From the NCBI RefSeq assembly GCF_001541345.2, contig NZ_LMVL02000001.1:310001-374000 (forward strand): a stretch of DNA of 64,000 nt, read 5' to 3'. The notes beneath the pieces are model-generated. The model did no database searches. It saw only the letters and a program-made list of their open reading frames with translations, and was not told where the DNA came from. Shown piece after piece: positions 1-64,000 of this stretch (positions within the stretch are counted from its first letter, which is position 1; every line of letters begins with the position of its first letter). Source of the DNA: Gillisella vitis. Lineage in GTDB: Bacteria; Pseudomonadota; Alphaproteobacteria; Rhizobiales; Rhizobiaceae. A program made the position numbers and the translations under genes.

Positions 1-475
1 CCGGGTGGGCAGTTTGCAGAATTCGACGATGATGGCGCGTCGCATCGGCGTCGCCCGCCGCAAGATCGTCGCGGCCCCAGCCTATCTTGAGCGCCACGGC
101 ATGCCCCAAACCATTGAGGATCTCGGGCAGCATAATTGTCTCGGGTTCAACTTCCGCAGGATGGCACCGGTGTGGCCTTTGAGGGAGAGTGGCCGGATCG
201 TCGATCGCGCCGTCCATGGATCGCTGGTCGCCAACAACGGAGAGACGGTGCGGCGCATGGCGATTGCAGGTGTCGGGCTCGCCCGCCTCGGCGATTACCA
301 CGTCCGCGCCGATCTGGCCGCCGGACGTCTGGTCGAGGTTCTTGCTTCGGCGGTGGAAGGTGACGAGGAGGAGATCAACGCCCTCTATCTCGGAGGACGC
401 CGCCTAGCGCATCGCGTCCGTGTCTTCCTCGATTTCATGGCACCGCGCCTTCAAGGTTTCCTGCAACAGCGATAG
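1..475 (+). CDS. LysR-family transcriptional regulator, C-terminal part (5' end outside window)
   Basis: The reading frame is open from the first bases of the window, so the gene begins upstream and only about 157 residues are visible. They match the second half of a LysR substrate-binding domain: a 'PAYLERHG' segment followed by the usual 'DLxxHNCLGF' turn, then 'GETVRRMAIAGVGLARLGDY', which in this family forms the last beta-alpha units lining the effector pocket. The DNA-binding helix-turn-helix lies outside the window. A LysR protein normally regulates a divergently transcribed gene at its 5' end, which cannot be seen here, so no target can be proposed. Confidence 0.85.
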   Translation, partial: RVGSLQNSTMMARRIGVARRKIVAAPAYLERHGMPQTIEDLGQHNCLGFNFRRMAPVWPLRESGRIVDRAVHGSLVANNGETVRRMAIAGVGLARLGDYHVRADLAAGRLVEVLASAVEGDEEEINALYLGGRRLAHRVRVFLDFMAPRLQGFLQQR

Positions 476-604
476 TTTTCTGCTGAGGGCGTTACGAGTA
501 CACCGCGTGTCATGCTAGAATGTCCCGCACGGTGATCGCTGCGCGGTTATTTTTTCGGCGCGTTGGGTTTGGCATTGGCCGTTAGAGTTTGCCTCGGGAA
601 ACGT

Positions 605-629
605 GGAACCTCCTAGACGGTAGGGGCTT
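605..629 (+). promoter_or_regulatory. Candidate EcfG/RpoE2-type general stress promoter upstream of the GreA-like gene
   Basis: GGAAC at 605-609 is followed after exactly 18 bases by TT at 628-629, 26 bases before the start codon. This agrees with the GGAAC-N18/19-TT pattern described for alphaproteobacterial EcfG (RpoE2) promoters. It is a short pattern and could occur by chance; its placement in the leader of a transcription factor gene makes it credible. Confidence 0.4.
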
Positions 630-654
630 ATCAAGTTTTGAATAGAGATCGAAT

Positions 655-1140
655 ATGAGTGTTGCATTTACCAAGGAAGACAGTGCGGAAACGGCAGCTG
701 AAACGCTACTGCCCGAGCGCCCGATTTCACCACATCCGAATCTTGTGACGGAATCGGGACTAAAAGCGCTGGAACGGCAACGCTTGCAAGCACGTGAGGC
801 TTATGATGCCGCGCGGGCCATTGAAGACGTCAATGAACGTCGTCGGCAGATGGCCGGGCCTTTTCGGGATTTGAACTACCTTGAAGAGAGGCTTCACACG
901 GCTCAGGTCATGCCCGATCCGACCTCTGCTGATAGCGTTGCTTTTGGAACGACCGTGACGTTCACCCGTGATGATGGGCGCGTCCAATCCTATCGTATCG
1001 TCGGCGAAGACGAAGCAGATCCGAAGGCAGGATCAATCTCCTATGTCTCCCCGGTGGCAAGGGCGCTTATGGGCAAGGCTGTCGGTGATGTCGTCAGTCT
1101 TGGTGATCAAGAGCTTGAGATCACGGCTATCGCGCCGTGA
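655..1140 (+). CDS. GreA/GreB-family transcription elongation factor paralogue
   Basis: 161 residues, about the length of GreA (158). Residues ~30-90 form the charged helical region expected for the N-terminal coiled coil ('SGLKALERQRLQAREAYDAA'), and residues ~100-160 are the FKBP-like C-terminal domain with 'FGTTVTFTRDDGR', 'YRIVGEDEADP' and 'SPVARALMGKAVGD', the classic Gre signature. It presumably binds in the RNA polymerase secondary channel. The N-terminus is atypical (acidic, Pro-rich, no canonical GreA start), so this is probably an accessory paralogue rather than the housekeeping GreA. It is monocistronic; the candidate EcfG promoter upstream suggests stress induction. Role in transcript cleavage versus other channel-binding functions is not decidable here. 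Confidence 0.8.
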   Translation: MSVAFTKEDSAETAAETLLPERPISPHPNLVTESGLKALERQRLQAREAYDAARAIEDVNERRRQMAGPFRDLNYLEERLHTAQVMPDPTSADSVAFGTTVTFTRDDGRVQSYRIVGEDEADPKAGSISYVSPVARALMGKAVGDVVSLGDQELEITAIAP

Positions 1141-1215
1141 CCTTTCGCGAATGCAAAACGCTGTGTCATCGTTTGCCCGTATCAGTGCCGATGAGACAGG
1201 ATTGAACGATCCCAC

Positions 1216-1278
1216 CAGTGAAAAGTGGAAACCGGTTTTCCCTAGAGTCCCTGTCAGGTTCAATCTGAACCTGACAGG
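1216..1278 (-). repeat. RIME-like mosaic repeat, copy 1 (hairpin plus partial box)
   Basis: A perfect inverted repeat with 13-bp arms (CCTGTCAGGTTCA at 1250-1262 and its complement at 1266-1278, 3-base loop) is followed on the minus strand by a partial box at 1216-1242 containing GGGAAAACCGGTTTCCACTT. Related hairpin and box modules recur near 12.6, 20.0 and 35.0 kb. The hairpin begins 9 bases after the stop codon of the minus-strand glycosidase gene and may also serve as a transcription end for both convergent genes. Confidence 0.7.
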
Positions 1279-1287
1279 CTGTCGTCG

Positions 1288-2649
1288 TTACGCCACCCCT
1301 CCGATGCGGGCCCATTGCGGAATCCACTGATCGTGAGCCTTCAACAGATCCGTCGTCAATGACCAGATCTGATCGAGATCGAGTTCGGCTGCCGTATGCG
1401 GGTCCATCATCGCGGCGTGATAGAGGTGTTCGGGGTTTTCGTTGATCAAGGCAGCCACCGTCAGTTCCTGCACGTTGATATTGGTGCGCATCAGGGCTGT
1501 GAGCTGCGGTGGCAGGGCTCCGATGGTGGTGGGCTGAATGCCGTTATCATCGACAAGGCAGGGCACTTCCACGGCGCAATTGTCCGGCAGAGAGGTGATG
1601 CAGCCATTGTTGCGTAGGTTGCCGTAAATCACCGAGGGTTCGCCCGTCCAGACCGAATTGATGATCGAGGAGGCATATTCCTTCGATGGTTTGACTTCGA
1701 TCTTGTCTGCGGAGCGATAGGCGGCGGCCTGGTCTTTCCATCGTTCAACCTGCTCGATGCAACGTTTGGGATATTCATCCAGCGGAATGCCAAATTTCTC
1801 AATCAAGTCTTCGCGTCCTTCCTTGATGAAATACGGCGTGTATTCGGCAAAATGCTCCGAGCTTTCGGTGACGAAATAGCCAAGGCGCGTCAGCATTTCA
1901 TAGCGCACCTTGTTGGGGCAACGCGGGTTCCAGGTGGGCTTCGGCGCGCGGCCCTCACGATAGCCGCGCAGCAAATCGGGATAGAGATCACGGTAGGAGC
2001 CATCCGGCTGGCGGTGCTCGAAATTGAGGTAAAACGCCATGTGATTGATGCCGGCGGAGCGGTAGCGGATGTCCTCATAGGGAATGGACAGATCCTCTGC
2101 CAGTTCCATGGCCGTACCCTGAACGGAGTGGCACAGGCCAACCTGTTTGATGGCCGGATATTTCTCGGCAATCGCCCAGGTGTTGATGGCCATCGGGTTG
2201 ACATATTGCAGCATGATCGCTTGCGGGCAGACCTGCATCATATCCCCGCAAATGCTCCACAGATGCGGCACGGTGCGCAAGCCCCGCATGATGCCACCGA
2301 CACCCAGTGTATCGGCAATGGTCTGGCGAAGGCCGTATTTCTTCGGCACTTCGAAATCGGTGACGGTGCAAGGCTCATAACCGCCGATCTGAAAGGCGAC
2401 GACCACGAAGTTGGCCCCCTCCAGCGCCTGACGCTGATCGGCAAAGGTCTCAACCGTGGCGGACGCGCCAAAGGTGGAAATCAGCTTTCTGGCAACAACT
2501 TCGCTTTCTTCCAGACGCTGTGGATTGATATCCATCAGTGCGATCCGCGCACCTGAGAGTGCCGGACGTTGCAGAACGTCGCCGATGATATTCTTCATGA
2601 ACACGGTGGAACCGGCACCAATGAAGGTGATTTTGGGCTGTTTTGTCAT
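1288..2649 (-). CDS. agaL2: Family 4 glycoside hydrolase, alpha-galactosidase type
   Basis: 453 residues, full length for GH4. These enzymes use NAD+ and a divalent metal for redox-assisted hydrolysis of alpha-glycosides in the cytoplasm. The N-terminus has the dinucleotide-binding 'FIGAGSTVF' loop, and the metal-binding Cys and His appear in 'GLCHSVQGT' and 'AGINHMAF'. It is the last gene of the leftward operon, 25 bases after the ATPase gene, and is paralogous to the first gene of that operon. The order (GH4, binding protein, two permeases, fused ATPase, GH4) is that of agaL1-agpABCD-agaL2 in Sinorhizobium meliloti, so melibiose or raffinose cleavage is the likely role. GH4 also includes alpha-glucosidases and galacturonidases; specificity is inferred from context. 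Confidence 0.85.
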   Translation of the reverse strand: MTKQPKITFIGAGSTVFMKNIIGDVLQRPALSGARIALMDINPQRLEESEVVARKLISTFGASATVETFADQRQALEGANFVVVAFQIGGYEPCTVTDFEVPKKYGLRQTIADTLGVGGIMRGLRTVPHLWSICGDMMQVCPQAIMLQYVNPMAINTWAIAEKYPAIKQVGLCHSVQGTAMELAEDLSIPYEDIRYRSAGINHMAFYLNFEHRQPDGSYRDLYPDLLRGYREGRAPKPTWNPRCPNKVRYEMLTRLGYFVTESSEHFAEYTPYFIKEGREDLIEKFGIPLDEYPKRCIEQVERWKDQAAAYRSADKIEVKPSKEYASSIINSVWTGEPSVIYGNLRNNGCITSLPDNCAVEVPCLVDDNGIQPTTIGALPPQLTALMRTNINVQELTVAALINENPEHLYHAAMMDPHTAAELDLDQIWSLTTDLLKAHDQWIPQWARIGGVA

Positions 2650-2674
2650 GATAGGGGTCTCGCTGTCTTAGGGA

Positions 2675-4342
2675 TTATGTGGCGACGTTGAAAGCAGCTC
2701 TGACGAGCCGTTGGGTATAGGCGGTTTGGGGATGGCTGAGAATGTCCTCAACAGGACCCTGCTCAACGATCTGTCCGTGCTGCATCACCGCAACCCGGTG
2801 GCAAAGCGCGCGAACAACCTTGAGATCATGGGAAATGAAGAGATAGCTCAGGCCTTTTTCATCCTGAAGCTTGCGCAGCAGGTCGATAATCTGGGCCTGA
2901 ACCGAGAGATCAAGCGCCGATGTCGGCTCATCCAGCAGGATGAATTCCGGTTCCAGCGCCACCGCCCGGGCAATGGCAATCCGCTGGCGTTGGCCACCGG
3001 AAAATTCATGCGGAAACCGCGATAGGATGTTGCCGGGCATGCCTGCGCTGATCAGCGCCTCGCGCACACGGTCCAGCCTTTCGCTGCGACTTGTGCCGAT
3101 ATTGTTGACGATCAAGCCTTCCTCAATGATCTGGCCTACCGACATGCGCGGGTTGAGTGAAGAAAACGGGTCTTGAAACACCACCTGCATACGCGAGCGC
3201 AAAGGTCGCATCTGTTCGCGGCTGTTGTTCTCTATGGCTTGGCCGTCAAACAGGATCCGGCCGCTATCAACGCTCATGAGTTTCACCAGGGCTTGGCCAA
3301 AGGTGGTTTTGCCGGAACCACTCTCGCCCACCAGACCCAATGTTTCATGGCGATGCAGGATGATGGAAAGGCTGTTGACGGCGACCAGTTCTTTCAACTG
3401 CGGTTTGAAAAAGCCACCATGTTTGAGCATGAAAGACACGCGGACATCGCGGCCTTCCAGAATACTGGCAGAGCCGACCGGCATGGGATTGGCCATGCCC
3501 TTGGGTTCCGATGCCAGCAGATGGCGGGTGTAGGGATGCTGTGGATGTTCAAACAGCGCCGTCGTGGTGTTGTGCTCCTTCACTTCACCGTTCTGCATCA
3601 CATAGACATAGTCTGAAAACTGCCGAACGACCGTGAGATCATGGGTGATCAGGATCACCGCCATGCCCAGGCTTTTTTGCAGATCGCGGATCAGGTTGAG
3701 AATCTGCGCCTGCACGGTGACATCCAGCGCCGTGGTTGGCTCATCGGCAATCAGCACATCGGGGCTATTGGCCAGCGCCATGGCAATCATGATGCGTTGA
3801 CGCTGGCCGCCGGACAATTGATGCGGATATTGGTTGAGACGGGCCTCAGGCTCCGGGATTTGCACCTGACGCAACAGCTCCAGTGCGCGCTCCATGGCTT
3901 GCTTGCTGCTCATTTTCTGGTGCACGCGGATGGCTTCCGCGATCTGTGCGCCGATGGTGTAGACCGGATTGAGCGAGCTCATCGGCTCTTGAAAAATCAT
4001 CGAGATCCGGTTTCCGCGCAGCGCCCGACGCTGGCGATCCGAGAATTTCAGAATGTTTTGCCCATCATAGGCAATACTGGAGCGGGCCGATAAAGTTGCG
4101 CGCTTGGTCAACAGCCCCATGATGCTGCGGGCCGTGACCGACTTACCAGAGCCGGATTCACCAACAACCGCGATGGTTTCCCCTCTATACAGCTGGAAGG
4201 AGACGTTCTTCACCGCTTCCACCGTGCCGCCTTCGACCTTGAAGGACACGGCCAGTTGGCGGGCGTCGATAATCGGCGTGCCGAGAAGGCTGGTGTGATC
4301 GTGCCTCTCATCAGGCGCCAATGCATTCGTAGTGTTTGCCAT
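2675..4342 (-). CDS. agpD: Fused duplicated ABC transporter ATPase for alpha-galactosides
   Basis: 555 residues carrying two complete nucleotide-binding domains, equivalent to a DppD-DppF fusion. Domain 1 (~25-275) has Walker A 'GESGSGKS', signature 'LSGGQRQRIMIAMAL' and Walker B 'LIADEPTTALD'. Domain 2 (~295-550) has Walker A 'GESGSGKTTFG', signature 'FSGGQRQRIAIARAV' and 'LLDEPTSALDLS'. It energises import by the permease pair encoded just upstream in the operon (12-base gap). Although it belongs to the peptide/nickel class, the operon context with GH4 enzymes indicates alpha-galactoside uptake, as for S. meliloti Agp. Confidence 0.88.
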   Translation of the reverse strand: MANTTNALAPDERHDHTSLLGTPIIDARQLAVSFKVEGGTVEAVKNVSFQLYRGETIAVVGESGSGKSVTARSIMGLLTKRATLSARSSIAYDGQNILKFSDRQRRALRGNRISMIFQEPMSSLNPVYTIGAQIAEAIRVHQKMSSKQAMERALELLRQVQIPEPEARLNQYPHQLSGGQRQRIMIAMALANSPDVLIADEPTTALDVTVQAQILNLIRDLQKSLGMAVILITHDLTVVRQFSDYVYVMQNGEVKEHNTTTALFEHPQHPYTRHLLASEPKGMANPMPVGSASILEGRDVRVSFMLKHGGFFKPQLKELVAVNSLSIILHRHETLGLVGESGSGKTTFGQALVKLMSVDSGRILFDGQAIENNSREQMRPLRSRMQVVFQDPFSSLNPRMSVGQIIEEGLIVNNIGTSRSERLDRVREALISAGMPGNILSRFPHEFSGGQRQRIAIARAVALEPEFILLDEPTSALDLSVQAQIIDLLRKLQDEKGLSYLFISHDLKVVRALCHRVAVMQHGQIVEQGPVEDILSHPQTAYTQRLVRAAFNVAT

Positions 4343-4354
4343 GACTTGGCCTCC

Positions 4355-5473
4355 TCAATAAGGGTCAACGGCGTCGCGCAGACCATCGCCCAGCGCATTG
4401 AACGCAAACACGGTGATCAGCACGAAAGCCACGGGAGACAGGATCCACGGATAGGACCCAATGACGGAATAGGTCGAGGTATCCTGCAACATCAGGCCCC
4501 AGGAAATCAGCGGCGGCTTGACCGCAAAACCCAGAAAACCAAGGAAGGATTCCAGCAGAACTACGCTTGGAATTGCCAGTGTGACGGACACGATGACATG
4601 GCTCATCACATTGGGAAAAATATGCTGAAGGATGATGCGCCGATCCGTGGCCCCAATGGCCATGGCAGCCCGCACATAATCAATACGCGCCAGCGCCAAT
4701 GTCTTGCCGCGCACCTCGCGTGACATCTGCGCCCAGCCCAGCGCCGACATAACCACGATGACAAAGCCCAGGAATACATTGGTGGGGGCAGTCACCGGGA
4801 TCAGCGACGTCAGCGCCAGATAGAGGGGCAATTGCGGGAAGGCCAGCACCAGCTCTACAAAGCGCTGCATCCATGTATCAAACCGGCCACCATAATAGCC
4901 GGAGACCATGCCGACCGTTGTGCCCACCACGGTAACGATAAACACCACCGTGAGCGCGATCATCAGAGAGACGCGAGAGCCGTAAAAGATGCGCGACAGC
5001 ACATCGCGGCCAAATTTATCCGTGCCGAGGAAGTTGATCGGCGTTCCATCTGTTGCACCGAAGAAATGGCGGTCCGTGGGCAAAAGTCCGAGCAGGTTAT
5101 AGCTGAAACCCTTGACGAAGAAGCCAAGATTGACCGGGTGATCGTAGTCTGGCCCCGACAGCGGCTGGAAAGTAATGGGATCAAGCACTGTTCCTTCACT
5201 CAACGGATAGGTGCGTGGCCAGACAAGATGGCCTTGCCGATCCGTAAGACTGATTGTCTGCGGTGGCGCAAAGGCCGTACCGGTCAGCTTCGGATCGACG
5301 GGAGCGAAAAACTCGGCAAACACCACCATCAGCATCAGCAGGCAGACGAGCACAAGGCCCATCATCCCAGTCCACGATCGCCGCAAACGCCGCCAGACCA
5401 GTGCCAGATAGGTCTCATTGCTGTGTGTGTTGGCGGGAGAGGACATGGCTAAGGTTTGAACATCGGCTTTCAT
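4355..5473 (-). CDS. agpC: Alpha-galactoside ABC transporter permease, OppC/DppC class
   Basis: 372 residues with an N-terminal cytoplasmic leader, a first membrane helix at ~37-57 ('TGMMGLVLVCLLMLMVVF'), a long periplasmic loop, and the remaining helices with the EAA-type loop 'AAMAIGATDRRIILQHIFPNV' that contacts the ATPase. The 120-residue loop between helices 1 and 2 is longer than in most DppC proteins, a trait of this Agp-type group. The start overlaps the stop of the preceding permease by 4 bases, a translational-coupling arrangement. It forms the membrane channel with the OppB-type partner. Confidence 0.87.
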   Translation of the reverse strand: MKADVQTLAMSSPANTHSNETYLALVWRRLRRSWTGMMGLVLVCLLMLMVVFAEFFAPVDPKLTGTAFAPPQTISLTDRQGHLVWPRTYPLSEGTVLDPITFQPLSGPDYDHPVNLGFFVKGFSYNLLGLLPTDRHFFGATDGTPINFLGTDKFGRDVLSRIFYGSRVSLMIALTVVFIVTVVGTTVGMVSGYYGGRFDTWMQRFVELVLAFPQLPLYLALTSLIPVTAPTNVFLGFVIVVMSALGWAQMSREVRGKTLALARIDYVRAAMAIGATDRRIILQHIFPNVMSHVIVSVTLAIPSVVLLESFLGFLGFAVKPPLISWGLMLQDTSTYSVIGSYPWILSPVAFVLITVFAFNALGDGLRDAVDPY

Positions 5474-6483
5474 GCGTGCGCCCCTCCGCCCAACCGAACT
5501 CGAGGATCAAGAAGCGCCAGCAGCATGTCGGCAATGATATTGCCCACAATCAGCGTGGCGGAGAGAACCAGCATAAAGGTTGCTGTGACATAGACATCAC
5601 CCACCCACATGGAGCCGACAATGGCCGGTCCAACGGTTGGCAGGGCAAAAATAATCGCGGTTTCGATCTCGCCGGTCAGCATATAGGGCAGCACCACGCC
5701 CTGATACATGATCAGCGGATGCAGCGCATTTGGCACCGCATGACGCAAGATCACCTGTCGCTCGCTGAGGCCCTTGGCGCGGGCGGTTTCGACATATTGC
5801 GCGTTCAGTGTATCCAGCAGATTGCCGCGCATGACCCGCATATTATAGGCCAGCCCGCCAAAGGTGGCGATGGCAATCACCGGCCACACATGCTGCAACA
5901 GGTCAACGAACTTGGCAAAGGACCAGGGCGCTCCACCATATTTGGCAGAATTGAAACTGTTGATTTCCGTAGCATTGAAATGGAACACCATGATGTAGAC
6001 GATGATCAGCGCCATCAGAAAACGCGGCACGGTCATGCCCAGAAACGAGATGCCGGACAGCAGGCTATCCACCCAGGTATATTGACGGGTCGCGGCCAGA
6101 ATGCCGAAGGTGATGCCAATGACGGAGGCGAGGATATGGCAAACCAGCGCCAGCGCCAATGTTCGGGGCAAGCGCTCGCCCACCACTTCCGACACAGGTT
6201 TGTTGTAGAACAGGCTATGGCCAAAATCGCCACGGGTGACGATGCCGGTGATCCAGTTGATGTATTGGATGGGGATCGGTTTATCCAACCCGTTGGCAAT
6301 CTTATAGGCCTGCGCCTGCGCATCGGCAGCTTCAAACGATGCGCCGCCTTGATTGATCATCTGGGAGCGGATGTAGTCGCTGTAATCCCCTGGAGGGGCC
6401 TTGATGATGGCAAAGGTGACAACGCTGAGAACAAACAGCACCGGTATGGCAGAGGCTATGCGCACAAGCAGAAATCTAAACAT
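5470..6483 (-). CDS. agpB: Alpha-galactoside ABC transporter permease, OppB/DppB class
   Basis: 337 residues. The opening hydrophobic helix 'LVRIASAIPVLFVLSVVTF' and the following 'PGD' motif are typical of the DppB family, and the cytoplasmic EAA loop appears as 'TARAKGLSERQVILRHAVPNA'. It pairs with the downstream permease, with which it overlaps by 4 bases. It lies 73 bases downstream of the binding-protein gene. Family membership is certain; the sugar substrate is inferred from the flanking GH4 glycosidases and from the conserved Agp gene order. Confidence 0.87.
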   Translation of the reverse strand: MFRFLLVRIASAIPVLFVLSVVTFAIIKAPPGDYSDYIRSQMINQGGASFEAADAQAQAYKIANGLDKPIPIQYINWITGIVTRGDFGHSLFYNKPVSEVVGERLPRTLALALVCHILASVIGITFGILAATRQYTWVDSLLSGISFLGMTVPRFLMALIIVYIMVFHFNATEINSFNSAKYGGAPWSFAKFVDLLQHVWPVIAIATFGGLAYNMRVMRGNLLDTLNAQYVETARAKGLSERQVILRHAVPNALHPLIMYQGVVLPYMLTGEIETAIIFALPTVGPAIVGSMWVGDVYVTATFMLVLSATLIVGNIIADMLLALLDPRVRLGGGAHA

Positions 6484-6556
6484 TGGAATGTGCTCTCTTG
6501 TGTTTCAGGGAGTTGCCTTCAGCCTGCGAAGATTTCACAGGCTGAAGCGCTGCTGA

Positions 6557-8644
6557 TCAGTTGAGAGGTTTGTTTTCGCCCGGCTTGCCGGGAAGTTGGT
6601 TTTTGAACAATTCGAAATCACCCTGCTTGTCTGCGGCGACAAACATGCGTTCGCGGATGATGGTGTCTTCCGCCCAGTTGAACATGAAGATCGGAGCGCC
6701 GACCGGAACATTGGAGAACCGCTTGTTGATGATCAGCGCGCCCGGATATTCCGTCAGTCCAATGGTATCGACATTTTCAGTGGCGATCTTCTGATACTGT
6801 TTCATTAAATCCCGTCGCTCGACATTGTCCTGAGACGCAATGAACCTGTTGACGATGGCAACCAGCTGCTTCTCATAGGGCATCAGATCAACCGTGCCGT
6901 CCTTCCCCGCGCGGTGATGCCCGCTGGTGCGTGGCCCGGTTGGCGCCAATTGCGCCGTGTTTTGCACCACGGAAGTCATGTCGGGATCATTGCGGCGGAT
7001 CATCCAATCGAACCGGCCGCCAAAATTGGCCTGATCGCGTTTGACACCATCCAGTGAGTTCAGCACCACTTTCAAGCCCAGCTTTTCCATCTGGCCAATC
7101 ACACCTTCGGCAAGGTTTCGATCGGTTCCATAGTCAGAGGTGGAGAGCAGAACGATCTGCACATCCTGACCACCTGCGACACCTGCCGGGAAATTGACGA
7201 AACCGTCGCCATCGGTATCCTTCAGCCCGGCCTTGGCCAAAAGCGCCTTTGCCCCCGGCAGATCAAAGGGATAATAGACTGTCGATTGGCGGTCATAAAA
7301 GCTCGTGCCTGACGACAATCCGCCAGGATAAATGGCGGTGAACGGTCCCTTGACCAGCGATTCCCCGATCTTCTTACGATCCAGGGCCATGGTAATGGCT
7401 TTGCGGAAATCGGGATTGCGGTTCAGCTCGCGCACCGCCTGACCGCGCGTATCGGGATCACCCCAGCCATTGGCCGAATAGTTAAGCCGCAGATTATAGC
7501 CGATCAGACGCGCGCCAAAGGCAAGGCGGGAAGGGGCCGATGGCTGCGCTGCCCGCTTCAGGCTTTCGACAAAATTCTCCGGCTGTTCAAGATTGGACAG
7601 GTCGCCGGAGCCAGCAATGGCCTGCACATCGCGGTCGGCCCATGTCGAGAGCTTGTAGTGAATCTCATTGATATAGGGCAGTTGATGCCCCTGCTCATCC
7701 ACCTTCCAGTAATAGGGATTGCGGCGCAGCACGATCATATCGTCAGGACGATAGGACACGGGCGTCCAGGCCCCCATCACCGGAATGTTCATATACTCAG
7801 GCGGAAAGCCGTTCTTATACTGATCATAGGTGAAGTCCTTGGCATATTTCGGGTGCTTTGTTTTGAGGATATGGGCCGGGCCAGGGCAGAATGTTCCGTA
7901 AGCCATGGCGAACAAATATTGTCGCGGAAACGCCTCCTTGAAGGTCCACTCGACGGTATAATCATCAATGGCTTTCAGCGTCGTGCCTTCGCCAAAAGTT
8001 TCGGGCGTTGCGCCGTTCAAGGGTGTGACATTTCTGTCCAGAACATTGTCATTCCAGTAGAACATCACATCATCAGAGGTGAACGGCACGCCATCCGACC
8101 ATTTCGCCCCCTCAATCAGGTGCATGGTCAGTTTGTGTCCATCCGCAGACCAATCCCAGCTCTTGGCGAGATTGGGCAAAGGCTCCACATCATCGGCCTT
8201 CACCTGAAACAGCGGGGCTGTCCGCGTCAGGCATTCCGACATGGCAATGTCGATACCGCCCCAGCCTTGGGTCTGGCCTGCCGAATAGTTCCAGCCCTCG
8301 GGCCTACCACCAATGACGTGGCGCAAGGTATCGCCATAGACACCGATGCCATCGGGCATATTGCCGGTCTTGAATACTAGTGGCTCTTTCGGCAGGCGCT
8401 CCTTCACCGGCGGCAGTTTACCAGTTTTGACGAATTTCTCCGTCACCCAATCCGGCTCGCTGTAATTCGGCAGAGCCTTGAACTCCTCAATGGAATCCCG
8501 CGGCACATAGGTGATCTTGCCTTGTCCCGGAAAGGGAGGAGCCTCAGGCACGATGGTCGGCTCGGACGCAAAGGCTGCAACAGCAAAAACCGACACGCCC
8601 AGCAACAGGGCAGTAGTCTTTGCGGTATGGGTGACGCTTTTCAT
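6557..8644 (-). CDS. agpA: Periplasmic alpha-galactoside-binding protein of the oligopeptide-binding class
   Basis: 695 residues, long for a family 5 (OppA/DppA) binding protein but in line with AgpA of S. meliloti. A signal peptide is clear: 'MKSVTHTAKTTALLLG...AFASEP', with cleavage expected near residue 27. The body shows family 5 hallmarks such as 'LAKSWDWSADGHKLTMHLI', 'WSDGVPFTSDDV' and 'LNRNPDFRKAITMALDR'. AgpA is the textbook case of a peptide-type binding protein that delivers melibiose and raffinose rather than peptides. It is the second gene of the operon, 115 bases after the first GH4 gene; the gap and its own good ribosome site suggest boosted expression. Confidence 0.88.
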   Translation of the reverse strand: MKSVTHTAKTTALLLGVSVFAVAAFASEPTIVPEAPPFPGQGKITYVPRDSIEEFKALPNYSEPDWVTEKFVKTGKLPPVKERLPKEPLVFKTGNMPDGIGVYGDTLRHVIGGRPEGWNYSAGQTQGWGGIDIAMSECLTRTAPLFQVKADDVEPLPNLAKSWDWSADGHKLTMHLIEGAKWSDGVPFTSDDVMFYWNDNVLDRNVTPLNGATPETFGEGTTLKAIDDYTVEWTFKEAFPRQYLFAMAYGTFCPGPAHILKTKHPKYAKDFTYDQYKNGFPPEYMNIPVMGAWTPVSYRPDDMIVLRRNPYYWKVDEQGHQLPYINEIHYKLSTWADRDVQAIAGSGDLSNLEQPENFVESLKRAAQPSAPSRLAFGARLIGYNLRLNYSANGWGDPDTRGQAVRELNRNPDFRKAITMALDRKKIGESLVKGPFTAIYPGGLSSGTSFYDRQSTVYYPFDLPGAKALLAKAGLKDTDGDGFVNFPAGVAGGQDVQIVLLSTSDYGTDRNLAEGVIGQMEKLGLKVVLNSLDGVKRDQANFGGRFDWMIRRNDPDMTSVVQNTAQLAPTGPRTSGHHRAGKDGTVDLMPYEKQLVAIVNRFIASQDNVERRDLMKQYQKIATENVDTIGLTEYPGALIINKRFSNVPVGAPIFMFNWAEDTIIRERMFVAADKQGDFELFKNQLPGKPGENKPLN

Positions 8645-8759
8645 GATGGTTGTTCCCTCCTCACTTCTTATAGTTGTGCCGCAAAATACGCGGCGCTCCC
8701 TCGCGGGTCATGGCATCCGATCCCTCCTCAGAAACCGGATGTCATGCTGCCCTGATCAA

Positions 8760-10232
8760 TCAGCTTGCAGCCTTCAGCTTTATCGCTTCTTTTTCGGCCC
8801 GCAGTTCATCAATGGAGCGCACGTCGCGGCGGGCAACGCCCTTCCAATCGCGGGTCTTGACGGTGCCTCGGCTCAAGCGCTCCTTGGCCTCGGGAATGGC
8901 ATGGGCATATTGCGGCAGCCATTCGGCCTGCGCCACCACCATCTCGTCCACCATCTGCCAGACTTCTTCCGGCGTGCAGATCGCCCCCACCAGCGGATCA
9001 TGCAGCACTGCGAGTTTCAGAAGTTCGATATCCCCCGAAATAGCCGCATGCACTGACATCCGCTGGACATTGATGGAGGAAATGCAGGTGGCCGCACAGG
9101 CTTCCGGCAGGGTGATACCCGCCACCATGTTGATACCGAAGCGATCGACAAATCCGGGCGATTCAATAATCGCATCGGAGGGAAGATTGGTGATGATACC
9201 ATTGTTTTTCACGTTGAAATGGCCGCGATAGACCCGCCCGGTTTCCAGCGCTTCGAGAATATGGCTGGCATGTTCATTGGAGCGCTTGGCGGGGTCCAGC
9301 GGTTTGCCCGCACTTTCCAGAAATTGCGGAAACTCGGTTTCAAACCAATTGCGGGTCTCAGTGGAATAGCGCAGATAACCGCCGGTTTCGCCGTGAATCC
9401 AGTCGGACATATCAATCCAACGGGTAATCTCTTCCGGCCGCTTGCGATACCATGGCAGATATTCTGACAGATGGCCGTTGCTCTCGGTCGAATACACCCC
9501 GAAGCGTTTCAAAACATCGATACGCAGCTTCTCCTGCTGCGAAAATACGGGATGGGCCTCAAAGGCATCGATCAGCTCCTGCTTGCCAATCTTGCGGCCC
9601 TTGACGCGCACATCGACAAACCATGTCTGGTGATTAATGCCAGAGCAAATATAATCCAGCTCGCCCGGACCGGCACCCAAAATCTCGGCGATCTGCTCTG
9701 CACCATGCTGCACACCGTGGCAAAGCCCGATCGTATCGACCTTGCCATATTCAATCGCCGCCCAGGTATTCATCGCCATGGGGTTAGCATAGTTGAGGAA
9801 TTTTGCGCCCGGCTCGGCCAGTTCACGGATATCCTTGCAGAAATCCAGAATGACCGGAATATTGCGCTGGCCATAGAGAATGCCGCCTGCGCAAATCGTA
9901 TCCCCCACACATTGATCAACACCATATTTCAGCGGAATGCGGATATCATCGGCATAGGCCCCAAGACCGCCGACGCGCACGCAGCTGATAATATAGCGCG
10001 CCCCGGCAATGGCGTCGCGGCGATCCGTAGACGCCGTGACCTTGGCAGGAAGCCTGTTTGCCTCGACAATCCGGTCCAGAATTGTCTTGATCATATCAAG
10101 ATTGTGCTGGCTGATATCGGTGAGCGCAAATTCCACATCGTGAAACTCCGGCACACTCAAAAGGTCGGTGAAAAGTTTCTTGGTAAAGCCGACGCTGCCA
10201 GCCCCGATGATGGCGATCTTGAAGCTGCTCAT
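8760..10232 (-). CDS. agaL1: Family 4 glycoside hydrolase, alpha-galactosidase type (first gene of operon)
   Basis: 490 residues when started at the ATG whose first base is 10232, which follows a strong GGAGGAG ribosome site. The frame is open a further 49 codons upstream, but that extension has no family similarity and would cross the promoter region. The NAD-binding loop 'IIGAGSVGFTKK' is at the N-terminus and the metal-site segments are 'GLCHGVQHG' and 'SGINHQTWF'. Together with the paralogue at the far end it would hydrolyse imported alpha-galactosides. It is divergent from the AraC-type regulator gene, which probably activates it. Confidence 0.86.
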   Translation of the reverse strand: MSSFKIAIIGAGSVGFTKKLFTDLLSVPEFHDVEFALTDISQHNLDMIKTILDRIVEANRLPAKVTASTDRRDAIAGARYIISCVRVGGLGAYADDIRIPLKYGVDQCVGDTICAGGILYGQRNIPVILDFCKDIRELAEPGAKFLNYANPMAMNTWAAIEYGKVDTIGLCHGVQHGAEQIAEILGAGPGELDYICSGINHQTWFVDVRVKGRKIGKQELIDAFEAHPVFSQQEKLRIDVLKRFGVYSTESNGHLSEYLPWYRKRPEEITRWIDMSDWIHGETGGYLRYSTETRNWFETEFPQFLESAGKPLDPAKRSNEHASHILEALETGRVYRGHFNVKNNGIITNLPSDAIIESPGFVDRFGINMVAGITLPEACAATCISSINVQRMSVHAAISGDIELLKLAVLHDPLVGAICTPEEVWQMVDEMVVAQAEWLPQYAHAIPEAKERLSRGTVKTRDWKGVARRDVRSIDELRAEKEAIKLKAAS

Positions 10233-10423
10233 ACAATGCTCCTCCACATGTGTTAGACCGTTTTGTCTTGAGAGGGTAAAATTGATTCGCACAGGTGGAA
10301 TGAAGCGCCCCGCCAAGTGCCGGTCGCATTCCTTGCGAATATTGTCACGATCAATGTATATTTTCCTCTTGGGCGGCATTATCTGTAAAATCGTCCAGAC
10401 CGCCAGAGAGGTATTATGCTTTC
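10233..10423. promoter_or_regulatory. Divergent promoter region between agaL1 operon and AraC-type activator
   Basis: 191 bases separate the two divergent start codons, so both promoters and the activator site should lie here. The region contains the agaL1 ribosome site (GGAGGAG on the minus strand) and a purine-rich GAGAGG about 8-15 bases before the regulator start. I see no clear inverted or direct repeat that I could assign as the AraC-type binding site. Confidence 0.5.
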
Positions 10424-11371
10424 ATGGGTAATTCTGTGCTAAAGACGATGATTGACGCTGGGCCGATCATGCGCACCGTCTCGCTGCCCCGGGGTCGCCA
10501 TAGCCTGCATACCATGCCGACCAGCACAGGCTATGAAGTGCGTAATGATGCCACCTATGACTGGGATGGCAGGAAGCGTGGGCAAACACCGTTTACCGTT
10601 CTTCAGCACACGATCTCGGGTGCTGGAAACCTGCGCTATGAAAACAGCACCTATCGGGTGATGCCGGGCCAGACATTGCTGGTTCTGGTGCCGCATAATC
10701 ACCGATATTGGCTGGAGCCAGGGGGGCGCTGGGAGTTCTTCTGGATTTCGATGAATGGCGAGGAAGCGCTGCGAATCCATAACGCGATCCTCACGGCCAT
10801 GGGACCTATTCTCAATCTGAACCAACAGACCGTCGAGCATCTCGCCGATTGCAGCCAACGCCTCATTGCCGGGGGCGCGGACACGCCGGGACGGGCCTCT
10901 GCAATCGCCTATGATGCCGCCATGGCGCTTTACGATGACGTTTTCGGCTCACATCCGACCTTGAGCGCGGAATATCGCACAATGCAGCATGTCATCGATC
11001 ATATCTCGGCCAATCTGGATCAGTCTCTCTCTGTTGAGCAACTGGCGGCAGTGTCTGGTCTCAGCCGAGCCCATTTCTCACGGGTCTTTGCTGCGAGCGA
11101 AGGCATGCCGCCAGCGGAATTCGTGCTGCACAAACGTCTGAAAAGAGCAGTCAAACTGCTGACAAAGGGCTCGCATCTCTCCGTAAAGGAGATCTCGACG
11201 ATCTGCGGCTTCGAAGAGCCGAACTATTTCTCCAAGGTTTTCAGGCGGCATTTCGGAGCCAGTCCGACCGAGTTCAGAACGACAGGAATGTACTCGAGCA
11301 TATTGCAGGGAGGCGTTGAGACCGAGACAAAACCGGCTCGATTTCATAGGCCGGACTTGAACGACGGATGA
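10424..11371 (+). CDS. agpT: AraC-family transcriptional activator, probable regulator of alpha-galactoside use
   Basis: 315 residues: an N-terminal cupin-like sugar-sensing half (~15-170; 'MPGQTLLVLVPHNHRYWLEPGGRWEFFWI') and a C-terminal pair of helix-turn-helix motifs (~195-300; 'SVEQLAAVSGLSRAHFSRVF' and 'VKEISTICGFEEPNYFSKVF'). The second motif ends in the family's typical 'FRRHFGASPTEFR'. In S. meliloti an AraC-like protein, AgpT, next to agpA is needed for induction by alpha-galactosides; same family and same position make that the best assignment. It is divergent from the operon. Confidence 0.82.
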   Translation: MGNSVLKTMIDAGPIMRTVSLPRGRHSLHTMPTSTGYEVRNDATYDWDGRKRGQTPFTVLQHTISGAGNLRYENSTYRVMPGQTLLVLVPHNHRYWLEPGGRWEFFWISMNGEEALRIHNAILTAMGPILNLNQQTVEHLADCSQRLIAGGADTPGRASAIAYDAAMALYDDVFGSHPTLSAEYRTMQHVIDHISANLDQSLSVEQLAAVSGLSRAHFSRVFAASEGMPPAEFVLHKRLKRAVKLLTKGSHLSVKEISTICGFEEPNYFSKVFRRHFGASPTEFRTTGMYSSILQGGVETETKPARFHRPDLNDG

Positions 11372-11496
11372 GGTGCTGGCGGTTTCACCCCTTTTACCGG
11401 GTTCGTGGTGGTTTGAATCGAAACTTGAAGGGGTAAGCGAACCGCTCACTATGCCTTGAAGCATGAACGAGCCTAATGGTTGCCCGTTATGGATGT

Positions 11497-11530
11497 TGTT
11501 GTCGCACGGCTATCTGGCCATGCGACAACA
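11497..11530. terminator. Stem-loop in the convergent gap after the AraC gene
   Basis: TGTTGTCGCA at 11497-11506 pairs perfectly with TGCGACAACA at 11521-11530; after one mismatch, GGC/GCC extends the stem, leaving a 6-base loop. No T-run follows on either strand, so it would be a structure stabilising or ending the convergent transcripts rather than a textbook intrinsic terminator. Confidence 0.4.
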
Positions 11531-11544
11531 GGGATCGTCAATGC

Positions 11545-11940
11545 TTAGGGATGCGCAGGTCCATTCAAGCGATCAATAACCTGAAGCAAGATATCGGCAC
11601 AGGCTTTCATCGGCTCGTCATCAGCGCATTTGATGTCGATCCTGGTTTCGCCATCCTCAACCCGGAAATGGGCCGCCTTGGAAGGCGCTGGCGGCGGTGG
11701 TGGGCGATGGCCACGGGGACCCATCGGGCCTTCTGGGCCACGCGGAGGCGGTCCTGCACGCTCTTCCGGTCCGCCTGGCATGCCTGGCGGCGGTGGCGGC
11801 GGGGTTGCGGCATCGGCGTCGGGAGCTGTGGCGCCCGCAACCGGTGGTGCTGGCGGCTGTGGCGGTGCTGGCGGCTGCTGGGCAAATGCGGTTCCGGCCA
11901 GTGCAGCAAGGGCGACGGCGGAAAGAATGTAACGTTTCAT
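11545..11940 (-). CDS. Small secreted proline-rich protein of unknown function
   Basis: 131 residues from the ATG at 11940, which follows an AAGGA site; an upstream in-frame ATG would add 12 residues in front of the signal peptide and is unlikely. Residues 1-20 ('MKRYILSAVALAALAGTAFA') are a clear signal peptide. Residues ~21-85 are almost entirely Pro, Gly, Ala and Arg with several poly-Pro runs. The final ~45 residues look folded, with 'FRVEDGETRIDIKCADDEP' and 'ACADILLQVIDRL' containing two Cys that could form a disulphide. It lies 101 bases downstream of the OB-fold protein gene on the same strand and next to a two-component system, so an envelope-stress role is plausible. Function not recognised. 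Confidence 0.7.
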   Translation of the reverse strand: MKRYILSAVALAALAGTAFAQQPPAPPQPPAPPVAGATAPDADAATPPPPPPGMPGGPEERAGPPPRGPEGPMGPRGHRPPPPPAPSKAAHFRVEDGETRIDIKCADDEPMKACADILLQVIDRLNGPAHP

Positions 11941-12041
11941 AGGATTTATCCTTTGGTGCGTTGAAAAGCGCATCACTTAACGTGACAAACGACTTTTGGT
12001 TCAGGCGATTTTTGGTTTACGTTGCGGATGATCCAGGGAGT

Positions 12042-12539
12042 TCAGGGGGCAGGTCTGTTGGCGAAGTCACCGAACGGTCTGTGCGGCGGCGGACCTGGTG
12101 GACCAAGAGCCGCTGTTTTCCCGCTGCTATCGACGAGGTAACTCGCATGCACGACGCCGTCGTCAAACCGACCCTGGATGGTCACGACGTCATCCTTCGT
12201 GACAAGGCCGCCACCGTCTCCAGCCGGTCCGGTTTCGACCAGAGCCTTGCCACTGTCGTCCTGCAGGATGAACTTGTTGCCGTAAATCTCGCTGACTTTG
12301 CCCTTGATGGTGACCAGGCTTGATGTCGGCATCATTGAAATGGCAACAGGAGATATAGGGGCCATTTCGGGGGCTGGACGCACCAGCTTCATTGCACCGG
12401 CCCCACCAACCGCGCCGATGGCGAGCGCCACGGCGATTGCGGGAAGAGCCATCCAGTATCGTTTCCGCCGCTCGTGCGGGGGAGAAGGCTTGCCTGCCTT
12501 TTCCGGATGCTCGTCGCTAGGATGTTCGACCGTCATCAT
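12042..12539 (-). CDS. Membrane-anchored YgiW/BOF-like OB-fold protein
   Basis: 165 residues starting at either of two adjacent ATGs behind AAGGAG. Residues ~28-48 are a single membrane segment ('WMALPAIAVALAIGAVGGAG'); residues ~65-125 resemble the small bacterial OB fold seen in YgiW/YdeI proteins ('VTIKGKVSEIYGNKFILQDD', 'ALVETGP', 'VTIQGRFDDG'); the tail is Pro-rich. In Escherichia coli, ygiW lies directly upstream of qseBC. Here an OmpR-type regulator and histidine kinase are transcribed divergently 244 bases away, so the arrangement supports a periplasmic stress-related role controlled by that pair. Confidence 0.6.
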   Translation of the reverse strand: MMTVEHPSDEHPEKAGKPSPPHERRKRYWMALPAIAVALAIGAVGGAGAMKLVRPAPEMAPISPVAISMMPTSSLVTIKGKVSEIYGNKFILQDDSGKALVETGPAGDGGGLVTKDDVVTIQGRFDDGVVHASYLVDSSGKTAALGPPGPPPHRPFGDFANRPAP

Positions 12540-12782
12540 TCATTCTCCTTGGTGGTTGACCAGAGCATTTCCGACTGCAGAACCGCTGCATCTGTGTTGG
12601 AAATGGTCTAAAGTCTGTCGTGTTCGTTTGTCTTTCGGGAAAGCCGGTTTCCACTTCCCCTGACAAACTCCAGGGCACTCTACAGGTCCTCTGCCGTTAC
12701 CCCGCTGAACCTTCTGGTTCAGATTGAGTTCAGCCGTTTTCGATAAGTCTGGACCTCATCCTGCAAATGAAAGTTAGTTCTT
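12540..12782. promoter_or_regulatory. Divergent intergenic region with RIME-like box and a GGTTCAG palindrome
   Basis: This 243-base gap should contain the promoters of the OB-fold gene (leftward) and of the two-component operon (rightward). It carries repeat copy 2 (12626-12668) and, closer to the response regulator, CTGAACC (12705-12711) with its complement GGTTCAG (12716-12722) around a 4-base loop, followed by a further GTTCAG at 12729-12734. The spaced CAG repeats could be an autoregulatory response-regulator site; that is a guess. Confidence 0.4.
12626..12668 (+). repeat. RIME-like mosaic repeat, copy 2 (box)
   Basis: A 43-base box bounded by GTTTGTC (12626-12632) and GACAAAC (12662-12668), with internal GGGAAAGCCGGTTTCCACTT. 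It matches the boxes at 20028-20072 and 34966-35010. The associated CTGTCAGGTTCA-type hairpin is not intact next to this copy. Confidence 0.7.
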
Positions 12783-13451
12783 ATGCGCGTACTGCTCGTC
12801 GAAGACGATGATGACCTCAGCGGCCGGATCGCCACTGCGCTGAGATCGGAGAACTTCGTGGTCGACATCGCTCGCAATGGCGAGGACGCGCTCCATGCCG
12901 GACTGACAGAGCTGTTCGATATTGCCGTGCTTGATCTCGGGTTACCAAAGATCGATGGCGTCACGGTTCTGAAGGGCTGGCGTGAAAGCGAGCGCAATCT
13001 CCCTGTTCTTGTGCTGACGGCGCGTGACGGCTGGCCGGACAAGGTATCGAGCTTCAAAGCCGGCGCGGACGACTTCCTCGCAAAGCCGTTTAAAATCGAA
13101 GAGCTGGTACTCCGGCTGCGGGCCTTGGTGCGCAGGGCGACCGGCCATGCTTCTTCACGCATTTGCTGTGGCGCGCTGATGTTTGATGCTCAACTCGGCA
13201 CATTTGAGCTGAATGGGCTTCCAGTTAAACTGACCGCGCTGGAATGGCGGGTACTGTCATGCCTCATGCTCAGGAAAGAGATGGTTGTTGATCGGCGCGA
13301 GCTGAATGAGCGCGTTTACGATGGCGACGCTGAGGTGGATTCCAACTCCATCGAAGTCATCATCGCAAGGCTGCGCAAAAAGCTCGGGTCGGATGTTATC
13401 GAGACCGTCCGCGGTCGGGGTTATATGCTGACAGCGCCGGGGCAGCCATGA
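12783..13451 (+). CDS. OmpR-family response regulator
   Basis: 222 residues. The receiver domain (1-115) has the acidic pocket 'EDDDD' at 7-11, the phosphoacceptor D51 in 'LDLGLPKIDG', a Thr in 'VLTARD', and the conserved Lys in 'FLAKPFKIEEL'. The C-terminal winged helix (~125-220) shows 'LTALEWRVLSCLM' and 'VIIARLRKKLGSDVIETVRGRGYML', typical of PhoB/OmpR DNA-binding domains. It overlaps the kinase gene by 4 bases (ATGA), so the two are co-translated. PhoP and QseB are the closest well-known types. The divergent OB-fold gene is a likely target. Confidence 0.9.
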   Translation: MRVLLVEDDDDLSGRIATALRSENFVVDIARNGEDALHAGLTELFDIAVLDLGLPKIDGVTVLKGWRESERNLPVLVLTARDGWPDKVSSFKAGADDFLAKPFKIEELVLRLRALVRRATGHASSRICCGALMFDAQLGTFELNGLPVKLTALEWRVLSCLMLRKEMVVDRRELNERVYDGDAEVDSNSIEVIIARLRKKLGSDVIETVRGRGYMLTAPGQP

Positions 13452-14818
13452 TATTTCCTGCGCTTAATCGTCCCAGATCAATTGCCGGACGCCTGCTGAT
13501 TTTTTCCGGCATCTTCGTGACCCTGGCCCTCGTGGTGGCGTCTGTCGTTCTCTGGCTGGCGCTCAAAACCGTGATCCGTGAGCAGATCGATCAGCGCCTC
13601 GATACCCAGATCAGCGCGCTGGCCAGTGCGGTGGTGCGGGATGAAGGCGGCAGGCTCACGCTCTCCACGCCGCTGGATGCGCCGCCTTTCGATCGCCCCG
13701 GATCAGGCTGGTATTGGCAGATCGAGAGCATGGGGCGGCAGCTCACCTCACGTTCGCTGTTGGGAGGGACCATAGACACTCCGCCACTAAGCCAAGATTT
13801 CTTCCAGATGATCACCGCCACGCCGACCCCTGGAGAGGGGCATGATCACGGGCGAAAGCTCTATTTGCGTCAGAGCACCCGTGATGTCGCTGGCGCCATC
13901 ATGACGATAACAGTGTCCGCCCCCCAAGCGGCGCTCGCCGATCCTGCTATTCGCGCCTTGCTTTGGCTGGCACCCAGCATGCTGCTGCTGGGCGCCGTGC
14001 TGATGATTGGCACGCTCTGGCAGATCCGCTTTGGCCTTCGCCCCCTCACATCGATGGCAGCCGACATCGACGCCATCAACCGTGGAGAAAGATCTCGGCT
14101 TCCCGATATGCCCATCATCGAACTCGCGCCACTGGCATCGAAGACCAATGGGCTGATTGAATCCAATGAGGAGAGACTTGCCGCAACACGCATTCAGTTT
14201 GCCAATCTGGCGCACGGATTGAAGACACCCGTTGCCAGCCTGTTGCTCGCGCTGGATAGCGGCAATGATCAGGACGGTGTGCTGCGCGATCTCGTTGCCA
14301 GAATAGACACCAGGATCAAGCACCATCTCAGTGCCGCCCGTCGGGTGATGGCATCGGCGGCTACGGTTGCGCGCACCGATGTGGCGCAGACAATTGCCGA
14401 CGTCTATGGAGCGATCAGCCTGATCCATGCGGATCGTGGCATCACCTTTCAAACCGACGTGGCGGACGGATTGTGTGTCGCCTGCGACGAAAAGGATGTC
14501 GAGGAGATGTTTGGCAACCTGATCGACAATGCCTTCAAATGGGCATCGGTGCATGTTTCCGTGCTTGCCGTGCGGGACGGACCTATGGTGAGGATCAGCG
14601 TCGAAGACGATGGTCCCGGCATCCCGTTGGATCGACTCCATACGGTTCTCCTGCCTGGCGTTCGGGAAGACGAACGGGTTCCAGGCGATGGTTTTGGTCT
14701 GACGATTGTAACGGAAATGGCCGGCCTCTATGGGGGATCGTTTGAACTGGAGCAGATTGCCCCGACTGGCTTGCGTGCGGTGCTTGCACTTCCAGCCGCT
14801 ACGGTTTCCGTTCAATAA
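13448..14818 (+). CDS. Sensor histidine kinase, partner of the adjacent OmpR-type regulator
   Basis: 456 residues: a membrane helix at ~18-42, a periplasmic sensor loop, a second membrane helix at ~175-195 ('APSMLLLGAVLMIGTLWQI'), then HAMP and the kinase core. The dimerisation box contains H256 in 'NLAHGLKTPVASLL', with Gly where most kinases have Glu after the His. The ATPase domain shows the N box 'NLIDNAFKWA', 'VEDDGPGIPL' and 'GDGFGLTIVTEMAGLYGG'. The HGLKTP version of the H box is typical of a PhoQ-like alphaproteobacterial group. The signal sensed is unknown; a His-rich 'EGHDHGRK' stretch in the periplasmic loop might bind metal. Confidence 0.88.
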   Translation: MIFPALNRPRSIAGRLLIFSGIFVTLALVVASVVLWLALKTVIREQIDQRLDTQISALASAVVRDEGGRLTLSTPLDAPPFDRPGSGWYWQIESMGRQLTSRSLLGGTIDTPPLSQDFFQMITATPTPGEGHDHGRKLYLRQSTRDVAGAIMTITVSAPQAALADPAIRALLWLAPSMLLLGAVLMIGTLWQIRFGLRPLTSMAADIDAINRGERSRLPDMPIIELAPLASKTNGLIESNEERLAATRIQFANLAHGLKTPVASLLLALDSGNDQDGVLRDLVARIDTRIKHHLSAARRVMASAATVARTDVAQTIADVYGAISLIHADRGITFQTDVADGLCVACDEKDVEEMFGNLIDNAFKWASVHVSVLAVRDGPMVRISVEDDGPGIPLDRLHTVLLPGVREDERVPGDGFGLTIVTEMAGLYGGSFELEQIAPTGLRAVLALPAATVSVQ

Positions 14819-14937
14819 CCTGATGAAATGGCGCTTCTCTTGACTGGTCAACCAATCGTGACGGCGGATGCATTTTCTGTAAAGCACCCTTGTCCAAATT
14901 CCTTGCCGACCGTAGTGGGAAGGCCATATAAGGCAGC

Positions 14938-15546
14938 ATGACCTCTGATTCAAAGATTTTTGTTGGCCTTCGGTCGACGCGTAAAAAGCCTGCTCCAGAC
15001 CGTGGATCGACAGGTCCGAAATGCCAATGGGATGGCTGCGACAAGGCTGGAACGCATCGCGCTCCTGTCGGCCAAATTGCCGAGGGCCTCTATCTGCTGT
15101 TCTGTGCCGATCATGTGAAAACCTACACCAAAGGTTACAATTTCGCACCCAATCTGTCCGACCCTGTAACAGCGCGCTATCAGAAGGATGCGGCGAGCGG
15201 CAAGTTGCAGACGTGGGGGACCAGCGTCAATAAACCCTCGGAAATTCCGCTCCCTTCCACGGCCCGCTCCGGCTCGGCAAAAGCCACAAATGCACGTAAG
15301 AGTGCTGCACAACGCCAAGCGGAAAAATTGGATACTCAGCGCCGTAAGCTCAAGGTGTTGGAAGCGAAGGCTTTCGAGACGCTTGGTCTTTCCCCGGATG
15401 CAACGCCGGAAGAGATCAGAAGCCGCTACAAGCAGATGCTCAAATTGCATCATCCTGATGCAAACAATGGGGATCGAAACTCCGAGGATAAGCTTCAGGC
15501 TTCGATCGACGCCCATAAAATCCTCAAGCTCAACGGCTTTTGTTGA
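14938..15546 (+). CDS. J-domain protein with N-terminal Cys/His module
   Basis: 202 residues. The C-terminal third (~145-200) is a J domain with the essential His-Pro-Asp in 'LKLHHPDANNGDRN' and helix I 'AFETLGLSPDATPEEIRSRY', so it should stimulate an Hsp70 (DnaK) ATPase. Unlike DnaJ, the J domain is C-terminal. Residues ~28-60 contain Cys-x4-Cys-x4-His and a later Cys-x2-His ('FCADHVKTY'), spacing that could bind zinc. The linker is Lys/Ala-rich. AAGG precedes the start. It is monocistronic, 119 bases after the kinase gene. Confidence 0.82.
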   Translation: MTSDSKIFVGLRSTRKKPAPDRGSTGPKCQWDGCDKAGTHRAPVGQIAEGLYLLFCADHVKTYTKGYNFAPNLSDPVTARYQKDAASGKLQTWGTSVNKPSEIPLPSTARSGSAKATNARKSAAQRQAEKLDTQRRKLKVLEAKAFETLGLSPDATPEEIRSRYKQMLKLHHPDANNGDRNSEDKLQASIDAHKILKLNGFC

Positions 15547-15612
15547 GTGTAAGGCGCGAAAGAACAGGCAGGTTCAAGTGCGGTCTGTCTCCTGAATAGC
15601 CAACCACTGAAC

Positions 15613-16626
15613 CTACCCAATTTCCAGGATGGCTTTGATCACCCTGGCTTGCGGCTGGGACCATTCCTGAAAAAGCTGGACGCCATCATCAAGGTGGCCG
15701 GTATGGGTATTCAAGGCCCGCGTCGGCACCTTGCCAGCCTCAATCTGGCGGACGACTTCGGCGAAATCGTCTGGTTGGGCATTGCGGCTGGCGATCAGCG
15801 TTGCCTCGCGTTTGTGGAATTCCGGATCGGAGAAGGTGATGTCCTGGCGAACGACGGAGAGCAGGACGTAGCGTGCGCCATGGGCGAGGAAATTGAAACC
15901 GCGCTGCATCGGAATGGCATTGCCTGTGGCATCAATCACCACGTCGAAACCATCGCCACCTGTCATCCTCTCGACTTCAGCCTCGGCCGAAGCATCGGCA
16001 AACAGCGATTGATCCGCCATGAGGCGATCCACGGCGAAGGCCAGGCGATCCTCGCGGGTGTCCATCACCGTCACATGCGCGCCTCTTGCCTTGGCAAAGA
16101 TGATTGCCGACATGCCGATCGGCCCGGCGCCGGTGACGAGAACACGATCCTGGTGTGCGATGTTACCGCGTTTCACACCATGTGCGCCGATGGCCAGAAA
16201 CTCGATCATCGCTGCATCGGCAAGTGAAATGCCACCCGTTGGGACGACATTTGCTTCTGGCACGCTCACATATTCGGCCATGCCGCCGTCACAGTGAACG
16301 CCAAGAACCCGGATGTTCTGGCAGGCATTCGAGAGACCCTTGCGGCAGGCATGGCAGGCGCCGCAGGACAGGTAGGGGACAATATAGACGGCATCGCCGG
16401 TCTTCAACTGGCTGCCTGCGGGCGCCTCCGCAACCGTTCCCGACAATTCATGTCCCATGACGCGAGGATATTCCAGGAAGGGATGCTTGCCCGCATAGAT
16501 GTGAAAATCCGTGCCGCAGATACCGACATGGCGGATGCGCACGAGAACCTCATTTTCTGCACGCGGGGGTGGGGCGCGCTCGATAAGGGAGAGGCGGCCG
16601 GGCTCGTCGCAGATGAGAGCTTTCAT
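15613..16626 (-). CDS. Zinc-dependent medium-chain alcohol/polyol dehydrogenase
   Basis: 337 residues. Catalytic zinc ligands are visible in 'GICGTDFHIYAGKHPF' (Cys) and 'VMGHELSG' (His, Glu), and the four structural-zinc cysteines in 'CGACHACRKGLSNAC'. The Rossmann motif is 'VTGAGPIGMSAI'. It closes the L-fucose-type operon. Two steps of the oxidative pathway need a dehydrogenase: aldose to lactone, and 2-keto-3-deoxy-L-fuconate to the diketo acid. The upstream aldo/keto reductase fits the first, so this enzyme may do the second, which is more often done by a short-chain dehydrogenase. Galactitol- or sorbitol-type activity cannot be excluded. Confidence 0.85.
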   Translation of the reverse strand: MKALICDEPGRLSLIERAPPPRAENEVLVRIRHVGICGTDFHIYAGKHPFLEYPRVMGHELSGTVAEAPAGSQLKTGDAVYIVPYLSCGACHACRKGLSNACQNIRVLGVHCDGGMAEYVSVPEANVVPTGGISLADAAMIEFLAIGAHGVKRGNIAHQDRVLVTGAGPIGMSAIIFAKARGAHVTVMDTREDRLAFAVDRLMADQSLFADASAEAEVERMTGGDGFDVVIDATGNAIPMQRGFNFLAHGARYVLLSVVRQDITFSDPEFHKREATLIASRNAQPDDFAEVVRQIEAGKVPTRALNTHTGHLDDGVQLFQEWSQPQARVIKAILEIG

Positions 16627-16679
16627 CAGGATGTCCTTTATTCAGTGGATGACGGGTCGCGTGTTTGGAAACTGACGCA

Positions 16680-17969
16680 TCAGACCGCCTTTGACGTGGG
16701 AAATGTATAGGCCGCAATCGATTCCGGCTTCATCTCGATGGAGAAGCCGGGACGGGACGGCGGCATGTAGGCGGCGTTTTGGATGACGCAGGGGTCGATG
16801 AAATGCTCGTGCAGATGGTCTACATATTCGATCACGCGGCCATCCCTGGTGCCGGAGACCGCGATGTAGTCGATCATCGAAAGATGCTGGACATATTCAC
16901 AGAGCCCGACGCCGCCAGCATGTGGCCAGACGGGCTTTTCATATTTGGCCGCCAGCAGCAGCACGGCCAGAACTTCATTGAGCCCGCCCATGCGGCAGGA
17001 ATCGATTTGCACGATGTCGATCGCGCCCTCGGTGATGAACTGTTTGAACATAATGCGGTTCTGGCACATTTCCCCGGTCGCGACCTTGATCGGCGCAATG
17101 GCATCGCGGATCTTGCGGTGCCCTGCCACATCGTCCGGGCTGGTTGGCTCCTCGATGAAGAAAGGTTTGGCAAAGGCCAGCTTCTTCATCCAGTCGATGG
17201 CCTGGCCCACTTCCCAGACCTGATTGGCATCGACCATCAGATACCGATCCGGACCGATCACCTCGCGGGCAATCGTCAGACGACGAATGTCATCCTCAAG
17301 ATCACGTCCAACCTTCATCTTGATATGATTGAAACCCTGGTCGATGGCGTCCTGCGCCAGACGGCGCAGCTTGTCATCGTCATATCCCAGCCATCCGGCT
17401 GAGGTCGTGTAGCAGGGATAGCCTTGCTTCTCGAGAAGCGCGATGCGGTCGGCCTTGCCGTCCTCCGCCTTGCGCAGGATAGCAACAGCCTCTTCGCGGG
17501 TCAGTGCATCGGTGAGATAGCGATAATCGACGATGTCGGCGATCTCTTCCGGCGACATGGTCGATACGAATTGCCACACCGGCAGACCGGCCTGCTTTGC
17601 CATGGCATCCCAGAAGGCATTGACGACAGCGCCGGTGGCCAGATGCATGGCGCCCTTGTCGGGTCCAATCCAGCGCAACTGGCTATCGCCGGTCAGCTTT
17701 CGCCAGAACTGGCCAGGTGCTGCCCGCACCTCGTCCAGATCGACGCCCACCACCAGATGGCGCATGGCCTTGATTGCCATGCAGCAGATATCGTTGCCAC
17801 GGCCAATGGTGAAGGTCAGGCCATGGCCTTCCAGGCCTGGCTCATCCGTTTCCAGGACCACGTAGGCTGCTGAATAATCCGGGTCAGGGTTCATGGCATC
17901 GGAGCCATCAAGGCTTGCGGATGTCGGAAAGCGCAGATCAAAAACATTGAGATTGGTAATGCAGGTCAT
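16680..17969 (-). CDS. fucD: L-fuconate dehydratase (enolase superfamily)
   Basis: 429 residues. The active site of the mandelate-racemase subgroup is intact: the K217-x-K219 pair in 'HIKMKVG', metal ligands D247 ('MVDANQ'), E273 ('FIEEPT') and E300 ('TGEMCQ'), and the general acid/base H350 in 'WPHAGGVG'. The N-terminal 'FDLRFPTSASLDGSDAMNPDPDYSAAYV' region is the characteristic L-fuconate dehydratase opening. The product would be 2-keto-3-deoxy-L-fuconate. It sits between the lactonase and Zn-dehydrogenase genes of the operon, consistent with the pathway. The positions are one less than those I recall for the Xanthomonas enzyme, an unusually close match. Confidence 0.9.
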   Translation of the reverse strand: MTCITNLNVFDLRFPTSASLDGSDAMNPDPDYSAAYVVLETDEPGLEGHGLTFTIGRGNDICCMAIKAMRHLVVGVDLDEVRAAPGQFWRKLTGDSQLRWIGPDKGAMHLATGAVVNAFWDAMAKQAGLPVWQFVSTMSPEEIADIVDYRYLTDALTREEAVAILRKAEDGKADRIALLEKQGYPCYTTSAGWLGYDDDKLRRLAQDAIDQGFNHIKMKVGRDLEDDIRRLTIAREVIGPDRYLMVDANQVWEVGQAIDWMKKLAFAKPFFIEEPTSPDDVAGHRKIRDAIAPIKVATGEMCQNRIMFKQFITEGAIDIVQIDSCRMGGLNEVLAVLLLAAKYEKPVWPHAGGVGLCEYVQHLSMIDYIAVSGTRDGRVIEYVDHLHEHFIDPCVIQNAAYMPPSRPGFSIEMKPESIAAYTFPTSKAV

Positions 17970-18085
17970 ATCAGCCTCTTGGGCAGATCCGCAAAGCGGT
18001 GACGCGCTTTTGCGAAGGATCTGCGAATGGAAACAAGCATTGATGCCTTCTTCAGTTCATTTAAAAACGGGTTACTAGGGTTCCC

Positions 18086-18898
18086 TCAAAGGCCGTAGAA
18101 GTGGCGGGCGTTTTCACAAAAGACTCGGTCATGTGCGGCTTCCGGCACGATGGCCCGGGCCTGGGCAAGCCAGCTTTGGTAATCGCTGGCGAGGGTCAGT
18201 ACCGGCCAATCGCTGCCCCACATCACCCGGTCCGGCCCGAAGAGCTCCAGGATCGTTTCGGCGTAGGGACGAATGGCTTCTGGCTGTTGCGAGCCAGCTT
18301 CGGTCAGCAGGCCGGACAGTTTGCAGGAGATGTTTTCCAGGTCGGCAAGCCGCGACATGGCCTTGCGCCAGTCGCTATAGAGCCCTTGCGCGATGACGGG
18401 TTTTGCACCGTGATCGATGACGATAGGCAGAGCGGGATGACGGCGCGCAAACCTTTCCAATGGCGCGAGATGGCGGGGCAGAACCAGCGCATCGAAGGTA
18501 AGACTTGAGGCCAACATCGCCCCGATGGCCGGGTCGAGTGTGGGATCGTCGATCCAGTCATCCTCGGCAATATCCTGCACCATGGGGCGCAGGCCCTTCA
18601 GCTTCGGATAGGTCGCCAGTTCCGTGATGACGGTTGCCGCATCCGCCGCCTTCAGGTCAACCCAGCCCACCACACCGAGAATGAAATCATGGTGTTGCGC
18701 CAGATCCAGCAGGAACCGCGTGTCATCAACGCTCGGCAGTGATTGAACCAGCACCGTCCCGCCAACGCCCGTCGCCGCCAGATGCGGCTCCAGGTTTGAG
18801 GCTAGGAAGTCCCTGTAGATGGCGGCAAGCTCCGGTGGGGGCCATTGGCCTTGCCGGTTTTTCATGAGCCAGAAATGCTGATGGGCATCGATGATCAT
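18086..18898 (-). CDS. Amidohydrolase-family lactonase, probable L-fuconolactonase
   Basis: 270 residues from the ATG at 18898, giving the canonical start 'MIIDAHQHFW', where the HxH metal motif begins the TIM barrel. Later 'IVIDHGAKP' and 'MWGSDWPVL' carry the remaining His and the catalytic Asp. Small PF04909-type amidohydrolases with this pattern hydrolyse aldonolactones, here most likely L-fucono-1,5- or 1,4-lactone to L-fuconate. Only 2 bases separate its start codon from the stop of the aldo/keto reductase, so the two are tightly coupled. A longer in-frame extension upstream lies inside the neighbour and is unlikely. Confidence 0.85.
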   Translation of the reverse strand: MIIDAHQHFWLMKNRQGQWPPPELAAIYRDFLASNLEPHLAATGVGGTVLVQSLPSVDDTRFLLDLAQHHDFILGVVGWVDLKAADAATVITELATYPKLKGLRPMVQDIAEDDWIDDPTLDPAIGAMLASSLTFDALVLPRHLAPLERFARRHPALPIVIDHGAKPVIAQGLYSDWRKAMSRLADLENISCKLSGLLTEAGSQQPEAIRPYAETILELFGPDRVMWGSDWPVLTLASDYQSWLAQARAIVPEAAHDRVFCENARHFYGL

Positions 18899-18900
18899 GG

Positions 18901-19905
18901 TCACGCTCCGATCGGCACGCCATCGGCGATGATACCCTTGTCCTTCAGGGATCGCCAAACGGAGGAGGGGACGGTTTCCTGCATCCAGGCCACGTTGGCG
19001 CGGATCTGCTCGGCGTTGCGGACGCCGGATACCACGGAGACGACGGCGGGATGCAGCAACGGAAAGTTCAAGGCCGCCGCCTGCAGCGACACGCCTTCAG
19101 CGGCACATGCCGCTTCGATCTCGGCGACGCGGGCAAGAATGTCGGCGGGTGCCTCGGCGTAGTTGAACTTGCGGTTTCCCGCCAGCAGGCCTGAATTGAA
19201 GACCCCGGCCACCACGATCCCGACATTGGCTTTATCCGCCCGGTCCAGCAGCGTCAGGCTGTCCTGTTCCAGCAGCGTATAGCGCCCGGCCAGCATGGCG
19301 ACATCGATATCGAAGGCATCCATCGCATCCCAGACCGCTTGCCACTCATTGACGCCGAGGCCGATGGCTTTGACGAGGCCAGCGTCGCGCAACTGGCCGA
19401 GTGCCTTGAACCCGCCGCCCTTGGTCAATTGGTCCCAATAATGCCCGTGCTTTTCACCATGTGTCATCTGGCCGATGTCGTGGACATAGAGAATGTCAGG
19501 CTTCAGCACGCCCGTGCGCTGCTGGCTTGCCTCAAAGGATTTCAGAATGGCGTCATAGGTGTAATCGTAGACCGGACGGAACGGTAGGGGCTGAATATAG
19601 GTGTCTTCCTCCGGTCCGACGGTCTCATCGGGGACCATGACGCGGCCCACCTTGGTGGAGAGCACGTAGTCTGCGCGCTCATGCTCGGTCAGCATTGTCC
19701 CGAGGCGTCGTTCAGAGCGGGTGTAGCCATAAAAGGGAGCGGTATCGAAGTAACGGATGCCCGCATCCCAGGCGGCATCGAAGGCCCCGAGCGCTTCCTG
19801 GTAACTCGTCCAGCGATAGAGATTGCCCATCTGCGCGCAGCCGAGACCCATCACCGTGAAGGAAACATCGCGATTGCGCAGCGTGCGCCTGTCGTTGACC
19901 TGCAT
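18901..19905 (-). CDS. Aldo/keto reductase, probable L-fucose (D-threo-aldose) 1-dehydrogenase
   Basis: 334 residues from the ATG at 19905 (a second ATG at 19917 is possible; neither has an ideal ribosome site). The catalytic tetrad is visible: D54 and Y59 in 'YFDTAPFYG', K85 in 'LSTKVG' and H142 in 'YVHDIG'. 'FDTAPFYGYTRSERRLG' and the large insert before the His are typical of D-threo-aldose 1-dehydrogenases, which oxidise L-fucose to the lactone with NAD(P)+. This is the first enzymatic step of the operon. RIME-like repeat copy 3 separates it from the upstream binding-protein gene, so it may depend on read-through. Confidence 0.82.
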   Translation of the reverse strand: MQVNDRRTLRNRDVSFTVMGLGCAQMGNLYRWTSYQEALGAFDAAWDAGIRYFDTAPFYGYTRSERRLGTMLTEHERADYVLSTKVGRVMVPDETVGPEEDTYIQPLPFRPVYDYTYDAILKSFEASQQRTGVLKPDILYVHDIGQMTHGEKHGHYWDQLTKGGGFKALGQLRDAGLVKAIGLGVNEWQAVWDAMDAFDIDVAMLAGRYTLLEQDSLTLLDRADKANVGIVVAGVFNSGLLAGNRKFNYAEAPADILARVAEIEAACAAEGVSLQAAALNFPLLHPAVVSVVSGVRNAEQIRANVAWMQETVPSSVWRSLKDKGIIADGVPIGA

Positions 19906-19978
19906 TGTCCTGCCCATAAACTGAAAAATCCGGGGAAACGGCACGCGAGAGAAACCCGCGTGCCGCACGTGCATCACA

Positions 19979-20072
19979 GACTGCCAGGTTCGGATTGAAC
20001 CAGACAGTCTGTGATCTTCTTGTTGTCGTTTGTCTTTTCGGGAAAACCGGGTCCCACTTTTCCCTGACAAAC
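19979..20072 (+). repeat. RIME-like mosaic repeat, copy 3 (hairpin plus box)
   Basis: A hairpin-type segment at 19979-20010 (AGACTG...CAGGTTC with GAACC...CAGTCT on the other side) is followed by a box at 20028-20072 bounded by GTTTGTC and GACAAAC. Inside the box GGGAAAA and TTTTCCC form a second inverted repeat. The box ends directly against the stop codon of the minus-strand binding-protein gene. Confidence 0.75.
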
Positions 20073-21014
20073 TTAGTAGAGAACGTTCTTAGCTTCCGGC
20101 TTGTCGATGTTCTGCTTGGTGACGACGACGACGCCGGTGTCTATGAACTTTTCGACCTTTTCCTTCGACAGAAGCTTCAGAAGCGTATCCACGCCTTTTT
20201 CACCCATCTGATAGGAACCCTGGACGACGGTGGCTTCCAGCATGCCGTCCTTGACGAATTCCTGAAGGTCCTGGTTGCCGTCAAAGCCGATAGCGACGAG
20301 CTTGCCAGTCTTGCCAGCCTGCTTGATCGCCCGGCCCATGCCGATGGCGGTCGGCTCATTGGCGCCGAAGATGCCCTTCAGGTCGGCATTGGCGGCAAGA
20401 ACGTCGGTCGTCTGGTTCAGCGCGGTCGCCATCTGCGACTGCGAATAATAGGGGCCGACGATCTGGAGTTTCGAGTTGGCCTTGATGTAGTCGGTAAAGC
20501 CGCCAACGCGGCCGATTTCGGAACCGGCACCTGCCACATAGGACATCACGGCGATCTTGCCTTCGGTCCCGACTTTCTGGATCATCGCCTTGGCCGCCAG
20601 TTCACCGGCTGCCTTGTTGTCCGTCGCCAGGAAGGCCTGGTAATATTTCTCGGCATCCTTCGAGAGCATCGAGTCAATGATGACGACGGGAATGCGGGCT
20701 TCCCAGGCCTTCTTCACCGCCGGAACCAGTGCGTCCGGGTCGGATGGCGCAAGCAGGATGGCGTCGACCTTCCGGTTTACGGCGTTCTCGACCATATTGA
20801 CCTGATCGGCAATGGCGGATTCTGCCGCCGGACCCTGGAAGGTTATTGTATGGGCCTTCTGCTTGCCAATTGCGGCATCCGCGCCCTTCTGGACATTCTG
20901 CCAGAAGGTGGAGTTGACGGTCTTGACGATCACGGCGATTTCGCCCGCCGAAGCGGTGAGCGTCCCCGACAGTGTAAAGACTGAAGCCGCAAGGGCCAGG
21001 GCTAGTTTACGCAT
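20073..21014 (-). CDS. Ribose-type sugar ABC transporter substrate-binding protein (L-fucose operon)
   Basis: 313 residues with a signal peptide (residues 1-23, ending 'LTASAG'). It belongs to the RbsB class: 'AVIVKTVNSTFWQNVQKGAD', 'ILLAPSDPDALVPAV', 'IPVVIIDS' and 'IGFDGNQDLQEFVKDG' are the family's periodic ligand-pocket segments. It captures a pentose or 6-deoxyhexose in the periplasm for the permease and ATPase encoded upstream. Unusually it is the last of the three transport genes; the 97-base gap before it contains two hairpins that could stabilise its message. L-fucose as ligand is inferred from the downstream enzymes. Confidence 0.85.
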   Translation of the reverse strand: MRKLALALAASVFTLSGTLTASAGEIAVIVKTVNSTFWQNVQKGADAAIGKQKAHTITFQGPAAESAIADQVNMVENAVNRKVDAILLAPSDPDALVPAVKKAWEARIPVVIIDSMLSKDAEKYYQAFLATDNKAAGELAAKAMIQKVGTEGKIAVMSYVAGAGSEIGRVGGFTDYIKANSKLQIVGPYYSQSQMATALNQTTDVLAANADLKGIFGANEPTAIGMGRAIKQAGKTGKLVAIGFDGNQDLQEFVKDGMLEATVVQGSYQMGEKGVDTLLKLLSKEKVEKFIDTGVVVVTKQNIDKPEAKNVLY

Positions 21015-21034
21015 ATCTTTCCTCCTCAGTGTGA

Positions 21035-21079
21035 CGGCCCCTGCCGGGGACCGATGCGGGGGAAGGCTCCTCCCTTCCC
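21035..21079 (-). other. Pair of hairpins between permease and binding-protein genes
   Basis: CGG-CCCC (21035-21041) pairs with GGGG-CCG (21046-21053, one bulged A), and GGGAAGG (21060-21066) pairs with CCTTCCC (21073-21079). Such GC hairpins inside ABC operons commonly mark mRNA segments with different stability; here they would favour the binding-protein message. Confidence 0.45.
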
Positions 21080-21111
21080 ATGTTCGTTCTGCCTCCGCCT
21101 GACGGCGAGTA

Positions 21112-22158
21112 TTATTTCCGATTGCGGATCTGGTCGATCCAGACGGTGCCGAGAATGACGAGGCCTATAATGATCTGCTGGGTGAAGGCGGAGACGCCGT
21201 TCATGTTCAGGCCATTGCGCAGGATGCCGATGACAAAGGCACCGATGAAGGTTCCGGAAATCGTACCGACGCCGCCGATCAGCGAAGTTCCGCCAATCAC
21301 CGCCGAAGCGATGGCGTCCAGCTCATAGGCCACGCCTTCATTCGGCTGGGCGGTGACGAGACGAGACATCAGCACGCAGCCGGTCAGGCCAGCCAGCGTG
21401 CCGGAGACGATATAGGTGAAGGCGGTGACGCGGGCGACATTGACGCCTGAAAGCTGGGCGGCATCCGCATTCGAGCCGGTGGCATAGATATGCCGACCAA
21501 GCACGGTTCGGTTCAGCACGAAGGCTGCGGCCACGGCAATGATGATCATCAACACCACGGGATAGGGTATGCCCGGAAAGCTGACCACCGGAAATCCTTG
21601 ATCGTCAATGCTTTCGAAGCGCAGCAGTGAGCCATTGCCGAGAACGCCGAAGGATTCGCCAAGGCCTGAGACCGCCCGCGCGCCGGTGATTTGCAGTGCG
21701 ACGCCCCGTGCAATCAGCATCATGCCAAGGGTAGCTATGAATGGTGGCAGCTTCAGCTTGGTAATGACCAGGCCATTGATGACCCCGCAGGCGGTGCCGG
21801 TGAGAACGCCGAGCAACATGCCGATCCACACCGGCGCGCCGAGTTCTTTGACGGCAAGGGCGGCGACCACCCCGGCCAGCGCCAGGACGGAGCCGACCGA
21901 GAGGTCAATACCCCCGGTGATGATGACATAGGTTGCTCCAATGCCGAGAAAGGCGATCGACGTGACCTGTAGTGCGATCGTCATGCCGTTGTTGACGCTC
22001 AGGAAAGCATTGGAAGTGAGGGCAAACACAGCGGCCAGAACGACCAGGCAGCCAAGCGCTGCAAATTTCTGGATGATATCCTTCTGCCGGTCGCTCAAAC
22101 CTTTTTGCGGTGGCTTGTCGCTCGATTGCTGGGGCTTGCCAGTGGTGATCTCAGCCAT
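21112..22158 (-). CDS. Ribose-type sugar ABC transporter permease
   Basis: 348 residues from the ATG at 22158; a longer frame upstream overlaps the ATPase gene more deeply and lacks sequence sense. The cytoplasmic leader is Lys/Gln-rich, followed by about nine membrane helices starting at ~35 ('FAALGCLVVLAAVFAL'). 'TGGIDLSVGSVLALAG' and 'LKLPPFIATLGMM' are RbsC-family hallmarks. It overlaps the ATPase gene's 3' end by 8 bases, indicating coupled translation. It would form a homodimeric channel for the fucose-type sugar. Confidence 0.88.
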   Translation of the reverse strand: MAEITTGKPQQSSDKPPQKGLSDRQKDIIQKFAALGCLVVLAAVFALTSNAFLSVNNGMTIALQVTSIAFLGIGATYVIITGGIDLSVGSVLALAGVVAALAVKELGAPVWIGMLLGVLTGTACGVINGLVITKLKLPPFIATLGMMLIARGVALQITGARAVSGLGESFGVLGNGSLLRFESIDDQGFPVVSFPGIPYPVVLMIIIAVAAAFVLNRTVLGRHIYATGSNADAAQLSGVNVARVTAFTYIVSGTLAGLTGCVLMSRLVTAQPNEGVAYELDAIASAVIGGTSLIGGVGTISGTFIGAFVIGILRNGLNMNGVSAFTQQIIIGLVILGTVWIDQIRNRK

Positions 22159-23725
22159 GGGACATTCCTCGCGCGCTCTCCCGGACACGGCCGGAGGCAT
22201 ACAGCATGATCTCTTCCTGCGACGTTTCCCGCGTCGTCAGTGTTGCGGTGATGCGGCCTTCGTGGAAAACCGCAACGCGGTCCGATAGTCCCAGAATTTC
22301 CGGAAGCTCGGAACTGATCAGAATGATGCCTATGCCCTTGGCGGCAAGCTCATCCATCAGCCGGTAGATGGCGAGCTTGGCGCCCACATCGATGCCCCGT
22401 GTCGGCTCATCGAAGAACATGATCTTCGGCTGCCGGAACAGCCATTTTCCAATAATGATCTTCTGCTGGTTGCCGCCTGACAGCAGGCGGACGGGTTGGT
22501 TCAGGCTGGGCGTTCTGATGTTGAGCAGATCGACATAGTGTTGGCTCGACTGGCGGTGCAGTTCCTTGTCGATGACGCCGAACGGATTGGAGACAGCCTC
22601 CATGTTGGCCATCATCAGGTTGGCATCGACCGGCATTTTGACTGCCAGACCTCCGGCCTTGCGATCCTCGGAAAGATAGGCAATCCCTGCGTCAATGGCC
22701 GAACGCGGGTCGGAAATCGACAGGGGCCGTCCTTCGAGCTGGATTGTTCCGCTATCGCACGGATCGGCTCCGAAGATCGCCCGGGCCACTTCCGTCCGAC
22801 CGGCGCCCATCAATCCCGCAAAACCCAGAATTTCGCCACGGCGAAGTTCAAAGCCGATATCGGAGAAAGCGCCATGGCGGCTAAGACCCGAAACGGAAAA
22901 GATGGTGTCCTTGGTTGGCGAACGGGTCGGCGCCGGGAATTTCTCTTCCAGCGAGCGGCCCACCATGCGGGCGACGATATAGTCCACGGTGATCGCATCG
23001 AAATCATCCGTAGAGATGTAGCGCCCATCGCGCAGCACCGTGACGCGATCAACGATCTCTGCCATTTCGTCGAGCCGGTGCGAGATATAGATAATGCCGG
23101 TTCCTTCACGCTTCAGATCGCGGATGACGCGAAAGAGAAGCTGTGCTTCCTGTTGGGTCAGCGAGGAGGTCGGTTCATCCATGATGAGCACGGAGGCGTC
23201 AAGCGACAGGGCCTTGGCAATCTCGACCATCTGCCGCTGCGCGACGGAGAGCGTGCGCACTTGGGCGTCGGGGTTGATGTCGACACCCAGTCGGTCGAGG
23301 CATCGCTTGGCGTCCCGGCGCAGCTTGCGTCTGTCGACCATAAAACGCCCACCCATAAAACTTAGCCGGGGTTCGCGGGCAAGATAGATGTTTTCGGCAA
23401 CGGAGAGATGTGGAACCAGGTTGAGTTCCTGATGGATGATGGCAATTCCGGCGGCCTCCGATTGCAATGTGGAGGTGAAATGAACCGTCTCGCCCTTGTA
23501 GATCATGTTGCCGGCGTCTCTCTGGTAGACGCCGCTAATGATTTTCATCAGCGTGGATTTTCCGGCTCCATTCTCGCCGCAAACCGCATGAACTTCACCG
23601 GCCCTGACATCGAGGCTAACGTCCTGTAGGGCCTTCACCCCAGGGAATTCCTTGGTGACGCCCTCCAGTTTCAAAAGCAGCGGCGCGGGTTTGCACTCGC
23701 CTGCGGCAAGCGACACTCCTCCCAT
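22151..23725 (-). CDS. Ribose-type sugar ABC transporter ATPase (duplicated domains)
   Basis: 524 residues from the ATG at 23725, chosen for its GGAGG site 8 bases upstream; the frame stays open 37 codons further without a good start. Domain 1 has Walker A 'GENGAGKSTLMK' and Walker B 'LIMDEPTSSL' with a weak signature 'LSVAQRQMVEIAKAL'. Domain 2 has the degenerate P loop 'GLMGAGRTEVARA' but a perfect signature 'LSGGNQQKIIIGKWL' and 'FFDEPTRGIDVG', the pattern normal for RbsA/XylG proteins. It is the first gene of the leftward operon, divergent from the GntR regulator. Confidence 0.88.
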   Translation of the reverse strand: MGGVSLAAGECKPAPLLLKLEGVTKEFPGVKALQDVSLDVRAGEVHAVCGENGAGKSTLMKIISGVYQRDAGNMIYKGETVHFTSTLQSEAAGIAIIHQELNLVPHLSVAENIYLAREPRLSFMGGRFMVDRRKLRRDAKRCLDRLGVDINPDAQVRTLSVAQRQMVEIAKALSLDASVLIMDEPTSSLTQQEAQLLFRVIRDLKREGTGIIYISHRLDEMAEIVDRVTVLRDGRYISTDDFDAITVDYIVARMVGRSLEEKFPAPTRSPTKDTIFSVSGLSRHGAFSDIGFELRRGEILGFAGLMGAGRTEVARAIFGADPCDSGTIQLEGRPLSISDPRSAIDAGIAYLSEDRKAGGLAVKMPVDANLMMANMEAVSNPFGVIDKELHRQSSQHYVDLLNIRTPSLNQPVRLLSGGNQQKIIIGKWLFRQPKIMFFDEPTRGIDVGAKLAIYRLMDELAAKGIGIILISSELPEILGLSDRVAVFHEGRITATLTTRETSQEEIMLYASGRVRESARGMSHG

Positions 23726-23891
23726 CGCGGTGTCCTCCAATTCGAGAAAGCCTCCCAGACTTTCGAGAGACAGACATAGGGCATGGCGCAATAATTGGTC
23801 AAGCCAATTATTCTTTCCTGCTTGCATGCGTTGCAATATCTCGGATAAATAGAGCTTTATTGATGAAATTCTTTAAATTGGACTGACCAAA
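23726..23891. promoter_or_regulatory. Divergent promoter region with candidate GntR operator
   Basis: A perfect inverted repeat with 9-bp arms, AATAATTGG (23790-23798) and CCAATTATT (23804-23812), surrounds TCAAG. The core TTGGT-CAA-GCCAA is close to the TTGGT-N3-ACCAA pattern bound by several FadR-subfamily regulators. It lies 65 bases upstream of the ATPase start and 80 bases before the regulator start, a position suited to repress both directions. Confidence 0.55.
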
Positions 23892-24563
23892 ATGACATTG
23901 CCCAAGCGTCTTTACCAACAGATTGCCGACCAGGTTCGGCATCTGATCCAAAGTGGCCCTTATCCGGCAGGGTCAAGGTTGCCGCCGGAACGTGAGTTGG
24001 CGCAAACCCTCGGGGTCTCGCGACCGTCCTTGCGCGAGGCGTTGATTGCGCTGGAAATTGACGGGACAATTGAGATTCGCATGGGGTCGGGCATTTATGT
24101 CCTGTCCGCCAGCAAGTCCGCCGCCTCTGGACGATCACTGGGGGAGAGCCCTACCGAGTTGATGCAGGCGCGTGCCGTCATTGAAAGCGCTGTTATCGTC
24201 AAGGCCGCTGGGGCAATGACCGATGCGGTTTTTGCGGCGCTTGTCGGGATTGTCGAAGAGATGCGTCAGGAGATTGCCGCGGGGCGCAAGCCGATCGATC
24301 AGGACCGCCAGTTTCATCTGACCATTGCCGAACAGTCGGGCAATTCGGTTCTGGCGGAGATCGTCGCCAATCTCTTTGACGAACGCCATAGCCCTATCTC
24401 GGACCATATACGGGGCCGTTTTGAGACGCCTGAAACCTGGTCACTGGCGCTGATCGAGCACGAGGCAATTCTGACTGCGCTGGAAGCACGAGACCCGCTC
24501 GCGGCACAGGCTGCAATGTATGCCCACCTGACGGCATCACGACGGCGGTGGCTCGAAAATTGA
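23892..24563 (+). CDS. GntR-family (FadR subfamily, FCD domain) transcriptional regulator
   Basis: 223 residues. The N-terminal winged helix (~1-70) has 'LYQQIADQVRHLIQSG', 'GSRLPPERELAQTLGVSRPS' and 'LREALIALEIDGTIEIRMGSGIYV', the GntR signature. The C-terminal all-helical FCD domain (~85-220) carries the metal-binding residues expected in 'DRQFHLTIAE' (Asp, His), and a late His in 'YAHLTASRR'. Such proteins usually bind an organic acid or sugar acid, here perhaps a pathway intermediate such as 2-keto-3-deoxy-L-fuconate. It is divergent from the transport and catabolic operon and probably represses it through the palindrome in between. Confidence 0.88.
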   Translation: MTLPKRLYQQIADQVRHLIQSGPYPAGSRLPPERELAQTLGVSRPSLREALIALEIDGTIEIRMGSGIYVLSASKSAASGRSLGESPTELMQARAVIESAVIVKAAGAMTDAVFAALVGIVEEMRQEIAAGRKPIDQDRQFHLTIAEQSGNSVLAEIVANLFDERHSPISDHIRGRFETPETWSLALIEHEAILTALEARDPLAAQAAMYAHLTASRRRWLEN

Positions 24564-25071
24564 CCGATGACGCGGCCATTCCGCCGCCATATAAATGCAG
24601 GATTTTCGAAAGGAGTCGAGGTCGGGAGAGATTATGATCCCTTGACGCCTGATTTATCTGCAAGTTTTTGATAAATAACAGTTTAATAACTGCATGATTG
24701 GACGATTTCGGCCTCGTTGAAAGATTGCTAAAGGCCTGTTGCGCGTCTGCTGGCAAGGCGTGGATCATCGTTTGCACCTGCCCCTTCTTGTTAAGGCCGG
24801 AGAAGTTTGGTCGGCATTTTACCGATGAAATTCGCCGGTGGTGCGCTGGTCAGCATGGTCACGTAAACGGCTGGTGGCGGGTTCAAACCAGCCGGAGATT
24901 CCCTCCATTTCCTCTCGATTTATGCCGTTGTCGTCGGCGTCCTTCAAATTCCTCAATACGAAATTTCCCGCACAGATCAGCAATCCGGCAGTTTTGCTTT
25001 ATGAGTCAATTTAGTTGACATCGTTTCATTTTAGATGACAGTATGACGTCATAACGGGAGGAGGAGCCCCT
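24564..25071. other. 508-base intergenic stretch upstream of the fucoside operon
   Basis: I find no convincing gene or RNA here. CGGCTGGT (24868-24875) and ACCAGCCG (24887-24894) form a hairpin with an 11-base loop; a GGTTCAAA inside it resembles a tRNA T-arm by chance, but no cloverleaf can be built. The last 70 bases hold the promoter elements described separately. The remainder is AT-richer than the genes around it and may be decayed sequence. Confidence 0.5.
25011..25064 (+). promoter_or_regulatory. Promoter/operator region of the fucoside operon
   Basis: TTGACA at 25015-25020 is a good -35 hexamer, though no strong -10 follows at standard distance. Two near-identical 10-mers, TTAGTTGACA (25011-25020) and TTAGATGACA (25031-25040), are offset by exactly 20 bases, two helical turns. 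Next comes a perfect 12-base palindrome, TATGACGTCATA (25042-25053), with the central CG usual for LacI-family operators, then the GGGAGGAGG ribosome site. The LacI-type protein encoded at the end of the operon is the natural candidate ligand. Confidence 0.45.
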
Positions 25072-26373
25072 ATGATGACTACCAGTTTCACGGCTATTGC
25101 CGGGGAGGCGTCACGCTGTGCGCGTCTCACTTTGGCAGCGTTTACCATTGCATTGGCCTCAAGCGGTTCTGTGCTGTCCGCGCCAAAAGGTGATCTTGTC
25201 ATCCTGCAATGGATGGCGGGGTCTGACCTTGAGGTGATCCAAAATCTGGAAAAAGCCTTCATGGCCAAATATCCGGATGTGAAAATCAAGGAAGTGCCGG
25301 TGACATGGTCCGGCGATCCCCGTGGAGGTCTTCGCACCTCGCTGATGGGCGGCGAAAAGGCCGATCTGATGATCAATACCTGGCCCGCTTTCCGCACAGA
25401 ACTTGTGACCGCCGGTCTTTTGCGCCCGCTGGATGATGCCTATTCCGCCATGAAATGGGGAGAACGGCTCGACAACAGCTGGAAGGATCTTGGGTCTGTC
25501 TCCGGCCAACTCTACGGCGTTACCTTCACTTACGGCGACCGTAGCGGTCTTTGGTATGATACCGGAACCTTCAAAAAGGCAGGCATTGCCACGCCGCCCA
25601 AGGATTGGGCGCAATTTCTGGACGCTATCGCCAAGCTGAAAAGCGCCGGTGTGGTGCCAATGGCCGTCCCTGCCAAGACCTGGGCGCATGCCGAAGTGTT
25701 TGAAACGCTGATTTTGCGCGAAGGCGGGGCGGATCTTTCCCGCAAGCTGGTGGCTCACGAGACCCCTTGGACCGATGATCGCGTCAAGGCGGCCCTTCGC
25801 AAATGGCGCGAGCTGTTGAGTGCCGGTTGCTGCGGCGATGCCTCCACAATGCTTGGCACAGAGTGGGACAATGCCTCGGACCGGGTTTTGAAAGAGCGCA
25901 AAGCAGGTTTTTTCCAGATGGGAATGTGGATCAACAACCGCGCCGAGACCGTCTACAAACTTGCTCCAGATCAGTTCAGTCTGTTCCAGTTTCCAGCCAC
26001 AGGGCAGGGGCATGACACTGCCGCCAGTGTCGATGCCAAGGAGTTTGTCGCATTGGCATCCGGCGGCAACAGCGAGGCTGCGGACGCCTTCATGGATTTC
26101 ACCATAAGCCGTGAAGGGGCCAACATCATTGCCAAGGGCGGGTTAGCATCCTCCTCCAAAGCGGTTGATGTTGGGCTTTATAGCCCTGCCATTCAAGCGT
26201 CCAATACCTTTGTGACCGGGGCGGATACGGCTTTCGTGCTGGGGGATGGTCTGCCCGGCGATCTGGCGGATGAGTATCGCATCCAGCTTCAGAAATTTCT
26301 GGGCGATCCCAGCGACGCCAACATTGACAGGATGACGGCTGCGATCGAGGCCAAGGCAAAGGGATCGTATTGA
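25072..26373 (+). CDS. Family 1 sugar ABC transporter substrate-binding protein (fucoside operon)
   Basis: 433 residues. A rather long, polar leader precedes a signal-like hydrophobic stretch at ~22-40 ('LTLAAFTIALASSGSVLSA'). The mature part opens with 'VILQWMAGSDLEVIQNLEKAF' and 'YPDVKIKEVPVTW', the standard family 1 (MalE/UgpB-like) opening, and later has 'GDRSGLWYDTGTFKKAG'. It delivers an oligosaccharide or glycoside to the two permeases encoded next. With two fucosidase-type genes downstream, a fucosylated oligosaccharide from plant or root polymers is a reasonable ligand. It is the first gene of a rightward operon of at least six genes. Confidence 0.87.
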   Translation: MMTTSFTAIAGEASRCARLTLAAFTIALASSGSVLSAPKGDLVILQWMAGSDLEVIQNLEKAFMAKYPDVKIKEVPVTWSGDPRGGLRTSLMGGEKADLMINTWPAFRTELVTAGLLRPLDDAYSAMKWGERLDNSWKDLGSVSGQLYGVTFTYGDRSGLWYDTGTFKKAGIATPPKDWAQFLDAIAKLKSAGVVPMAVPAKTWAHAEVFETLILREGGADLSRKLVAHETPWTDDRVKAALRKWRELLSAGCCGDASTMLGTEWDNASDRVLKERKAGFFQMGMWINNRAETVYKLAPDQFSLFQFPATGQGHDTAASVDAKEFVALASGGNSEAADAFMDFTISREGANIIAKGGLASSSKAVDVGLYSPAIQASNTFVTGADTAFVLGDGLPGDLADEYRIQLQKFLGDPSDANIDRMTAAIEAKAKGSY

Positions 26374-27296
26374 TGCCGGCCATCACCGATCTGCCACGGA
26401 CAGGAGGAAGCGCCAACAGGCGCTTCTTCCAGACGGATGGGGGAGCGGCTCTCATCCTGCTTGCACCTATGGTGCTGTTGTTTCTGTGCGCGGTCGTCTA
26501 TCCGTTGATCGATACGATCCGTCTGTCGTTTTTCGATATTCGCGGTCTTGCCCCAGCAAAATGGGTGGGGCTTTCCAACTACGCAAACCTGTTGGCGGAT
26601 GCCAGTTTTCGTGTAGCCGTGATCACCACCATTATCTGGACGGTCGGCACAACAGCTCTGTCAGTAGGCATCGGCTGGGGTCTGGCGGTGCTGTGTTCGC
26701 TGGCCCCGCGCACCACTCTGCCGTTTCGCGTGATGATCTTCTGCGCCTATGGCATTGCCGAGGCCGTCAGCGGTTTCATCTGGCTCGGCATCTACCGGCC
26801 CGGCGATAGCGGTTTGCTGAATGCCGTCTTGAACACGCTTGGTCTGGAAAACCTGACCCGCGCGTGGCTGGGCGATACGTCCACAGCCCTTGCATGTCTG
26901 GTGATTGCCTATGCCTGGACCCAAGTGGGCTTGCCGCTGATGACCTGCTTTGCCTCGATCCAGACCATCCCCAAAAGCATCAAGGAAGCGGCCTATATTG
27001 ATGGGGCCAAGCCGCTTTCCATCATGCGCCACATCATTTTGCCTCTGTCGCTGCCGGGGTTGAAAGTGGCGGTATTCATCAATCTTCTCGGCAGCTTGCG
27101 GGCCTTTGACATGATCTTCGTCATGACAGGCGGTGGTCCGGTGCGCTCCACCGAAACGGTTGGCTATTTCATGTTTCGGGAATCGATGATGCAGTTCAAG
27201 CTTGGCTATGGCGCGGCGGCCACCGTCGTGTTGCTGGCCGTCGTGCTGTTCGTTTCCATCCCATTGCTGCGTCAGCGCACCAAGGAGGCGACATGA
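26373..27296 (+). CDS. Sugar ABC transporter permease, MalF/UgpA class
   Basis: 307 residues from the ATG that overlaps the preceding stop codon by one base (TGATG). Six membrane helices are evident, the first at ~25-45 ('ALILLAPMVLLFLCAVVYPLI'). The EAA loop, 'EAAYIDGAKPLSIMRHIILPL', is intact. It pairs with the following permease and the UgpC-type ATPase. The one-base overlap implies tight coupling to the binding-protein gene. Confidence 0.88.
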   Translation: MPAITDLPRTGGSANRRFFQTDGGAALILLAPMVLLFLCAVVYPLIDTIRLSFFDIRGLAPAKWVGLSNYANLLADASFRVAVITTIIWTVGTTALSVGIGWGLAVLCSLAPRTTLPFRVMIFCAYGIAEAVSGFIWLGIYRPGDSGLLNAVLNTLGLENLTRAWLGDTSTALACLVIAYAWTQVGLPLMTCFASIQTIPKSIKEAAYIDGAKPLSIMRHIILPLSLPGLKVAVFINLLGSLRAFDMIFVMTGGGPVRSTETVGYFMFRESMMQFKLGYGAAATVVLLAVVLFVSIPLLRQRTKEAT

Positions 27297-28117
27297 ACGC
27301 CCGTGCTCCGCTCTGGATTCCGGTTCTCGTCGGTCTTCTGGCCATTCTCTGGATCGTGCCGGTTGTCGGTCTGGTTTTGACCTCCATCCGGCCTGCCGGT
27401 GATATTGCCGTTGGCGGCTGGTGGTCACTGCACACCCTTCGCTTCACGCTGGACGCCTGGCAGACGGTCTGGACAAAATATCCGCTGGCCCCCGCCTTTT
27501 TGTCGTCCCTGAAACTCACCGGGCTTGCGACGTTGCTGACGGTTCTTCTGGCGCCAGCTGCGGCCTATGCCTTTCAGTTTCTGAAATTCCCCGGACGACG
27601 TATTCTGCTGCTTGTTGTCGTCAATTCCTTCGTGTTGCCGCAGCAGGTGGTGATCATTCCGCTGTTTACCCTGTGGCGTGATCTGCACATGATCGACAAT
27701 GTCTGGGCCGTGCTCATTCCCTTTGTCGGGCTGTCTTTCGCCTGGTCGATCTTTCTGGTGCAGAGCTTTCTGGCAGAATTTCCACGTGAATTGATCGAGG
27801 CCTCAAAAATTGATGGCTGCACGCCGATCCGAACTTTTCTTCATGTCGTTCTGCCCAATTCCCTCACACCGATGGCAACCGTTGGCATCCTGCAATTCCT
27901 GTGGTGTTGGAATTCCATGCTGCTGCCCATGCTGTATCTGCGCTCCGATGTGCCGCTGACGGTGCTTTTGGCCCGCATTGCAGGCTCATTCGAGCCCAAC
28001 CTGGATCAACAATCGGTGGCGGCCATCGTCACCATGGCGGTGCCCTTGGTGGTCTTCATCGTGTTTCAGCGCTTCTTTGCCGCAGACGCCCGCAATCGCT
28101 CGGGAGGCAAGGAATGA
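27293..28117 (+). CDS. Sugar ABC transporter permease, MalG/UgpE class
   Basis: 274 residues with six predicted membrane helices (first at ~8-30) and the EAA loop 'EASKIDGCTPIRTFLHVVLPN'. The start codon overlaps the stop of the first permease by 4 bases (ATGA). It completes the membrane domain of the fucoside importer. The TM2 region 'LTGLATLLTVLLAPAAAYAF' and the absence of a long periplasmic loop are usual for this class. Confidence 0.88.
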   Translation: MNARAPLWIPVLVGLLAILWIVPVVGLVLTSIRPAGDIAVGGWWSLHTLRFTLDAWQTVWTKYPLAPAFLSSLKLTGLATLLTVLLAPAAAYAFQFLKFPGRRILLLVVVNSFVLPQQVVIIPLFTLWRDLHMIDNVWAVLIPFVGLSFAWSIFLVQSFLAEFPRELIEASKIDGCTPIRTFLHVVLPNSLTPMATVGILQFLWCWNSMLLPMLYLRSDVPLTVLLARIAGSFEPNLDQQSVAAIVTMAVPLVVFIVFQRFFAADARNRSGGKE

Positions 28118-28177
28118 TCGCGTCATCCACAGTGTTCATGGCTCGGCCAAAACCCGGCCATCGGGAGGAGAAATTAT

Positions 28178-29260
28178 ATGGCAACCGTTGAACTCAAAGG
28201 CGTCGGCAAGCGCTACGGTGCCTTGAAGGTCATCGATGACATTGATCTCGACCTTGAAGATGGCTCCCTGACCGTTTTTGTGGGGCCATCCGGCTGTGGC
28301 AAATCCACCCTGCTGCGGATGATTGCCGGGCTGGAGCCGATCACGACAGGCGACATTCTCATCGATGGTCAACGCATCAATGATGCCACGCCTACGGAGC
28401 GCGGTGTGGCCATGGTGTTTCAGAATTACGCGCTCTATCCGCATATGACCGTGCGCAACAATATCGGCTTTCCGCTGCGCATGGCGGGCATGAAAAGCGC
28501 CGACATCGGACGGCGGGTGGAGCAGGCGGCAAACCGTTTGCACATCACCCCGCTTCTGGAGCGCAAGCCTGCGGCCCTGTCTGGCGGACAGCGCCAGCGG
28601 GTTGCCATCGGGCGGGCCATCGTGCGCGATCCCAACGTGTTCCTGTTCGATGAGCCGCTGTCTAACCTTGATGCCGAATTGCGAGTGAAAATGCGGCTGG
28701 AGATTGCCGAACTGCACAGGTCTCTGGCGTCAACCATGATCTACGTCACCCATGACCAGGTGGAGGCCATGACCTTGGCCGACCGGATCGTGGTGTTGCG
28801 GGCGGGAAATGTCGAGCAGATCGGCACGCCGATCAGCCTTTATGACGATCCCGACAACATGTTCGTGGCCGGTTTCATCGGCTCACCGCGCATGAATTTT
28901 TTGACGGGTCATGTCGTGGCGCGCAGCGCGGGAACGATACGGATCAAGCTCACTGAGTTCGAGAACGTGGAATTCGAGCTTGCACTGGGTGCGGATCTTG
29001 CCCCCGGCGCAAAGATTTCTGTTGGCATGCGGCCAGAGAATTTTTCCTCAGAGGGATCAGCCCGGTTCGACCTTCGGGTGGACATGGTGGAGAGCCTTGG
29101 CGGCGTCTCTTACGGCTACAGCAACATGCGCGGCGAAGATGCGCTGACGGTTGATCTGAAGGGTGATCGGTCGGTGCGGGCCGGCGATACCATCCACACC
29201 GGCTTTCATCCGTCCAAGGCCCTGTTGTTTGATCCGGCCAGCGGTGCGCGCCTTCGTTAA
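28178..29260 (+). CDS. Sugar ABC transporter ATPase, MalK/UgpC class
   Basis: 360 residues behind a strong GGGAGGAG site. The nucleotide-binding domain has Walker A 'GPSGCGKSTLLRM', the Q loop 'MVFQNYALYPHMTV', signature 'LSGGQRQRVAIGRAI', Walker B 'FLFDEPLSNLDAELR' and the switch His in 'YVTHDQVEAMT'. The C-terminal TOBE region (~240-355) is present, as in multi-sugar ATPases. It probably serves only the importer in this operon, but enzymes of this class can be shared among sugar importers. Confidence 0.88.
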   Translation: MATVELKGVGKRYGALKVIDDIDLDLEDGSLTVFVGPSGCGKSTLLRMIAGLEPITTGDILIDGQRINDATPTERGVAMVFQNYALYPHMTVRNNIGFPLRMAGMKSADIGRRVEQAANRLHITPLLERKPAALSGGQRQRVAIGRAIVRDPNVFLFDEPLSNLDAELRVKMRLEIAELHRSLASTMIYVTHDQVEAMTLADRIVVLRAGNVEQIGTPISLYDDPDNMFVAGFIGSPRMNFLTGHVVARSAGTIRIKLTEFENVEFELALGADLAPGAKISVGMRPENFSSEGSARFDLRVDMVESLGGVSYGYSNMRGEDALTVDLKGDRSVRAGDTIHTGFHPSKALLFDPASGARLR

Positions 29261-29298
29261 TCGACCGTTAAGCTGTTAATTTAATAGGATTTCTAATC

Positions 29299-31524
29299 AT
29301 GAACGATAATGAACTCTGGTATGATCGTGCCGCATCCGCCTGGACCGAGGCCCTTCCCGTCGGCAATGGTCGGCTGGGCGCCATGGTATTTGGCGATGCC
29401 TGGAATGAGCGTCTTCAGATCAATGAGAGCACATTCTGGAGCGGTGGCCCTTACCAACCCATCAATCCCGATGCCCGCGCTGCCTTGCCGGAGGTGCGCA
29501 ATCTGATCCTTGCCGGGCGCTATCAGGAGGCAGACCGCAAGGCCTATGAAGGGGCCATGGCCAAGCCGGATCGGCAGACGTCCTATCAGCCGATTGGGGA
29601 TGTCTGGCTTGATCTGCACCATGATATGACCGTCACCAATTATCGTCGCTCGCTTGATCTGGAAACGGCTGTTGCTGTCACGCAATATGATTGCCACGGC
29701 GTGCATTTTCGCCGCGATGTTTTTGCCTCTGCCATCCAGGATGTGATCGTTTGCCGGATTGCCGTGGATCAGCCGGGTGCCTTGTCGATGACGGTGATGC
29801 TGAGCAGCCCGCAAAACGGCGATCCGATTGATATCATCGGTGCCACCCTTGGCTATGACGGGCGTAATCGTCGGCAAAACGGCATTGATAGCGCGTTGCG
29901 TTTCGCCTTCCGGGTGCGGGTGCTGTCCGAGGGGGGCTTTGTCGATATTGGCGAGGAGACCATTCGGGTGCGTGAAGCGTCCAGTGTCGTGTTGCTGATC
30001 GATGCAGGCACCAGCTTTCAAAACTACAAGACTATTGATGGTGATCCGCAGGCGCAGATCAAAGCACGTTTGGATGCGGCGGCTATGCTGCCCTATGAGG
30101 CGCTTCTGGAAGCCCATGTCAGCGAGCATCGCCGTCTGTTTGACCGGATGCAGATTGAGCTCGGTGACAAGCCGGTGCCAACAATTCCGACCGACAAGCG
30201 CATTGCCGCCTATGCCGAAGGCAATGATCCCTCGCTGGCCGCGCTCTATGTACAATATGGCCGCTACCTTGCCATTTCCTGTTCCAGACCCGGCACGCAA
30301 GCCGCCAATCTGCAAGGTATATGGAACGAAGATATTCTGCCCGCCTGGGGTAGCAAATACACCGTCAACATCAATCTGGAGATGAATTACTGGCTGGCCG
30401 ATGTTGCCAATCTGTCCGAGACCTTCCTGCCGCTGGTGGAATTGGTGGAAGATGTTGCCGAAACCGGCCGCGAGATGGCCAAGGCCCATTACGGCGCGCG
30501 TGGCTGGGTTCTGCACCATAACACCGATATCTGGCGTGCCACCGGCCCCATTGATGGCCCTCATTGGGGGCTGTGGCCGATGGGCGGCGCCTGGCTCTGC
30601 GCCCAGCTTTATGATCACTATCGCTTCAATCCTGATCGCGCCGTGCTGGAGCGCATCTATCCTTTGATCAAAGGCGCGGTAGAATTTGCGCTGGATACGC
30701 TGGTTGCTTTGCCTGCTAGCGACTACCTCGGCACTTGCCCCTCACTGTCGCCAGAAAATTCCCACCCCTTCGGCTCGTCGCTTTGCGCCGCACCCGCCAT
30801 GGACAACCAGATTCTCCGCGACCTGTTTGAGGCCTTCGCGGATGCCAGCGCCACACTTGGCCAAGACGGTGAGCTTCACGCCGCGGCAGTTGCCACCCGA
30901 GCCCGCCTGCCGGAAGACCGTATCGGCAAAGGCGGTCAATTGCAGGAATGGATGGACGACTGGGATCTGGACGCGCCAGAGCAGCAGCATCGCCATGTCT
31001 CTCATCTCTATGGGCTTTATCCGAGCCTGCAAATCGACCCATTGGAAACGCCGGATCTGGCTAAGGCCGCACAGGTTGTTCTGGAGCGGCGCGGCGATGA
31101 TGCAACGGGCTGGGGCATTGGCTGGCGGCTGAACCTTTGGGCCAGACTTGGCAATGGCAATCGGGCCGCAGAGGTTCTAGCCAAGCTTTTGACCCCTGAG
31201 CGCACCTATCCAAACCTGATGGATGCCCATCCTCCCTTCCAGATCGACGGGAATTTTGGGGGAGCTGCTGGGATTGTCGAAATGCTGGTGCAATCGCGCC
31301 CCGGCGAGCTTCGCCTCCTGCCCGCCTTGCCGGAACAATGGTCAAGCGGCAGTCTGAAGGGCGTTTGCATCCGTGGCGGCCACACAGTTGACCTCAGCTG
31401 GCAAGCAGGAAAACTGTCTTCACTCCGCATCACGGCTGGCCACTCCGGGCCACTCACCATCCGCCAACCTGCTGATGTCCTTGAGGTTCAACTTAGGGAA
31501 GGCGAGGTTTGGGAAGGACGATAG
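29299..31524 (+). CDS. GH95-family alpha-L-fucosidase (or alpha-L-galactosidase)
   Basis: 741 residues, full length for GH95. The opening 'LWYDRAASAWTEALPVGNGRLGAMVFG' is the N-terminal beta-domain signature. In the (alpha/alpha)6 barrel the inverting catalytic residues can be placed: E486 in 'SLSPENSH' as general acid, N408 in 'HHNTDIW' as part of the Asn-activated base system, and D650 in 'FQIDGNFGG'. No signal peptide is visible, so it acts in the cytoplasm on imported oligosaccharides. GH95 enzymes cleave alpha-1,2-fucosyl or alpha-L-galactosyl linkages such as those in xyloglucan. It follows the ATPase gene by 38 bases. Confidence 0.88.
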   Translation: MNDNELWYDRAASAWTEALPVGNGRLGAMVFGDAWNERLQINESTFWSGGPYQPINPDARAALPEVRNLILAGRYQEADRKAYEGAMAKPDRQTSYQPIGDVWLDLHHDMTVTNYRRSLDLETAVAVTQYDCHGVHFRRDVFASAIQDVIVCRIAVDQPGALSMTVMLSSPQNGDPIDIIGATLGYDGRNRRQNGIDSALRFAFRVRVLSEGGFVDIGEETIRVREASSVVLLIDAGTSFQNYKTIDGDPQAQIKARLDAAAMLPYEALLEAHVSEHRRLFDRMQIELGDKPVPTIPTDKRIAAYAEGNDPSLAALYVQYGRYLAISCSRPGTQAANLQGIWNEDILPAWGSKYTVNINLEMNYWLADVANLSETFLPLVELVEDVAETGREMAKAHYGARGWVLHHNTDIWRATGPIDGPHWGLWPMGGAWLCAQLYDHYRFNPDRAVLERIYPLIKGAVEFALDTLVALPASDYLGTCPSLSPENSHPFGSSLCAAPAMDNQILRDLFEAFADASATLGQDGELHAAAVATRARLPEDRIGKGGQLQEWMDDWDLDAPEQQHRHVSHLYGLYPSLQIDPLETPDLAKAAQVVLERRGDDATGWGIGWRLNLWARLGNGNRAAEVLAKLLTPERTYPNLMDAHPPFQIDGNFGGAAGIVEMLVQSRPGELRLLPALPEQWSSGSLKGVCIRGGHTVDLSWQAGKLSSLRITAGHSGPLTIRQPADVLEVQLREGEVWEGR

Positions 31525-31599
31525 CAGATATTTCAACATGCATTTTCTGGTGTTCTAACAGGATTTTCGCGGCTTTCGCGCCGGAGAAAAGGAGCCATC

Positions 31600-33672
31600 A
31601 TGTCGCAGAATTCATTGCGCCCCTTGCGGTATCGTCAAATTCATCTCGATTTTCATACGTCCGAGCATATTGCGGGCATTGGCAGCCAGTTTGACGCCGA
31701 AGAGTTCGTTGCAACACTGAAACAGTCGCATGTGAATTCCATCACGCTGTTTGCAAAATGTCATCATGGCTGGTCCTATTACCTGACCAAGGTTGGCGCA
31801 CCGCACCCCAATCTGTCTCGCCCCGATTTGCTGGGAGAGATGATTGCTGCCTGCAACGCCGCCGACATTGAAACGCCGATCTATCTTTCGGTGCAGTGGG
31901 ACGAGAGGACCGCACGCCTGCATCCTGAATGGCGGGTGATGAAGGCCAACAACCATCTGGATCATGCCGATGATCATGATCGTTCGGCCCAAAACCAGTT
32001 GAGCGCCGCCTGGCACACCTTGTGCCTCAACCACGATGAGTTTCGCGCCCACTTGATGGCCGAAGCCCGGGAGGTTCTGACGCTTTATCCGACTGCCGGG
32101 CTATTCTTCGACATTATCCAGACACCGGACTGTGTCTGCAATGCCTGCCTTGCCCGTATGGCACGCCTCAATCTCGACCCGTTGAACAAGGCGGATCGGC
32201 TGGCCAATGACGAGGCTGTCAATGCGCAGTTCCGCGAGGAGATGAGCACCGTTCTGCGGCGCGAATTTCCGCAATCGCGCATTTTTTACAATAGCGGCCA
32301 TATCAACAAATATGGCAAGGACCGTTTCACGCCCTACACCCATCTCGAGCTGGAAAGCCTGCCCACGGGCGGCTGGGGCTATAATCACTTTCCCTCCAGC
32401 GCCCGCTATGCGGCACGGCTTGGCCTGGATTTTGTCAGTCACACCGGCAAATTCCACACCAGTTGGGGCGAATTTGGCGGCTTCAAACATCCCGACGCGC
32501 TGGACTACGAATGTGCGATGATGGTGGCGCTTGGCTCCAAATGCCTGGTTGGTGATCAGCTCCATCCCAATGGCCGGATCAATGCCGATACCTATCGTAG
32601 CATCGCCCCGGCCTTTCGCCGGATTGCCGCCCTTGAACCCTTTCTGGAGGGGGCGGAACAGGTCTCTGACATCGCCATTCTCGCCACCGAATATTTCCAT
32701 CGGGACGGTGTCGAGCGTGTGCGCGATAGCGACGACGGCGCGGTGCAAATGCTGTTGGAACTGCATAGATGTTTCGACGTCATCGACCCGGAGATGGATT
32801 TTTCCCGCCATCGCCTGATTATCTTGCCCGATACGATTCCGGTGGATGCTGCCTTAAAGGCAAAATTCGATGCCTATCTCGCCTCCGGCGGCGCGGTCCT
32901 CATCTCCGGCCAGTCTGGTCGCACACCGGACACCGGCGCTTTCGCCTTTGAGACCGGGCTGACATTGAGCGGCGAAAATATCGCGTTCGAGCCATCCTAT
33001 GCACAGATCACAGAAGCATTGAGCGATCCGCGCCTGCCGGCAAGTCCCTTCGTGGTTTACGCCGGGGCGGAAAAACTGAAAGCGGCAGGTGCCACTGTTC
33101 TGGCAAACATAAGGCCACCCTATTTCAACCGCGCCTTCAACCATTTCTGCTCGCATCAGCATACGCCTGACGATCCTGAGGCCGATGCGATTGGCGTGGC
33201 CTGCGCAGTGCATGGCAAGGTCGGCACCATCGCCTATCCGGTCTTTGCACTTTACCGCGCCATGGGGCAGCCTCTCTACAAATATCTGGTTGATGCGCTG
33301 ATCGAACGGCTGATGCCGGGGCGGACGCTTGAAACCACTTTGCCATCCGCAGGCCGTGCGACGCTGACGGTGCAGGCCCATGAAAATCGCAGCATCGTTC
33401 ATCTTCTCTGCGGTTTTCCGCAAATCCGCGGTCAGTCGGTGCGGATCAATTGGCAGCCGACAGCAAGGCCCATGGAAATGATCGAGGATATTCCCTCCAT
33501 CGGGCCGGTATCCTTCACGGTCCGGCTGCCTGGGACGCCATCATCCGTCTATGATGCGATTTCGGGCGAGACATTTGCTTGGAAAAAACAAGCAGATGGC
33601 GCAATCACGGTTGATCTGCCTGGCCTTTCCATTCACCGTGCGATTGTTATTGACGGAATGGCACCCGGATGA
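31600..33672 (+). CDS. Glycoside hydrolase with beta-galactosidase-type trimerisation domain, probable GH151-type alpha-L-fucosidase
   Basis: 690 residues without signal peptide. The N-terminal TIM-barrel half (~10-370; 'RQIHLDFHTSEHIAGIGSQF', 'HVNSITLFAKCHHGWSYY', 'GLFFDIIQTPDCVCNACLA') matches what databases call hypothetical glycosyl hydrolase 6, and is followed by a GH42-like trimerisation domain (~390-590; 'LIILPDTIPVDAALKAKFDAYLASGG') and a small beta domain. This architecture has been assigned to CAZy family GH151, whose characterised members are alpha-L-fucosidases. The opening also resembles GH29 logic ('ITLFAKxHHG'). Its position after a GH95 gene supports fucoside hydrolysis, though a beta-galactosidase is possible. 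Confidence 0.7.
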   Translation: MSQNSLRPLRYRQIHLDFHTSEHIAGIGSQFDAEEFVATLKQSHVNSITLFAKCHHGWSYYLTKVGAPHPNLSRPDLLGEMIAACNAADIETPIYLSVQWDERTARLHPEWRVMKANNHLDHADDHDRSAQNQLSAAWHTLCLNHDEFRAHLMAEAREVLTLYPTAGLFFDIIQTPDCVCNACLARMARLNLDPLNKADRLANDEAVNAQFREEMSTVLRREFPQSRIFYNSGHINKYGKDRFTPYTHLELESLPTGGWGYNHFPSSARYAARLGLDFVSHTGKFHTSWGEFGGFKHPDALDYECAMMVALGSKCLVGDQLHPNGRINADTYRSIAPAFRRIAALEPFLEGAEQVSDIAILATEYFHRDGVERVRDSDDGAVQMLLELHRCFDVIDPEMDFSRHRLIILPDTIPVDAALKAKFDAYLASGGAVLISGQSGRTPDTGAFAFETGLTLSGENIAFEPSYAQITEALSDPRLPASPFVVYAGAEKLKAAGATVLANIRPPYFNRAFNHFCSHQHTPDDPEADAIGVACAVHGKVGTIAYPVFALYRAMGQPLYKYLVDALIERLMPGRTLETTLPSAGRATLTVQAHENRSIVHLLCGFPQIRGQSVRINWQPTARPMEMIEDIPSIGPVSFTVRLPGTPSSVYDAISGETFAWKKQADGAITVDLPGLSIHRAIVIDGMAPG

Positions 33673-33711
33673 TGTGAGGCCATGGGTTGGTTGTCCTTGC
33701 AGGAGCTACCA

Positions 33712-34755
33712 ATGGATCTGCGGAGAGGACCTGTGGAAATAACCGGCAAGCGAAAACAGGCCACCATCCACGATGTCGCCGAGGCGGCAGGCGTCGCCAT
33801 CGGCACGGTGTCCCGCTATCTCAATGGGCAAACGGTGCGCAATGGCAACCGCGCCGAAATTGAGCGGGCCATTGAGGCCCTGTCTTTTCAGCGCAGTGCT
33901 GCCGCACGGGCGATGAAAAGCGACAAGACCGATGTGATCGGCTTTTTGACGCCGGAGCTGGACGAGTTTCATGCCCAGCTCCTCAATCATCTGGCCCGAT
34001 TGTTTCGCCAGAGCGGCAGAACATTGCTGACCTATTGCCATGATGGTGACCTCAGGCTGCTGAGTGAATCTCTCTCCTATTTCGCCGGGCAGAACGTCGA
34101 TGCGCTCATTCTTGCGGGACATGGAGACATTCCCAATGAAGTGGAGAGATTCGTGGAACGCGGTATTCCCGTCACCGTTTATAATAATGATATCATGGGG
34201 TTGCGCGTTGATCGCGTGTTCGTTGACAATACCAAGGCATCCTACCGTGCTGTCCGCCATCTGATCGATCTCGGGCATACACGCATTGCCACCGCCTTTG
34301 GTACACTGGATACGTCATCGGGATTCCAGCGCCTGAATGGCTATCAGCAGGCCCTGGAAGAGGGAAAAATTGCCCTCAACTCATCCTATATACATTCCGG
34401 CAACTGGACCGAAGAAGGCGGATATTCCGCTATTCAGAAATTCATGGCGCTGGCTGAACCGCCAACAGCGGTCTTCTCAGCCAATTATAAAATGACCTAC
34501 GGCATTCTGGAATGGGTTCGGGAGCACCGGGCAAGGGTCCCGGAAGACATCGCCATCGTCAGTTTCGATGATGTGGAACTGTTTCGCCTCTACGATGACG
34601 GCGTAACGGCTATCGCCCAACCTATTGAGAAAATAGCACAATCGATCAGTACTTATGTTCTGTCACGATTGACTGAAAACAACGTTCCGGACATACGCAC
34701 GCGCACGCTTGATTGCAATTTGATATTGCGCGGATCAAGCCACTTTCGCCGATAA
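33712..34755 (+). CDS. LacI-family transcriptional regulator of the fucoside operon
   Basis: 347 residues from the ATG at 33712, preceded by AGGAG at 6-base spacing; an ATG at 33682 would add 10 residues and has a weaker site. The helix-turn-helix 'ATIHDVAEAAGVAIGTVSRYLNG' begins near residue 17, slightly late for the family. The periplasmic-binding-like effector domain follows ('DVIGFLTPELDEFHAQLLNHL', 'IPVTVYNND', 'HLIDLGHTRIATAFG', 'EDIAIVSFDDVELF'). It lies 39 bases downstream of the glycosidase gene, in the same direction. The palindrome at 25042-25053 is a candidate operator. Fucose or a fucoside is the likely inducer. Confidence 0.86.
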   Translation: MDLRRGPVEITGKRKQATIHDVAEAAGVAIGTVSRYLNGQTVRNGNRAEIERAIEALSFQRSAAARAMKSDKTDVIGFLTPELDEFHAQLLNHLARLFRQSGRTLLTYCHDGDLRLLSESLSYFAGQNVDALILAGHGDIPNEVERFVERGIPVTVYNNDIMGLRVDRVFVDNTKASYRAVRHLIDLGHTRIATAFGTLDTSSGFQRLNGYQQALEEGKIALNSSYIHSGNWTEEGGYSAIQKFMALAEPPTAVFSANYKMTYGILEWVREHRARVPEDIAIVSFDDVELFRLYDDGVTAIAQPIEKIAQSISTYVLSRLTENNVPDIRTRTLDCNLILRGSSHFRR

Positions 34756-34803
34756 TCCCTATCGTGTGTCTTCTCAAACCTGCTCGGTGCCGGTCTTTCC
34801 AGA

Positions 34804-34848
34804 CTACAGTGCCGTGCGCCATATATGGCGCACAAAGGTCCGCTGTAG
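34804..34848. repeat. Nested palindrome in the LacI-MCP convergent gap
   Basis: A perfect 20-base palindrome (34814-34833, core GCGCCATATATGGCGC) lies inside outer arms CTACAG (34804-34809) and CTGTAG (34843-34848). In RNA it would form a long stem with internal loops. It is 49 bases past the LacI-type stop codon. Confidence 0.6.
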
Positions 34849-34860
34849 CTCCTTATATCT

Positions 34861-34913
34861 GCTGCATAATTTTCTCTTTAAATGATTCCCGTTTAAAGAG
34901 AAAATTATGCAGC
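34861..34913. terminator. Perfect 22-bp inverted repeat, probable bidirectional terminator or palindromic element
   Basis: Arms at 34861-34882 and 34892-34913 are perfect complements of each other, starting GCTGCATAATTTTC, around a 9-base loop. The stem is AT-rich with internal T and A runs rather than a GC stem followed by a T-run, so it is not a textbook intrinsic terminator. It lies between convergent genes and could end both transcripts. Confidence 0.6.
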
Positions 34914-34916
34914 GGT

Positions 34917-35010
34917 GTCTGTCAGGTTCAGATTGGACCTGACAGACGTCGTTTCTTTTGCTTTCGTTTGTCTTTTCGGCAAAACTGGTGACCACTTCTC
35001 CCTGACAAGC
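34917..35010 (+). repeat. RIME-like mosaic repeat, copy 4 (hairpin plus box)
   Basis: The hairpin GTCTGTCAGGTTC...GGACCTGACAGAC (34917-34947, one mismatch) is followed by the box 34966-35010, bounded by GTTTGTC and GACAAGC. The box ends two bases before the stop codon of the minus-strand chemoreceptor gene, the same placement as copy 3. Confidence 0.75.
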
Positions 35011-35012
35011 CC

Positions 35013-37343
35013 CTAGAACTCTTCCCAACTCTCGCCCTTCAGCGCAGCATTGCCCTGTGTGGCATAGGTCTGACGAGATTGTGAGGCGGGTCGGCTTGCC
35101 GGTTTGGCAGGTGCGTGAGCGGCGGGCGCGTAGCCTGCCTGGCGGTTATCTCCCGTGCGGAACTGTCCAAGCAATTCGGTTAGTTTGCCGCTTTCCTGCG
35201 CCAGGCCAGCACCGGCGGCGTTCATTTCTTCGACCATGGCTGCATTCTTCTGCGTCGCCTGGTCCATGTGGTTGACAGCGGTATTGACTTCGCCAAGGCC
35301 GACGGACTGTTCCTGTGCTGCCGTGGCAATCGCATCCATATGTTGGTTGATCGATTGGACGAGGCTGGCGATCGCCGTCAAACCTTCGCCGGTATCGTTG
35401 ACCAGTTTGACACCTTCGCTGACAGCGACTTCTGAATTGGAGACCAGCGATTTGATTTCCTTGGCGGCATTGGCCGAACGCTGGGCCAGTTCACGGACTT
35501 CCTGGGCGACAACGGCAAAGCCCTTGCCGGCCTCGCCAGCGCGCGCGGCTTCCACCCCGGCATTCAATGCCAGCAGATTGGTCTGGAAAGCAATTTCATC
35601 AATCACGCCGATGATCTGGCCGATCTGGCGCGAGGCGTGTTCAATGCGCTCCATCGCTGTGACAGCGTTATTGACGACGATACCCGATTGCTCGGCACGG
35701 CTTTTTGTATCACGCACCAGATCGCGGGCCTCGCCCGTTCGCTTCGAGGTCGCTCTCACATTGGCGGTGATTTCTTCAAGGGCTGCGGCTGTCTCTTCGA
35801 GCGAAGCAGCCTGCTGCTCGGTTCGCTTGGCGAGGTCATCTGAGGCATGCGAGATTTCGCTGCTGCCACCTGATACAGCCAGGGCCGAACCGCCGACCGC
35901 CAGAAGTGTGGTCCGCAACTGGCGGACGGAGGCGTTGAAGTCCTGGCGCAGTTCCTCAAAGCGCGGCGCGAACTCCTCGGAAATCTCGCAGAGCATGTCA
36001 CCGGCGGCAAGCTTTCGCAGACCGCTTGCCAACGCGCCGGTGGCGCGCGTCAGCCGTTCTTCTGCCTCCGCTTCGATCCGGCGTTGCGTCTCGATGCGAT
36101 CGCGCTCGGCGATCCTGCGGTTTTCCTCGGTGCTGGCTTCGAGTTCCTTGTTACGGATGGCTGCAACCTGGAACACTTCCACGGAGCGCGCCATTTCGCC
36201 CATTTCGTCCCGGCGTTTGGCGCCGGGAACGACGACCGACAGGTCGCCGTCGGCCAGTGCGCCCATGCAACGTGTCAGCGCGCCGATCGGGCGAATGACC
36301 TTGCGGATGATGACGGCCAAGCCGATGATGCCGAGCGCCAACACCAGCAGGAAAAGCGCCAGGAAGGATAGTGTCTGGGTCAGCGCGGCGGACTTGGCCG
36401 TTACTGCATTGGCGTTCAACGTATCCATGGCAAGCGATGCGATATCGGCAACCTTCCCCAGGGCAGCCGTGGTCGGTGCTCTCCATTGATCGATTGTCAG
36501 CGGTGACTTTTCGCCAGCGCTCAGTTTGGCAATGACGTCGGCGCGCATTTTGGCGTAGTCGCCTGTAAAATACGCTGCATCTGCAACCTTGAAGGCGTCC
36601 TTGATGGCCAGGGGCGTATCCTTATGATCGACCAGCACCCGAACAGCTTTCCACGCATAGGCGACATTGGCGTCTCCCGCGGCCAGTTTGACCTGGTTCT
36701 CAGCCGAAATCTGCTGGCCAGAGGTCACGGCGTTGTTGAGGATCAAGGCGCTGCCGCCGCCAAGGGCACGGGTCGACCATGCATAGGCGCGCATCTGGAT
36801 CATCGGCATCATCGCCGCGTCGAGCGTGCGCATGCGGCCTTCCGCGGCCTCGGACGCCTTTTCAAGATCGGCCAGGAAAGTCCCGCCCAGATCCATTGAC
36901 GTCTTGGTGATGCTTGCGTCACGAGCTTCAAGCGGCTTTGTCAGCTCGGCATCGATGGTTTTACGATAGGTCGCGACTTTTTCATAAGTGGCCAACACCG
37001 TTGCGATCGGCGCCGACAAGTCGGTAGCCGTGATCCCTCCAGCGATTGCTTTTGCCTCATTCATACCGGCATCGACAACCGCCCGGTTTTTCTGCACCGA
37101 TTGTACGGAGCCAGCACCATCGGCAATCGAGATCGACAGGGCGGAGGCGCTATCGCCGCGCTCGCTGCGAAATGCCAAAAGCGCCTTGAACAACGCTTTG
37201 TCAAAACCCGTCAGTTCCGAAATTTCGGCATTGACCTGATAGGTGCGGTACGAATTCAGCATTGAATTTCCAACCAGCACATTCAGCATAAGGCTGAGCA
37301 GGGCGAAAACGCTAATGAGCACATTTCTGATGGAGAGCGTCAT
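35013..37343 (-). CDS. Methyl-accepting chemotaxis protein with nitrate/nitrite-sensing-like periplasmic domain
   Basis: 776 residues from the ATG at 37343. TM1 is at ~8-30; the periplasmic region (~31-315) contains '[20 protein letters not shown]', typical of the helical NIT sensor fold; TM2 is at ~320-345, followed by HAMP ('[17 protein letters not shown]'), a helical linker and the signalling domain with the hairpin tip '[31 protein letters not shown]'. The last residues are 'SWEEF', a xWxxF-type pentapeptide like the CheR-tethering NWETF tail of E. coli receptors. It is a stand-alone receptor, convergent with the LacI-type gene and next to the sulfur cluster; the ligand is unknown. Confidence 0.88.
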
Positions 37344-37671
37344 GGCAAGTTCCAATGGTTGCAAATTTCAACTCATTCAATGCCAATTTAGATAAACTGC
37401 GGTTAACGCCATCGTACTTTTTGTGACGTCCTTCAGTATAAAATTGCTAGTCCCGCCATTCTCTTGGCACAGAGGCCTCAAAGGGGCCTGTGTCTGGAGT
37501 TTTGCATGCACCTAAGGTGTTTAGTCATTTGATCAGCGGCTTGATGCTATGGTGTTGATTTCACTCATTGTCATTGTGACCTTCACCATCTTCTTGCTAC
37601 AAGTTTCTTGGCAATTTCATCGTCCGCCGCCTGCGAGCGGGATAATTTTTAACCTCAATTCATCCGTGTGA
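37344..37671. promoter_or_regulatory. 328-base divergent region between chemoreceptor and organosulfur cluster
   Basis: It must hold the promoter of the chemoreceptor (leftward) and of the first monooxygenase operon (rightward). I see an imperfect inverted repeat near 37470-37495 (CACAG-AGGCC with GGGCCTGTG) and an AT-rich patch just before the monooxygenase start (GGATAATTTTTAACC near 37640), but no clear -35/-10 pair, riboswitch or small gene. The monooxygenase has no good ribosome site. Confidence 0.4.
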
Positions 37672-39045
37672 ATGTCCAATATGCCCCCCAGAAAACAGAT
37701 CATCCTCAATGCCTTCAACATGAATTGCGTGGGGCATATCAATCACGGGCTGTGGGCGCATCCACGCGACCGTTCGCATGACTATAAATCTCTGCGCCAC
37801 TGGACTGATCTGGCGCGCACACTGGAGCGTGGTCTGTTCGATGGGCTGTTTCTCGCCGATATTGTCGGGGTCTACGATATTTACCAGAACTCGGTCGACC
37901 TGACATTGCGGGAATCGATCCAGCTACCAGTCAACGATCCGATGCTGCTGGTATCTGGCATGGCTGCTGTGACCGACAATCTTGGCTTTGGCATCACCGT
38001 GAATACCAGTGTTGAGGCGCCCTATACCTTTGCCAGGAAAATCTCGACGCTCGATCATCTCACCTCAGGCCGGATCGGCTGGAATATCGTCACTGGTTAT
38101 CTCGACAGCGCCGCCAAGGCATTGGGCGAGACCGGCATGACAGAGCATGACACCCGCTACGACCAGGCCGATGACTATATGGACCTGCTGTATAAGCTTT
38201 GGGAGGGAAGCTGGGAGGAGGGGGCCGTGCGCCTCGACAAGCAGGCGCGGATATATGCCGATCCTGCCAAGGTTCATAAGGTCCAGCACCATGGACCCTA
38301 TTACCAGTCCGAGGGCTATCATCTGTGTGAGCCCTCGATCCAGCGTACGCCGGTACTCTATCAGGCCGGCACATCGGGCCGGGGCCGGAAATTTGCCGCA
38401 CGCCACGCCGAATGCGTGTTTATCGGCGCCACGGACAAGGCAGCAGCGCGTAAAACAGCCCAGTCTTTGCGGGAAGAGGTGGTCGCCGCAGGTCGCCACC
38501 CTGACGACATCAAGATCTTTCTCGGTGTTACTGTCGTGACCGACAAAAGCCGGGAAGCCGCCGCCGACAAGCTGGAGGACTACCGCCGCTATGCCAGCCC
38601 GGAAGCGGGCCTAGCACATTTTTCGGCCGGAAGCGGCATCGATCTCTCCCGCTACGAGCTTGATGATCCTATCCAGTACGGCCCCACCAATGCCATCCAG
38701 TCCGTCACGCAACTTGCCAAACAAAAGGGATGGACCAAGCGGCAATTGTTGAACGAGCTTTCCATCGGTGGACGTTATCCGTTAATCACCGGCGGGCCTG
38801 GCGAGGTAGCAGAGGAACTGATCTCCTGGATCGATGAAGGCGATATTGATGGCTTCAATCTCACCCGCGCCGTGACACCGGAAAGCTATGAGGATTTTAT
38901 CGAGTTTGTGGTGCCGGAATTGCAAAGCCGGGGCGCTTACAAGACGAGCTATGGTGATGGCTCCTTACGGCATCGGCTGTTTGGCGAAGGCAACCGGCTT
39001 CCCGCCCGCCATGCCGGTAGTCGTTATCGCCACTCGGAAAGGTAG
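37672..39045 (+). CDS. FMN-dependent group C monooxygenase, NtaA/SnaA/DszA family, DmoA-like (paralogue 1)
   Basis: 457 residues with the bacterial-luciferase TIM-barrel fold. 'ILNAFNMNCVGHINHGLWAHPRDRS', 'LARTLERGLFDGLFLADIVGVYDIY', 'TLDHLTSGRIGWNIVTGYLDSAAKALG' and 'RTPVLYQAGTSGRGRKFAARHAECVF' are the family blocks, and the pattern closely recalls dimethylsulfide monooxygenase (DmoA) of Hyphomicrobium. Such enzymes use FMNH2 from a separate reductase and O2 to oxidise a C-S (or C-N) compound. It shares most blocks with the next gene, so the two are tandem paralogues. The start has little ribosome site; an ATG three codons later is an alternative. Confidence 0.86.
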   Translation: MSNMPPRKQIILNAFNMNCVGHINHGLWAHPRDRSHDYKSLRHWTDLARTLERGLFDGLFLADIVGVYDIYQNSVDLTLRESIQLPVNDPMLLVSGMAAVTDNLGFGITVNTSVEAPYTFARKISTLDHLTSGRIGWNIVTGYLDSAAKALGETGMTEHDTRYDQADDYMDLLYKLWEGSWEEGAVRLDKQARIYADPAKVHKVQHHGPYYQSEGYHLCEPSIQRTPVLYQAGTSGRGRKFAARHAECVFIGATDKAAARKTAQSLREEVVAAGRHPDDIKIFLGVTVVTDKSREAAADKLEDYRRYASPEAGLAHFSAGSGIDLSRYELDDPIQYGPTNAIQSVTQLAKQKGWTKRQLLNELSIGGRYPLITGGPGEVAEELISWIDEGDIDGFNLTRAVTPESYEDFIEFVVPELQSRGAYKTSYGDGSLRHRLFGEGNRLPARHAGSRYRHSER

Positions 39046-39095
39046 CGCCACGACATCGCGGCGAGATTTTTTATGCCGGGCAATGGTTCCTTGCT

Positions 39096-39121
39096 GAAGG
39101 CCTGGTATCTGAAGGGCCTTC
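39096..39121 (+). other. Weak stem-loop after the first monooxygenase gene
   Basis: GAAGGCC (39096-39102) and GGCCTTC (39115-39121) form a 7-bp stem with a 12-base loop, 51 bases past the stop codon. There is no T-run. The following sequence up to 39288 is AT-rich and probably contains a promoter for the second monooxygenase gene; nothing else is evident. Confidence 0.3.
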
Positions 39122-39288
39122 TTCAATGCCCATGACGAGTCCGCCGCATTGGCAGTGCGTTTTTCTCGATGGTCCAGCCAGACAGAAAAACATACCTTCA
39201 TTTAGTGCATAAAAAACATAGATTAACTTCAATAACCGCCAATGTCTGCGATGCTGCCTCGGCATGTTTGCAGCAAAGGACGGCGCCG

Positions 39289-40692
39289 ATGACCAGGACA
39301 ATTCACTTCAACGCCTTCGATATGAATTGCGTCGGACACCAATCGCCTGGATTGTGGGCGCATCCGGATGACCGATCCTATACCTACAAGGATCTGGATT
39401 ACTGGCAGAATTTGGCACGCACCTTGGAGCGAGGGATTTTTGATGGCATCTTCATTGCAGATGTCATCGGCTATTATGATGTTTACAAAGGCTCCAATTT
39501 CCACGCCATCCAGCAGGCAGCGCAAATTCCGGTCAACGATCCGTTGCAACTGGCGGCTCCCATCGCTTTGGCCACTGAGCATCTGGGTATTGGCATCACC
39601 GCATCAACCTCGTTTGAGCATCCCTATACGTTTGCCAGACGGCTTGCCACGGCGGACCACCATACGAAGGGTCGGGTGGGCTGGAACATTGTCACGTCCT
39701 ATCTCGAAAGCGGTGCCAAGAATGTTGGCCAATCCGGCCTGAAGCGCCATGATAATCGCTATGAAATCGCCAATGAATATCTCGAGGTGATCTACAAACT
39801 GCTGGAAGGCAGTTGGGAAGAGGGTGCGGTGATCCGTGACCCCAAGGGGCGGGTTTTTACCGATCCAGCCAAGGTTCATGAAATCAGTCACAAGGGCAAG
39901 CATTTTGATGTTCCCGGCTATGGGTTGACCGAGCCTTCGCCGCAACGCACTCCGGTGCTGTATCAGGCGGGCGCATCCGGTCCGGGCAAGAAATTTGCCG
40001 CAGAACATGCAGAATGCGTGTTTGTGGCAGCACCCACCAAATCGGTGCTGAAAGCCTATGTGGCCGAAATTCGCCAGCAGGCGGCTGCCGCAGGGCGTGA
40101 TCCGAATTCCTTAAAAATCTACACGCTTATCACCATCATCACTGATGAGACCGAGGCGAAAGCCAAGGCCAAATTCGAAGATTACAAACAATATGTCTCT
40201 TACGATGGCTCTCTGGTGTTCATGTCCGGCTGGAGCGGCATTGATTTTGGCCAATATGCGCCAACCGATGTGATCCAGAAGGTCGAGACCAACGCCATCC
40301 ATTCGTTTGTGGAGCATATCGCAGGTGGCGATAAATCCTGGACCATTGAAGAACTGGCAAAATTCGGCGGCATTGGCGGGTTGGGTCCGGTGTTTGTTGG
40401 TGCGCCAGATCAGGTGGCCGATATTTTGCAGGAATGGGTGGCTGACACCGATGTCGATGGCTTCAACATTGCCTATGCGGTCACGCCCGGCAGTTTTGAG
40501 GATGTGGTGAACTACATTGTCCCGGAACTGCAAAAGCGCGGAGCCTATCCCACCGCCTACAAGCCGGGAACCCTGCGCGAAAAGCTGTTCGGCCAAGGCC
40601 CCTATTTGCCGCAAAATCATCCCGCCAATCAATACCGCGATATTGAAGCATTCAAGCGCGCAAAGACCGCTCCGCTGGCCAACGCCAGCTAA
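39289..40692 (+). CDS. FMN-dependent group C monooxygenase, NtaA/SnaA/DszA family, DmoA-like (paralogue 2)
   Basis: 467 residues from the ATG at 39289, which has AAGGA 8 bases upstream; the longer open frame before it has no family similarity. Key blocks are 'HFNAFDMNCVGHQSPGLWAHPDDRSYTYKDL', 'IFDGIFIADVIGYYDVY', 'RVGWNIVTSYLESGAKNVG', 'LLEGSWEEGAVIRDPKGRVFTDPAKVHEI' and 'SPQRTPVLYQAGASGPGKKFAAEHAECVF'. It is the closer of the two paralogues to the DmoA pattern I remember. It likely oxidises a thioether or related sulfur compound with FMNH2 and O2. The two SfnB-type genes follow at 35 and 21 bases, forming an operon. Confidence 0.87.
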   Translation: MTRTIHFNAFDMNCVGHQSPGLWAHPDDRSYTYKDLDYWQNLARTLERGIFDGIFIADVIGYYDVYKGSNFHAIQQAAQIPVNDPLQLAAPIALATEHLGIGITASTSFEHPYTFARRLATADHHTKGRVGWNIVTSYLESGAKNVGQSGLKRHDNRYEIANEYLEVIYKLLEGSWEEGAVIRDPKGRVFTDPAKVHEISHKGKHFDVPGYGLTEPSPQRTPVLYQAGASGPGKKFAAEHAECVFVAAPTKSVLKAYVAEIRQQAAAAGRDPNSLKIYTLITIITDETEAKAKAKFEDYKQYVSYDGSLVFMSGWSGIDFGQYAPTDVIQKVETNAIHSFVEHIAGGDKSWTIEELAKFGGIGGLGPVFVGAPDQVADILQEWVADTDVDGFNIAYAVTPGSFEDVVNYIVPELQKRGAYPTAYKPGTLREKLFGQGPYLPQNHPANQYRDIEAFKRAKTAPLANAS

Positions 40693-40727
40693 ATTCCCTT
40701 TCCAATTTCAAGCAACGAGGCACGATT

Positions 40728-41996
40728 ATGGGTACCGTTACTGACACCAAGATCGACTACACCGTTCACCCGCGCGTCAATTCCAACGATCCGGTCGCAC
40801 CGCGCCCCCGCCCGACCACGCCTGCGCATATTGTTCAATCCGACGCGGAGGCCATTGAGATTGCGCAGCGTCTTGCCGAGCGTTTCAAGGTTGGGGCCGC
40901 CTTGCGCGACAGGGAAGGCCTGTTGCCGATTACCGAGCTGGATGAATATTCCCAAAGCGGGCTGTGGAGCATCAACGTTCCAAAGGCCTATGGTGGGCCG
41001 GAGGTTTCCTATGCCACGCTTGCCAAGGTAATCTCTACCATTGCGACGGCTGATCCGGCCATTGCGCAGGTGACGCAAAACCATTTGGCAATCGTTGCAA
41101 CCGTTGATCTGGATGGCACGGAAGAGCAGAAAAAACTGTTCTTCGGCTGGGCCTTGCAGGGGTTGCGTTACGGCAATGCGTTTTCCGAATTGAAGAGCAA
41201 AACCGTGGCCGATTTCGAGACCAAGGTGACGCATGACGGCGACGACGTGATCGTCAATGGCGAGAAATTCTACACCACCGGTGCGCTTCTCTCCCATGTT
41301 GTGCCCATTGTTGGCGTTGATGAAAGCGGTCAGGGCTATCTGGTGTTTGCAGATCTTGAGGCACCCGGCCTGACCGTGACCAACAACTGGTCCAGCTTTG
41401 GCCAGCGCACCACGGCCTCTGGCTCGGTGAAGATCGAGAATGTGCGGGTGCCAAAGGTTCGTGCTCTGAAAGTCACCTCGTTTGATCATCCCACGGTCGG
41501 GGGTCCGGTGTCGCAGATCATCCAGTCGGCGATTGATGCAGGCATCGCCCGCGGCGCAATTGATGACACCATCACCTTTGTTAAAACCCTTAGCCGTCCG
41601 TGGATTGATAGCGGCAAGCAAAAGGCCAGCGAGGACCTTTTCACCATCGCGGCCATTGGCGATTTGAAAATTCGCCTGCATGCAGCGGAAGCCCTGCTGG
41701 AAATTGCCGGACGCAGCATTGATGCAGCGCGGGCCAATACGACGCTGGATACCGTCTCGGAAGCCACCATCAAGACTGGTGAATCCAAGGTGCTGACCAC
41801 CGAGATCGCTATTCTTGCCACCAACAAGCTGTTTGAACTGGCGGGCGCTCGCTCGACGCTGGCGGAACATGGTCTGGATCGCCATTGGCGCAATGCGCGG
41901 GTGCACACCTTGCATGATCCGGTGCGCTGGAAGTTCTACCACGTTGGCAATTACTACTTGAATGGCGAGCATCCGCCGCGCCATGCATGGAATTGA
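40728..41996 (+). CDS. sfnB: SfnB-type flavin-dependent oxidoreductase, acyl-CoA dehydrogenase fold (paralogue 1)
   Basis: 422 residues. N-terminal helical domain ('AQRLAERFKVGAALRDREGLLP', 'SGLWSINVPKAYGG'), beta domain ('VNGEKFYTTGALLSHVVPIV', 'VTNNWSSFGQRTTASGSVKIENV') and C-terminal helical domain ('LFELAGARSTLAEHGLDRHWRNARVHTLHDPVRWKFYHVGNYYLNG') match the SfnB family of sulfur-acquisition oxidoreductases. The family lacks the catalytic Glu of true acyl-CoA dehydrogenases and is related to flavin monooxygenases such as DszC. In pseudomonads sfnB belongs to dimethyl sulfone assimilation. It lies immediately after the DmoA-like gene. Confidence 0.87.
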   Translation: MGTVTDTKIDYTVHPRVNSNDPVAPRPRPTTPAHIVQSDAEAIEIAQRLAERFKVGAALRDREGLLPITELDEYSQSGLWSINVPKAYGGPEVSYATLAKVISTIATADPAIAQVTQNHLAIVATVDLDGTEEQKKLFFGWALQGLRYGNAFSELKSKTVADFETKVTHDGDDVIVNGEKFYTTGALLSHVVPIVGVDESGQGYLVFADLEAPGLTVTNNWSSFGQRTTASGSVKIENVRVPKVRALKVTSFDHPTVGGPVSQIIQSAIDAGIARGAIDDTITFVKTLSRPWIDSGKQKASEDLFTIAAIGDLKIRLHAAEALLEIAGRSIDAARANTTLDTVSEATIKTGESKVLTTEIAILATNKLFELAGARSTLAEHGLDRHWRNARVHTLHDPVRWKFYHVGNYYLNGEHPPRHAWN

Positions 41997-42017
41997 GTGG
42001 GGAACTGAGGCAGAGCA

Positions 42018-43280
42018 ATGAGCACCACAGATCGTACACTCCACCGTCAGGCGGCCCTCACGGCTGGACGTCCCGCGCCCCATATCCCGCCGCGCCGTAT
42101 CAAGGCGCATGTGATCAAGGACGATGCCGAGGCAATCGCTGTTGCCAAGGAATTGGCGCGTGACTTTGCTGTGGGCGCAGCAGAGCGAGATCGGCAGCGG
42201 CGCTTGCCAGTGACTGAGATTGAGCGTTTCTCCCAAAGCGGGCTTTGGGCCATTTCAGTGCCAAAAGCCTATGGCGGCGCGGGCGTCTCAACGGTGACGC
42301 TCGCCGAGGTAACAGCAATCATCTCGGCGGCAGACTCATCGATTGGGCAGATTCCGCAAAACCATTTCTACATGGTGGAAGCGCTACGGCTGTCGGGTTC
42401 TGATGCGCAGAAGGCCCATTATTTCCAGCGGGTTCTGGATGGAGATCGGCTGGGCAATGCCTTTACCGAAATCGGCACCAAAACCCCGGTGGATTACAAG
42501 ACCCATTTTGCCGAGCGTGATGGCAAGCTGTTGCTGAACGGGCAGAAATTCTATGCCACCGGATCGCTGTTTGCCCATATCATTGTGGCCGTTGCCAAAG
42601 GCCCGAATGGCCGGGTGCATCTGGTGTTTATCGATCGCGCCACACCCGGCCTTGATCTCGTGGATGACTGGACCTCGTTTGGCCAGCGCTCCACCGGCAG
42701 CGGCACGGTGACCTTTGACGATGTCGAGATCACCCCGTTTCAAGTGGTTGATCATGATGAGAATTTCGATAAACCAACGCCGATGGGGCCGTTTGCCCAA
42801 ATCATCCATTCGGCAGTGCAAGTGGGCATTGCGCGGGGTGCTTTGGCAGAAACCATTTCCTATGTTCGCGCCCATGCAAGGCCGTTTTTCGAGCTGAGTA
42901 TTGAGCATGGCTATGAAGACCCGCACACCATCCATGCCGTGGGTGATGTTTCAATCCGCGTGCATGCCGCCGATGCGCTGTTGGCGCGGTCGGGGCGCAT
43001 TCTGGATATTGCCACCGCCAATCCCACCGCGCAAACGGTGGCGGAAGCCTCTATTGCTGTTGCCGAGGTGAAGGCATTGGGAACCGAAGTGGCGCAATTG
43101 GCGGCGACCAAGCTGATTGAGCTTGGTGGTGCGCGCTCCACTTTTGAGGCTTATGGGCTGGATCGCTACTGGCGCAATGCCCGCACCCATTCGCTGCATG
43201 ATCCGGTGCGCTGGAAATACCACCATATCGGCAATTTCTACCTGAATGATCAGCTCCCCCCGCGCCACGGGGCCATCTGA
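42018..43280 (+). CDS. sfnB: SfnB-type flavin-dependent oxidoreductase, acyl-CoA dehydrogenase fold (paralogue 2)
   Basis: 420 residues, alignable to the preceding protein over the whole length: 'QSGLWAISVPKAYGGAGVSTVTLAEV', 'LNGQKFYATGSLFAHIIVAV', 'VDDWTSFGQRSTGSGTVTFDDVEI' and 'ARSTFEAYGLDRYWRNARTHSLHDPVRWKYHHIGNFYLN'. Tandem duplication with divergence suggests two substrates or two successive oxidation steps, for example sulfide to sulfoxide and sulfone. It is separated from its neighbour by 21 bases and is probably cotranscribed with the aldo/keto reductase that follows at 71 bases. Confidence 0.86.
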   Translation: MSTTDRTLHRQAALTAGRPAPHIPPRRIKAHVIKDDAEAIAVAKELARDFAVGAAERDRQRRLPVTEIERFSQSGLWAISVPKAYGGAGVSTVTLAEVTAIISAADSSIGQIPQNHFYMVEALRLSGSDAQKAHYFQRVLDGDRLGNAFTEIGTKTPVDYKTHFAERDGKLLLNGQKFYATGSLFAHIIVAVAKGPNGRVHLVFIDRATPGLDLVDDWTSFGQRSTGSGTVTFDDVEITPFQVVDHDENFDKPTPMGPFAQIIHSAVQVGIARGALAETISYVRAHARPFFELSIEHGYEDPHTIHAVGDVSIRVHAADALLARSGRILDIATANPTAQTVAEASIAVAEVKALGTEVAQLAATKLIELGGARSTFEAYGLDRYWRNARTHSLHDPVRWKYHHIGNFYLNDQLPPRHGAI

Positions 43281-43351
43281 CGTTCAGATTTTCTATCCGC
43301 CGGGTGCATACCTCTGCGCCCGGCCTTTTCTTGACCATAGGAAACCATAAC

Positions 43352-44395
43352 ATGACATACCTGCCCGATCCCAAGCGCTATGATAACGCCCATTTTCGCC
43401 GTACAGGCCGAAGTGGCCTGAAACTGCCAGCGCTTTCCTTTGGCCTCTGGCATAATTTTGGCGATACCACGCCAGTTGAGACCCAACGCTCCATCCTGTT
43501 CAAGGCGTTTGATCTGGGCATTACCCATTTCGATCTCGCCAATAACTATGGCCCACCAGCAGGCAGCGCCGAAATCAACTTTGGCCGCATCCTGCGCGAA
43601 GATTTTGCAGGTCTGCGCGATGAGTTGATCATTTCCACCAAGGCAGGCTGGGATATGTGGCCGGGTCCTTATGGTCGCGGTGGTGGCTCGAAAAAGGCGC
43701 TGCTTTCCAGCCTCGACCAGAGCCTGACGCGGCTCGGTGTCGATTATGTCGATATTTTCTATTCCCACCGCTATGATGCCGAGACACCGTTGGAGGAAAC
43801 CGCCGATGCACTGGCGCAGGCCGTGCGGCAGGGCAAGGCGCTCTATGTCGGCATCTCATCCTATTCCGGCACCAAAACCCGCGAGATTGCAGCGCTTTTG
43901 AAAGAGCGGCAGGTGCCGCTGTTGATCAACCAGCCCGCCTATAACCTGTTCAACCGCTGGATTGAAAAGGACCTGATTGATGCCGCCGATGAGGTTGGCG
44001 CGGGCATCATTGCCTTCACACCGCTGGCGCAGGGCCTGCTGACCAATAAATACCTCAACGGCATTCCAGACGATGCCCGCGTCAACCGTCCCGGCGGCGA
44101 TTTCCTGCGGCCAGAGCATTTGAAGGAAGAGAATATTGTTCGCGCCCGCGCCCTGAATGAAATTGCCGCTCGCCGTGGTCAATCGCTGGCGCAGTTGGCG
44201 ATTGCATGGGTTTTACGCGATCCGCGAGTCACCTCTGCCCTGATTGGAGCCAGTTCTGCCCGACAGATTCAGGAAAATGTCGATGCTTTGAACAATCTCT
44301 CCTTCACAGCCGAAGAGCTGGCCGAGATTGATCGCTACGCCGTAGAAGGTGGCATCAACCTTTGGGAAAAGCCTTCACACGATCAGGTGGTGTAA
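43352..44395 (+). CDS. gpr: Aldo/keto reductase of the YghZ (L-glyceraldehyde 3-phosphate reductase) type
   Basis: 347 residues from the ATG at 43352. It follows E. coli YghZ almost block for block: 'LKLPALSFGLWHNFGD', 'LGITHFDLANNYGPPAGSAEINFGRIL', 'DELIISTKAGWDMWPGPYG' and 'YVDIFYSHRYDAETPLEETADAL'. The Asp-Tyr-Lys-His tetrad lies in the second, third and fourth blocks. YghZ reduces reactive aldehydes such as L-glyceraldehyde 3-phosphate and methylglyoxal. Placed at the end of a monooxygenase operon, it may detoxify an aldehyde released on C-S cleavage; formaldehyde itself is not a known substrate, so this is only a suggestion. Confidence 0.85.
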   Translation: MTYLPDPKRYDNAHFRRTGRSGLKLPALSFGLWHNFGDTTPVETQRSILFKAFDLGITHFDLANNYGPPAGSAEINFGRILREDFAGLRDELIISTKAGWDMWPGPYGRGGGSKKALLSSLDQSLTRLGVDYVDIFYSHRYDAETPLEETADALAQAVRQGKALYVGISSYSGTKTREIAALLKERQVPLLINQPAYNLFNRWIEKDLIDAADEVGAGIIAFTPLAQGLLTNKYLNGIPDDARVNRPGGDFLRPEHLKEENIVRARALNEIAARRGQSLAQLAIAWVLRDPRVTSALIGASSARQIQENVDALNNLSFTAEELAEIDRYAVEGGINLWEKPSHDQVV

Positions 44396-44452
44396 GACTT
44401 TTGGGCCTGCCCCGGGCATGCGGTTGAGGATAAATGCAGGCTCTGGGCAGAC

Positions 44453-44486
44453 AAAAACGGAAGCACTTCACGGTGCTTCCGTTTTT
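44453..44486. terminator. Strong bidirectional intrinsic terminator
   Basis: AAAAACGGAAGCAC (44453-44466) and GTGCTTCCGTTTTT (44473-44486) form a perfect 14-bp stem with a 6-base loop. A T-run ends the stem on both strands, so it terminates the rightward aldo/keto reductase operon and the leftward metY gene. Confidence 0.9.
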
Positions 44487-44496
44487 CCATGTTTGA

Positions 44497-45819
44497 TTAG
44501 GCAGCCTTGCTTTTCTGGATGCCAGAAGATGCCGCATCGAGACCACGTTGGATATCGGCGATGATATCATCGATATGCTCAATGCCGATGGAAAGGCGCA
44601 CGTAGCCCGGCGAGACACCGCTTGCGGCCTGCTCTTCTGCCGTGAGCTGGGAATGGGTTGTCGAGGCCGGGTGAATGGCCAGGCTGCGGGCATCGCCAAT
44701 ATTGGCAACGTGATAGAGCAATTCGAGCCCGTCGATGAACTGGCGTCCAGCGTCCAGCCCGTCTTTCAGCTCAAAGCCGACAAGACCGCCATAACCACCC
44801 TTGAGATATGTATCGGCCCGCTCGCGCCATACGCCGCTCTGCTGAGATGGATAGATCACCTTGGCGACTTCTGGGCGCTTGGCCAGATAGTCCGCAACGG
44901 CTGCGGCGTTTTTAACGTGGCGCTCAATGCGAAGCGGCAGGGTTTCAATGCCTTGCAAAAGCTGGAAGGCGTTGAAGGGTGAGAGTGCGGCTCCAAGGTC
45001 ACGCAGCAGGGTCACACGCGCCTTGATGATATAGGCAATAGGACCAAGCGGCTTGGTGGCTTCCGTCCAGACGGCGCCGTGGTAGCTTGGGTCTGGTGTG
45101 TTCAGCGCGGGCTGACGCTCTTTGTGGGCTTCCCAATCGAAATTGCCGCCATCAACGATCAAACCGCCAATGGACGTGCCGTGGCCGCCAAGATATTTGG
45201 TGGAGGAATAGACAACCACAGCCGCGCCATGATCGAACGGACGCGCCAGCAAGGGGGCTGCGGTATTGTCGACAATCAGCGGAATGCCAACTTCCCGGCC
45301 AATGGCGGCCACCTCGGCAATCGGGAAGACCGTCAGTTTCGGATTGGGCAGGGTCTCGGCATAATAGGCGCGGGTGCGCTCATCCGTGGCGCGGCGGAAA
45401 TTTTCCGGATCAGTCGGATCAACAAAACGAACCTCAATGCCCTGATCTTTCAGCGTGTTGGCAAACAGGTTCCATGTGCCGCCATAAAGATCAGTGGAGC
45501 TGATAATATTGTCGCCAACCTTTGCGAGGTTCTGGATCGCAAACGCAGATGCCGCCTGCCCAGAGGCAAGCGCCAAAGCTGCAACGCCACCTTCGATGGC
45601 TGCAATGCGCTGCTCAAGCACATCCACGGTAGGGTTGCCGATGCGGCTATAGATATTGCCCAGCTCTTTCAGGGCAAACAGATTGGCCGCATGCTCCGTA
45701 TCCCGGAACTGAAAAGACGTGGTCTGATAGATCGGAACGGCGACAGCCCCCGTCGTCGGGTCGGCGCGCCAGCCGGCATGAAGGGCCAGCGTTTCTGGAT
45801 GCAATGGTTTGCTGCTCAT
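44497..45819 (-). CDS. metY: O-acetylhomoserine sulfhydrylase (O-acetylhomoserine aminocarboxypropyltransferase)
   Basis: 440 residues, the length of MetY rather than of shorter cystathionine synthases. The PLP lysine is K208 in 'VVVYSSTKYLGGHG', the cofactor-stacking Tyr is in 'NIYSRIGNPT', and the phosphate-binding 'ASGQAA' loop is at ~86-91. The enzyme makes L-homocysteine from O-acetyl-L-homoserine and sulfide (or a methionine directly from methanethiol), in the cytoplasm. That makes it the natural sink for sulfide or methanethiol released by the neighbouring monooxygenases. It stands alone, leftward, divergent from the ribose-type importer operon. I saw no SAM-II riboswitch in its leader. 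Confidence 0.9.
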   Translation of the reverse strand: MSSKPLHPETLALHAGWRADPTTGAVAVPIYQTTSFQFRDTEHAANLFALKELGNIYSRIGNPTVDVLEQRIAAIEGGVAALALASGQAASAFAIQNLAKVGDNIISSTDLYGGTWNLFANTLKDQGIEVRFVDPTDPENFRRATDERTRAYYAETLPNPKLTVFPIAEVAAIGREVGIPLIVDNTAAPLLARPFDHGAAVVVYSSTKYLGGHGTSIGGLIVDGGNFDWEAHKERQPALNTPDPSYHGAVWTEATKPLGPIAYIIKARVTLLRDLGAALSPFNAFQLLQGIETLPLRIERHVKNAAAVADYLAKRPEVAKVIYPSQQSGVWRERADTYLKGGYGGLVGFELKDGLDAGRQFIDGLELLYHVANIGDARSLAIHPASTTHSQLTAEEQAASGVSPGYVRLSIGIEHIDDIIADIQRGLDAASSGIQKSKAA

Positions 45820-46162
45820 CTATAACTCCCGTCCTGTGTTGAATTTCCGCCAGTCACCGCCCTGGATTTTTGCTATGCCTTTGGCCTCTGTGACGGTTGC
45901 ATGATGGAATAATCCATCGATTAAGTAGAGAAATATTCTTCCCTTCTTTCGACACCACTTAGAAATTGCGCCTGAGGGAAGAGCCGGTCGTCTGCTGCCT
46001 CTTAACGTCTGAGCGAAAAGCTGGCTGGGATGATCGCTGCGACATTTCGGTGCTGATTGGGTCTGTTTTTCCCACTTGGTTTATCAAGACGCAAAATTCT
46101 TTCTGGGCCAAATAGTAAATTATCTTAATCTATAGAAATGATAGATAAATGGAGAAGACAGA
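45820..46162. promoter_or_regulatory. 343-base divergent region between metY and the ribose-type importer
   Basis: On the metY side, GATGGA (45903-45908) and TCCATC (45913-45918) form an inverted repeat around ATAA, and CCAG/CTGG near 45854-45869 could form a small leader hairpin. On the importer side there is an AT-rich patch with TCTAT-AGAAATG-ATAGA near 46130-46145, then GGAGA before the start. I looked for the SAM-II pseudoknot common before alphaproteobacterial methionine genes and could not build one. Confidence 0.4.
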
Positions 46163-47176
46163 ATGTCGGGCGATGAATTCAACAGTGGGATTGCACGACG
46201 TCAGCTCATCAAGCTCTCGGCCTTTGTTGGCGCAGCAGTTGCGGGGGCAGGCCTGCTTGGTGTCAATGCTGCCCATGCAGCAGATGATGCTCTCAGCCTG
46301 AAAGGCAAGCGGATCGGCATCAGCACGGCAGGGACCGACCATTTCTTTGACCTCCAGGCCTATAATGCCCAGATCGCTGAAGTGAAGCGCTTGGGCGGCG
46401 AACCGCTTGCCGTTGACGCGGGCCGCAGCGATGGCAAGCTGGTGGCGCAACTCCAAACCCTGATCGCGCAAAAGCCGGATGCCATCGTGCAACTGCTTGG
46501 CACCTTGACGGTTATCGACTCCTGGTTGAAACGGGCGCGTGACGCAGGCATTCCGGTTCTGACCATTGATGTCGGCTCCAGCCATTCGCTGAACAATTCG
46601 ACTTCCGACAATTGGGGCATCGGCAAGGATCTCGCCCTGCAACTGGTCTCCGATATTGGCGGCGAAGGCAATGTCGTGGTCTTTAACGGCTTTTATGGCG
46701 TGACGCCCTGCGCCATTCGCTATGACCAGCTTGTCAACGTCATCAAATATTTCCCGAAGGTCAAGATTATCCAGCCGGAACTGCGCGACGTCATTCCCAA
46801 TACCGTTCAGGATGCGTTTGCGCAGGTGACCGCCATTCTCAACAAATATCCGGAAAAAGGCTCGATCAAAGCCATCTGGTCCGCCTGGGATATTCCGCAA
46901 TTGGGGGCAACCCAGGCGCTGGCGGCAGCCGGACGCACGGAAATCAAGACCTACGGCGTCGATGGCAGCCCTGAAGTTTTGCAACTGGTGGCGGACCCGG
47001 CCTCGCCTGCCGCCGCCGATGTCGCGCAACAGCCCGCCGAACTCGGTCGCCAGGCCATTCAGAATGTGGCGCTGCTGCTGTCCGGCAAGACCTTGCCGCG
47101 CGAGAGCTATGTGCCAGCCCTGTTGGCCAACAAGCAGACTGTCAACGATGTCACCAAGAAGCTCGGAATCGGTTGA
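46163..47176 (+). CDS. Ribose-type ABC transporter substrate-binding protein with Tat-like signal
   Basis: 337 residues. The N-terminus 'ARRQLIKLSAFVGAAVAGAG...AHAADD' (about residues 11-40) has the twin-arginine and the mild hydrophobic core of a Tat signal, unusual for a sugar-binding protein of this class. The mature part is RbsB-like ('GKRIGISTAGTDHFFDLQAYNAQI', 'ARDAGIPVLTIDVGSS', 'IKTYGVDGSPEVLQLV'). The first beta strand 'ISTAGTDHFFDLQAYNA' differs from usual sugar binders, where an Asn/Asp-rich 'NPF' motif is common. It begins a four-gene importer operon divergent from metY; the ligand is unknown but probably not plain ribose. Confidence 0.84.
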   Translation: MSGDEFNSGIARRQLIKLSAFVGAAVAGAGLLGVNAAHAADDALSLKGKRIGISTAGTDHFFDLQAYNAQIAEVKRLGGEPLAVDAGRSDGKLVAQLQTLIAQKPDAIVQLLGTLTVIDSWLKRARDAGIPVLTIDVGSSHSLNNSTSDNWGIGKDLALQLVSDIGGEGNVVVFNGFYGVTPCAIRYDQLVNVIKYFPKVKIIQPELRDVIPNTVQDAFAQVTAILNKYPEKGSIKAIWSAWDIPQLGATQALAAAGRTEIKTYGVDGSPEVLQLVADPASPAAADVAQQPAELGRQAIQNVALLLSGKTLPRESYVPALLANKQTVNDVTKKLGIG

Positions 47177-47247
47177 TCGCCAAGACATGGTGTTGGAACG
47201 CCACAGCTTATGCCAGGTCGCCAAGCGACTTTGCGAGGGACATTTTC

Positions 47248-48801
47248 ATGCGTGACAGACAGCCTGCGGATAGCGATGCAATCCGCTTCCATGGCATTTC
47301 CAAACGGTTTGGCGGAGCAAGAGCGCTTGCCGACGTGTCCTTTGGCGTCCGCGCTGGAACGATCCATGGGCTTGTCGGCCAGAATGGTGCGGGAAAATCG
47401 ACCCTGATCAAAATTCTCGCCGGTCTTCACCGGCAGGATGACGGAACAATCGAGATCGACGGGGTTGGAATACCGGATCTGTCACCGCCGCTGGTCGAAA
47501 AGCTGGGCATCCATTTCATTCATCAGGATCGCCTTCTGGTCCCGTCCTTCACGGTTGGCGAGGCCTTGTTTCTGGGGCGCGAACCGAAGATTACCGGCAC
47601 ACCGTTTTTGGATCGGCGTGCGATGAAACGTCATGCAAAGGCGATCTTGCAGGACTATTTCGGCCTGAGCCTGCCGACCAATGCATTGATCGGCGAGTTG
47701 ACCACCGCGCAAAAGCAGATCGTCCAGATCACACGCGCGCTGCTGGCCAAGCCCAAGGTGCTGGTGTTCGACGAGCCGACGGCGGCGCTGGTGCGGCGTG
47801 AGGCCGATATGTTGTTTTCCCTGATCCGACGGTTGCGGGGCGAGGGGGTGACGATCGTTTATATCTCGCATTACCTGGCCGAAATCGAAGCGCTTTGCGA
47901 TGACGTGACTGTGCTGCGCAATGGTGAGGTGGTTGCCAGCCGCTCGCTTGCCGGTCTTTCGGCAAAACAGATCGCAACCCTGATGGTGGAGCGCGATATT
48001 GCCGAGATGTTTCCAAAACGGGTCGTCGCCAAGGGCGAACGCCTGCTGGACGTTCGCGGTTTGACAGCCGATGGCCAGTATCAGGATGTGTCCTTCAGCC
48101 TGTATAGGGGCGAAGTGCTCGGCATCACCGGTCTTTTAGGCTCCGGTGCCAAGGAACTGTTGCAAACGCTGTTTGGTTTGGAAACGGCAAGTGCTGGTGA
48201 GATTCAAACGGGTGAGACGGTGGTGTCATTCGACAACCCACGCCAAGCCGTGTCGCGCAATCTGGCGCTTGTGCCGGAAGACCGACGCGGCAATGGCGTG
48301 GCTTTGGACCTCACGGTGGCGGAAAACATCACGCTTGCCAGTCTCGACCGTTTTTCGAGGGCGGGTTTCCGGAAGACCGGTCATGAGAAGAGTGCGGTGG
48401 ACCGGCTGATCGCGCAGTTGCAGATCAAGACGGCAGGCCGCGATGCGCCGGTCCGAACCCTGTCCGGTGGCAATCAACAGAAGGTGGCGATTGCAAAATG
48501 GCTGAGCCGCCAATCGGAAATCTATCTTCTGGACGAGCCGACTGTTGGCGTCGATATTGGCGCGAAAGTCGAAATTTACCAGCTGATCGGCGAGCTGGTC
48601 GAAAAGGGCGCTGGCGTCATCATCCTGTCGTCCGACCTGCCGGAACTGGTTGGCATAACCGACCGGATTCTGGTGTTTTTCCGGGGCCGGATCACGGCGG
48701 AACTCACCTCCAGCCAGACGACGGCGGACGCAGTCTTTGCGAGCGCGACCGGCTCGGATGCCGCAACGGGGTCGAAGGAAGGATTGCGCCATGTCGGCTG
48801 A
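47248..48801 (+). CDS. Ribose-type ABC transporter ATPase (duplicated domains)
   Basis: 517 residues from the ATG at 47248 behind GAGGGA; a longer frame upstream reaches into the binding-protein gene and is unlikely. Domain 1 has Walker A 'GQNGAGKSTLIKILAG', an unconventional signature ('LTTAQKQIVQITRALL') and 'LVFDEPTAALV'. Domain 2 has the degenerate P loop 'GLLGSGAKELLQ', signature 'LSGGNQQKVAIAKWL' and 'LLDEPTVGVDIG'. This asymmetry is normal for RbsA-like ATPases. It overlaps the next permease gene by 11 bases. Confidence 0.88.
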   Translation: MRDRQPADSDAIRFHGISKRFGGARALADVSFGVRAGTIHGLVGQNGAGKSTLIKILAGLHRQDDGTIEIDGVGIPDLSPPLVEKLGIHFIHQDRLLVPSFTVGEALFLGREPKITGTPFLDRRAMKRHAKAILQDYFGLSLPTNALIGELTTAQKQIVQITRALLAKPKVLVFDEPTAALVRREADMLFSLIRRLRGEGVTIVYISHYLAEIEALCDDVTVLRNGEVVASRSLAGLSAKQIATLMVERDIAEMFPKRVVAKGERLLDVRGLTADGQYQDVSFSLYRGEVLGITGLLGSGAKELLQTLFGLETASAGEIQTGETVVSFDNPRQAVSRNLALVPEDRRGNGVALDLTVAENITLASLDRFSRAGFRKTGHEKSAVDRLIAQLQIKTAGRDAPVRTLSGGNQQKVAIAKWLSRQSEIYLLDEPTVGVDIGAKVEIYQLIGELVEKGAGVIILSSDLPELVGITDRILVFFRGRITAELTSSQTTADAVFASATGSDAATGSKEGLRHVG

Positions 48802-49852
48802 GGTGAATTCCGTTTCGATTGGCGTGAGGTCGCCGACAGCCACCGGCACACGTCATCACGGCTCGTCCCAGGGAGGTGAGCTTGCCCAGCCCCGTAAGGG
48901 TGCACCCTGGGGCGCGGCTTGGCTGCTGCGGACCGGGTCCATAGTCGGAATCCTCGGCGTCTTCCTGTTTTTTTCGTTGACAGCGCCCTTCTTCTTCAGT
49001 TTCGGCAATCTGGGCAATGTGCTGGCGCAATCGGCCATTCTCGGAGTGCTGGCCTTTGGGCTGACGGTGGTGAGCATTGCGGGCGGGTCGAATGTCGTGA
49101 CGGGCGGGATCGATCTGTCGCTGGCCGCCAATATGGGCCTCAGTGCTGCGGTCTATGCCAGCCTTGTGCAGCTGGGATGGAGCGATGGTGTCGCTGTTTT
49201 GGGGGCGCTGGCCACCGGATTGGTCATCGGTCTTGTCAACGCCTTGGCTGTGGTCATTGTCGGTATTGTGCCGCTTCTGGCAACGCTTGCGGTGATGAAT
49301 GTGGTGGCCGGTCTCGAACTGGTGTTGACCCAAAACACCGTCATTCCTGCCTCCACCGATTTTCTCTCACTGCTTTCAGCCACAGGGCCGTTTGGCTTGC
49401 CGGTGCTGGCCTATGTTCTGCTGGGGGCGGCCTTGCTGGTGGGAGCTGTCGTCCAATATACCCCGCTTGGTTTGAGGCTTTACGCGGTCGGTGAATTTCC
49501 GGAAGCAGCAAGATCGGCGGGCCTCAGGGTCAAAACCCTGACGGCAGGTGCCTTCATCGCTGCGGGTCTGCTGGGCGGTATCGCTGGCATCCTCAATACG
49601 TCTTATCTCAGCGGCAGTTCCACCGGCGCCGGTGATATCTTGCTGCCCGTCGTGGTAACCACTCTGCTGGGCTCGGTCTTTTCACGGCGGCTGGTGCCGA
49701 CCATTCCCGGCACGCTGGTTTCGGCGATTTTTATCGGTGTGCTGATCAATGGATTTCAACTGCTCAATCTGTCGAGCACATTGGTGGCTGGCGTCCAGGG
49801 CGCGCTGATCCTTCTGGTCGTCTCGGCCACCACTTTGCTGCGCAGGAGGTAG
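48791..49852 (+). CDS. Ribose-type ABC transporter permease 1
   Basis: 353 residues from the ATG at 48791, inside the last codons of the ATPase gene. A polar leader of ~60 residues precedes the first helix ('TGSIVGILGVFLFFSLTAPFF'). RbsC-type blocks are 'VTGGIDLSLAANMGLSAAVY' and 'IVPLLATLAVMNVVAGL'. It is followed at 7 bases by a second, distinct permease, so the channel is likely a heterodimer, unlike the single-permease importer of the fucose operon. Confidence 0.86.
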   Translation: MSAEVNSVSIGVRSPTATGTRHHGSSQGGELAQPRKGAPWGAAWLLRTGSIVGILGVFLFFSLTAPFFFSFGNLGNVLAQSAILGVLAFGLTVVSIAGGSNVVTGGIDLSLAANMGLSAAVYASLVQLGWSDGVAVLGALATGLVIGLVNALAVVIVGIVPLLATLAVMNVVAGLELVLTQNTVIPASTDFLSLLSATGPFGLPVLAYVLLGAALLVGAVVQYTPLGLRLYAVGEFPEAARSAGLRVKTLTAGAFIAAGLLGGIAGILNTSYLSGSSTGAGDILLPVVVTTLLGSVFSRRLVPTIPGTLVSAIFIGVLINGFQLLNLSSTLVAGVQGALILLVVSATTLLRRR

Positions 49853-49859
49853 GATCGTC

Positions 49860-50861
49860 ATGTCGACAGTTGACGCGAAGACCTGGACGGCTGGGGCTTT
49901 GGCAAGTGGCCGCCGTCGCGGTGCATATCTGGCGCGTTATGCGCTGATCCTCGCTATCCTCGCCGTGATTGCGATATTTTCAACGGTGGCGCCAAGCTTT
50001 CTGACGGGCGCCAACCTGCTGAGCGTGCTGGTCAACAATGTCGCTTTGCTGGCCATCGTGTCGATTGCGATGACCTTTGCCGTCGCCTCCGGCGGCATCG
50101 ATCTTTCGGTCGCAACGGCGGTGGATTTTGCCAGTTTCACCTTTGTTTCGCTGGTGCTGGTCGGTGTGCCTGTCGGCTTCGCCGTGCTTGCGGCAATTCT
50201 CGCCGGCGGACTGGTCGGTGCCTTGAATGGCCTGTTGATTTCGGCAATCGGCATCTCGCCGTTTCTGGCGACGCTTGGAACGCTGTTCATCGGTCGCAGC
50301 GTGCAGCAATTGCTCACCAATGGCGGCAATCCGGTCTATCTGTCCCAAGCCGCTATTCCGTCAGGCTTTTCGTTTATCGGTCATGGACAATTGCTCGGCA
50401 TACCTGTGCCGCTGGTCGTCACGCTGTCGCTGATTGTTTTGACTGGTGTACTACTGTCAATGACCCGTTTTGGGCGGGTCCTGACGGCTATCGGCACCCA
50501 AGCCAGCGTGGCGCGCTATTCCGGCCTGTCTGTCGCCTCAGTTGTTGCAAGCGCCTATATCCTGGCCGGCCTGATTGCCGCGATCGCTGGCATCCTTTTG
50601 ACGGCAACGGTCAATGTCTACATTCCGTCATCCGGTAATGCTTTCCTGCTGAATGCCATTGGCGCAACCTTCATCGGCACGACACTCCATCCGCTGCGCC
50701 GTCCCAATGTGGTTGGCACCGTGCTTGGCGTTCTGCTGCTTGGCCTCGTCTCGAACGGGTTGCTGCTGTCCGGTTTGAATTTCTATTGGCAACAGGTTGC
50801 AACGGGCCTGTTGATTTTTTCGGTGCTGGCCTTGAGCTTCAAGACGGGGCGCCCGTCGTGA
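49860..50861 (+). CDS. Ribose-type ABC transporter permease 2
   Basis: 333 residues; the GGAGG before its ATG is at the very end of the first permease gene. About nine to ten membrane helices begin at ~25 ('ALILAILAVIAIFSTVAPSFL'). 'ASGGIDLSVATAVDFASFTF' and 'IGISPFLATLGTLFIGRSVQ' identify it as RbsC-like. It closes the four-gene transporter unit. Two different permeases are also found in autoinducer-2 (LsrC/LsrD) and some polyol importers, so the substrate class is open. Confidence 0.86.
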   Translation: MSTVDAKTWTAGALASGRRRGAYLARYALILAILAVIAIFSTVAPSFLTGANLLSVLVNNVALLAIVSIAMTFAVASGGIDLSVATAVDFASFTFVSLVLVGVPVGFAVLAAILAGGLVGALNGLLISAIGISPFLATLGTLFIGRSVQQLLTNGGNPVYLSQAAIPSGFSFIGHGQLLGIPVPLVVTLSLIVLTGVLLSMTRFGRVLTAIGTQASVARYSGLSVASVVASAYILAGLIAAIAGILLTATVNVYIPSSGNAFLLNAIGATFIGTTLHPLRRPNVVGTVLGVLLLGLVSNGLLLSGLNFYWQQVATGLLIFSVLALSFKTGRPS

Positions 50862-50913
50862 TCGTAAAGAAAATTCTACTTTAGTCGTAATCTCCGGTAG
50901 ATCGATCCTTGAT

Positions 50914-50971
50914 GACACCGTATGGAGGAACGCCATTGCTCGTGATTGGTGCGGCTCTTCAATACGGTGTC
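50914..50971 (+). other. Long-range inverted repeat in the leader of the amino-acid-type binding protein
   Basis: GACACCGTAT (50914-50923) and ATACGGTGTC (50962-50971) are perfect complements separated by 38 bases. The second arm ends 12 bases before the AAGGAG ribosome site region of the next gene, so folding could affect translation or mark an mRNA processing site. It is not a terminator. Confidence 0.45.
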
Positions 50972-50992
50972 GCGAAAATAAGGAGCCTCGCG

Positions 50993-51829
50993 ATGCTGTC
51001 CGCCACCATGACCAAGACAATCTTCGGTTTTGTTCTCTCGATATCCGCCCTCGTCGCAACTCAGGCCTTGGCAGATGCCACACTTGACCGCATCAAGGGA
51101 CGTGGCAAGCTGACTGTTGGCGTTATCCTGTCTGGCGCGCCCTTTGGTTATATCGATCCGAAAACCCAGGACCAGAAAGGGTTTAACGTCGATATTGCCC
51201 AGGCGCTTGCCGACGATCTCGGCGTCAAGCTGGAAACGGTAACGGTCACGCCGCCCAACCGGGTGCAGTTTCTCCAGCAGGGCAAGGTCGATATTCTGAT
51301 TGCCAATATGCAATATACCGAGGACCGCGCCAAGGTGCTGGATTTCGTGCCGACACCTTATGATCGCAGCGGCGGTGCTGCCGTGGTGCGCAAGGATAGT
51401 GGCCTGAAGGATTGGGCCGACCTGAAGGGCAAGCCGGTCTGCGTCTCGCAGGGCTCCAACTATACCCAGCCGCTGATCGAGGAATATGGTGCCATCGTCA
51501 AGGCGCTGCCGAGCCAGCCGGAATCGCTGCTGGCGTTGCAGGGCGGCAATTGCGTGGCGGCTGTGCATGTCGGCGCAACGGTTGGGCTGTTGTTGCAGGA
51601 TCGCCCGGAGGAATGGAAAGATTATGCCATTCCGTTCCCGACCGAACTGGTCCCCTCGGACTCGGTCATCTGGCTGCGCAAGGGTGAGAAAGATACCCAG
51701 ACCGCCCTCGACAGTGCCGTCAAAAAACTGCATGTTTCCGGAAAACTGCTTGATTTCGCCAAGTCCAGCCGTCTGTTGAATACCGACTATCTCGAGCAGG
51801 AACATAAGGCGCTCGCCGCGACCAAGTAA
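50993..51829 (+). CDS. Polar-amino-acid-type ABC transporter substrate-binding protein
   Basis: 278 residues from the ATG at 50993, which has AAGGAG 7-8 bases upstream; a second Met five codons later is possible. A signal peptide covers residues ~1-27, ending 'ATQALADA'. Family 3 blocks follow: 'IKGRGKLTVGVILSGAPFGYID', 'GFNVDIAQALADDLGVKLETV' and 'LQQGKVDILIANMQYTEDRA'. In place of the usual Arg-Ser-Tyr ligand set there are substitutions ('LSGAPFGYID'), so a non-standard amino acid such as a sulfonated or sulfur-containing one is possible. It starts the next operon with two permeases and an ATPase. Confidence 0.86.
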   Translation: MLSATMTKTIFGFVLSISALVATQALADATLDRIKGRGKLTVGVILSGAPFGYIDPKTQDQKGFNVDIAQALADDLGVKLETVTVTPPNRVQFLQQGKVDILIANMQYTEDRAKVLDFVPTPYDRSGGAAVVRKDSGLKDWADLKGKPVCVSQGSNYTQPLIEEYGAIVKALPSQPESLLALQGGNCVAAVHVGATVGLLLQDRPEEWKDYAIPFPTELVPSDSVIWLRKGEKDTQTALDSAVKKLHVSGKLLDFAKSSRLLNTDYLEQEHKALAATK

Positions 51830-51873
51830 GACGAAGATGAAAGGGTGCTCCGGCATCCTTAGCCTTCATCAAA

Positions 51874-51953
51874 TTTCGAATATCTCAAATATATCAATGA
51901 TTTGGAATATTCGAAAACAGAATACAAAGGTTATTTCCAATGACACTTTGTAT
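51874..51953 (+). promoter_or_regulatory. Two AT-rich inverted repeats between binding-protein and permease genes
   Basis: Arms at 51874-51890 and 51900-51916 match at 15 of 17 positions, with TTTCGAATAT perfectly repeated, around a 9-base loop. A second inverted repeat, ATACAAAG (51922-51929) and CTTTGTAT (51946-51953), follows. They may regulate a promoter for the permease operon or hold the 3' end of the binding-protein message. Confidence 0.5.
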
Positions 51954-51976
51954 CAGCGGCGCAACGGTAGAGACAC

Positions 51977-52723
51977 ATGCAGGATATCAATCTCACCGAT
52001 CTGTTCGTCCGTCTGACGGGCAGTATCGGTCTTAATTTTGAGTTCCTGGCAACGGGATATGAGGCGCAGATCTGGCGGGATGGTTTTTTGACCACGCTTT
52101 ATCTGGTGGTTTTGCTCATTCCCGTCAGTTTGCTGTTTGGTCTCATGTTTGCGGCCTGTCTGACATCGGGCCGGTCATGGCTTTCCGCGCCGGTGCGAGC
52201 ATTTGTGGAAGTGACCCGAAATACGCCGACGCTGGTGCAGTTGATGTTCAGCTTTCTGGTGTTGAACACGGTTGTGTCCAATCTTGTCGGCGGCGCGCAG
52301 AACAATCCGTTGACACCATTTTTCTGGGTGGTTGCAGTGGTGGGCCTGCATGTGGCGGCCTTGCATTCCGAAGCCATCCGCGCCGGCATCGAAGCTGTAC
52401 CGGCCTCGACGATTGAGGCTGCTCGCGGCATTGGCTTCAGCCAGTTTCAGATCCTGCGTTACGTCGAGGTGCCGCTGGCCTTTCGGGCCTCGCTACCGGC
52501 CATCGTCAACAACCTGATCAATCTCGTCAAGCTGACGACGGTCGGCAATGCAATTGCCGTCAGCGAAATCACCTATGCATCGATCATGGTGTGGACGCAG
52601 CGTGACAATGTCATAGAGTTGATGATCGTGATCCTGGCTTTCTTCAGCCTCATCAATCTGGTCGTCGCCCGTGTCGGCCTTTGGGTAGAGCGCAAGCTTG
52701 CCATTCCGGGATATGGGTTATGA
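51977..52723 (+). CDS. Polar-amino-acid-type ABC transporter permease 1
   Basis: 248 residues, HisM/GlnP class. The periplasmic leader is followed by 'WRDGFLTTLYLVVLLIPVSLLFGLMF', a first helix with the family's 'G...T' signature, then 'FVEVTRNTPTLVQLMFSFLVL', which matches the conserved 'RGTPLLVQL' segment with Asn-Thr in place of Gly-Thr. The EAA loop is 'EAARGIGFSQFQILRYVEVPLA'. The next permease starts within its stop codon. Confidence 0.87.
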   Translation: MQDINLTDLFVRLTGSIGLNFEFLATGYEAQIWRDGFLTTLYLVVLLIPVSLLFGLMFAACLTSGRSWLSAPVRAFVEVTRNTPTLVQLMFSFLVLNTVVSNLVGGAQNNPLTPFFWVVAVVGLHVAALHSEAIRAGIEAVPASTIEAARGIGFSQFQILRYVEVPLAFRASLPAIVNNLINLVKLTTVGNAIAVSEITYASIMVWTQRDNVIELMIVILAFFSLINLVVARVGLWVERKLAIPGYGL

Positions 52724-53502
52724 TGTCGCCAATGCTTCACAACCATGCGGGCCGCAGCCCCGCCCTGCGCAATATCGCTCTCGTCGCCTTGCCGCTGGCC
52801 ATCCTGGTCTGGGCGCTGGCCGATCTGTCGCTTGGCCGTGAACTGGTGCAATGGCTTCCTTATCTCGGCTCCGGCTTTGCGATGAACATCGTTATCAGCC
52901 TTTCGGCGATGACGCTGGGGACCGTGCTGGGGGTCCTGCTTGGCATGCTGCAAATGGTGCCATTCCGGCTGGTCCGCTACCCGGCTGCGGTCTATGTGCA
53001 GGTGTTTCGCAATGCGCCGCACCTGGTGCTGATCTTTGCGACCACTTATATCTTTCCTTTCGAGATCATTGTCTTTGGCAACTATCTGTCCTTTCCCGAT
53101 TGGGTGAAGGCCATGGTCGGTCTGGCCATCCCGGCAAGCGCCTATATCGCCGAAATCACCCGTGGCGCCATCCTGTCTATTCCGACGGCGCAATGGGAGG
53201 CGGCTCAAGGCCTGGGCTTTTCGCGCTGGCAGGCGCTGCGCTGGATCATTCTGCCGCAATGCCTGCGCCGGTCGCTGCCGCCATGGATGAATGTGCTTGC
53301 CTCAATCACCATGGGGACGTCACTGGCCTCGCTGGTCGGCGTCCATGAACTTCTCCATGCCGCCACCGATGCCAGCACATCCGTGCGCCGGCTTGATTTC
53401 ACTGTCATTGCCTATGTCGTGGTGATGGCTGCTTTCTTCGCGCTTTGCTACCCGATCGCCCGTCTGACCCGCCGCCTGGAGCGCCGTTTCAAGGCGGCCT
53501 GA
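52720..53502 (+). CDS. Polar-amino-acid-type ABC transporter permease 2
   Basis: 260 residues from the ATG at 52720, overlapping the previous stop by 4 bases; an ATG at 52723 is the alternative. Blocks 'GFAMNIVISLSAMTLGTVLG', 'YVQVFRNAPHLVLIFATTY' and the EAA loop 'EAAQGLGFSRWQALRWIILPQCLRR' are those of the GlnP/HisQ class. Like its partner it has a changed 'RxxP' segment (Asn-Ala instead of Gly-Thr). The two form a heterodimeric channel for the binding protein encoded upstream. Confidence 0.87.
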   Translation: MMSPMLHNHAGRSPALRNIALVALPLAILVWALADLSLGRELVQWLPYLGSGFAMNIVISLSAMTLGTVLGVLLGMLQMVPFRLVRYPAAVYVQVFRNAPHLVLIFATTYIFPFEIIVFGNYLSFPDWVKAMVGLAIPASAYIAEITRGAILSIPTAQWEAAQGLGFSRWQALRWIILPQCLRRSLPPWMNVLASITMGTSLASLVGVHELLHAATDASTSVRRLDFTVIAYVVVMAAFFALCYPIARLTRRLERRFKAA

Positions 53503-53514
53503 GGATTTGAGAGA

Positions 53515-54300
53515 ATGATTGCAAATACCGACAATGCCATCGTCCGTTTGGAAGACGTACACCTGTCCTTCGGCCAGACGCAGGTGCTGAAGGGTATCGA
53601 CCTGACGGTCAACAAGGGCGATGCCGTGTCGATCATCGGTCCCTCCGGCTCTGGCAAATCCACCATCCTGCGCTGCATCAATGCGCTGGTGACGGCCCAA
53701 AGCGGTCGCATCACCGTGGCGGGGACACGCGTTGACCAATTGACCAAGGAAAGCGAGCGCATTGCGCTGCGCAAGCGGGTCGGCATTGTCTTCCAGCAAT
53801 ATAATCTCTTTCCGCATCTGACGGTGCTCGACAATATCATGCTTGCCCCGACCCGCATTCTGGGAACGGCAAGACGCGAAGCGGAAAAGGTCGCGCGTGA
53901 ATTGCTGGACAAGGTGCGGCTTGGCGAAAAGGCTGATGCTTATCCGGGCCAGCTCTCTGGCGGGCAGCAGCAGCGCGTGGCGATTGCCCGGGCGCTGGCG
54001 ATGAAGCCCGACCTTGTGCTGTTCGACGAGGTCACTTCGGCACTCGATCCTGAAACGGTCGGTGAGGTCTTGTGGGTAATCCGTGACCTGATCCGCGATG
54101 GCATGACCAGCATTCTCGTCACCCATGAAATGCGCTTTGCCGAAGAGATCAGCGACACCGTGGTGTTTACCGAGAATGGCCGCATCGTCGGCCAGGGCTC
54201 GCCGGAGCAGATCTTCCATAAGAGCGACAATCCGCGCATCCGCCAATTCGTCGGCGGGTTGTCGGGCCGGGGTACGGTGCGCGAAGGCGAAGGCATATAG
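53515..54300 (+). CDS. Polar-amino-acid-type ABC transporter ATPase, GlnQ class
   Basis: 261 residues. Walker A 'GPSGSGKSTILRCINAL', Q loop 'FQQYNLFPHLTVLDN', signature 'LSGGQQQRVAIARAL', Walker B 'LVLFDEVTSALDPE' and switch His in 'LVTHEMRFAEEIS' are all present. Val replaces the common Pro after Glu of Walker B, a change often seen in this class. The gene is 12 bases after the permease and 8 bases before the PrpD-type gene, so the enzyme genes downstream are cotranscribed with this importer. Confidence 0.89.
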   Translation: MIANTDNAIVRLEDVHLSFGQTQVLKGIDLTVNKGDAVSIIGPSGSGKSTILRCINALVTAQSGRITVAGTRVDQLTKESERIALRKRVGIVFQQYNLFPHLTVLDNIMLAPTRILGTARREAEKVARELLDKVRLGEKADAYPGQLSGGQQQRVAIARALAMKPDLVLFDEVTSALDPETVGEVLWVIRDLIRDGMTSILVTHEMRFAEEISDTVVFTENGRIVGQGSPEQIFHKSDNPRIRQFVGGLSGRGTVREGEGI

Positions 54301-54308
54301 GAGCCGCC

Positions 54309-55670
54309 ATGACGACGACCATAGCCGCGCCACTGACCAGCGCTTTCGCACGGGCAATTGTGCAATCTGAGCCTGACCGCGACAATGCGGCCATTGCTGC
54401 GGCCCGTACCGCGATCATTGATTTTCTGGCCTGTGCGATTGCTGGTGCAGGGGAGCGGACAACGGCTATCGTCGCAACCGCACTCGGCGGGAGTATCGGC
54501 GGCGACGCCATCCTGATCGGCAGCGCGCGCCGCGTCGATCCGCTGGTTGCTGCGGTCGTCAACGCCTATGCGGGCCATGTGCTTGACTATGACGATGTGC
54601 ATTCCAGCGTACGCGGCCACCCGACGACCGTGATTATTCCGGCATTGCTTGCCCTGGCTGCTGAGCGCGATTTTACCGCAGATGCAATGGTCGCATCCTA
54701 TGTTGTCGGGCTGGAGGCGATGGCGCGGCTGGGCCTGTCGCTTGGCGCCCGGCATTATGAGAACGGCTTTCATGCCACGGCGACCCTCGGCACGGTGGGT
54801 GCGGCGGCGGCGATCTGCCATGTGACGCAGGCATCACCAGAAGAAACAGCGGTGGCGCTTGGCCTTGCCGCCACGCAATCCTCCGGTCTCAGATTGCAGT
54901 TCGGTTTCGATGCCAAGCCCTATCATGCGGGCATGGCGGCGCGCTCCGGCCTGTTGGCGGCGCGGTTGGCCTCGGCAGGTTTCGGAGGCGCGCCGGATTT
55001 TCTGGACAATCCGGTTGGTTTTCATTCCGCCTATGCCTTTGGGGCCGGGCATCCGGAAACCGTGGTTGAGAACTGGGGTTCGCCCTGGCAGATCGTTTCG
55101 CCCGGCCTGACGCTGAAAGCCTATCCCTGCTGCACGGCCAGCCATCCGGTCGCCTCTCTGGGCATAGACCTGCATCGTGAGGGCCTTGCCGCTGACGCCA
55201 TCGACACGATCACCTTCACCTATCCGCCCGGTGCCGATGCCGCACTCGTCGTCACCAAGCCGACGAATGGGATCGAGGCGCGCTTCAGCCCGGAATATGT
55301 CTTTGCTGCCACTCTGATCGACGGAGTCCTGCGGCTCGACCATTTCGATGAGCGGCCGGTGGAACCCCGGTTGATGGCACTCGCTACCCGCGCCAGTCGG
55401 CGGCATCAGGAGAGTGCGCCCCGTATGTCGAGCGATCCGACGACGCGGTTCGTTATCCTCGATATAGCCCTTAAGGATGGCGGTACAATCCAGCGTCGGT
55501 TCGACGGTCTGCCAGGGCTTGCCGATCCAGCCGACAAATTCCGCGAGGCGACTGCGGCGGATGCCTCCTTTGCCGAAATCCCTTCGCTCGTCCGGGATAT
55601 GAGCAGCAGTGCCGATCTGCGTCGCCTGCTTGCCCTTCTCAACCAGGACGTCTCCAATACCCGTAATTGA
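54309..55670 (+). CDS. MmgE/PrpD-family protein of unknown substrate
   Basis: 453 residues. The N-terminal helical domain has 'AARTAIIDFLACAIAGAGERTTAIV' and 'YAGHVLDYDDVHSSVRGHPTTVIIPALLALA', the signature of the MmgE/PrpD fold. Later, 'HATATLGTVGAAAAICH' and 'LTLKAYPCCTASHPVASLGIDL' give the active-site Lys, Tyr and Cys region. Family members are 2-methylcitrate dehydratase, cis-aconitate decarboxylase and iminodisuccinate epimerase. Its linkage to an amino-acid-type importer and a monooxygenase suggests it processes an imported acid, for example by eliminating water or epimerising, before or after C-S cleavage. No methylcitrate-cycle genes are nearby, so propionate degradation is unlikely. 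Confidence 0.82.
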   Translation: MTTTIAAPLTSAFARAIVQSEPDRDNAAIAAARTAIIDFLACAIAGAGERTTAIVATALGGSIGGDAILIGSARRVDPLVAAVVNAYAGHVLDYDDVHSSVRGHPTTVIIPALLALAAERDFTADAMVASYVVGLEAMARLGLSLGARHYENGFHATATLGTVGAAAAICHVTQASPEETAVALGLAATQSSGLRLQFGFDAKPYHAGMAARSGLLAARLASAGFGGAPDFLDNPVGFHSAYAFGAGHPETVVENWGSPWQIVSPGLTLKAYPCCTASHPVASLGIDLHREGLAADAIDTITFTYPPGADAALVVTKPTNGIEARFSPEYVFAATLIDGVLRLDHFDERPVEPRLMALATRASRRHQESAPRMSSDPTTRFVILDIALKDGGTIQRRFDGLPGLADPADKFREATAADASFAEIPSLVRDMSSSADLRRLLALLNQDVSNTRN

Positions 55671-55702
55671 TGCCATACCCACACGCGACGAAAGACTGTG
55701 CC

Positions 55703-57004
55703 ATGACCCGCAAGAGAGAAATTCACCTCGGCCTGTTCCTGCAAGGGGCTGGCCACCATGTCTCCGGCTGGCGGCATCCGAATGCGGAAGCTGGCAGCGA
55801 AAATTTCGACCTGCTGCGTCGCGTATCGCAGCTCGCCGAGCAGGCGAAATTCGACATGGTGTTCCTGGCAGACGGGCTGACGAGCGGCGTCGATGCCCAT
55901 CCCTCGACCATTGCCCGGTTCGAACCGCTGACCCTGTTGGCCGCACTTGCCATGGTGACCGAAAAGATCGGCCTTGCCGCAACTGCTTCGACCACCTATG
56001 GCGAACCCTACCATGTTGCCCGCGCCTTTTCCTCCATTGACCACCTGAGCCAGGGGCGGGCCGCCTGGAATATCGTCACCACTTCCTATGCCCGGACCGC
56101 CAATAACTTCTCGAAGTCCCATCCCGGCCATGATGAACGCTACGCCGTCGCCGAAGAATTCGTCGATGTGGTGCGCGGCCTCTGGGACAGCTGGGATGAT
56201 GATGCCTTCATCAAGGACAAGCAGAATGGCATCTATGCCGATCCCAACAAGGTGCATCTCCTCGACCACACGGGCAAATATTTCTCGGTTAAGGGTCCGC
56301 TGAATATTCCCCGATCTCCGCAGGGCCATCCGATTCTGATTCAGGCCGGATCATCCGGGCCGGGGCAGGATCTCGCGGCCCGAACGGCCGATGTGGTGTT
56401 CACGGCCCAGCAAAGTCTTGATGAAGCACAGGCCTTCTATAAAAGCCTCAAGGATCGGGTCACCGGGTTTGGCAGGCATCCCGACGATGTCGCGGTCATG
56501 CCGGGCTTCCTGCCGGTCATCGGCCGCACGGCACGGGAGGCTGCCGACAAGCTGGCCGAACTCGACCAATGGACCGAACTGAAAAGCGCCATGCCGCTGC
56601 TTGAGGAGCGGATTGGTCATAGCCTTGCCGATTACGATCCTGATGGGCCGCTGCCGGATCTGCCGATTTCCGACCAGCTGCGCAGCCGCGCCGAACTGCT
56701 GACCGCGTTAGCCCGGCGTGAGAGCCTGACCATAAGACAACTAGCCCTGCGGGTTGCTGCCGGGCGGGGACATCATATCGTGCTCGGCACACCAGAAGAT
56801 ATCGCCGACCGTATGCAGCAATGGTTTGAAACACGCGCCGCTGACGGTTTCAACATCATGCCGCCGTTCTTCCCGGAGGGGCTGGAGGATTTCACCCGTC
56901 TGGTGGTTCCAATCCTACAAGAACGTGGCCTGTTCCGGACAGATTATAGTGGCGTGACATTGCGCGATCATCTGGGCGTATCCCGGCCAAACCTGTCCTC
57001 TTGA
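55703..57004 (+). CDS. FMN-dependent group C monooxygenase, NtaA/SnaA/DszA family (third of four)
   Basis: 433 residues from the ATG at 55703, giving the usual opening 'MTRKREIHLGLFLQGAGHH'. Blocks include 'GWRHPNAEAGSENFDLLRRVSQLAEQAKFDMVFLADGL', 'SSIDHLSQGRAAWNIVTTSYARTANNF', 'GHPILIQAGSSGPGQDLAARTADVVFTAQ' and 'DGFNIMPPFFPEGLEDFTRLVVPILQERG'. These are standard NtaA/DszA segments, less like DmoA than the two copies at 37.7-40.7 kb. It would need FMNH2 from a reductase. It is the last gene of the amino-acid-type importer operon, 32 bases after the PrpD-type gene. Confidence 0.86.
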   Translation: MTRKREIHLGLFLQGAGHHVSGWRHPNAEAGSENFDLLRRVSQLAEQAKFDMVFLADGLTSGVDAHPSTIARFEPLTLLAALAMVTEKIGLAATASTTYGEPYHVARAFSSIDHLSQGRAAWNIVTTSYARTANNFSKSHPGHDERYAVAEEFVDVVRGLWDSWDDDAFIKDKQNGIYADPNKVHLLDHTGKYFSVKGPLNIPRSPQGHPILIQAGSSGPGQDLAARTADVVFTAQQSLDEAQAFYKSLKDRVTGFGRHPDDVAVMPGFLPVIGRTAREAADKLAELDQWTELKSAMPLLEERIGHSLADYDPDGPLPDLPISDQLRSRAELLTALARRESLTIRQLALRVAAGRGHHIVLGTPEDIADRMQQWFETRAADGFNIMPPFFPEGLEDFTRLVVPILQERGLFRTDYSGVTLRDHLGVSRPNLSS

Positions 57005-57017
57005 TGAGATAAGGCTT

Positions 57018-57057
57018 CCGTCACGACGAGGATGCTTACGTATCCTCGTCGTGACGG
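57018..57057. terminator. Perfect 16-bp stem-loop between convergent operons
   Basis: Arms 57018-57033 and 57042-57057 (starting CCGTCACGACGAGG) are perfectly complementary around an 8-base loop, 14 bases after the stop of the rightward monooxygenase gene and 23 before the stop of the leftward SfnB-type gene. No T-run follows, but the very stable stem most likely marks both transcript ends. Confidence 0.7.
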
Positions 57058-57080
57058 CATTTCCAAACACCACCATGCCA

Positions 57081-58262
57081 TCAGGCGGTTTTCAGCGCGG
57101 AGTGTTTTGCGACAGGGTTTAGCTGTGCTGCTTCCTGGCGCTGCCAGCGGTCAAACGCTGCACGGCCGAGGATCGACAGGGAGGTATCTTCCTGCGGAGC
57201 ATGAACAAGCACGGCCTGAATGTCACGGAAGTGGCGCTCTAGCCCGATATCGGCGTTAAGGCCCGGATTGCCGATGCCGCGCACGGCGAGTTCCACGGCG
57301 CTCCGCAGCTGGCGGCCAGCAATAAGCCTTGCACGCATCAGACGTTCCGCATCGTCTTGACCGGACAGAAGCGCATCGAAGATAATCTGGCGCGCGCCAC
57401 CGACCAGCAGGTCGATTTCGCCTGATAGCGTTATGAACCGTTCGGTACGGGCGATGGGATGGCCCAGATTGGTTGGAACACGGTCATGGGCGAAATGGTT
57501 GAAGGCGGCTTGTGCCGCTTCGGCAACCCCAAGATAGATCGCCGTCAGTGCAAGTGTAATCGCCGCGTGGCCGCGATTGTCCTGCTGGGCGATTTCTGTG
57601 CCGGTCAGATCCAGAACATGGTCTAGAGGGATTTCCACATCGCTATAGTCAATATCATGCGAGCCTGTCGCCCGCATGCCCAGACTGTTCCAGTTTTCAA
57701 TCACGCTTATGCCGGGCAGTCCGTTCGGCACAATAAAGGTTCCGACGCGGGTTGGCGTTTCGTCCGTATGCGCCCAGACCAGGAAATGCGTGAGGCCATG
57801 CGCACCCGTTACGAAACGCTTGCGACCGGTGATTGACCAGCCCGTCGCGGTGCGGCGGGCACGTGTTGCCGGCAGGCCACCACGGGCTGGCGATCCAAGC
57901 TCCGGCTCGACCCGGGCTGCATTGAGCAGCAAGGGGCGCTGTTTTGCTTCGGCCAGCAGCCTTTGATAGAGATCTTCAGGCCAATGGTTTCTCAAGGCTT
58001 GGCCGAGGTGATTGAAGATCGTCATGGCGCTGATCAGGGCAACCGATGGGTCGCCACGGCCAAGAGCCGCCAAAATTTGAGCGGCATCGTAGAGCGTCCC
58101 ACCCTTGCCGCCATATCGCGTCGCAACGGTGCTTTCGAGAAGTCCGCTTTCGTGAACGGCACGAATGCCTGCCCAGGGAAACTGTCCGCTGCGGTCGGCA
58201 TCCGGCGCGGCCTTTGCGACGATCCGCACAGTTGCGTCAAGCAGGGTTTGATCATGGGCCAT
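57081..58262 (-). CDS. SfnB/DszC-type flavin-dependent oxidoreductase, acyl-CoA dehydrogenase fold (third copy)
   Basis: 393 residues. It has the helical N-domain ('WAGIRAVHESGLLESTVATRYGG'), the beta domain ('GWSITGRKRFVTGAHGLTHFLVWA', 'NSLGMRATGSHDIDYSDVEIPLD') and a C-terminal helical domain ('ELAVRGIGNPGLNADIGLERHFRDIQAVLVHAPQEDTSL'). The final segment with 'RHFRDIQ' resembles that of SfnB and DszC-like monooxygenases. It is more divergent than the tandem pair at 40.7-43.3 kb. It is the last gene of the leftward dipeptide-type importer and SsuD-type monooxygenase operon (51-base gap). Confidence 0.84.
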   Translation of the reverse strand: MAHDQTLLDATVRIVAKAAPDADRSGQFPWAGIRAVHESGLLESTVATRYGGKGGTLYDAAQILAALGRGDPSVALISAMTIFNHLGQALRNHWPEDLYQRLLAEAKQRPLLLNAARVEPELGSPARGGLPATRARRTATGWSITGRKRFVTGAHGLTHFLVWAHTDETPTRVGTFIVPNGLPGISVIENWNSLGMRATGSHDIDYSDVEIPLDHVLDLTGTEIAQQDNRGHAAITLALTAIYLGVAEAAQAAFNHFAHDRVPTNLGHPIARTERFITLSGEIDLLVGGARQIIFDALLSGQDDAERLMRARLIAGRQLRSAVELAVRGIGNPGLNADIGLERHFRDIQAVLVHAPQEDTSLSILGRAAFDRWQRQEAAQLNPVAKHSALKTA

Positions 58263-58313
58263 GGTTTTGAAGCCTTTTGAATGTCTGTCTATAAAGCCGC
58301 CGGATGACGCTCA

Positions 58314-59417
58314 TCACGCGGCGGCCTTCTTCCTGGCCTCTTCGCGTTCACGGATGCCTTCGCGGACCAGCGGCAGGACGTAGCGCCCATAATCCACGGC
58401 ATCATTGTAGTTGTCATACCCTCTGATCGAGATCAGGTCGGCGCCGAGGTCGATATAGTCCAATATGGAATCGGCGATGGTGCGAGGCGAACCCACCAAA
58501 GCGGTGGTTGCGCCGCTGGCGTTTGTGGCTGTCACTGTCGGATACCAGAGAGCCCTGTCGTGAACATCGCCGCGTTTGGCAATATCCAGAAGACGCTGTG
58601 AACCGACATTGGCTGGGGGCGGCGCGGACAAGGGTGTCCTGCTGAGGCCTTTCTCACGGTTTTCGTTCAGCGTGTCGAGAATGCGATGGGCTTTCTGCCA
58701 GGCCAGTTCATCCGTCTCGGCAATGATCGGACGGAATGTGACCCAGATGCGCGGGCGATCCTTGCGTCCTGCCTTGGCCGCCTCGGCATAGATGCGGTCG
58801 ATCTGTTGTTTGGTTTCTGCCAAAGGCTCGCCCCAAAGGCCAAAAATATCGCATAACGAGCCGCCGATCCGATAAGCAGCCTCCGACGAGCCACCGAGCG
58901 AGATCGGGATCAGGCCGTTGGTCGGGCGCACGGCACTGCGGAACTGTTTGAACTGGTAGTAGTTTCCGTTAAAATCGAAGGGTTCTGTCGAGGTCCAGGC
59001 CAGACGCAGAATGCGGATATACTCTTCCTGACGCTCGTAGCGCTGTTCTTTAGTCAGAAAATCACCCTCGCGGGCCTGCTCCTCATCACTGCCGCCGGCG
59101 ATGAAATGGACGACAACACGACCGCCGCTCAGCTGATCGAGCGTTGCCAGCGATTTCGCCGCAACGGTCGGGTAGACGGTGTTCGGACGCAGGGCGACAA
59201 TGATCTTGATCTTCTTCGTGTGGGCCAGAATGGTCGCGCCCAGCGTGAAAGGATCAAAGGAAGCGGAAGAGTAGGGGATCAAAGTGTAGTTGAAACCGTA
59301 ATCGTCCAGCGCACGCGCGTAGCGTTGCAGAAAATCGGGGTCCACCGGCGCATCGGGGATTGGGTGCAGATCATTCGATCCGTTGGCGAAACTTGCGCTA
59401 ATGAATTCAGCGGCCAT
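58314..59417 (-). CDS. FMN-dependent group C monooxygenase, SsuD-like (alkanesulfonate type)
   Basis: 367 residues, close to SsuD (about 380). 'DYGFNYTLIPYSSASFDPFTLGATILAHTKKIKIIVALRP', 'ATLDQLSGGRVVVHFIAGGSDEEQAREGDFL' and 'RYERQEEYIRILRLAWTSTEPFDFNGNYY' are the defining SsuD/MsuD blocks. Such enzymes use FMNH2 and O2 to split sulfonates into aldehyde and sulfite. No ssuE-type flavin reductase gene is adjacent. It is followed by an SfnB-type gene and preceded at 72 bases by the dipeptide-type ATPase gene, so transport and desulfonation are probably coordinated. Confidence 0.87.
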   Translation of the reverse strand: MAAEFISASFANGSNDLHPIPDAPVDPDFLQRYARALDDYGFNYTLIPYSSASFDPFTLGATILAHTKKIKIIVALRPNTVYPTVAAKSLATLDQLSGGRVVVHFIAGGSDEEQAREGDFLTKEQRYERQEEYIRILRLAWTSTEPFDFNGNYYQFKQFRSAVRPTNGLIPISLGGSSEAAYRIGGSLCDIFGLWGEPLAETKQQIDRIYAEAAKAGRKDRPRIWVTFRPIIAETDELAWQKAHRILDTLNENREKGLSRTPLSAPPPANVGSQRLLDIAKRGDVHDRALWYPTVTATNASGATTALVGSPRTIADSILDYIDLGADLISIRGYDNYNDAVDYGRYVLPLVREGIREREEARKKAAA

Positions 59418-59489
59418 TCTGTGACGTCTCCATTTGGTTTTGAGCCTTTGATGAAAGCTATGCTGAGGTCTTGTCCTGCGCGGTTGCGA

Positions 59490-61211
59490 TCACGCGAGTT
59501 CGTCCTGTTTGAAAACAGCGTGGGCAACTGAGTGCGTTGGGTGGGTGTGCCCGGACGGGATCGAGGCCAGCAGCGACCGGGTATAGGATTGGCGGGGAGT
59601 GTCGAAGACGGCTTTGACGGTGCCGTGCTCGACAATGCGCCCGCGATGCATGACCGAGACGGTATGGGCAAGCTGGCGCACCAAAGCGAGATCGTGGGAA
59701 ACGAACACATAGGTCAGACCCAGATTGGCCTGTAGCGTCAACAGCACGTCAACGATATCGGCCTGGACACTGACGTCGAGCGCTGAGGTGGGCTCATCCA
59801 GCACGATAACATCCGGCTTCAAAACCAGCGCTCTGGCAATGGCGACGCGCTGACGCTGGCCACCGGACAGTGCGCCCGGCTTGCGGCCAAGCAAATGCTC
59901 GCCCAGTCCGACGTTGGACAGGGCTTCGCGCACCCGCTCGCTTCGCTCCCGCGCAGTGCCGATCTTGAACCGGTCCAGCGGCTCGCGTACCAGATTCTCG
60001 ATTTTCCAGGTGGGATCGAGTGAGGTGAACGGGTTCTGGTAAACGAGTTGAAGATGACGCCAGACGGCTCGTCTGGACTGGGGCTTACGGCTTGAAAACT
60101 GCTCACCGGCAACGGAGATCTGGCCGCTATCGGGGTCTTCAAGGCCCAGAAGCAGCCGGATCGTCGTTGTCTTGCCGGAGCCGGATTCCCCAACCAGAGC
60201 GTGTGTAGTGCCTGATGGTACGGAGAATGTCACATTATCGACAGCTGTCAGGGATTTGCCATCGACCGTGAAGGTCTTCGTCACACCTTTGACCTCGATC
60301 TTGGTATCAACGCCCGCAGCATTGTTGAGGCTATGAAATCTGCCATCGCGCAGCTTGGCATAGCGGTCGGGATTGAGGGCGGGAACATCGGCATGCAGCT
60401 TTCTGGCATAGGCCGAAGCCGGTGCGGCAAAGACAGCCTGAGTATTGCCCGCCTCCTGCACAATTCCATCCTTCAGCACGACCAGTTGATCTGCCCGCTC
60501 GGAAGCGATTGCCAGATCATGGGTAATCAGCAGAAGGCTGATATCCAGATCCTGCTGAAGCCGCGTCAAAAGGTCGAGGATGCGCTTTTGGATCGTCACA
60601 TCCAGTGCGGAGGTCGGCTCGTCCGCAACCAGAAGGGCCGGGCGCGGCAGCACCGCAAGGCCGATCAGCACCCGCTGAAGCATGCCGCCTGACAATTGAT
60701 GCGGATAGGAATCGTAGACGCGATCCGGCTTGTCGAGGCCGACCGCCGCGAATGTGTCCAGGATCAGCGCTTTGCGGATGGCTTTGTTCTGTTCGCCAAG
60801 AAGTGCTGCCGCTTCCATGGCTTGCGCGCCGATGGTGCGCACCGGGTTGAGCGCGTTGCCGGGATCTTGCGGAACAAAGCCGATAGCGCGCCCCCGCAGA
60901 GGCCGGAACTGACGCTCAGTAAGGCTCAAGATGTTCTGGTCGTTGAACGCGATTTTCCCCGTCGCCTGTCCGCCTTGGGGCAATAGCCTGAGGATGGCCC
61001 GTGCGATGGTTGATTTGCCTGAGCCGGATTCTCCAATCAACGCCAGGCTCTTGCCTCGGTCCAGCTCGAACCCGACAGTCTTCACGACTTGGCGAGCCCC
61101 ATAGGATATCGACAGGTCTTCCACCCGCAACAGCGAAGTTGACGGCTGGAGCGCTGTAGAACCGGTTGCGAGGCCGGGGAGGGTGGTGTTCAGTCTGTCT
61201 TGCGGAGCCAT
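59490..61211 (-). CDS. Dipeptide-type ABC transporter ATPase with two fused domains
   Basis: 573 residues from the ATG at 61211, 22 bases inside the preceding permease gene; the frame stays open far upstream but that part is the antisense image of permease coding in another frame. Domain 1 has Walker A 'GESGSGKSTIARAI', signature 'LSGGMLQRVLIGLAV' and 'LLVADEPTSALDVT'. Domain 2 has 'GESGSGKTTTIRLL', 'LSGGQRQRVAIARAL' and 'IVLDEPTSALDVS'. It is a DppD-DppF fusion like the alpha-galactoside one but from a different lineage. It powers the importer whose binding protein crosses the right edge of the window. Confidence 0.87.
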   Translation of the reverse strand: MAPQDRLNTTLPGLATGSTALQPSTSLLRVEDLSISYGARQVVKTVGFELDRGKSLALIGESGSGKSTIARAILRLLPQGGQATGKIAFNDQNILSLTERQFRPLRGRAIGFVPQDPGNALNPVRTIGAQAMEAAALLGEQNKAIRKALILDTFAAVGLDKPDRVYDSYPHQLSGGMLQRVLIGLAVLPRPALLVADEPTSALDVTIQKRILDLLTRLQQDLDISLLLITHDLAIASERADQLVVLKDGIVQEAGNTQAVFAAPASAYARKLHADVPALNPDRYAKLRDGRFHSLNNAAGVDTKIEVKGVTKTFTVDGKSLTAVDNVTFSVPSGTTHALVGESGSGKTTTIRLLLGLEDPDSGQISVAGEQFSSRKPQSRRAVWRHLQLVYQNPFTSLDPTWKIENLVREPLDRFKIGTARERSERVREALSNVGLGEHLLGRKPGALSGGQRQRVAIARALVLKPDVIVLDEPTSALDVSVQADIVDVLLTLQANLGLTYVFVSHDLALVRQLAHTVSVMHRGRIVEHGTVKAVFDTPRQSYTRSLLASIPSGHTHPTHSVAHAVFKQDELA

Positions 61212-62038
61212 CGGCTGATCCTGTTGACGGAGAGGACGGTTGCGATCACGGCGAACGCAGGTGCGTAAACCAGCCACGGCCATTTGAGGTAATCCTTGCC
61301 GATTGAAATCAGCAGACCCCAGTCCGAGGCGGGTGGCGGATCGCCGTAGCCGAGGAAGGCAAGACCGGCGATGACAAGAATGGAAAGACCAAATTGCAGG
61401 ACGGCAAGGGTGAGAAGGGAGCGTGAGGCATTTGGAAGCACGTGCCACAGAAGGATATACCAGCGTGACCCTCCCAGCAGAAACGATGCCTCGACGAAGG
61501 TCGCTTGCCGGGTTTTGATCACCTCTGCCCGCATCACCCGGGCAAAGACCGCCACGGCGGAGACGCCGGTCGCGATTGCGGCATTGGTGGTGGTGAAGCC
61601 GAGTGCGGTGACGACGATGATCGCCAGCAGGAAACTGGGAATCGCCAGCAGCATATCGACCAGGCGCGCCAGCACGATATCGACCCAGCCGCCGAGAAAG
61701 CCTGCCAGAAGGCCAATGATGCCACCGACGACAACGCCAATGACAACCGCGATCAGCGCACTGGTCACCGAAGACGCCGTGCCATAGACGACGCGCGCGT
61801 AAAGGTCGCGCCCGAGCTGGTCTGTGCCGAACCAATGTTGCGCGCTGGGTGCCAGCAGTTTTTGAGCGGGAACGCCAATAACGGGGCTATGGCTTGTGAA
61901 CAAGCCAGGGGCGAGCGCCCAGGCGATCACCAGGGCAATGACGGCGAACGAGATGAACACCGTTGGCGGCATGTGGAATGCCGACCAGTTTTTGGTTGTC
62001 CGCAAACCTTTGTCTGAAGAAGAAAAAGCGATTGTCAT
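61190..62038 (-). CDS. Dipeptide-type ABC transporter permease, DppC class
   Basis: 282 residues, compact compared with the Agp permease. The first helix ('VFISFAVIALVIAWALAPGLF') is followed by 'HWFGTDQLGRDLYARVVYGT', the DppC hallmark, and the EAA loop 'EASFLLGGSRWYILLWHVLPN'. The stop lies inside the ATPase gene and the start overlaps the partner permease by 4 bases. It forms a heterodimer with the DppB-class protein. Confidence 0.88.
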   Translation of the reverse strand: MTIAFSSSDKGLRTTKNWSAFHMPPTVFISFAVIALVIAWALAPGLFTSHSPVIGVPAQKLLAPSAQHWFGTDQLGRDLYARVVYGTASSVTSALIAVVIGVVVGGIIGLLAGFLGGWVDIVLARLVDMLLAIPSFLLAIIVVTALGFTTTNAAIATGVSAVAVFARVMRAEVIKTRQATFVEASFLLGGSRWYILLWHVLPNASRSLLTLAVLQFGLSILVIAGLAFLGYGDPPPASDWGLLISIGKDYLKWPWLVYAPAFAVIATVLSVNRISRWLRKTD

Positions 62039-63045
62039 ATCGTCACCGCACGAGAGGTTTCGGTAGAGCTTGTCTCCTCAGCGGACGTGCGAGGCCGTTG
62101 GACGCCAAGCAGTTTCACACGCGGGTCCAGCAGGGGATAGACGAGGTCTGCGATCAGGTTGACGAGAACGAAGGCCACTGCTGCCAGCGAGACGACCGCC
62201 TGAAGAACAGGCAGATCCTGGGTTGTGACCGAGCGCTGCACCAGGCTGCCGATGCCCGTTCGCCCAAAAACCGTTTCGGTTATCAGGGAACCACCCAGCA
62301 ACTCGCCGACGGTCAGGGCGATCACTGTGACCACCGGCAAGGATGAGGGCTTCAACAGGTGTTTGAAAAACATCTGCGCCTGGGAAAGACCTCGACCCCG
62401 CGCCACCGTTGCATAGTCCTGGCTTGCTTCATGGTCGAGATTTGCAATCAGGACTTCCGCTATCTGGGCAGAGACGGGAATGCCGAGTGCAATTGACGCA
62501 AACAGGGTTGCCCAGACACTATCGGGTTCAATGACCCGGAAAATGCCCAGCTGGAAGCCGAAAATATGGATCAGGGCCAGCCCGATGACGAAATTGGGGA
62601 CCGATAGAAACAGGGAGGGAAACCCCCGCAGCAGGCCTTGTCCGAACCGTTTTGGCAGGAACTGCGTGCCGTAGGCAATCAGCAGCGCCAGGACAAGCGC
62701 GAAGGCAAGGGCCGCCGATGCAAGGATCAGCGTTGAGGGCAGCACTTCGGCAATCAGCGCCGCCACCGGGCGGCTGGACCGCATCGACAGGCCGAAATCG
62801 CCGGTGACGAAGTGAGAGAGCGACGTCCACAACTGGACAGAAATCGGCTTGTCCAATCCCTGGGCGGCGATGATCTCGGCGATCTCCACCTCGGTGAAGC
62901 CGTTTTGCGGATCACGCAGGACGGAGGTGACCGGGTCGCCCGGCAGAATGCTGACCACCACGAACGTAAAGACATAGGCCAGCAGGATGACCACAAAGGC
63001 CTGGGCCAGTCGTTTTGCAGCATATGTCAAGTAGGCGTTGTGCAT
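62035..63045 (-). CDS. Dipeptide-type ABC transporter permease, DppB class
   Basis: 336 residues. The start 'YAAKRLAQAFVVILLAYVFTFVVVSILPGDPV' and the EAA loop 'DYATVARGRGLSQAQMFFKHLLKPS' are typical DppB features; the 'PGDP' motif follows the first helix as in the family. It is separated from the binding-protein gene by 24 bases and shares a 4-base overlap with the DppC gene. Confidence 0.88.
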   Translation of the reverse strand: MHNAYLTYAAKRLAQAFVVILLAYVFTFVVVSILPGDPVTSVLRDPQNGFTEVEIAEIIAAQGLDKPISVQLWTSLSHFVTGDFGLSMRSSRPVAALIAEVLPSTLILASAALAFALVLALLIAYGTQFLPKRFGQGLLRGFPSLFLSVPNFVIGLALIHIFGFQLGIFRVIEPDSVWATLFASIALGIPVSAQIAEVLIANLDHEASQDYATVARGRGLSQAQMFFKHLLKPSSLPVVTVIALTVGELLGGSLITETVFGRTGIGSLVQRSVTTQDLPVLQAVVSLAAVAFVLVNLIADLVYPLLDPRVKLLGVQRPRTSAEETSSTETSRAVTI

Positions 63046-63069
63046 ACTGTAACCTCCTCACATTGCTGG

Positions 63070-64000
63070 TTATTGGCTGATTTTTGCGGTGTAGTAGCTG
63101 GCATAGGCGATGCCGTTATAGACTTCGCCTGAAAGCTTCGGGGACTGGACATAAATGCGCTGAACGATCTGCGTGCGAGGGATGAAATACCCTTGCTCGA
63201 TGACGTATTTCTGTAGTTCGTTCAGCAGCGGATCACGCACCTCTAAGGATGGGGCGCCTGCGATTTTATCGCGCAGTTCATTGATCTCTTGGTCGCTCTG
63301 GTCCAGCGCGAACCAGTTTTCCCCATTGTTGGCATCGGTCAGAATGCTGGCCACGGTGCCGGCATCGATAAAGCTGCGGGTGACTTCATAGGCTGGGACC
63401 GCAGGGCCGCCAAACTTGACCTTTTCGGTGAAAGTCACCACGTCATAGGCGCGAATATTGACCTTCCAGCCGATCTTGCCGAGCTGTTGGGCGATCAGTT
63501 CATCCACCGCCTTCGACGTGGCAAGATAGGGATTGGAGTAAAGCGTTAGCAGAAGCGGCTTTCCATCCTTGGCGCGGATGCCGTCGGCGCCTTTCGTCCA
63601 GCCTGCGTCATCCAGCAGCTTTTCCGCCCCGGCGGGGTCGTAGGCCAAAAGCGCGCTCTGGTCGGTTGCACCAGGCACATTGCTCTGGATAAACGAGGTC
63701 GCCAGCTTCCAGTCCGATGTATAGACGGTGTCGATGATTTCCTGGCGATCGATTCCAGACTGAAGGGCTTGGCGCACCCTGACATCATTATAGGGCTCGA
63801 GCTTGGTATTCACCGCCCAGCCATTGACGAACCCGAGATAGCGCGGCGTGGCAACGGTGAAGCCCTCGTCCTTGAGCGACTTCAACTCCTGGGGCGAAGC
63901 ATTATAGGCAATATCGGCCTGACCGGATTGAACCGCCGCAACCCGAAGTGATGGTTCGGAGACCAGCTTGTAGGTGATGCTGTCCAGAAACGCTGGCCCG
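63070..64000 (-). CDS. Dipeptide-type ABC transporter substrate-binding protein, C-terminal part (5' end outside window)
   Basis: About 309 C-terminal residues are visible; the frame is open to the right edge, so the signal peptide and first half are missing. Family 5 blocks are 'LDSITYKLVSEPSLRVAAVQSGQADIAYNASP', 'GFVNGWAVNTKLEPYNDVRVRQALQSGIDRQEIID', 'YDPAGAEKLLDDAGWTKGADGIRAKDGKPLLLTL' and 'ELNELQKYVIEQGYFIPRTQIV'-like text near the end. It is the first visible gene of the leftward operon with an SsuD-type and an SfnB-type enzyme, which suggests that the ligand is an organosulfur molecule and not a peptide. Confidence 0.86.
   Translation of the reverse strand, partial: GPAFLDSITYKLVSEPSLRVAAVQSGQADIAYNASPQELKSLKDEGFTVATPRYLGFVNGWAVNTKLEPYNDVRVRQALQSGIDRQEIIDTVYTSDWKLATSFIQSNVPGATDQSALLAYDPAGAEKLLDDAGWTKGADGIRAKDGKPLLLTLYSNPYLATSKAVDELIAQQLGKIGWKVNIRAYDVVTFTEKVKFGGPAVPAYEVTRSFIDAGTVASILTDANNGENWFALDQSDQEINELRDKIAGAPSLEVRDPLLNELQKYVIEQGYFIPRTQIVQRIYVQSPKLSGEVYNGIAYASYYTAKISQ

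Follow-up and report, generated by a model that had tools for sequence, protein, structure and literature searches.

Judged from their sequences, six intact open reading frames, all on the + strand between positions 50993 and 57004 of a 64-kb window (the whole stretch of DNA that was analysed), are a reduced yxe/scm-type locus, i.e., a compact relative of the known operon for S-(2-succino)cysteine (2SC). On balance, such a locus would mediate the uptake of an S-succinyl thioether, epimerization of its S-succinyl carbon by the PrpD/YxeQ protein, and oxygenolytic C-S cleavage. The gene set is conserved, its PrpD protein carries epimerase-type residues, and a YxeL orthologue is absent from the window's genome at E 1e-10. 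The protein families are those named in an earlier note on this DNA, and the features are as follows:

50993..51829, + strand: family-3 solute-binding protein, YxeM-like role (Pfam SBP_bac_3, E 2.2e-28; 33% identity to B. mojavensis YxeM, 125 aa)
51874..51916, no strand: inverted repeat with 17-nt arms and a 9-nt spacer, between binding protein and permease 1
51977..52723, + strand: ABC permease 1, polar amino-acid type (Pfam BPD_transp_1, E 3.9e-18; TIGR01726 above cut-off)
52720..53502, + strand: ABC permease 2, polar amino-acid type (Pfam BPD_transp_1, E 1.9e-17; 29% to YxeN, 176 aa)
53515..54300, + strand: ABC ATPase, GlnQ/YxeO type (GlnQ model, 294.6 bits; 46% to YxeO, 244 aa)
54309..55670, + strand: MmgE/PrpD protein of the YxeQ/iminodisuccinate (IDS) epimerase branch, predicted S-succinyl epimerase (Pfam MmgE_PrpD_N/C)
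55703..57004, + strand: NtaA/DmoA-family FMN-dependent monooxygenase, YxeK-like, predicted to cleave C-S bonds (TIGR03860, 577.3 bits, cut-off 279.7)

The gaps of 12, 8 and 32 bases, from which the earlier note had deduced a tight gene set, are exact on the ORF coordinates (53503-53514, 54301-54308 and 55671-55702), and the two permeases share a 4-base overlap. The sole longer gap (51830-51976, 147 bases) separates the binding-protein gene from that of permease 1 and contains the inverted repeat, of which the pattern used finds a single copy in the window's genome. The N-terminus of the binding protein is signal-peptide-like as judged by eye, and the ATPase scores below the GlnQ equivalog cut-off of 379 bits. 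A promoter scan returned 1 site versus a mean of 2.6 in shuffled sequence; terminator-like sites (10 versus 5.2) all lie within coding genes and were not used. The convergent neighbours encode SfnB-like (57081-58262) and SsuD-like (58314-59417) proteins; their membership in the set was considered and dropped, with only scattered matches beside the set in relatives.

Relation to the Bacillus yxe locus

The Bacillus yxe (scm) locus, yxeKLMNOPQ, degrades 2SC (PMC9706529, PMC12757645). PMC9706529 defines it by the clustering of at least three of the five components YxeK, YxeL, YxeMNO, YxeP and YxeQ (here K, L, M/N/O, P and Q), and by a monooxygenase more than 50% identical to B. subtilis YxeK. Homologues of K, MNO and Q are encoded in 50993-57004, and the monooxygenase is 53.3% identical over 433 aa to B. 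mojavensis YxeK, which stands in for that of B. subtilis, versus 32% and 36% for the window's other two NtaA-type monooxygenases. The ATPase reaches 46% to YxeO and the PrpD protein 38% to YxeQ. Because the similarity of the permeases and the binding protein to their yxe counterparts is weak (22-33%), the assignment relies mainly on K, O and Q. A combination that the earlier note did not recognize as characterized hence has a match in B. subtilis, where YxeK, YxeMNO and YxeQ belong to the yxe/scm locus (PMC9706529).

Conservation of the gene set

Eighty-five loci were picked for encoding PrpD proteins that resemble YxeQ-like ones; counts among them are therefore not prevalence figures. The short form, i.e., K, Q and importer, was found in 42/85 loci, with M, N and O all at most 7 kb away in 42/42; one short locus with a nearby lyase-signature gene (L043) was tallied here. 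The neighbourhood survey that the earlier note had proposed thereby recovered the same PrpD-monooxygenase-importer set in several gene orders. The full form, with K, the acetyltransferase YxeL and the deacetylase YxeP, is present at 11 loci, L and P together with a lyase-signature gene at 4, L or P alone at 3, and K with P at 1. At 24 loci the PrpD gene is accompanied by neither K, L or P nor a lyase-signature gene (one, L018, has an importer), and these therefore count against all such proteins serving a 2SC-type pathway. Q, K and the importer stay together in at least five gene orders and across many genera; their association exceeds chance adjacency. Among 101 same-family genomes (the window's own included), the PrpD protein is found in 4 at E <=1e-80, and the monooxygenase directly adjoins it in 4/4.

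In canonical amino-acid binding proteins, an Arg contacts the alpha-carboxylate and an Asp the alpha-ammonium group. Of these two residues, only the Arg is retained in the window's binding protein. The Asp is likewise absent in the Bacillus and enterobacterial yxe-type binding proteins shown, and present in those of Inquilinus and in one of two in Comamonas. Its loss was rejected as a mark of yxe-type binding proteins, since it is also missing from 13 of the 23 further family-3 binding proteins that the window's genome encodes, read by eye as a control.

The MmgE/PrpD protein

Among solved relatives, the PrpD protein (54309-55670) scores 298 bits to PDB 7bra, 204 to IDS epimerase and 94 to cis-aconitate decarboxylase. 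Structural comparison of its model gives Z 51.3 to 7bra and 50.2 to 2hp0, versus 46-47 for cis-aconitate decarboxylases. R102, H104, Y150, H155, K203 and K270 are kept, i.e., the two-base His/Tyr pair (His99/Tyr145 in IDS epimerase numbering) and the carboxylate-binding His and Lys are in place. While the earlier note had allowed both dehydration and epimerization, the kept residues and the nearest solved relatives, 7bra and IDS epimerase, speak for the epimerase type, and the protein looks like a previously unrecognized epimerase. The His/Tyr pair, like the accompanying His and Lys residues, recurs in every one of the 85 PrpD proteins compared, even the 24 unlinked ones, and is therefore not specific to a 2SC-type pathway; Arg102, beside the catalytic His, is found in 59 of the 61 proteins that have a K, L, P or lyase partner, but in only 8 of the 24 that have none. 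The acid released by 2SL is, according to published work, fumarate instead of oxaloacetate. Q co-occurs in four loci, all chosen for having Q, with L and P plus a lyase-signature gene; it thus more probably acts on the shared S-succinyl substrate than on the released acid.

The sequence of 7bra shares 86% identity with the protein encoded by the last gene, Q, of B. mojavensis yxeKLMNOPQ, and by sequence and synteny 7bra is therefore identified with YxeQ. The active-site residues of 7bra are fully conserved with IDS epimerase; His99 and Tyr145 are the proposed bases, of which mammalian IRG1 retains just the His, and B. subtilis IRG1, i.e., YxeQ, does not conserve His277/Tyr318 of human cis-aconitate decarboxylase (PMC7347537). 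Another MmgE/PrpD protein was demonstrated to be a methylsuccinate isomerase, which has, as does IDS epimerase, an additional catalytic Tyr (PMC12290011). Since MmgE/PrpD substrates have in common a C2/C3-substituted four-carbon dicarboxylate (PMC12290011), an S-substituted succinate fits the family. The same paper doubts the label "B. subtilis IRG1" for 7bra and calls its function undetermined. YxeQ is listed in print without an assigned function, and a literature search, with Niehaus 2018 and Matthews 2022 outside its reach, found no published YxeQ assay.

The monooxygenase

The best PDB match of the monooxygenase (55703-57004) is 3sdo, titled nitrilotriacetate monooxygenase (393 bits); YtnJ scores 370 and EDTA monooxygenase 234. 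3sdo groups with YtnJ in the tree (100/100), and the model gives Z 50-52 to 3sdo and YtnJ/CmoJ. The tree places Bacillota YxeK, with weak support, beside YtnJ/CmoJ (84/79) and apart from the window clade; the AU test does not reject a joint clade of YxeK and the window enzymes (p 0.33). Monooxygenases as close to the window's (53-56%) as YxeK is occur remote from any such PrpD gene in five places in five genomes. A comparison of specificity columns between 9 full-locus and 15 alpha- and betaproteobacterial short-locus enzymes was set aside: because 5 gammaproteobacterial short-locus enzymes mostly match the full-locus ones, the differing columns follow descent, not the presence of YxeL or YxeP. 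Contig C20 of the window's genome carries, in addition, a distinct gene of the YtnJ branch.

Proposed pathway and alternative explanations

The importer (50993-54300) would take up an S-(2-succino) thioether, likeliest 2SC or an N-acyl form. Fumarate addition to a thiol yields two diastereomers. By its family, residues and synteny, the PrpD protein may interconvert these by removing and returning the proton of the succinyl carbon to which the sulfur is bound, with His104 and Tyr150 as the two bases. The YxeK-like monooxygenase would then use FMNH2 and O2 to oxidize the S-bearing carbon of the accepted isomer, and the oxidized adduct would collapse to oxaloacetate and a thiol, an oxidative cleavage reported in print for YxeK; the sulfur could thereby enter the cysteine pool. 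The best substrate class is that of dicarboxylic acids linked through sulfur, such as S-carboxyalkyl-cysteines, as the earlier note had suggested.

All six full-form genomes searched have a YxeL orthologue (each at least 283 bits), whereas none of 34 genomes without L at the locus (the window's and 33 others having K and Q) has one, and the 64-kb window contains neither an M20 (PF01546) nor a GNAT (PF00583) gene. Recombinant YxeK/ScmK is reported to be inactive on un-acetylated 2SC (PMC12757645); as the window's genome has no YxeL orthologue, this implies that substrate or route must differ somehow. The inactivity makes an acetyltransferase-free reading less likely, and acetylation in trans more likely. 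The B. subtilis pathway might accordingly operate with enzymes encoded outside the locus, a SnaB/CmoL-like acetyltransferase and a deacetylase of the M20 family, which we regard as a serious, if minority, possibility. Four M20 proteins elsewhere in the window's genome are 39-42% identical to B. mojavensis YxeP, and the gene for one (C20:229504-230619) is flanked by a GNAT gene (C20:229039) and a YtnJ/CmoJ-branch monooxygenase gene; moreover, three N-acetylcysteine deacetylases are redundant in B. subtilis, whose YxeK/ScmK requires an acetylated substrate (PMC12757645). However, the YxeL orthologue is missing from this genome and the 33 others alike, and loss of YxeL alone abolishes B. subtilis growth on 2SC (PMC12757645), so other B. 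subtilis acetyltransferases do not replace it.

Acetylation would be unnecessary for an amine-free thioether dicarboxylate, e.g., an S-succinyl mercapto acid. The short loci without nearby YxeL and YxeP and a binding protein with the Arg but no alpha-ammonium Asp agree with such a substrate; yet the Asp, missing from 13/23 genomic controls and Bacillus YxeM, carries little weight, and we know of no natural substrate of this type, which leaves this explanation rather unlikely. It is quite unlikely that the substrate is an amino-linked succinate, either iminodisuccinate or an N-(1,2-dicarboxyethyl) amino acid, which the PrpD protein would epimerize and the monooxygenase would cleave at C-N as NTA/EDTA monooxygenases do. 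The scores of the PrpD protein to IDS epimerase and 2hp0, the NtaA/DmoA subfamily of the monooxygenase and the title of 3sdo favour such a substrate, but the PrpD protein is closer to 7bra/YxeQ, the monooxygenase is closer to YxeK and YtnJ/CmoJ than to EDTA monooxygenase, 3sdo belongs with YtnJ, and the related Bacillus set acts on S-succinyl cysteine in print; the iminodisuccinate-like chelator of the earlier note thus stays an alternative of lesser probability. Family names alone would permit a simple amino-acid importer, a 2-methylcitrate dehydratase and an unrelated monooxygenase. This case, which the earlier note had named as its refutation, is highly improbable: 2-methylcitrate dehydratases are lowest among the full-length family matches listed (Z 32.5-38.4 versus 50-51 for the best), none matches the PrpD sequence at E 1e-3, and the three parts stay linked across many genera in varied orders.

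Significance

Several human diseases are marked by the succination of thiols that fumarate causes. For its reversal in bacteria, a literature search found two routes, each via N-acetylation; a recurrent form without acetyltransferase would imply a further desuccination route, and short loci occur in Rhizobiales, Burkholderiales, Pseudomonas and others. YxeQ and the "B. subtilis IRG1" structure, whose decarboxylase label is doubted, appear to be one protein, the active site of which predicts an epimerase. We put forward, tentatively and with more doubt than confidence, a joint reading: YxeQ-type MmgE/PrpD proteins might be epimerases of 2SC (or N-acyl-S-succinocysteine) that give stereospecific cleavers both succination diastereomers, and short loci might be a further branch without dedicated acetyltransferase, with either a monooxygenase of altered specificity that cleaves the free amino acid or import of an already N-acylated substrate.

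Comparison with known systems

Like the yxe/scm locus, the window's set clusters a YxeK-like monooxygenase, a polar amino-acid ABC importer and a YxeQ-type MmgE/PrpD protein, but it has two permeases instead of one, the order M-N-N-O-Q-K, and neither scmL nor scmP, which typical scm clusters contain (PMC12757645). The window's PrpD protein has the same active-site His/Tyr/His/Lys/Arg as YxeQ/7bra, whereas the PDB entry is labelled as IRG1 from Bacillus subtilis, a cis-aconitate decarboxylase. With IDS epimerase (2hp0/2hp3) and methylsuccinate isomerase it shares the two-base His/Tyr set, the dicarboxylate-binding residues and, by prediction, a substituted-succinate substrate; it differs from IDS epimerase in sequence (30% identity by structural alignment) and in being accompanied by a flavin monooxygenase and an importer. 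YtnJ/CmoJ, the S-alkylcysteine sulfoxide C-S monooxygenase that partners CmoO in S-alkylcysteine salvage (PMC10863075), is likewise an NtaA/DmoA-family flavin enzyme (Z about 50 to the window model), but only 43% identical by structural alignment. The NTA/EDTA monooxygenases NtaA and EmoA belong to the same subfamily, TIGR03860, as the window's enzyme, which is nonetheless closer to YtnJ than to EmoA (370 versus 234 bits).

A Six-Gene Set Related to the yxe/scm Operon of Bacillus

The six genes at 50993-57004 are intact, lie on one strand, and follow the order in which they were first described (assignments by Pfam/NCBIfam):

+ strand, binding protein: family-3 solute-binding protein
+ strand, permeases 1 and 2: polar amino-acid type
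+ strand, ATPase: GlnQ type
54309-55670, + strand, MmgE/PrpD protein
55703-57004, + strand, NtaA/DmoA-family FMN-dependent monooxygenase

The gaps of 12, 8 and 32 bases reported in the earlier note are exact, and the gene set that it singled out is real and operon-like. The sole long gap, 147 bases between the binding protein and permease 1, harbors an inverted repeat (51874-51916; 17-nt arms, 88% complementary), which the search pattern used found only once in the genome and which is possibly a regulatory hairpin or operator.

The same note knew of no characterized example of the combination, but it is already known from Bacillus, where yxeKLMNOPQ (now scm) encodes a monooxygenase (K), an acetyltransferase (L), an importer (MNO), a deacetylase (P), and an MmgE/PrpD protein (Q) (PMC9706529). 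According to the accessible text of that paper, the operon handles S-(2-succino)cysteine (2SC) in three steps: acetylation by L, oxygenation of N-acetyl-2SC by K, which yields oxaloacetate and N-acetylcysteine, and deacetylation by P. The substrate class had been guessed well. The function of YxeQ is given there as unknown, and a table of database hits in PMC8752978, likewise accessible in part, enters it as uncharacterized.

Compared with the yxe operon recovered from Bacillus mojavensis, the window monooxygenase is 53.3% identical to YxeK over 433 aa, against 32% and 36% for the two further NtaA-type monooxygenases encoded in the window. Identity to the counterparts is 46% for the ATPase, 38% for the PrpD protein (YxeQ), 33% over 125 aa for the binding protein, 29% for permease 2, and 22% for permease 1. 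The set falls within the definition of a yxe locus found in the accessible part of PMC9706529, i.e., three of five components.

The modeled monooxygenase (mean pLDDT 89.1) is structurally nearest to 3sdo and YtnJ/CmoJ (Z 50-52), with EmoA lower (Z 44.4); 3sdo, titled nitrilotriacetate monooxygenase, joins YtnJ in the tree at 100/100. The window enzyme belongs to a clade of 50 PrpD-linked monooxygenases (support 80/92), which mixes bacteria with the full locus (Klebsiella, Rouxiella, Winslowiella, Pantoea) and with a short one. The free tree joins Bacillota YxeK and YtnJ at 84/79, whereas forcing Bacillota YxeK to join the window clade lowers the log likelihood by 2.7 units and is not rejected (AU p 0.33). 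Monooxygenases encoded away from any such PrpD gene are up to 53-56% identical to the window enzyme. Because tree support is split and unlinked relatives are this close, the designation “YxeK-like” rests on identity and synteny, not on the tree.

Ten proteins of this genome exceed the TIGR03860 cut-off. The two further NtaA-type monooxygenases of the window lie at 37672-45819, together with two acyl-CoA-dehydrogenase-like proteins, an aldo/keto reductase, and a Cys/Met-metabolism PLP enzyme, apparently another sulfur-scavenging cluster. Convergent to the six genes, the - strand at 57081-63885 carries SfnB/DszC-like and SsuD/SfnG-like flavoproteins and, after them, a peptide-type ABC transporter. 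At 25072-34755 are sugar ABC transporter genes, a GH95-family glycosidase, a GHL6-domain protein, and a LacI-type regulator.

A Short Form of the Locus

An alignment of YxeQ-type proteins served to scan genome contigs; the top 80 loci from a longer list, together with five annotated plasmid loci (85 in total), were classed by neighbor content within 7 kb. K, Q, and a whole importer with neither L nor P were found at 42 of these 85 loci, and K, L, and P together at 11. Four loci combine L and P with a gene bearing a fumarase/argininosuccinate-lyase signature, which we take, by this motif only, to be of the published 2SL type. L or P without K occurs at three loci, K with P at one (L054), and none of these partners at 24. 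Gene order is variable: M-N-N-O-Q-K in most Rhizobiales, Q-K-M-N-O in Pseudomonas, Erwinia, a Pantoea, and a Serratia, Q-K facing O-N-N-M in Burkholderia, Q-M-M-N-N-O-K in Inquilinus, and M-N-O-K-Q in Roseomonas. Of 101 genomes drawn evenly from the window's family, its own among them, four carry the PrpD protein (E 1e-80 or better), each with the monooxygenase (84-100% identical) adjoining its gene; in four others, only a monooxygenase relative at 53-56% identity is present.

Forty genomes were searched with a profile built from 14 YxeL proteins. Among the 39 loci of short or L054 type on genome contigs, 33 were covered; the search omitted L031, L033, L036, L037, L041, and L052, as well as the four plasmid records. 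The profile scored at least 283 bits in all six full-locus genomes and reached this level in none of the other 34 (the window's own, 32 with the short locus, and that of L054). Weaker matches (118-156 bits) in three of the 34 resemble second copies in three full-locus genomes (143-174 bits), and the remaining 31 gave no match at E 1e-10. The 64-kb window has no PF00583 or M20 gene; four YxeP-like M20 proteins are encoded elsewhere in the genome, one of them on contig C20, where its neighbors are a GNAT gene and a monooxygenase gene of the YtnJ branch. A clear short form without acetyltransferase is new here. It departs from the accessible description in PMC12757645, where scmL and scmP homologues are typical of scm clusters. 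A simple acetylation-free route is, however, opposed by the report in the same partly accessible source that recombinant ScmK (YxeK) had no activity on un-acetylated 2SC.

On contig C20, locus L090 (C20:224001-240000) contains at 5465-8044 an M20 deacetylase and a monooxygenase of the YtnJ/3sdo branch; together with the adjacent GNAT gene, they likely form an S-alkylcysteine salvage cluster.

The PrpD Protein and Its Solved Relatives

Among solved structures, the window PrpD protein is closest to 7bra (298 bits), an entry named “Bacillus subtilis IRG1,” followed by iminodisuccinate (IDS) epimerase (204 bits) and cis-aconitate decarboxylases (94 bits). The AlphaFold2 model (mean pLDDT 95.0) ranks them similarly: 7bra (Z 51.3, rmsd 2.4, 432 aligned), IDS epimerase 2hp0 about one Z unit below (Z 50.2, rmsd 2.0, 431 aligned), cis-aconitate decarboxylases (Z 46-47), B. 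subtilis MmgE (Z 38.4), and PrpD enzymes (Z 32.5-36.2). Since 7bra and the Q protein of B. mojavensis (L009:9986-11332) share 86% sequence identity, sequence and synteny identify the solved “IRG1 from Bacillus subtilis” (PDB 7bra/7e9d) as YxeQ of the 2SC operon, which appears to have been mislabeled as a cis-aconitate decarboxylase. In their accessible parts, PMC7347537 reports structure and docking for this protein, and PMC12290011 notes that it was described as a decarboxylase without activity evidence and probably has another, undetermined function.

The latter paper, as far as its text is accessible, demonstrates methylsuccinate isomerase activity for another MmgE/PrpD protein, and it explains epimerization by a His and an extra Tyr that serve as the two bases on a four-carbon dicarboxylate. 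The window protein has H104 and Y150, plus H155, K203, and K270. As equivalents occur in all 85 compared proteins, unlinked ones included, this set fits an epimerase but is not specific to the 2SC pathway. Arg102, which adjoins the catalytic His and is common to IDS epimerase and YxeQ, is a more telling residue: across the 85 loci, 61 PrpD proteins have a K, L, P, or lyase partner, and 59 of these carry it, compared with 8 of the 24 that lack such partners. Two other PrpD proteins of the genome have Asn (L096) and Trp (L097) at this position, and L096 has Thr at that of Tyr150.

The L096 protein belongs to a second importer and PrpD set (C1:18000-36000, at 5030-9943; M-N-N-O, then PrpD), and the 18-kb stretch gave no YxeK-like match. 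Five enterobacterial YxeQ-type proteins (L058, L060, L067, L069, and L070) keep Arg102; within 7 kb, none of them is accompanied by a gene for K, L, P, or an importer or by a lyase-signature gene.

A Putative Epimerase

Q has both K and the lyase-signature gene among its partners; the published enzyme type to which the latter is assigned yields fumarate rather than oxaloacetate. Because Q partners both, it presumably acts on the shared S-succinyl substrate and not on the released acid. Fumarate adds to thiols non-enzymatically, which can yield both configurations at the new C-S carbon. If the cleaving enzyme were stereospecific, one isomer would be left over, and Q as an epimerase would rescue it. 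We therefore propose, from gene content and sequence, that YxeQ, and hence the window PrpD protein, may be an S-succinyl epimerase. The proposal appears to be new, as no epimerase role for YxeQ was found in the accessible open-licence full-text literature. Such an enzyme would have a parallel in IDS epimerase, which acts in this way on the analogue with nitrogen.
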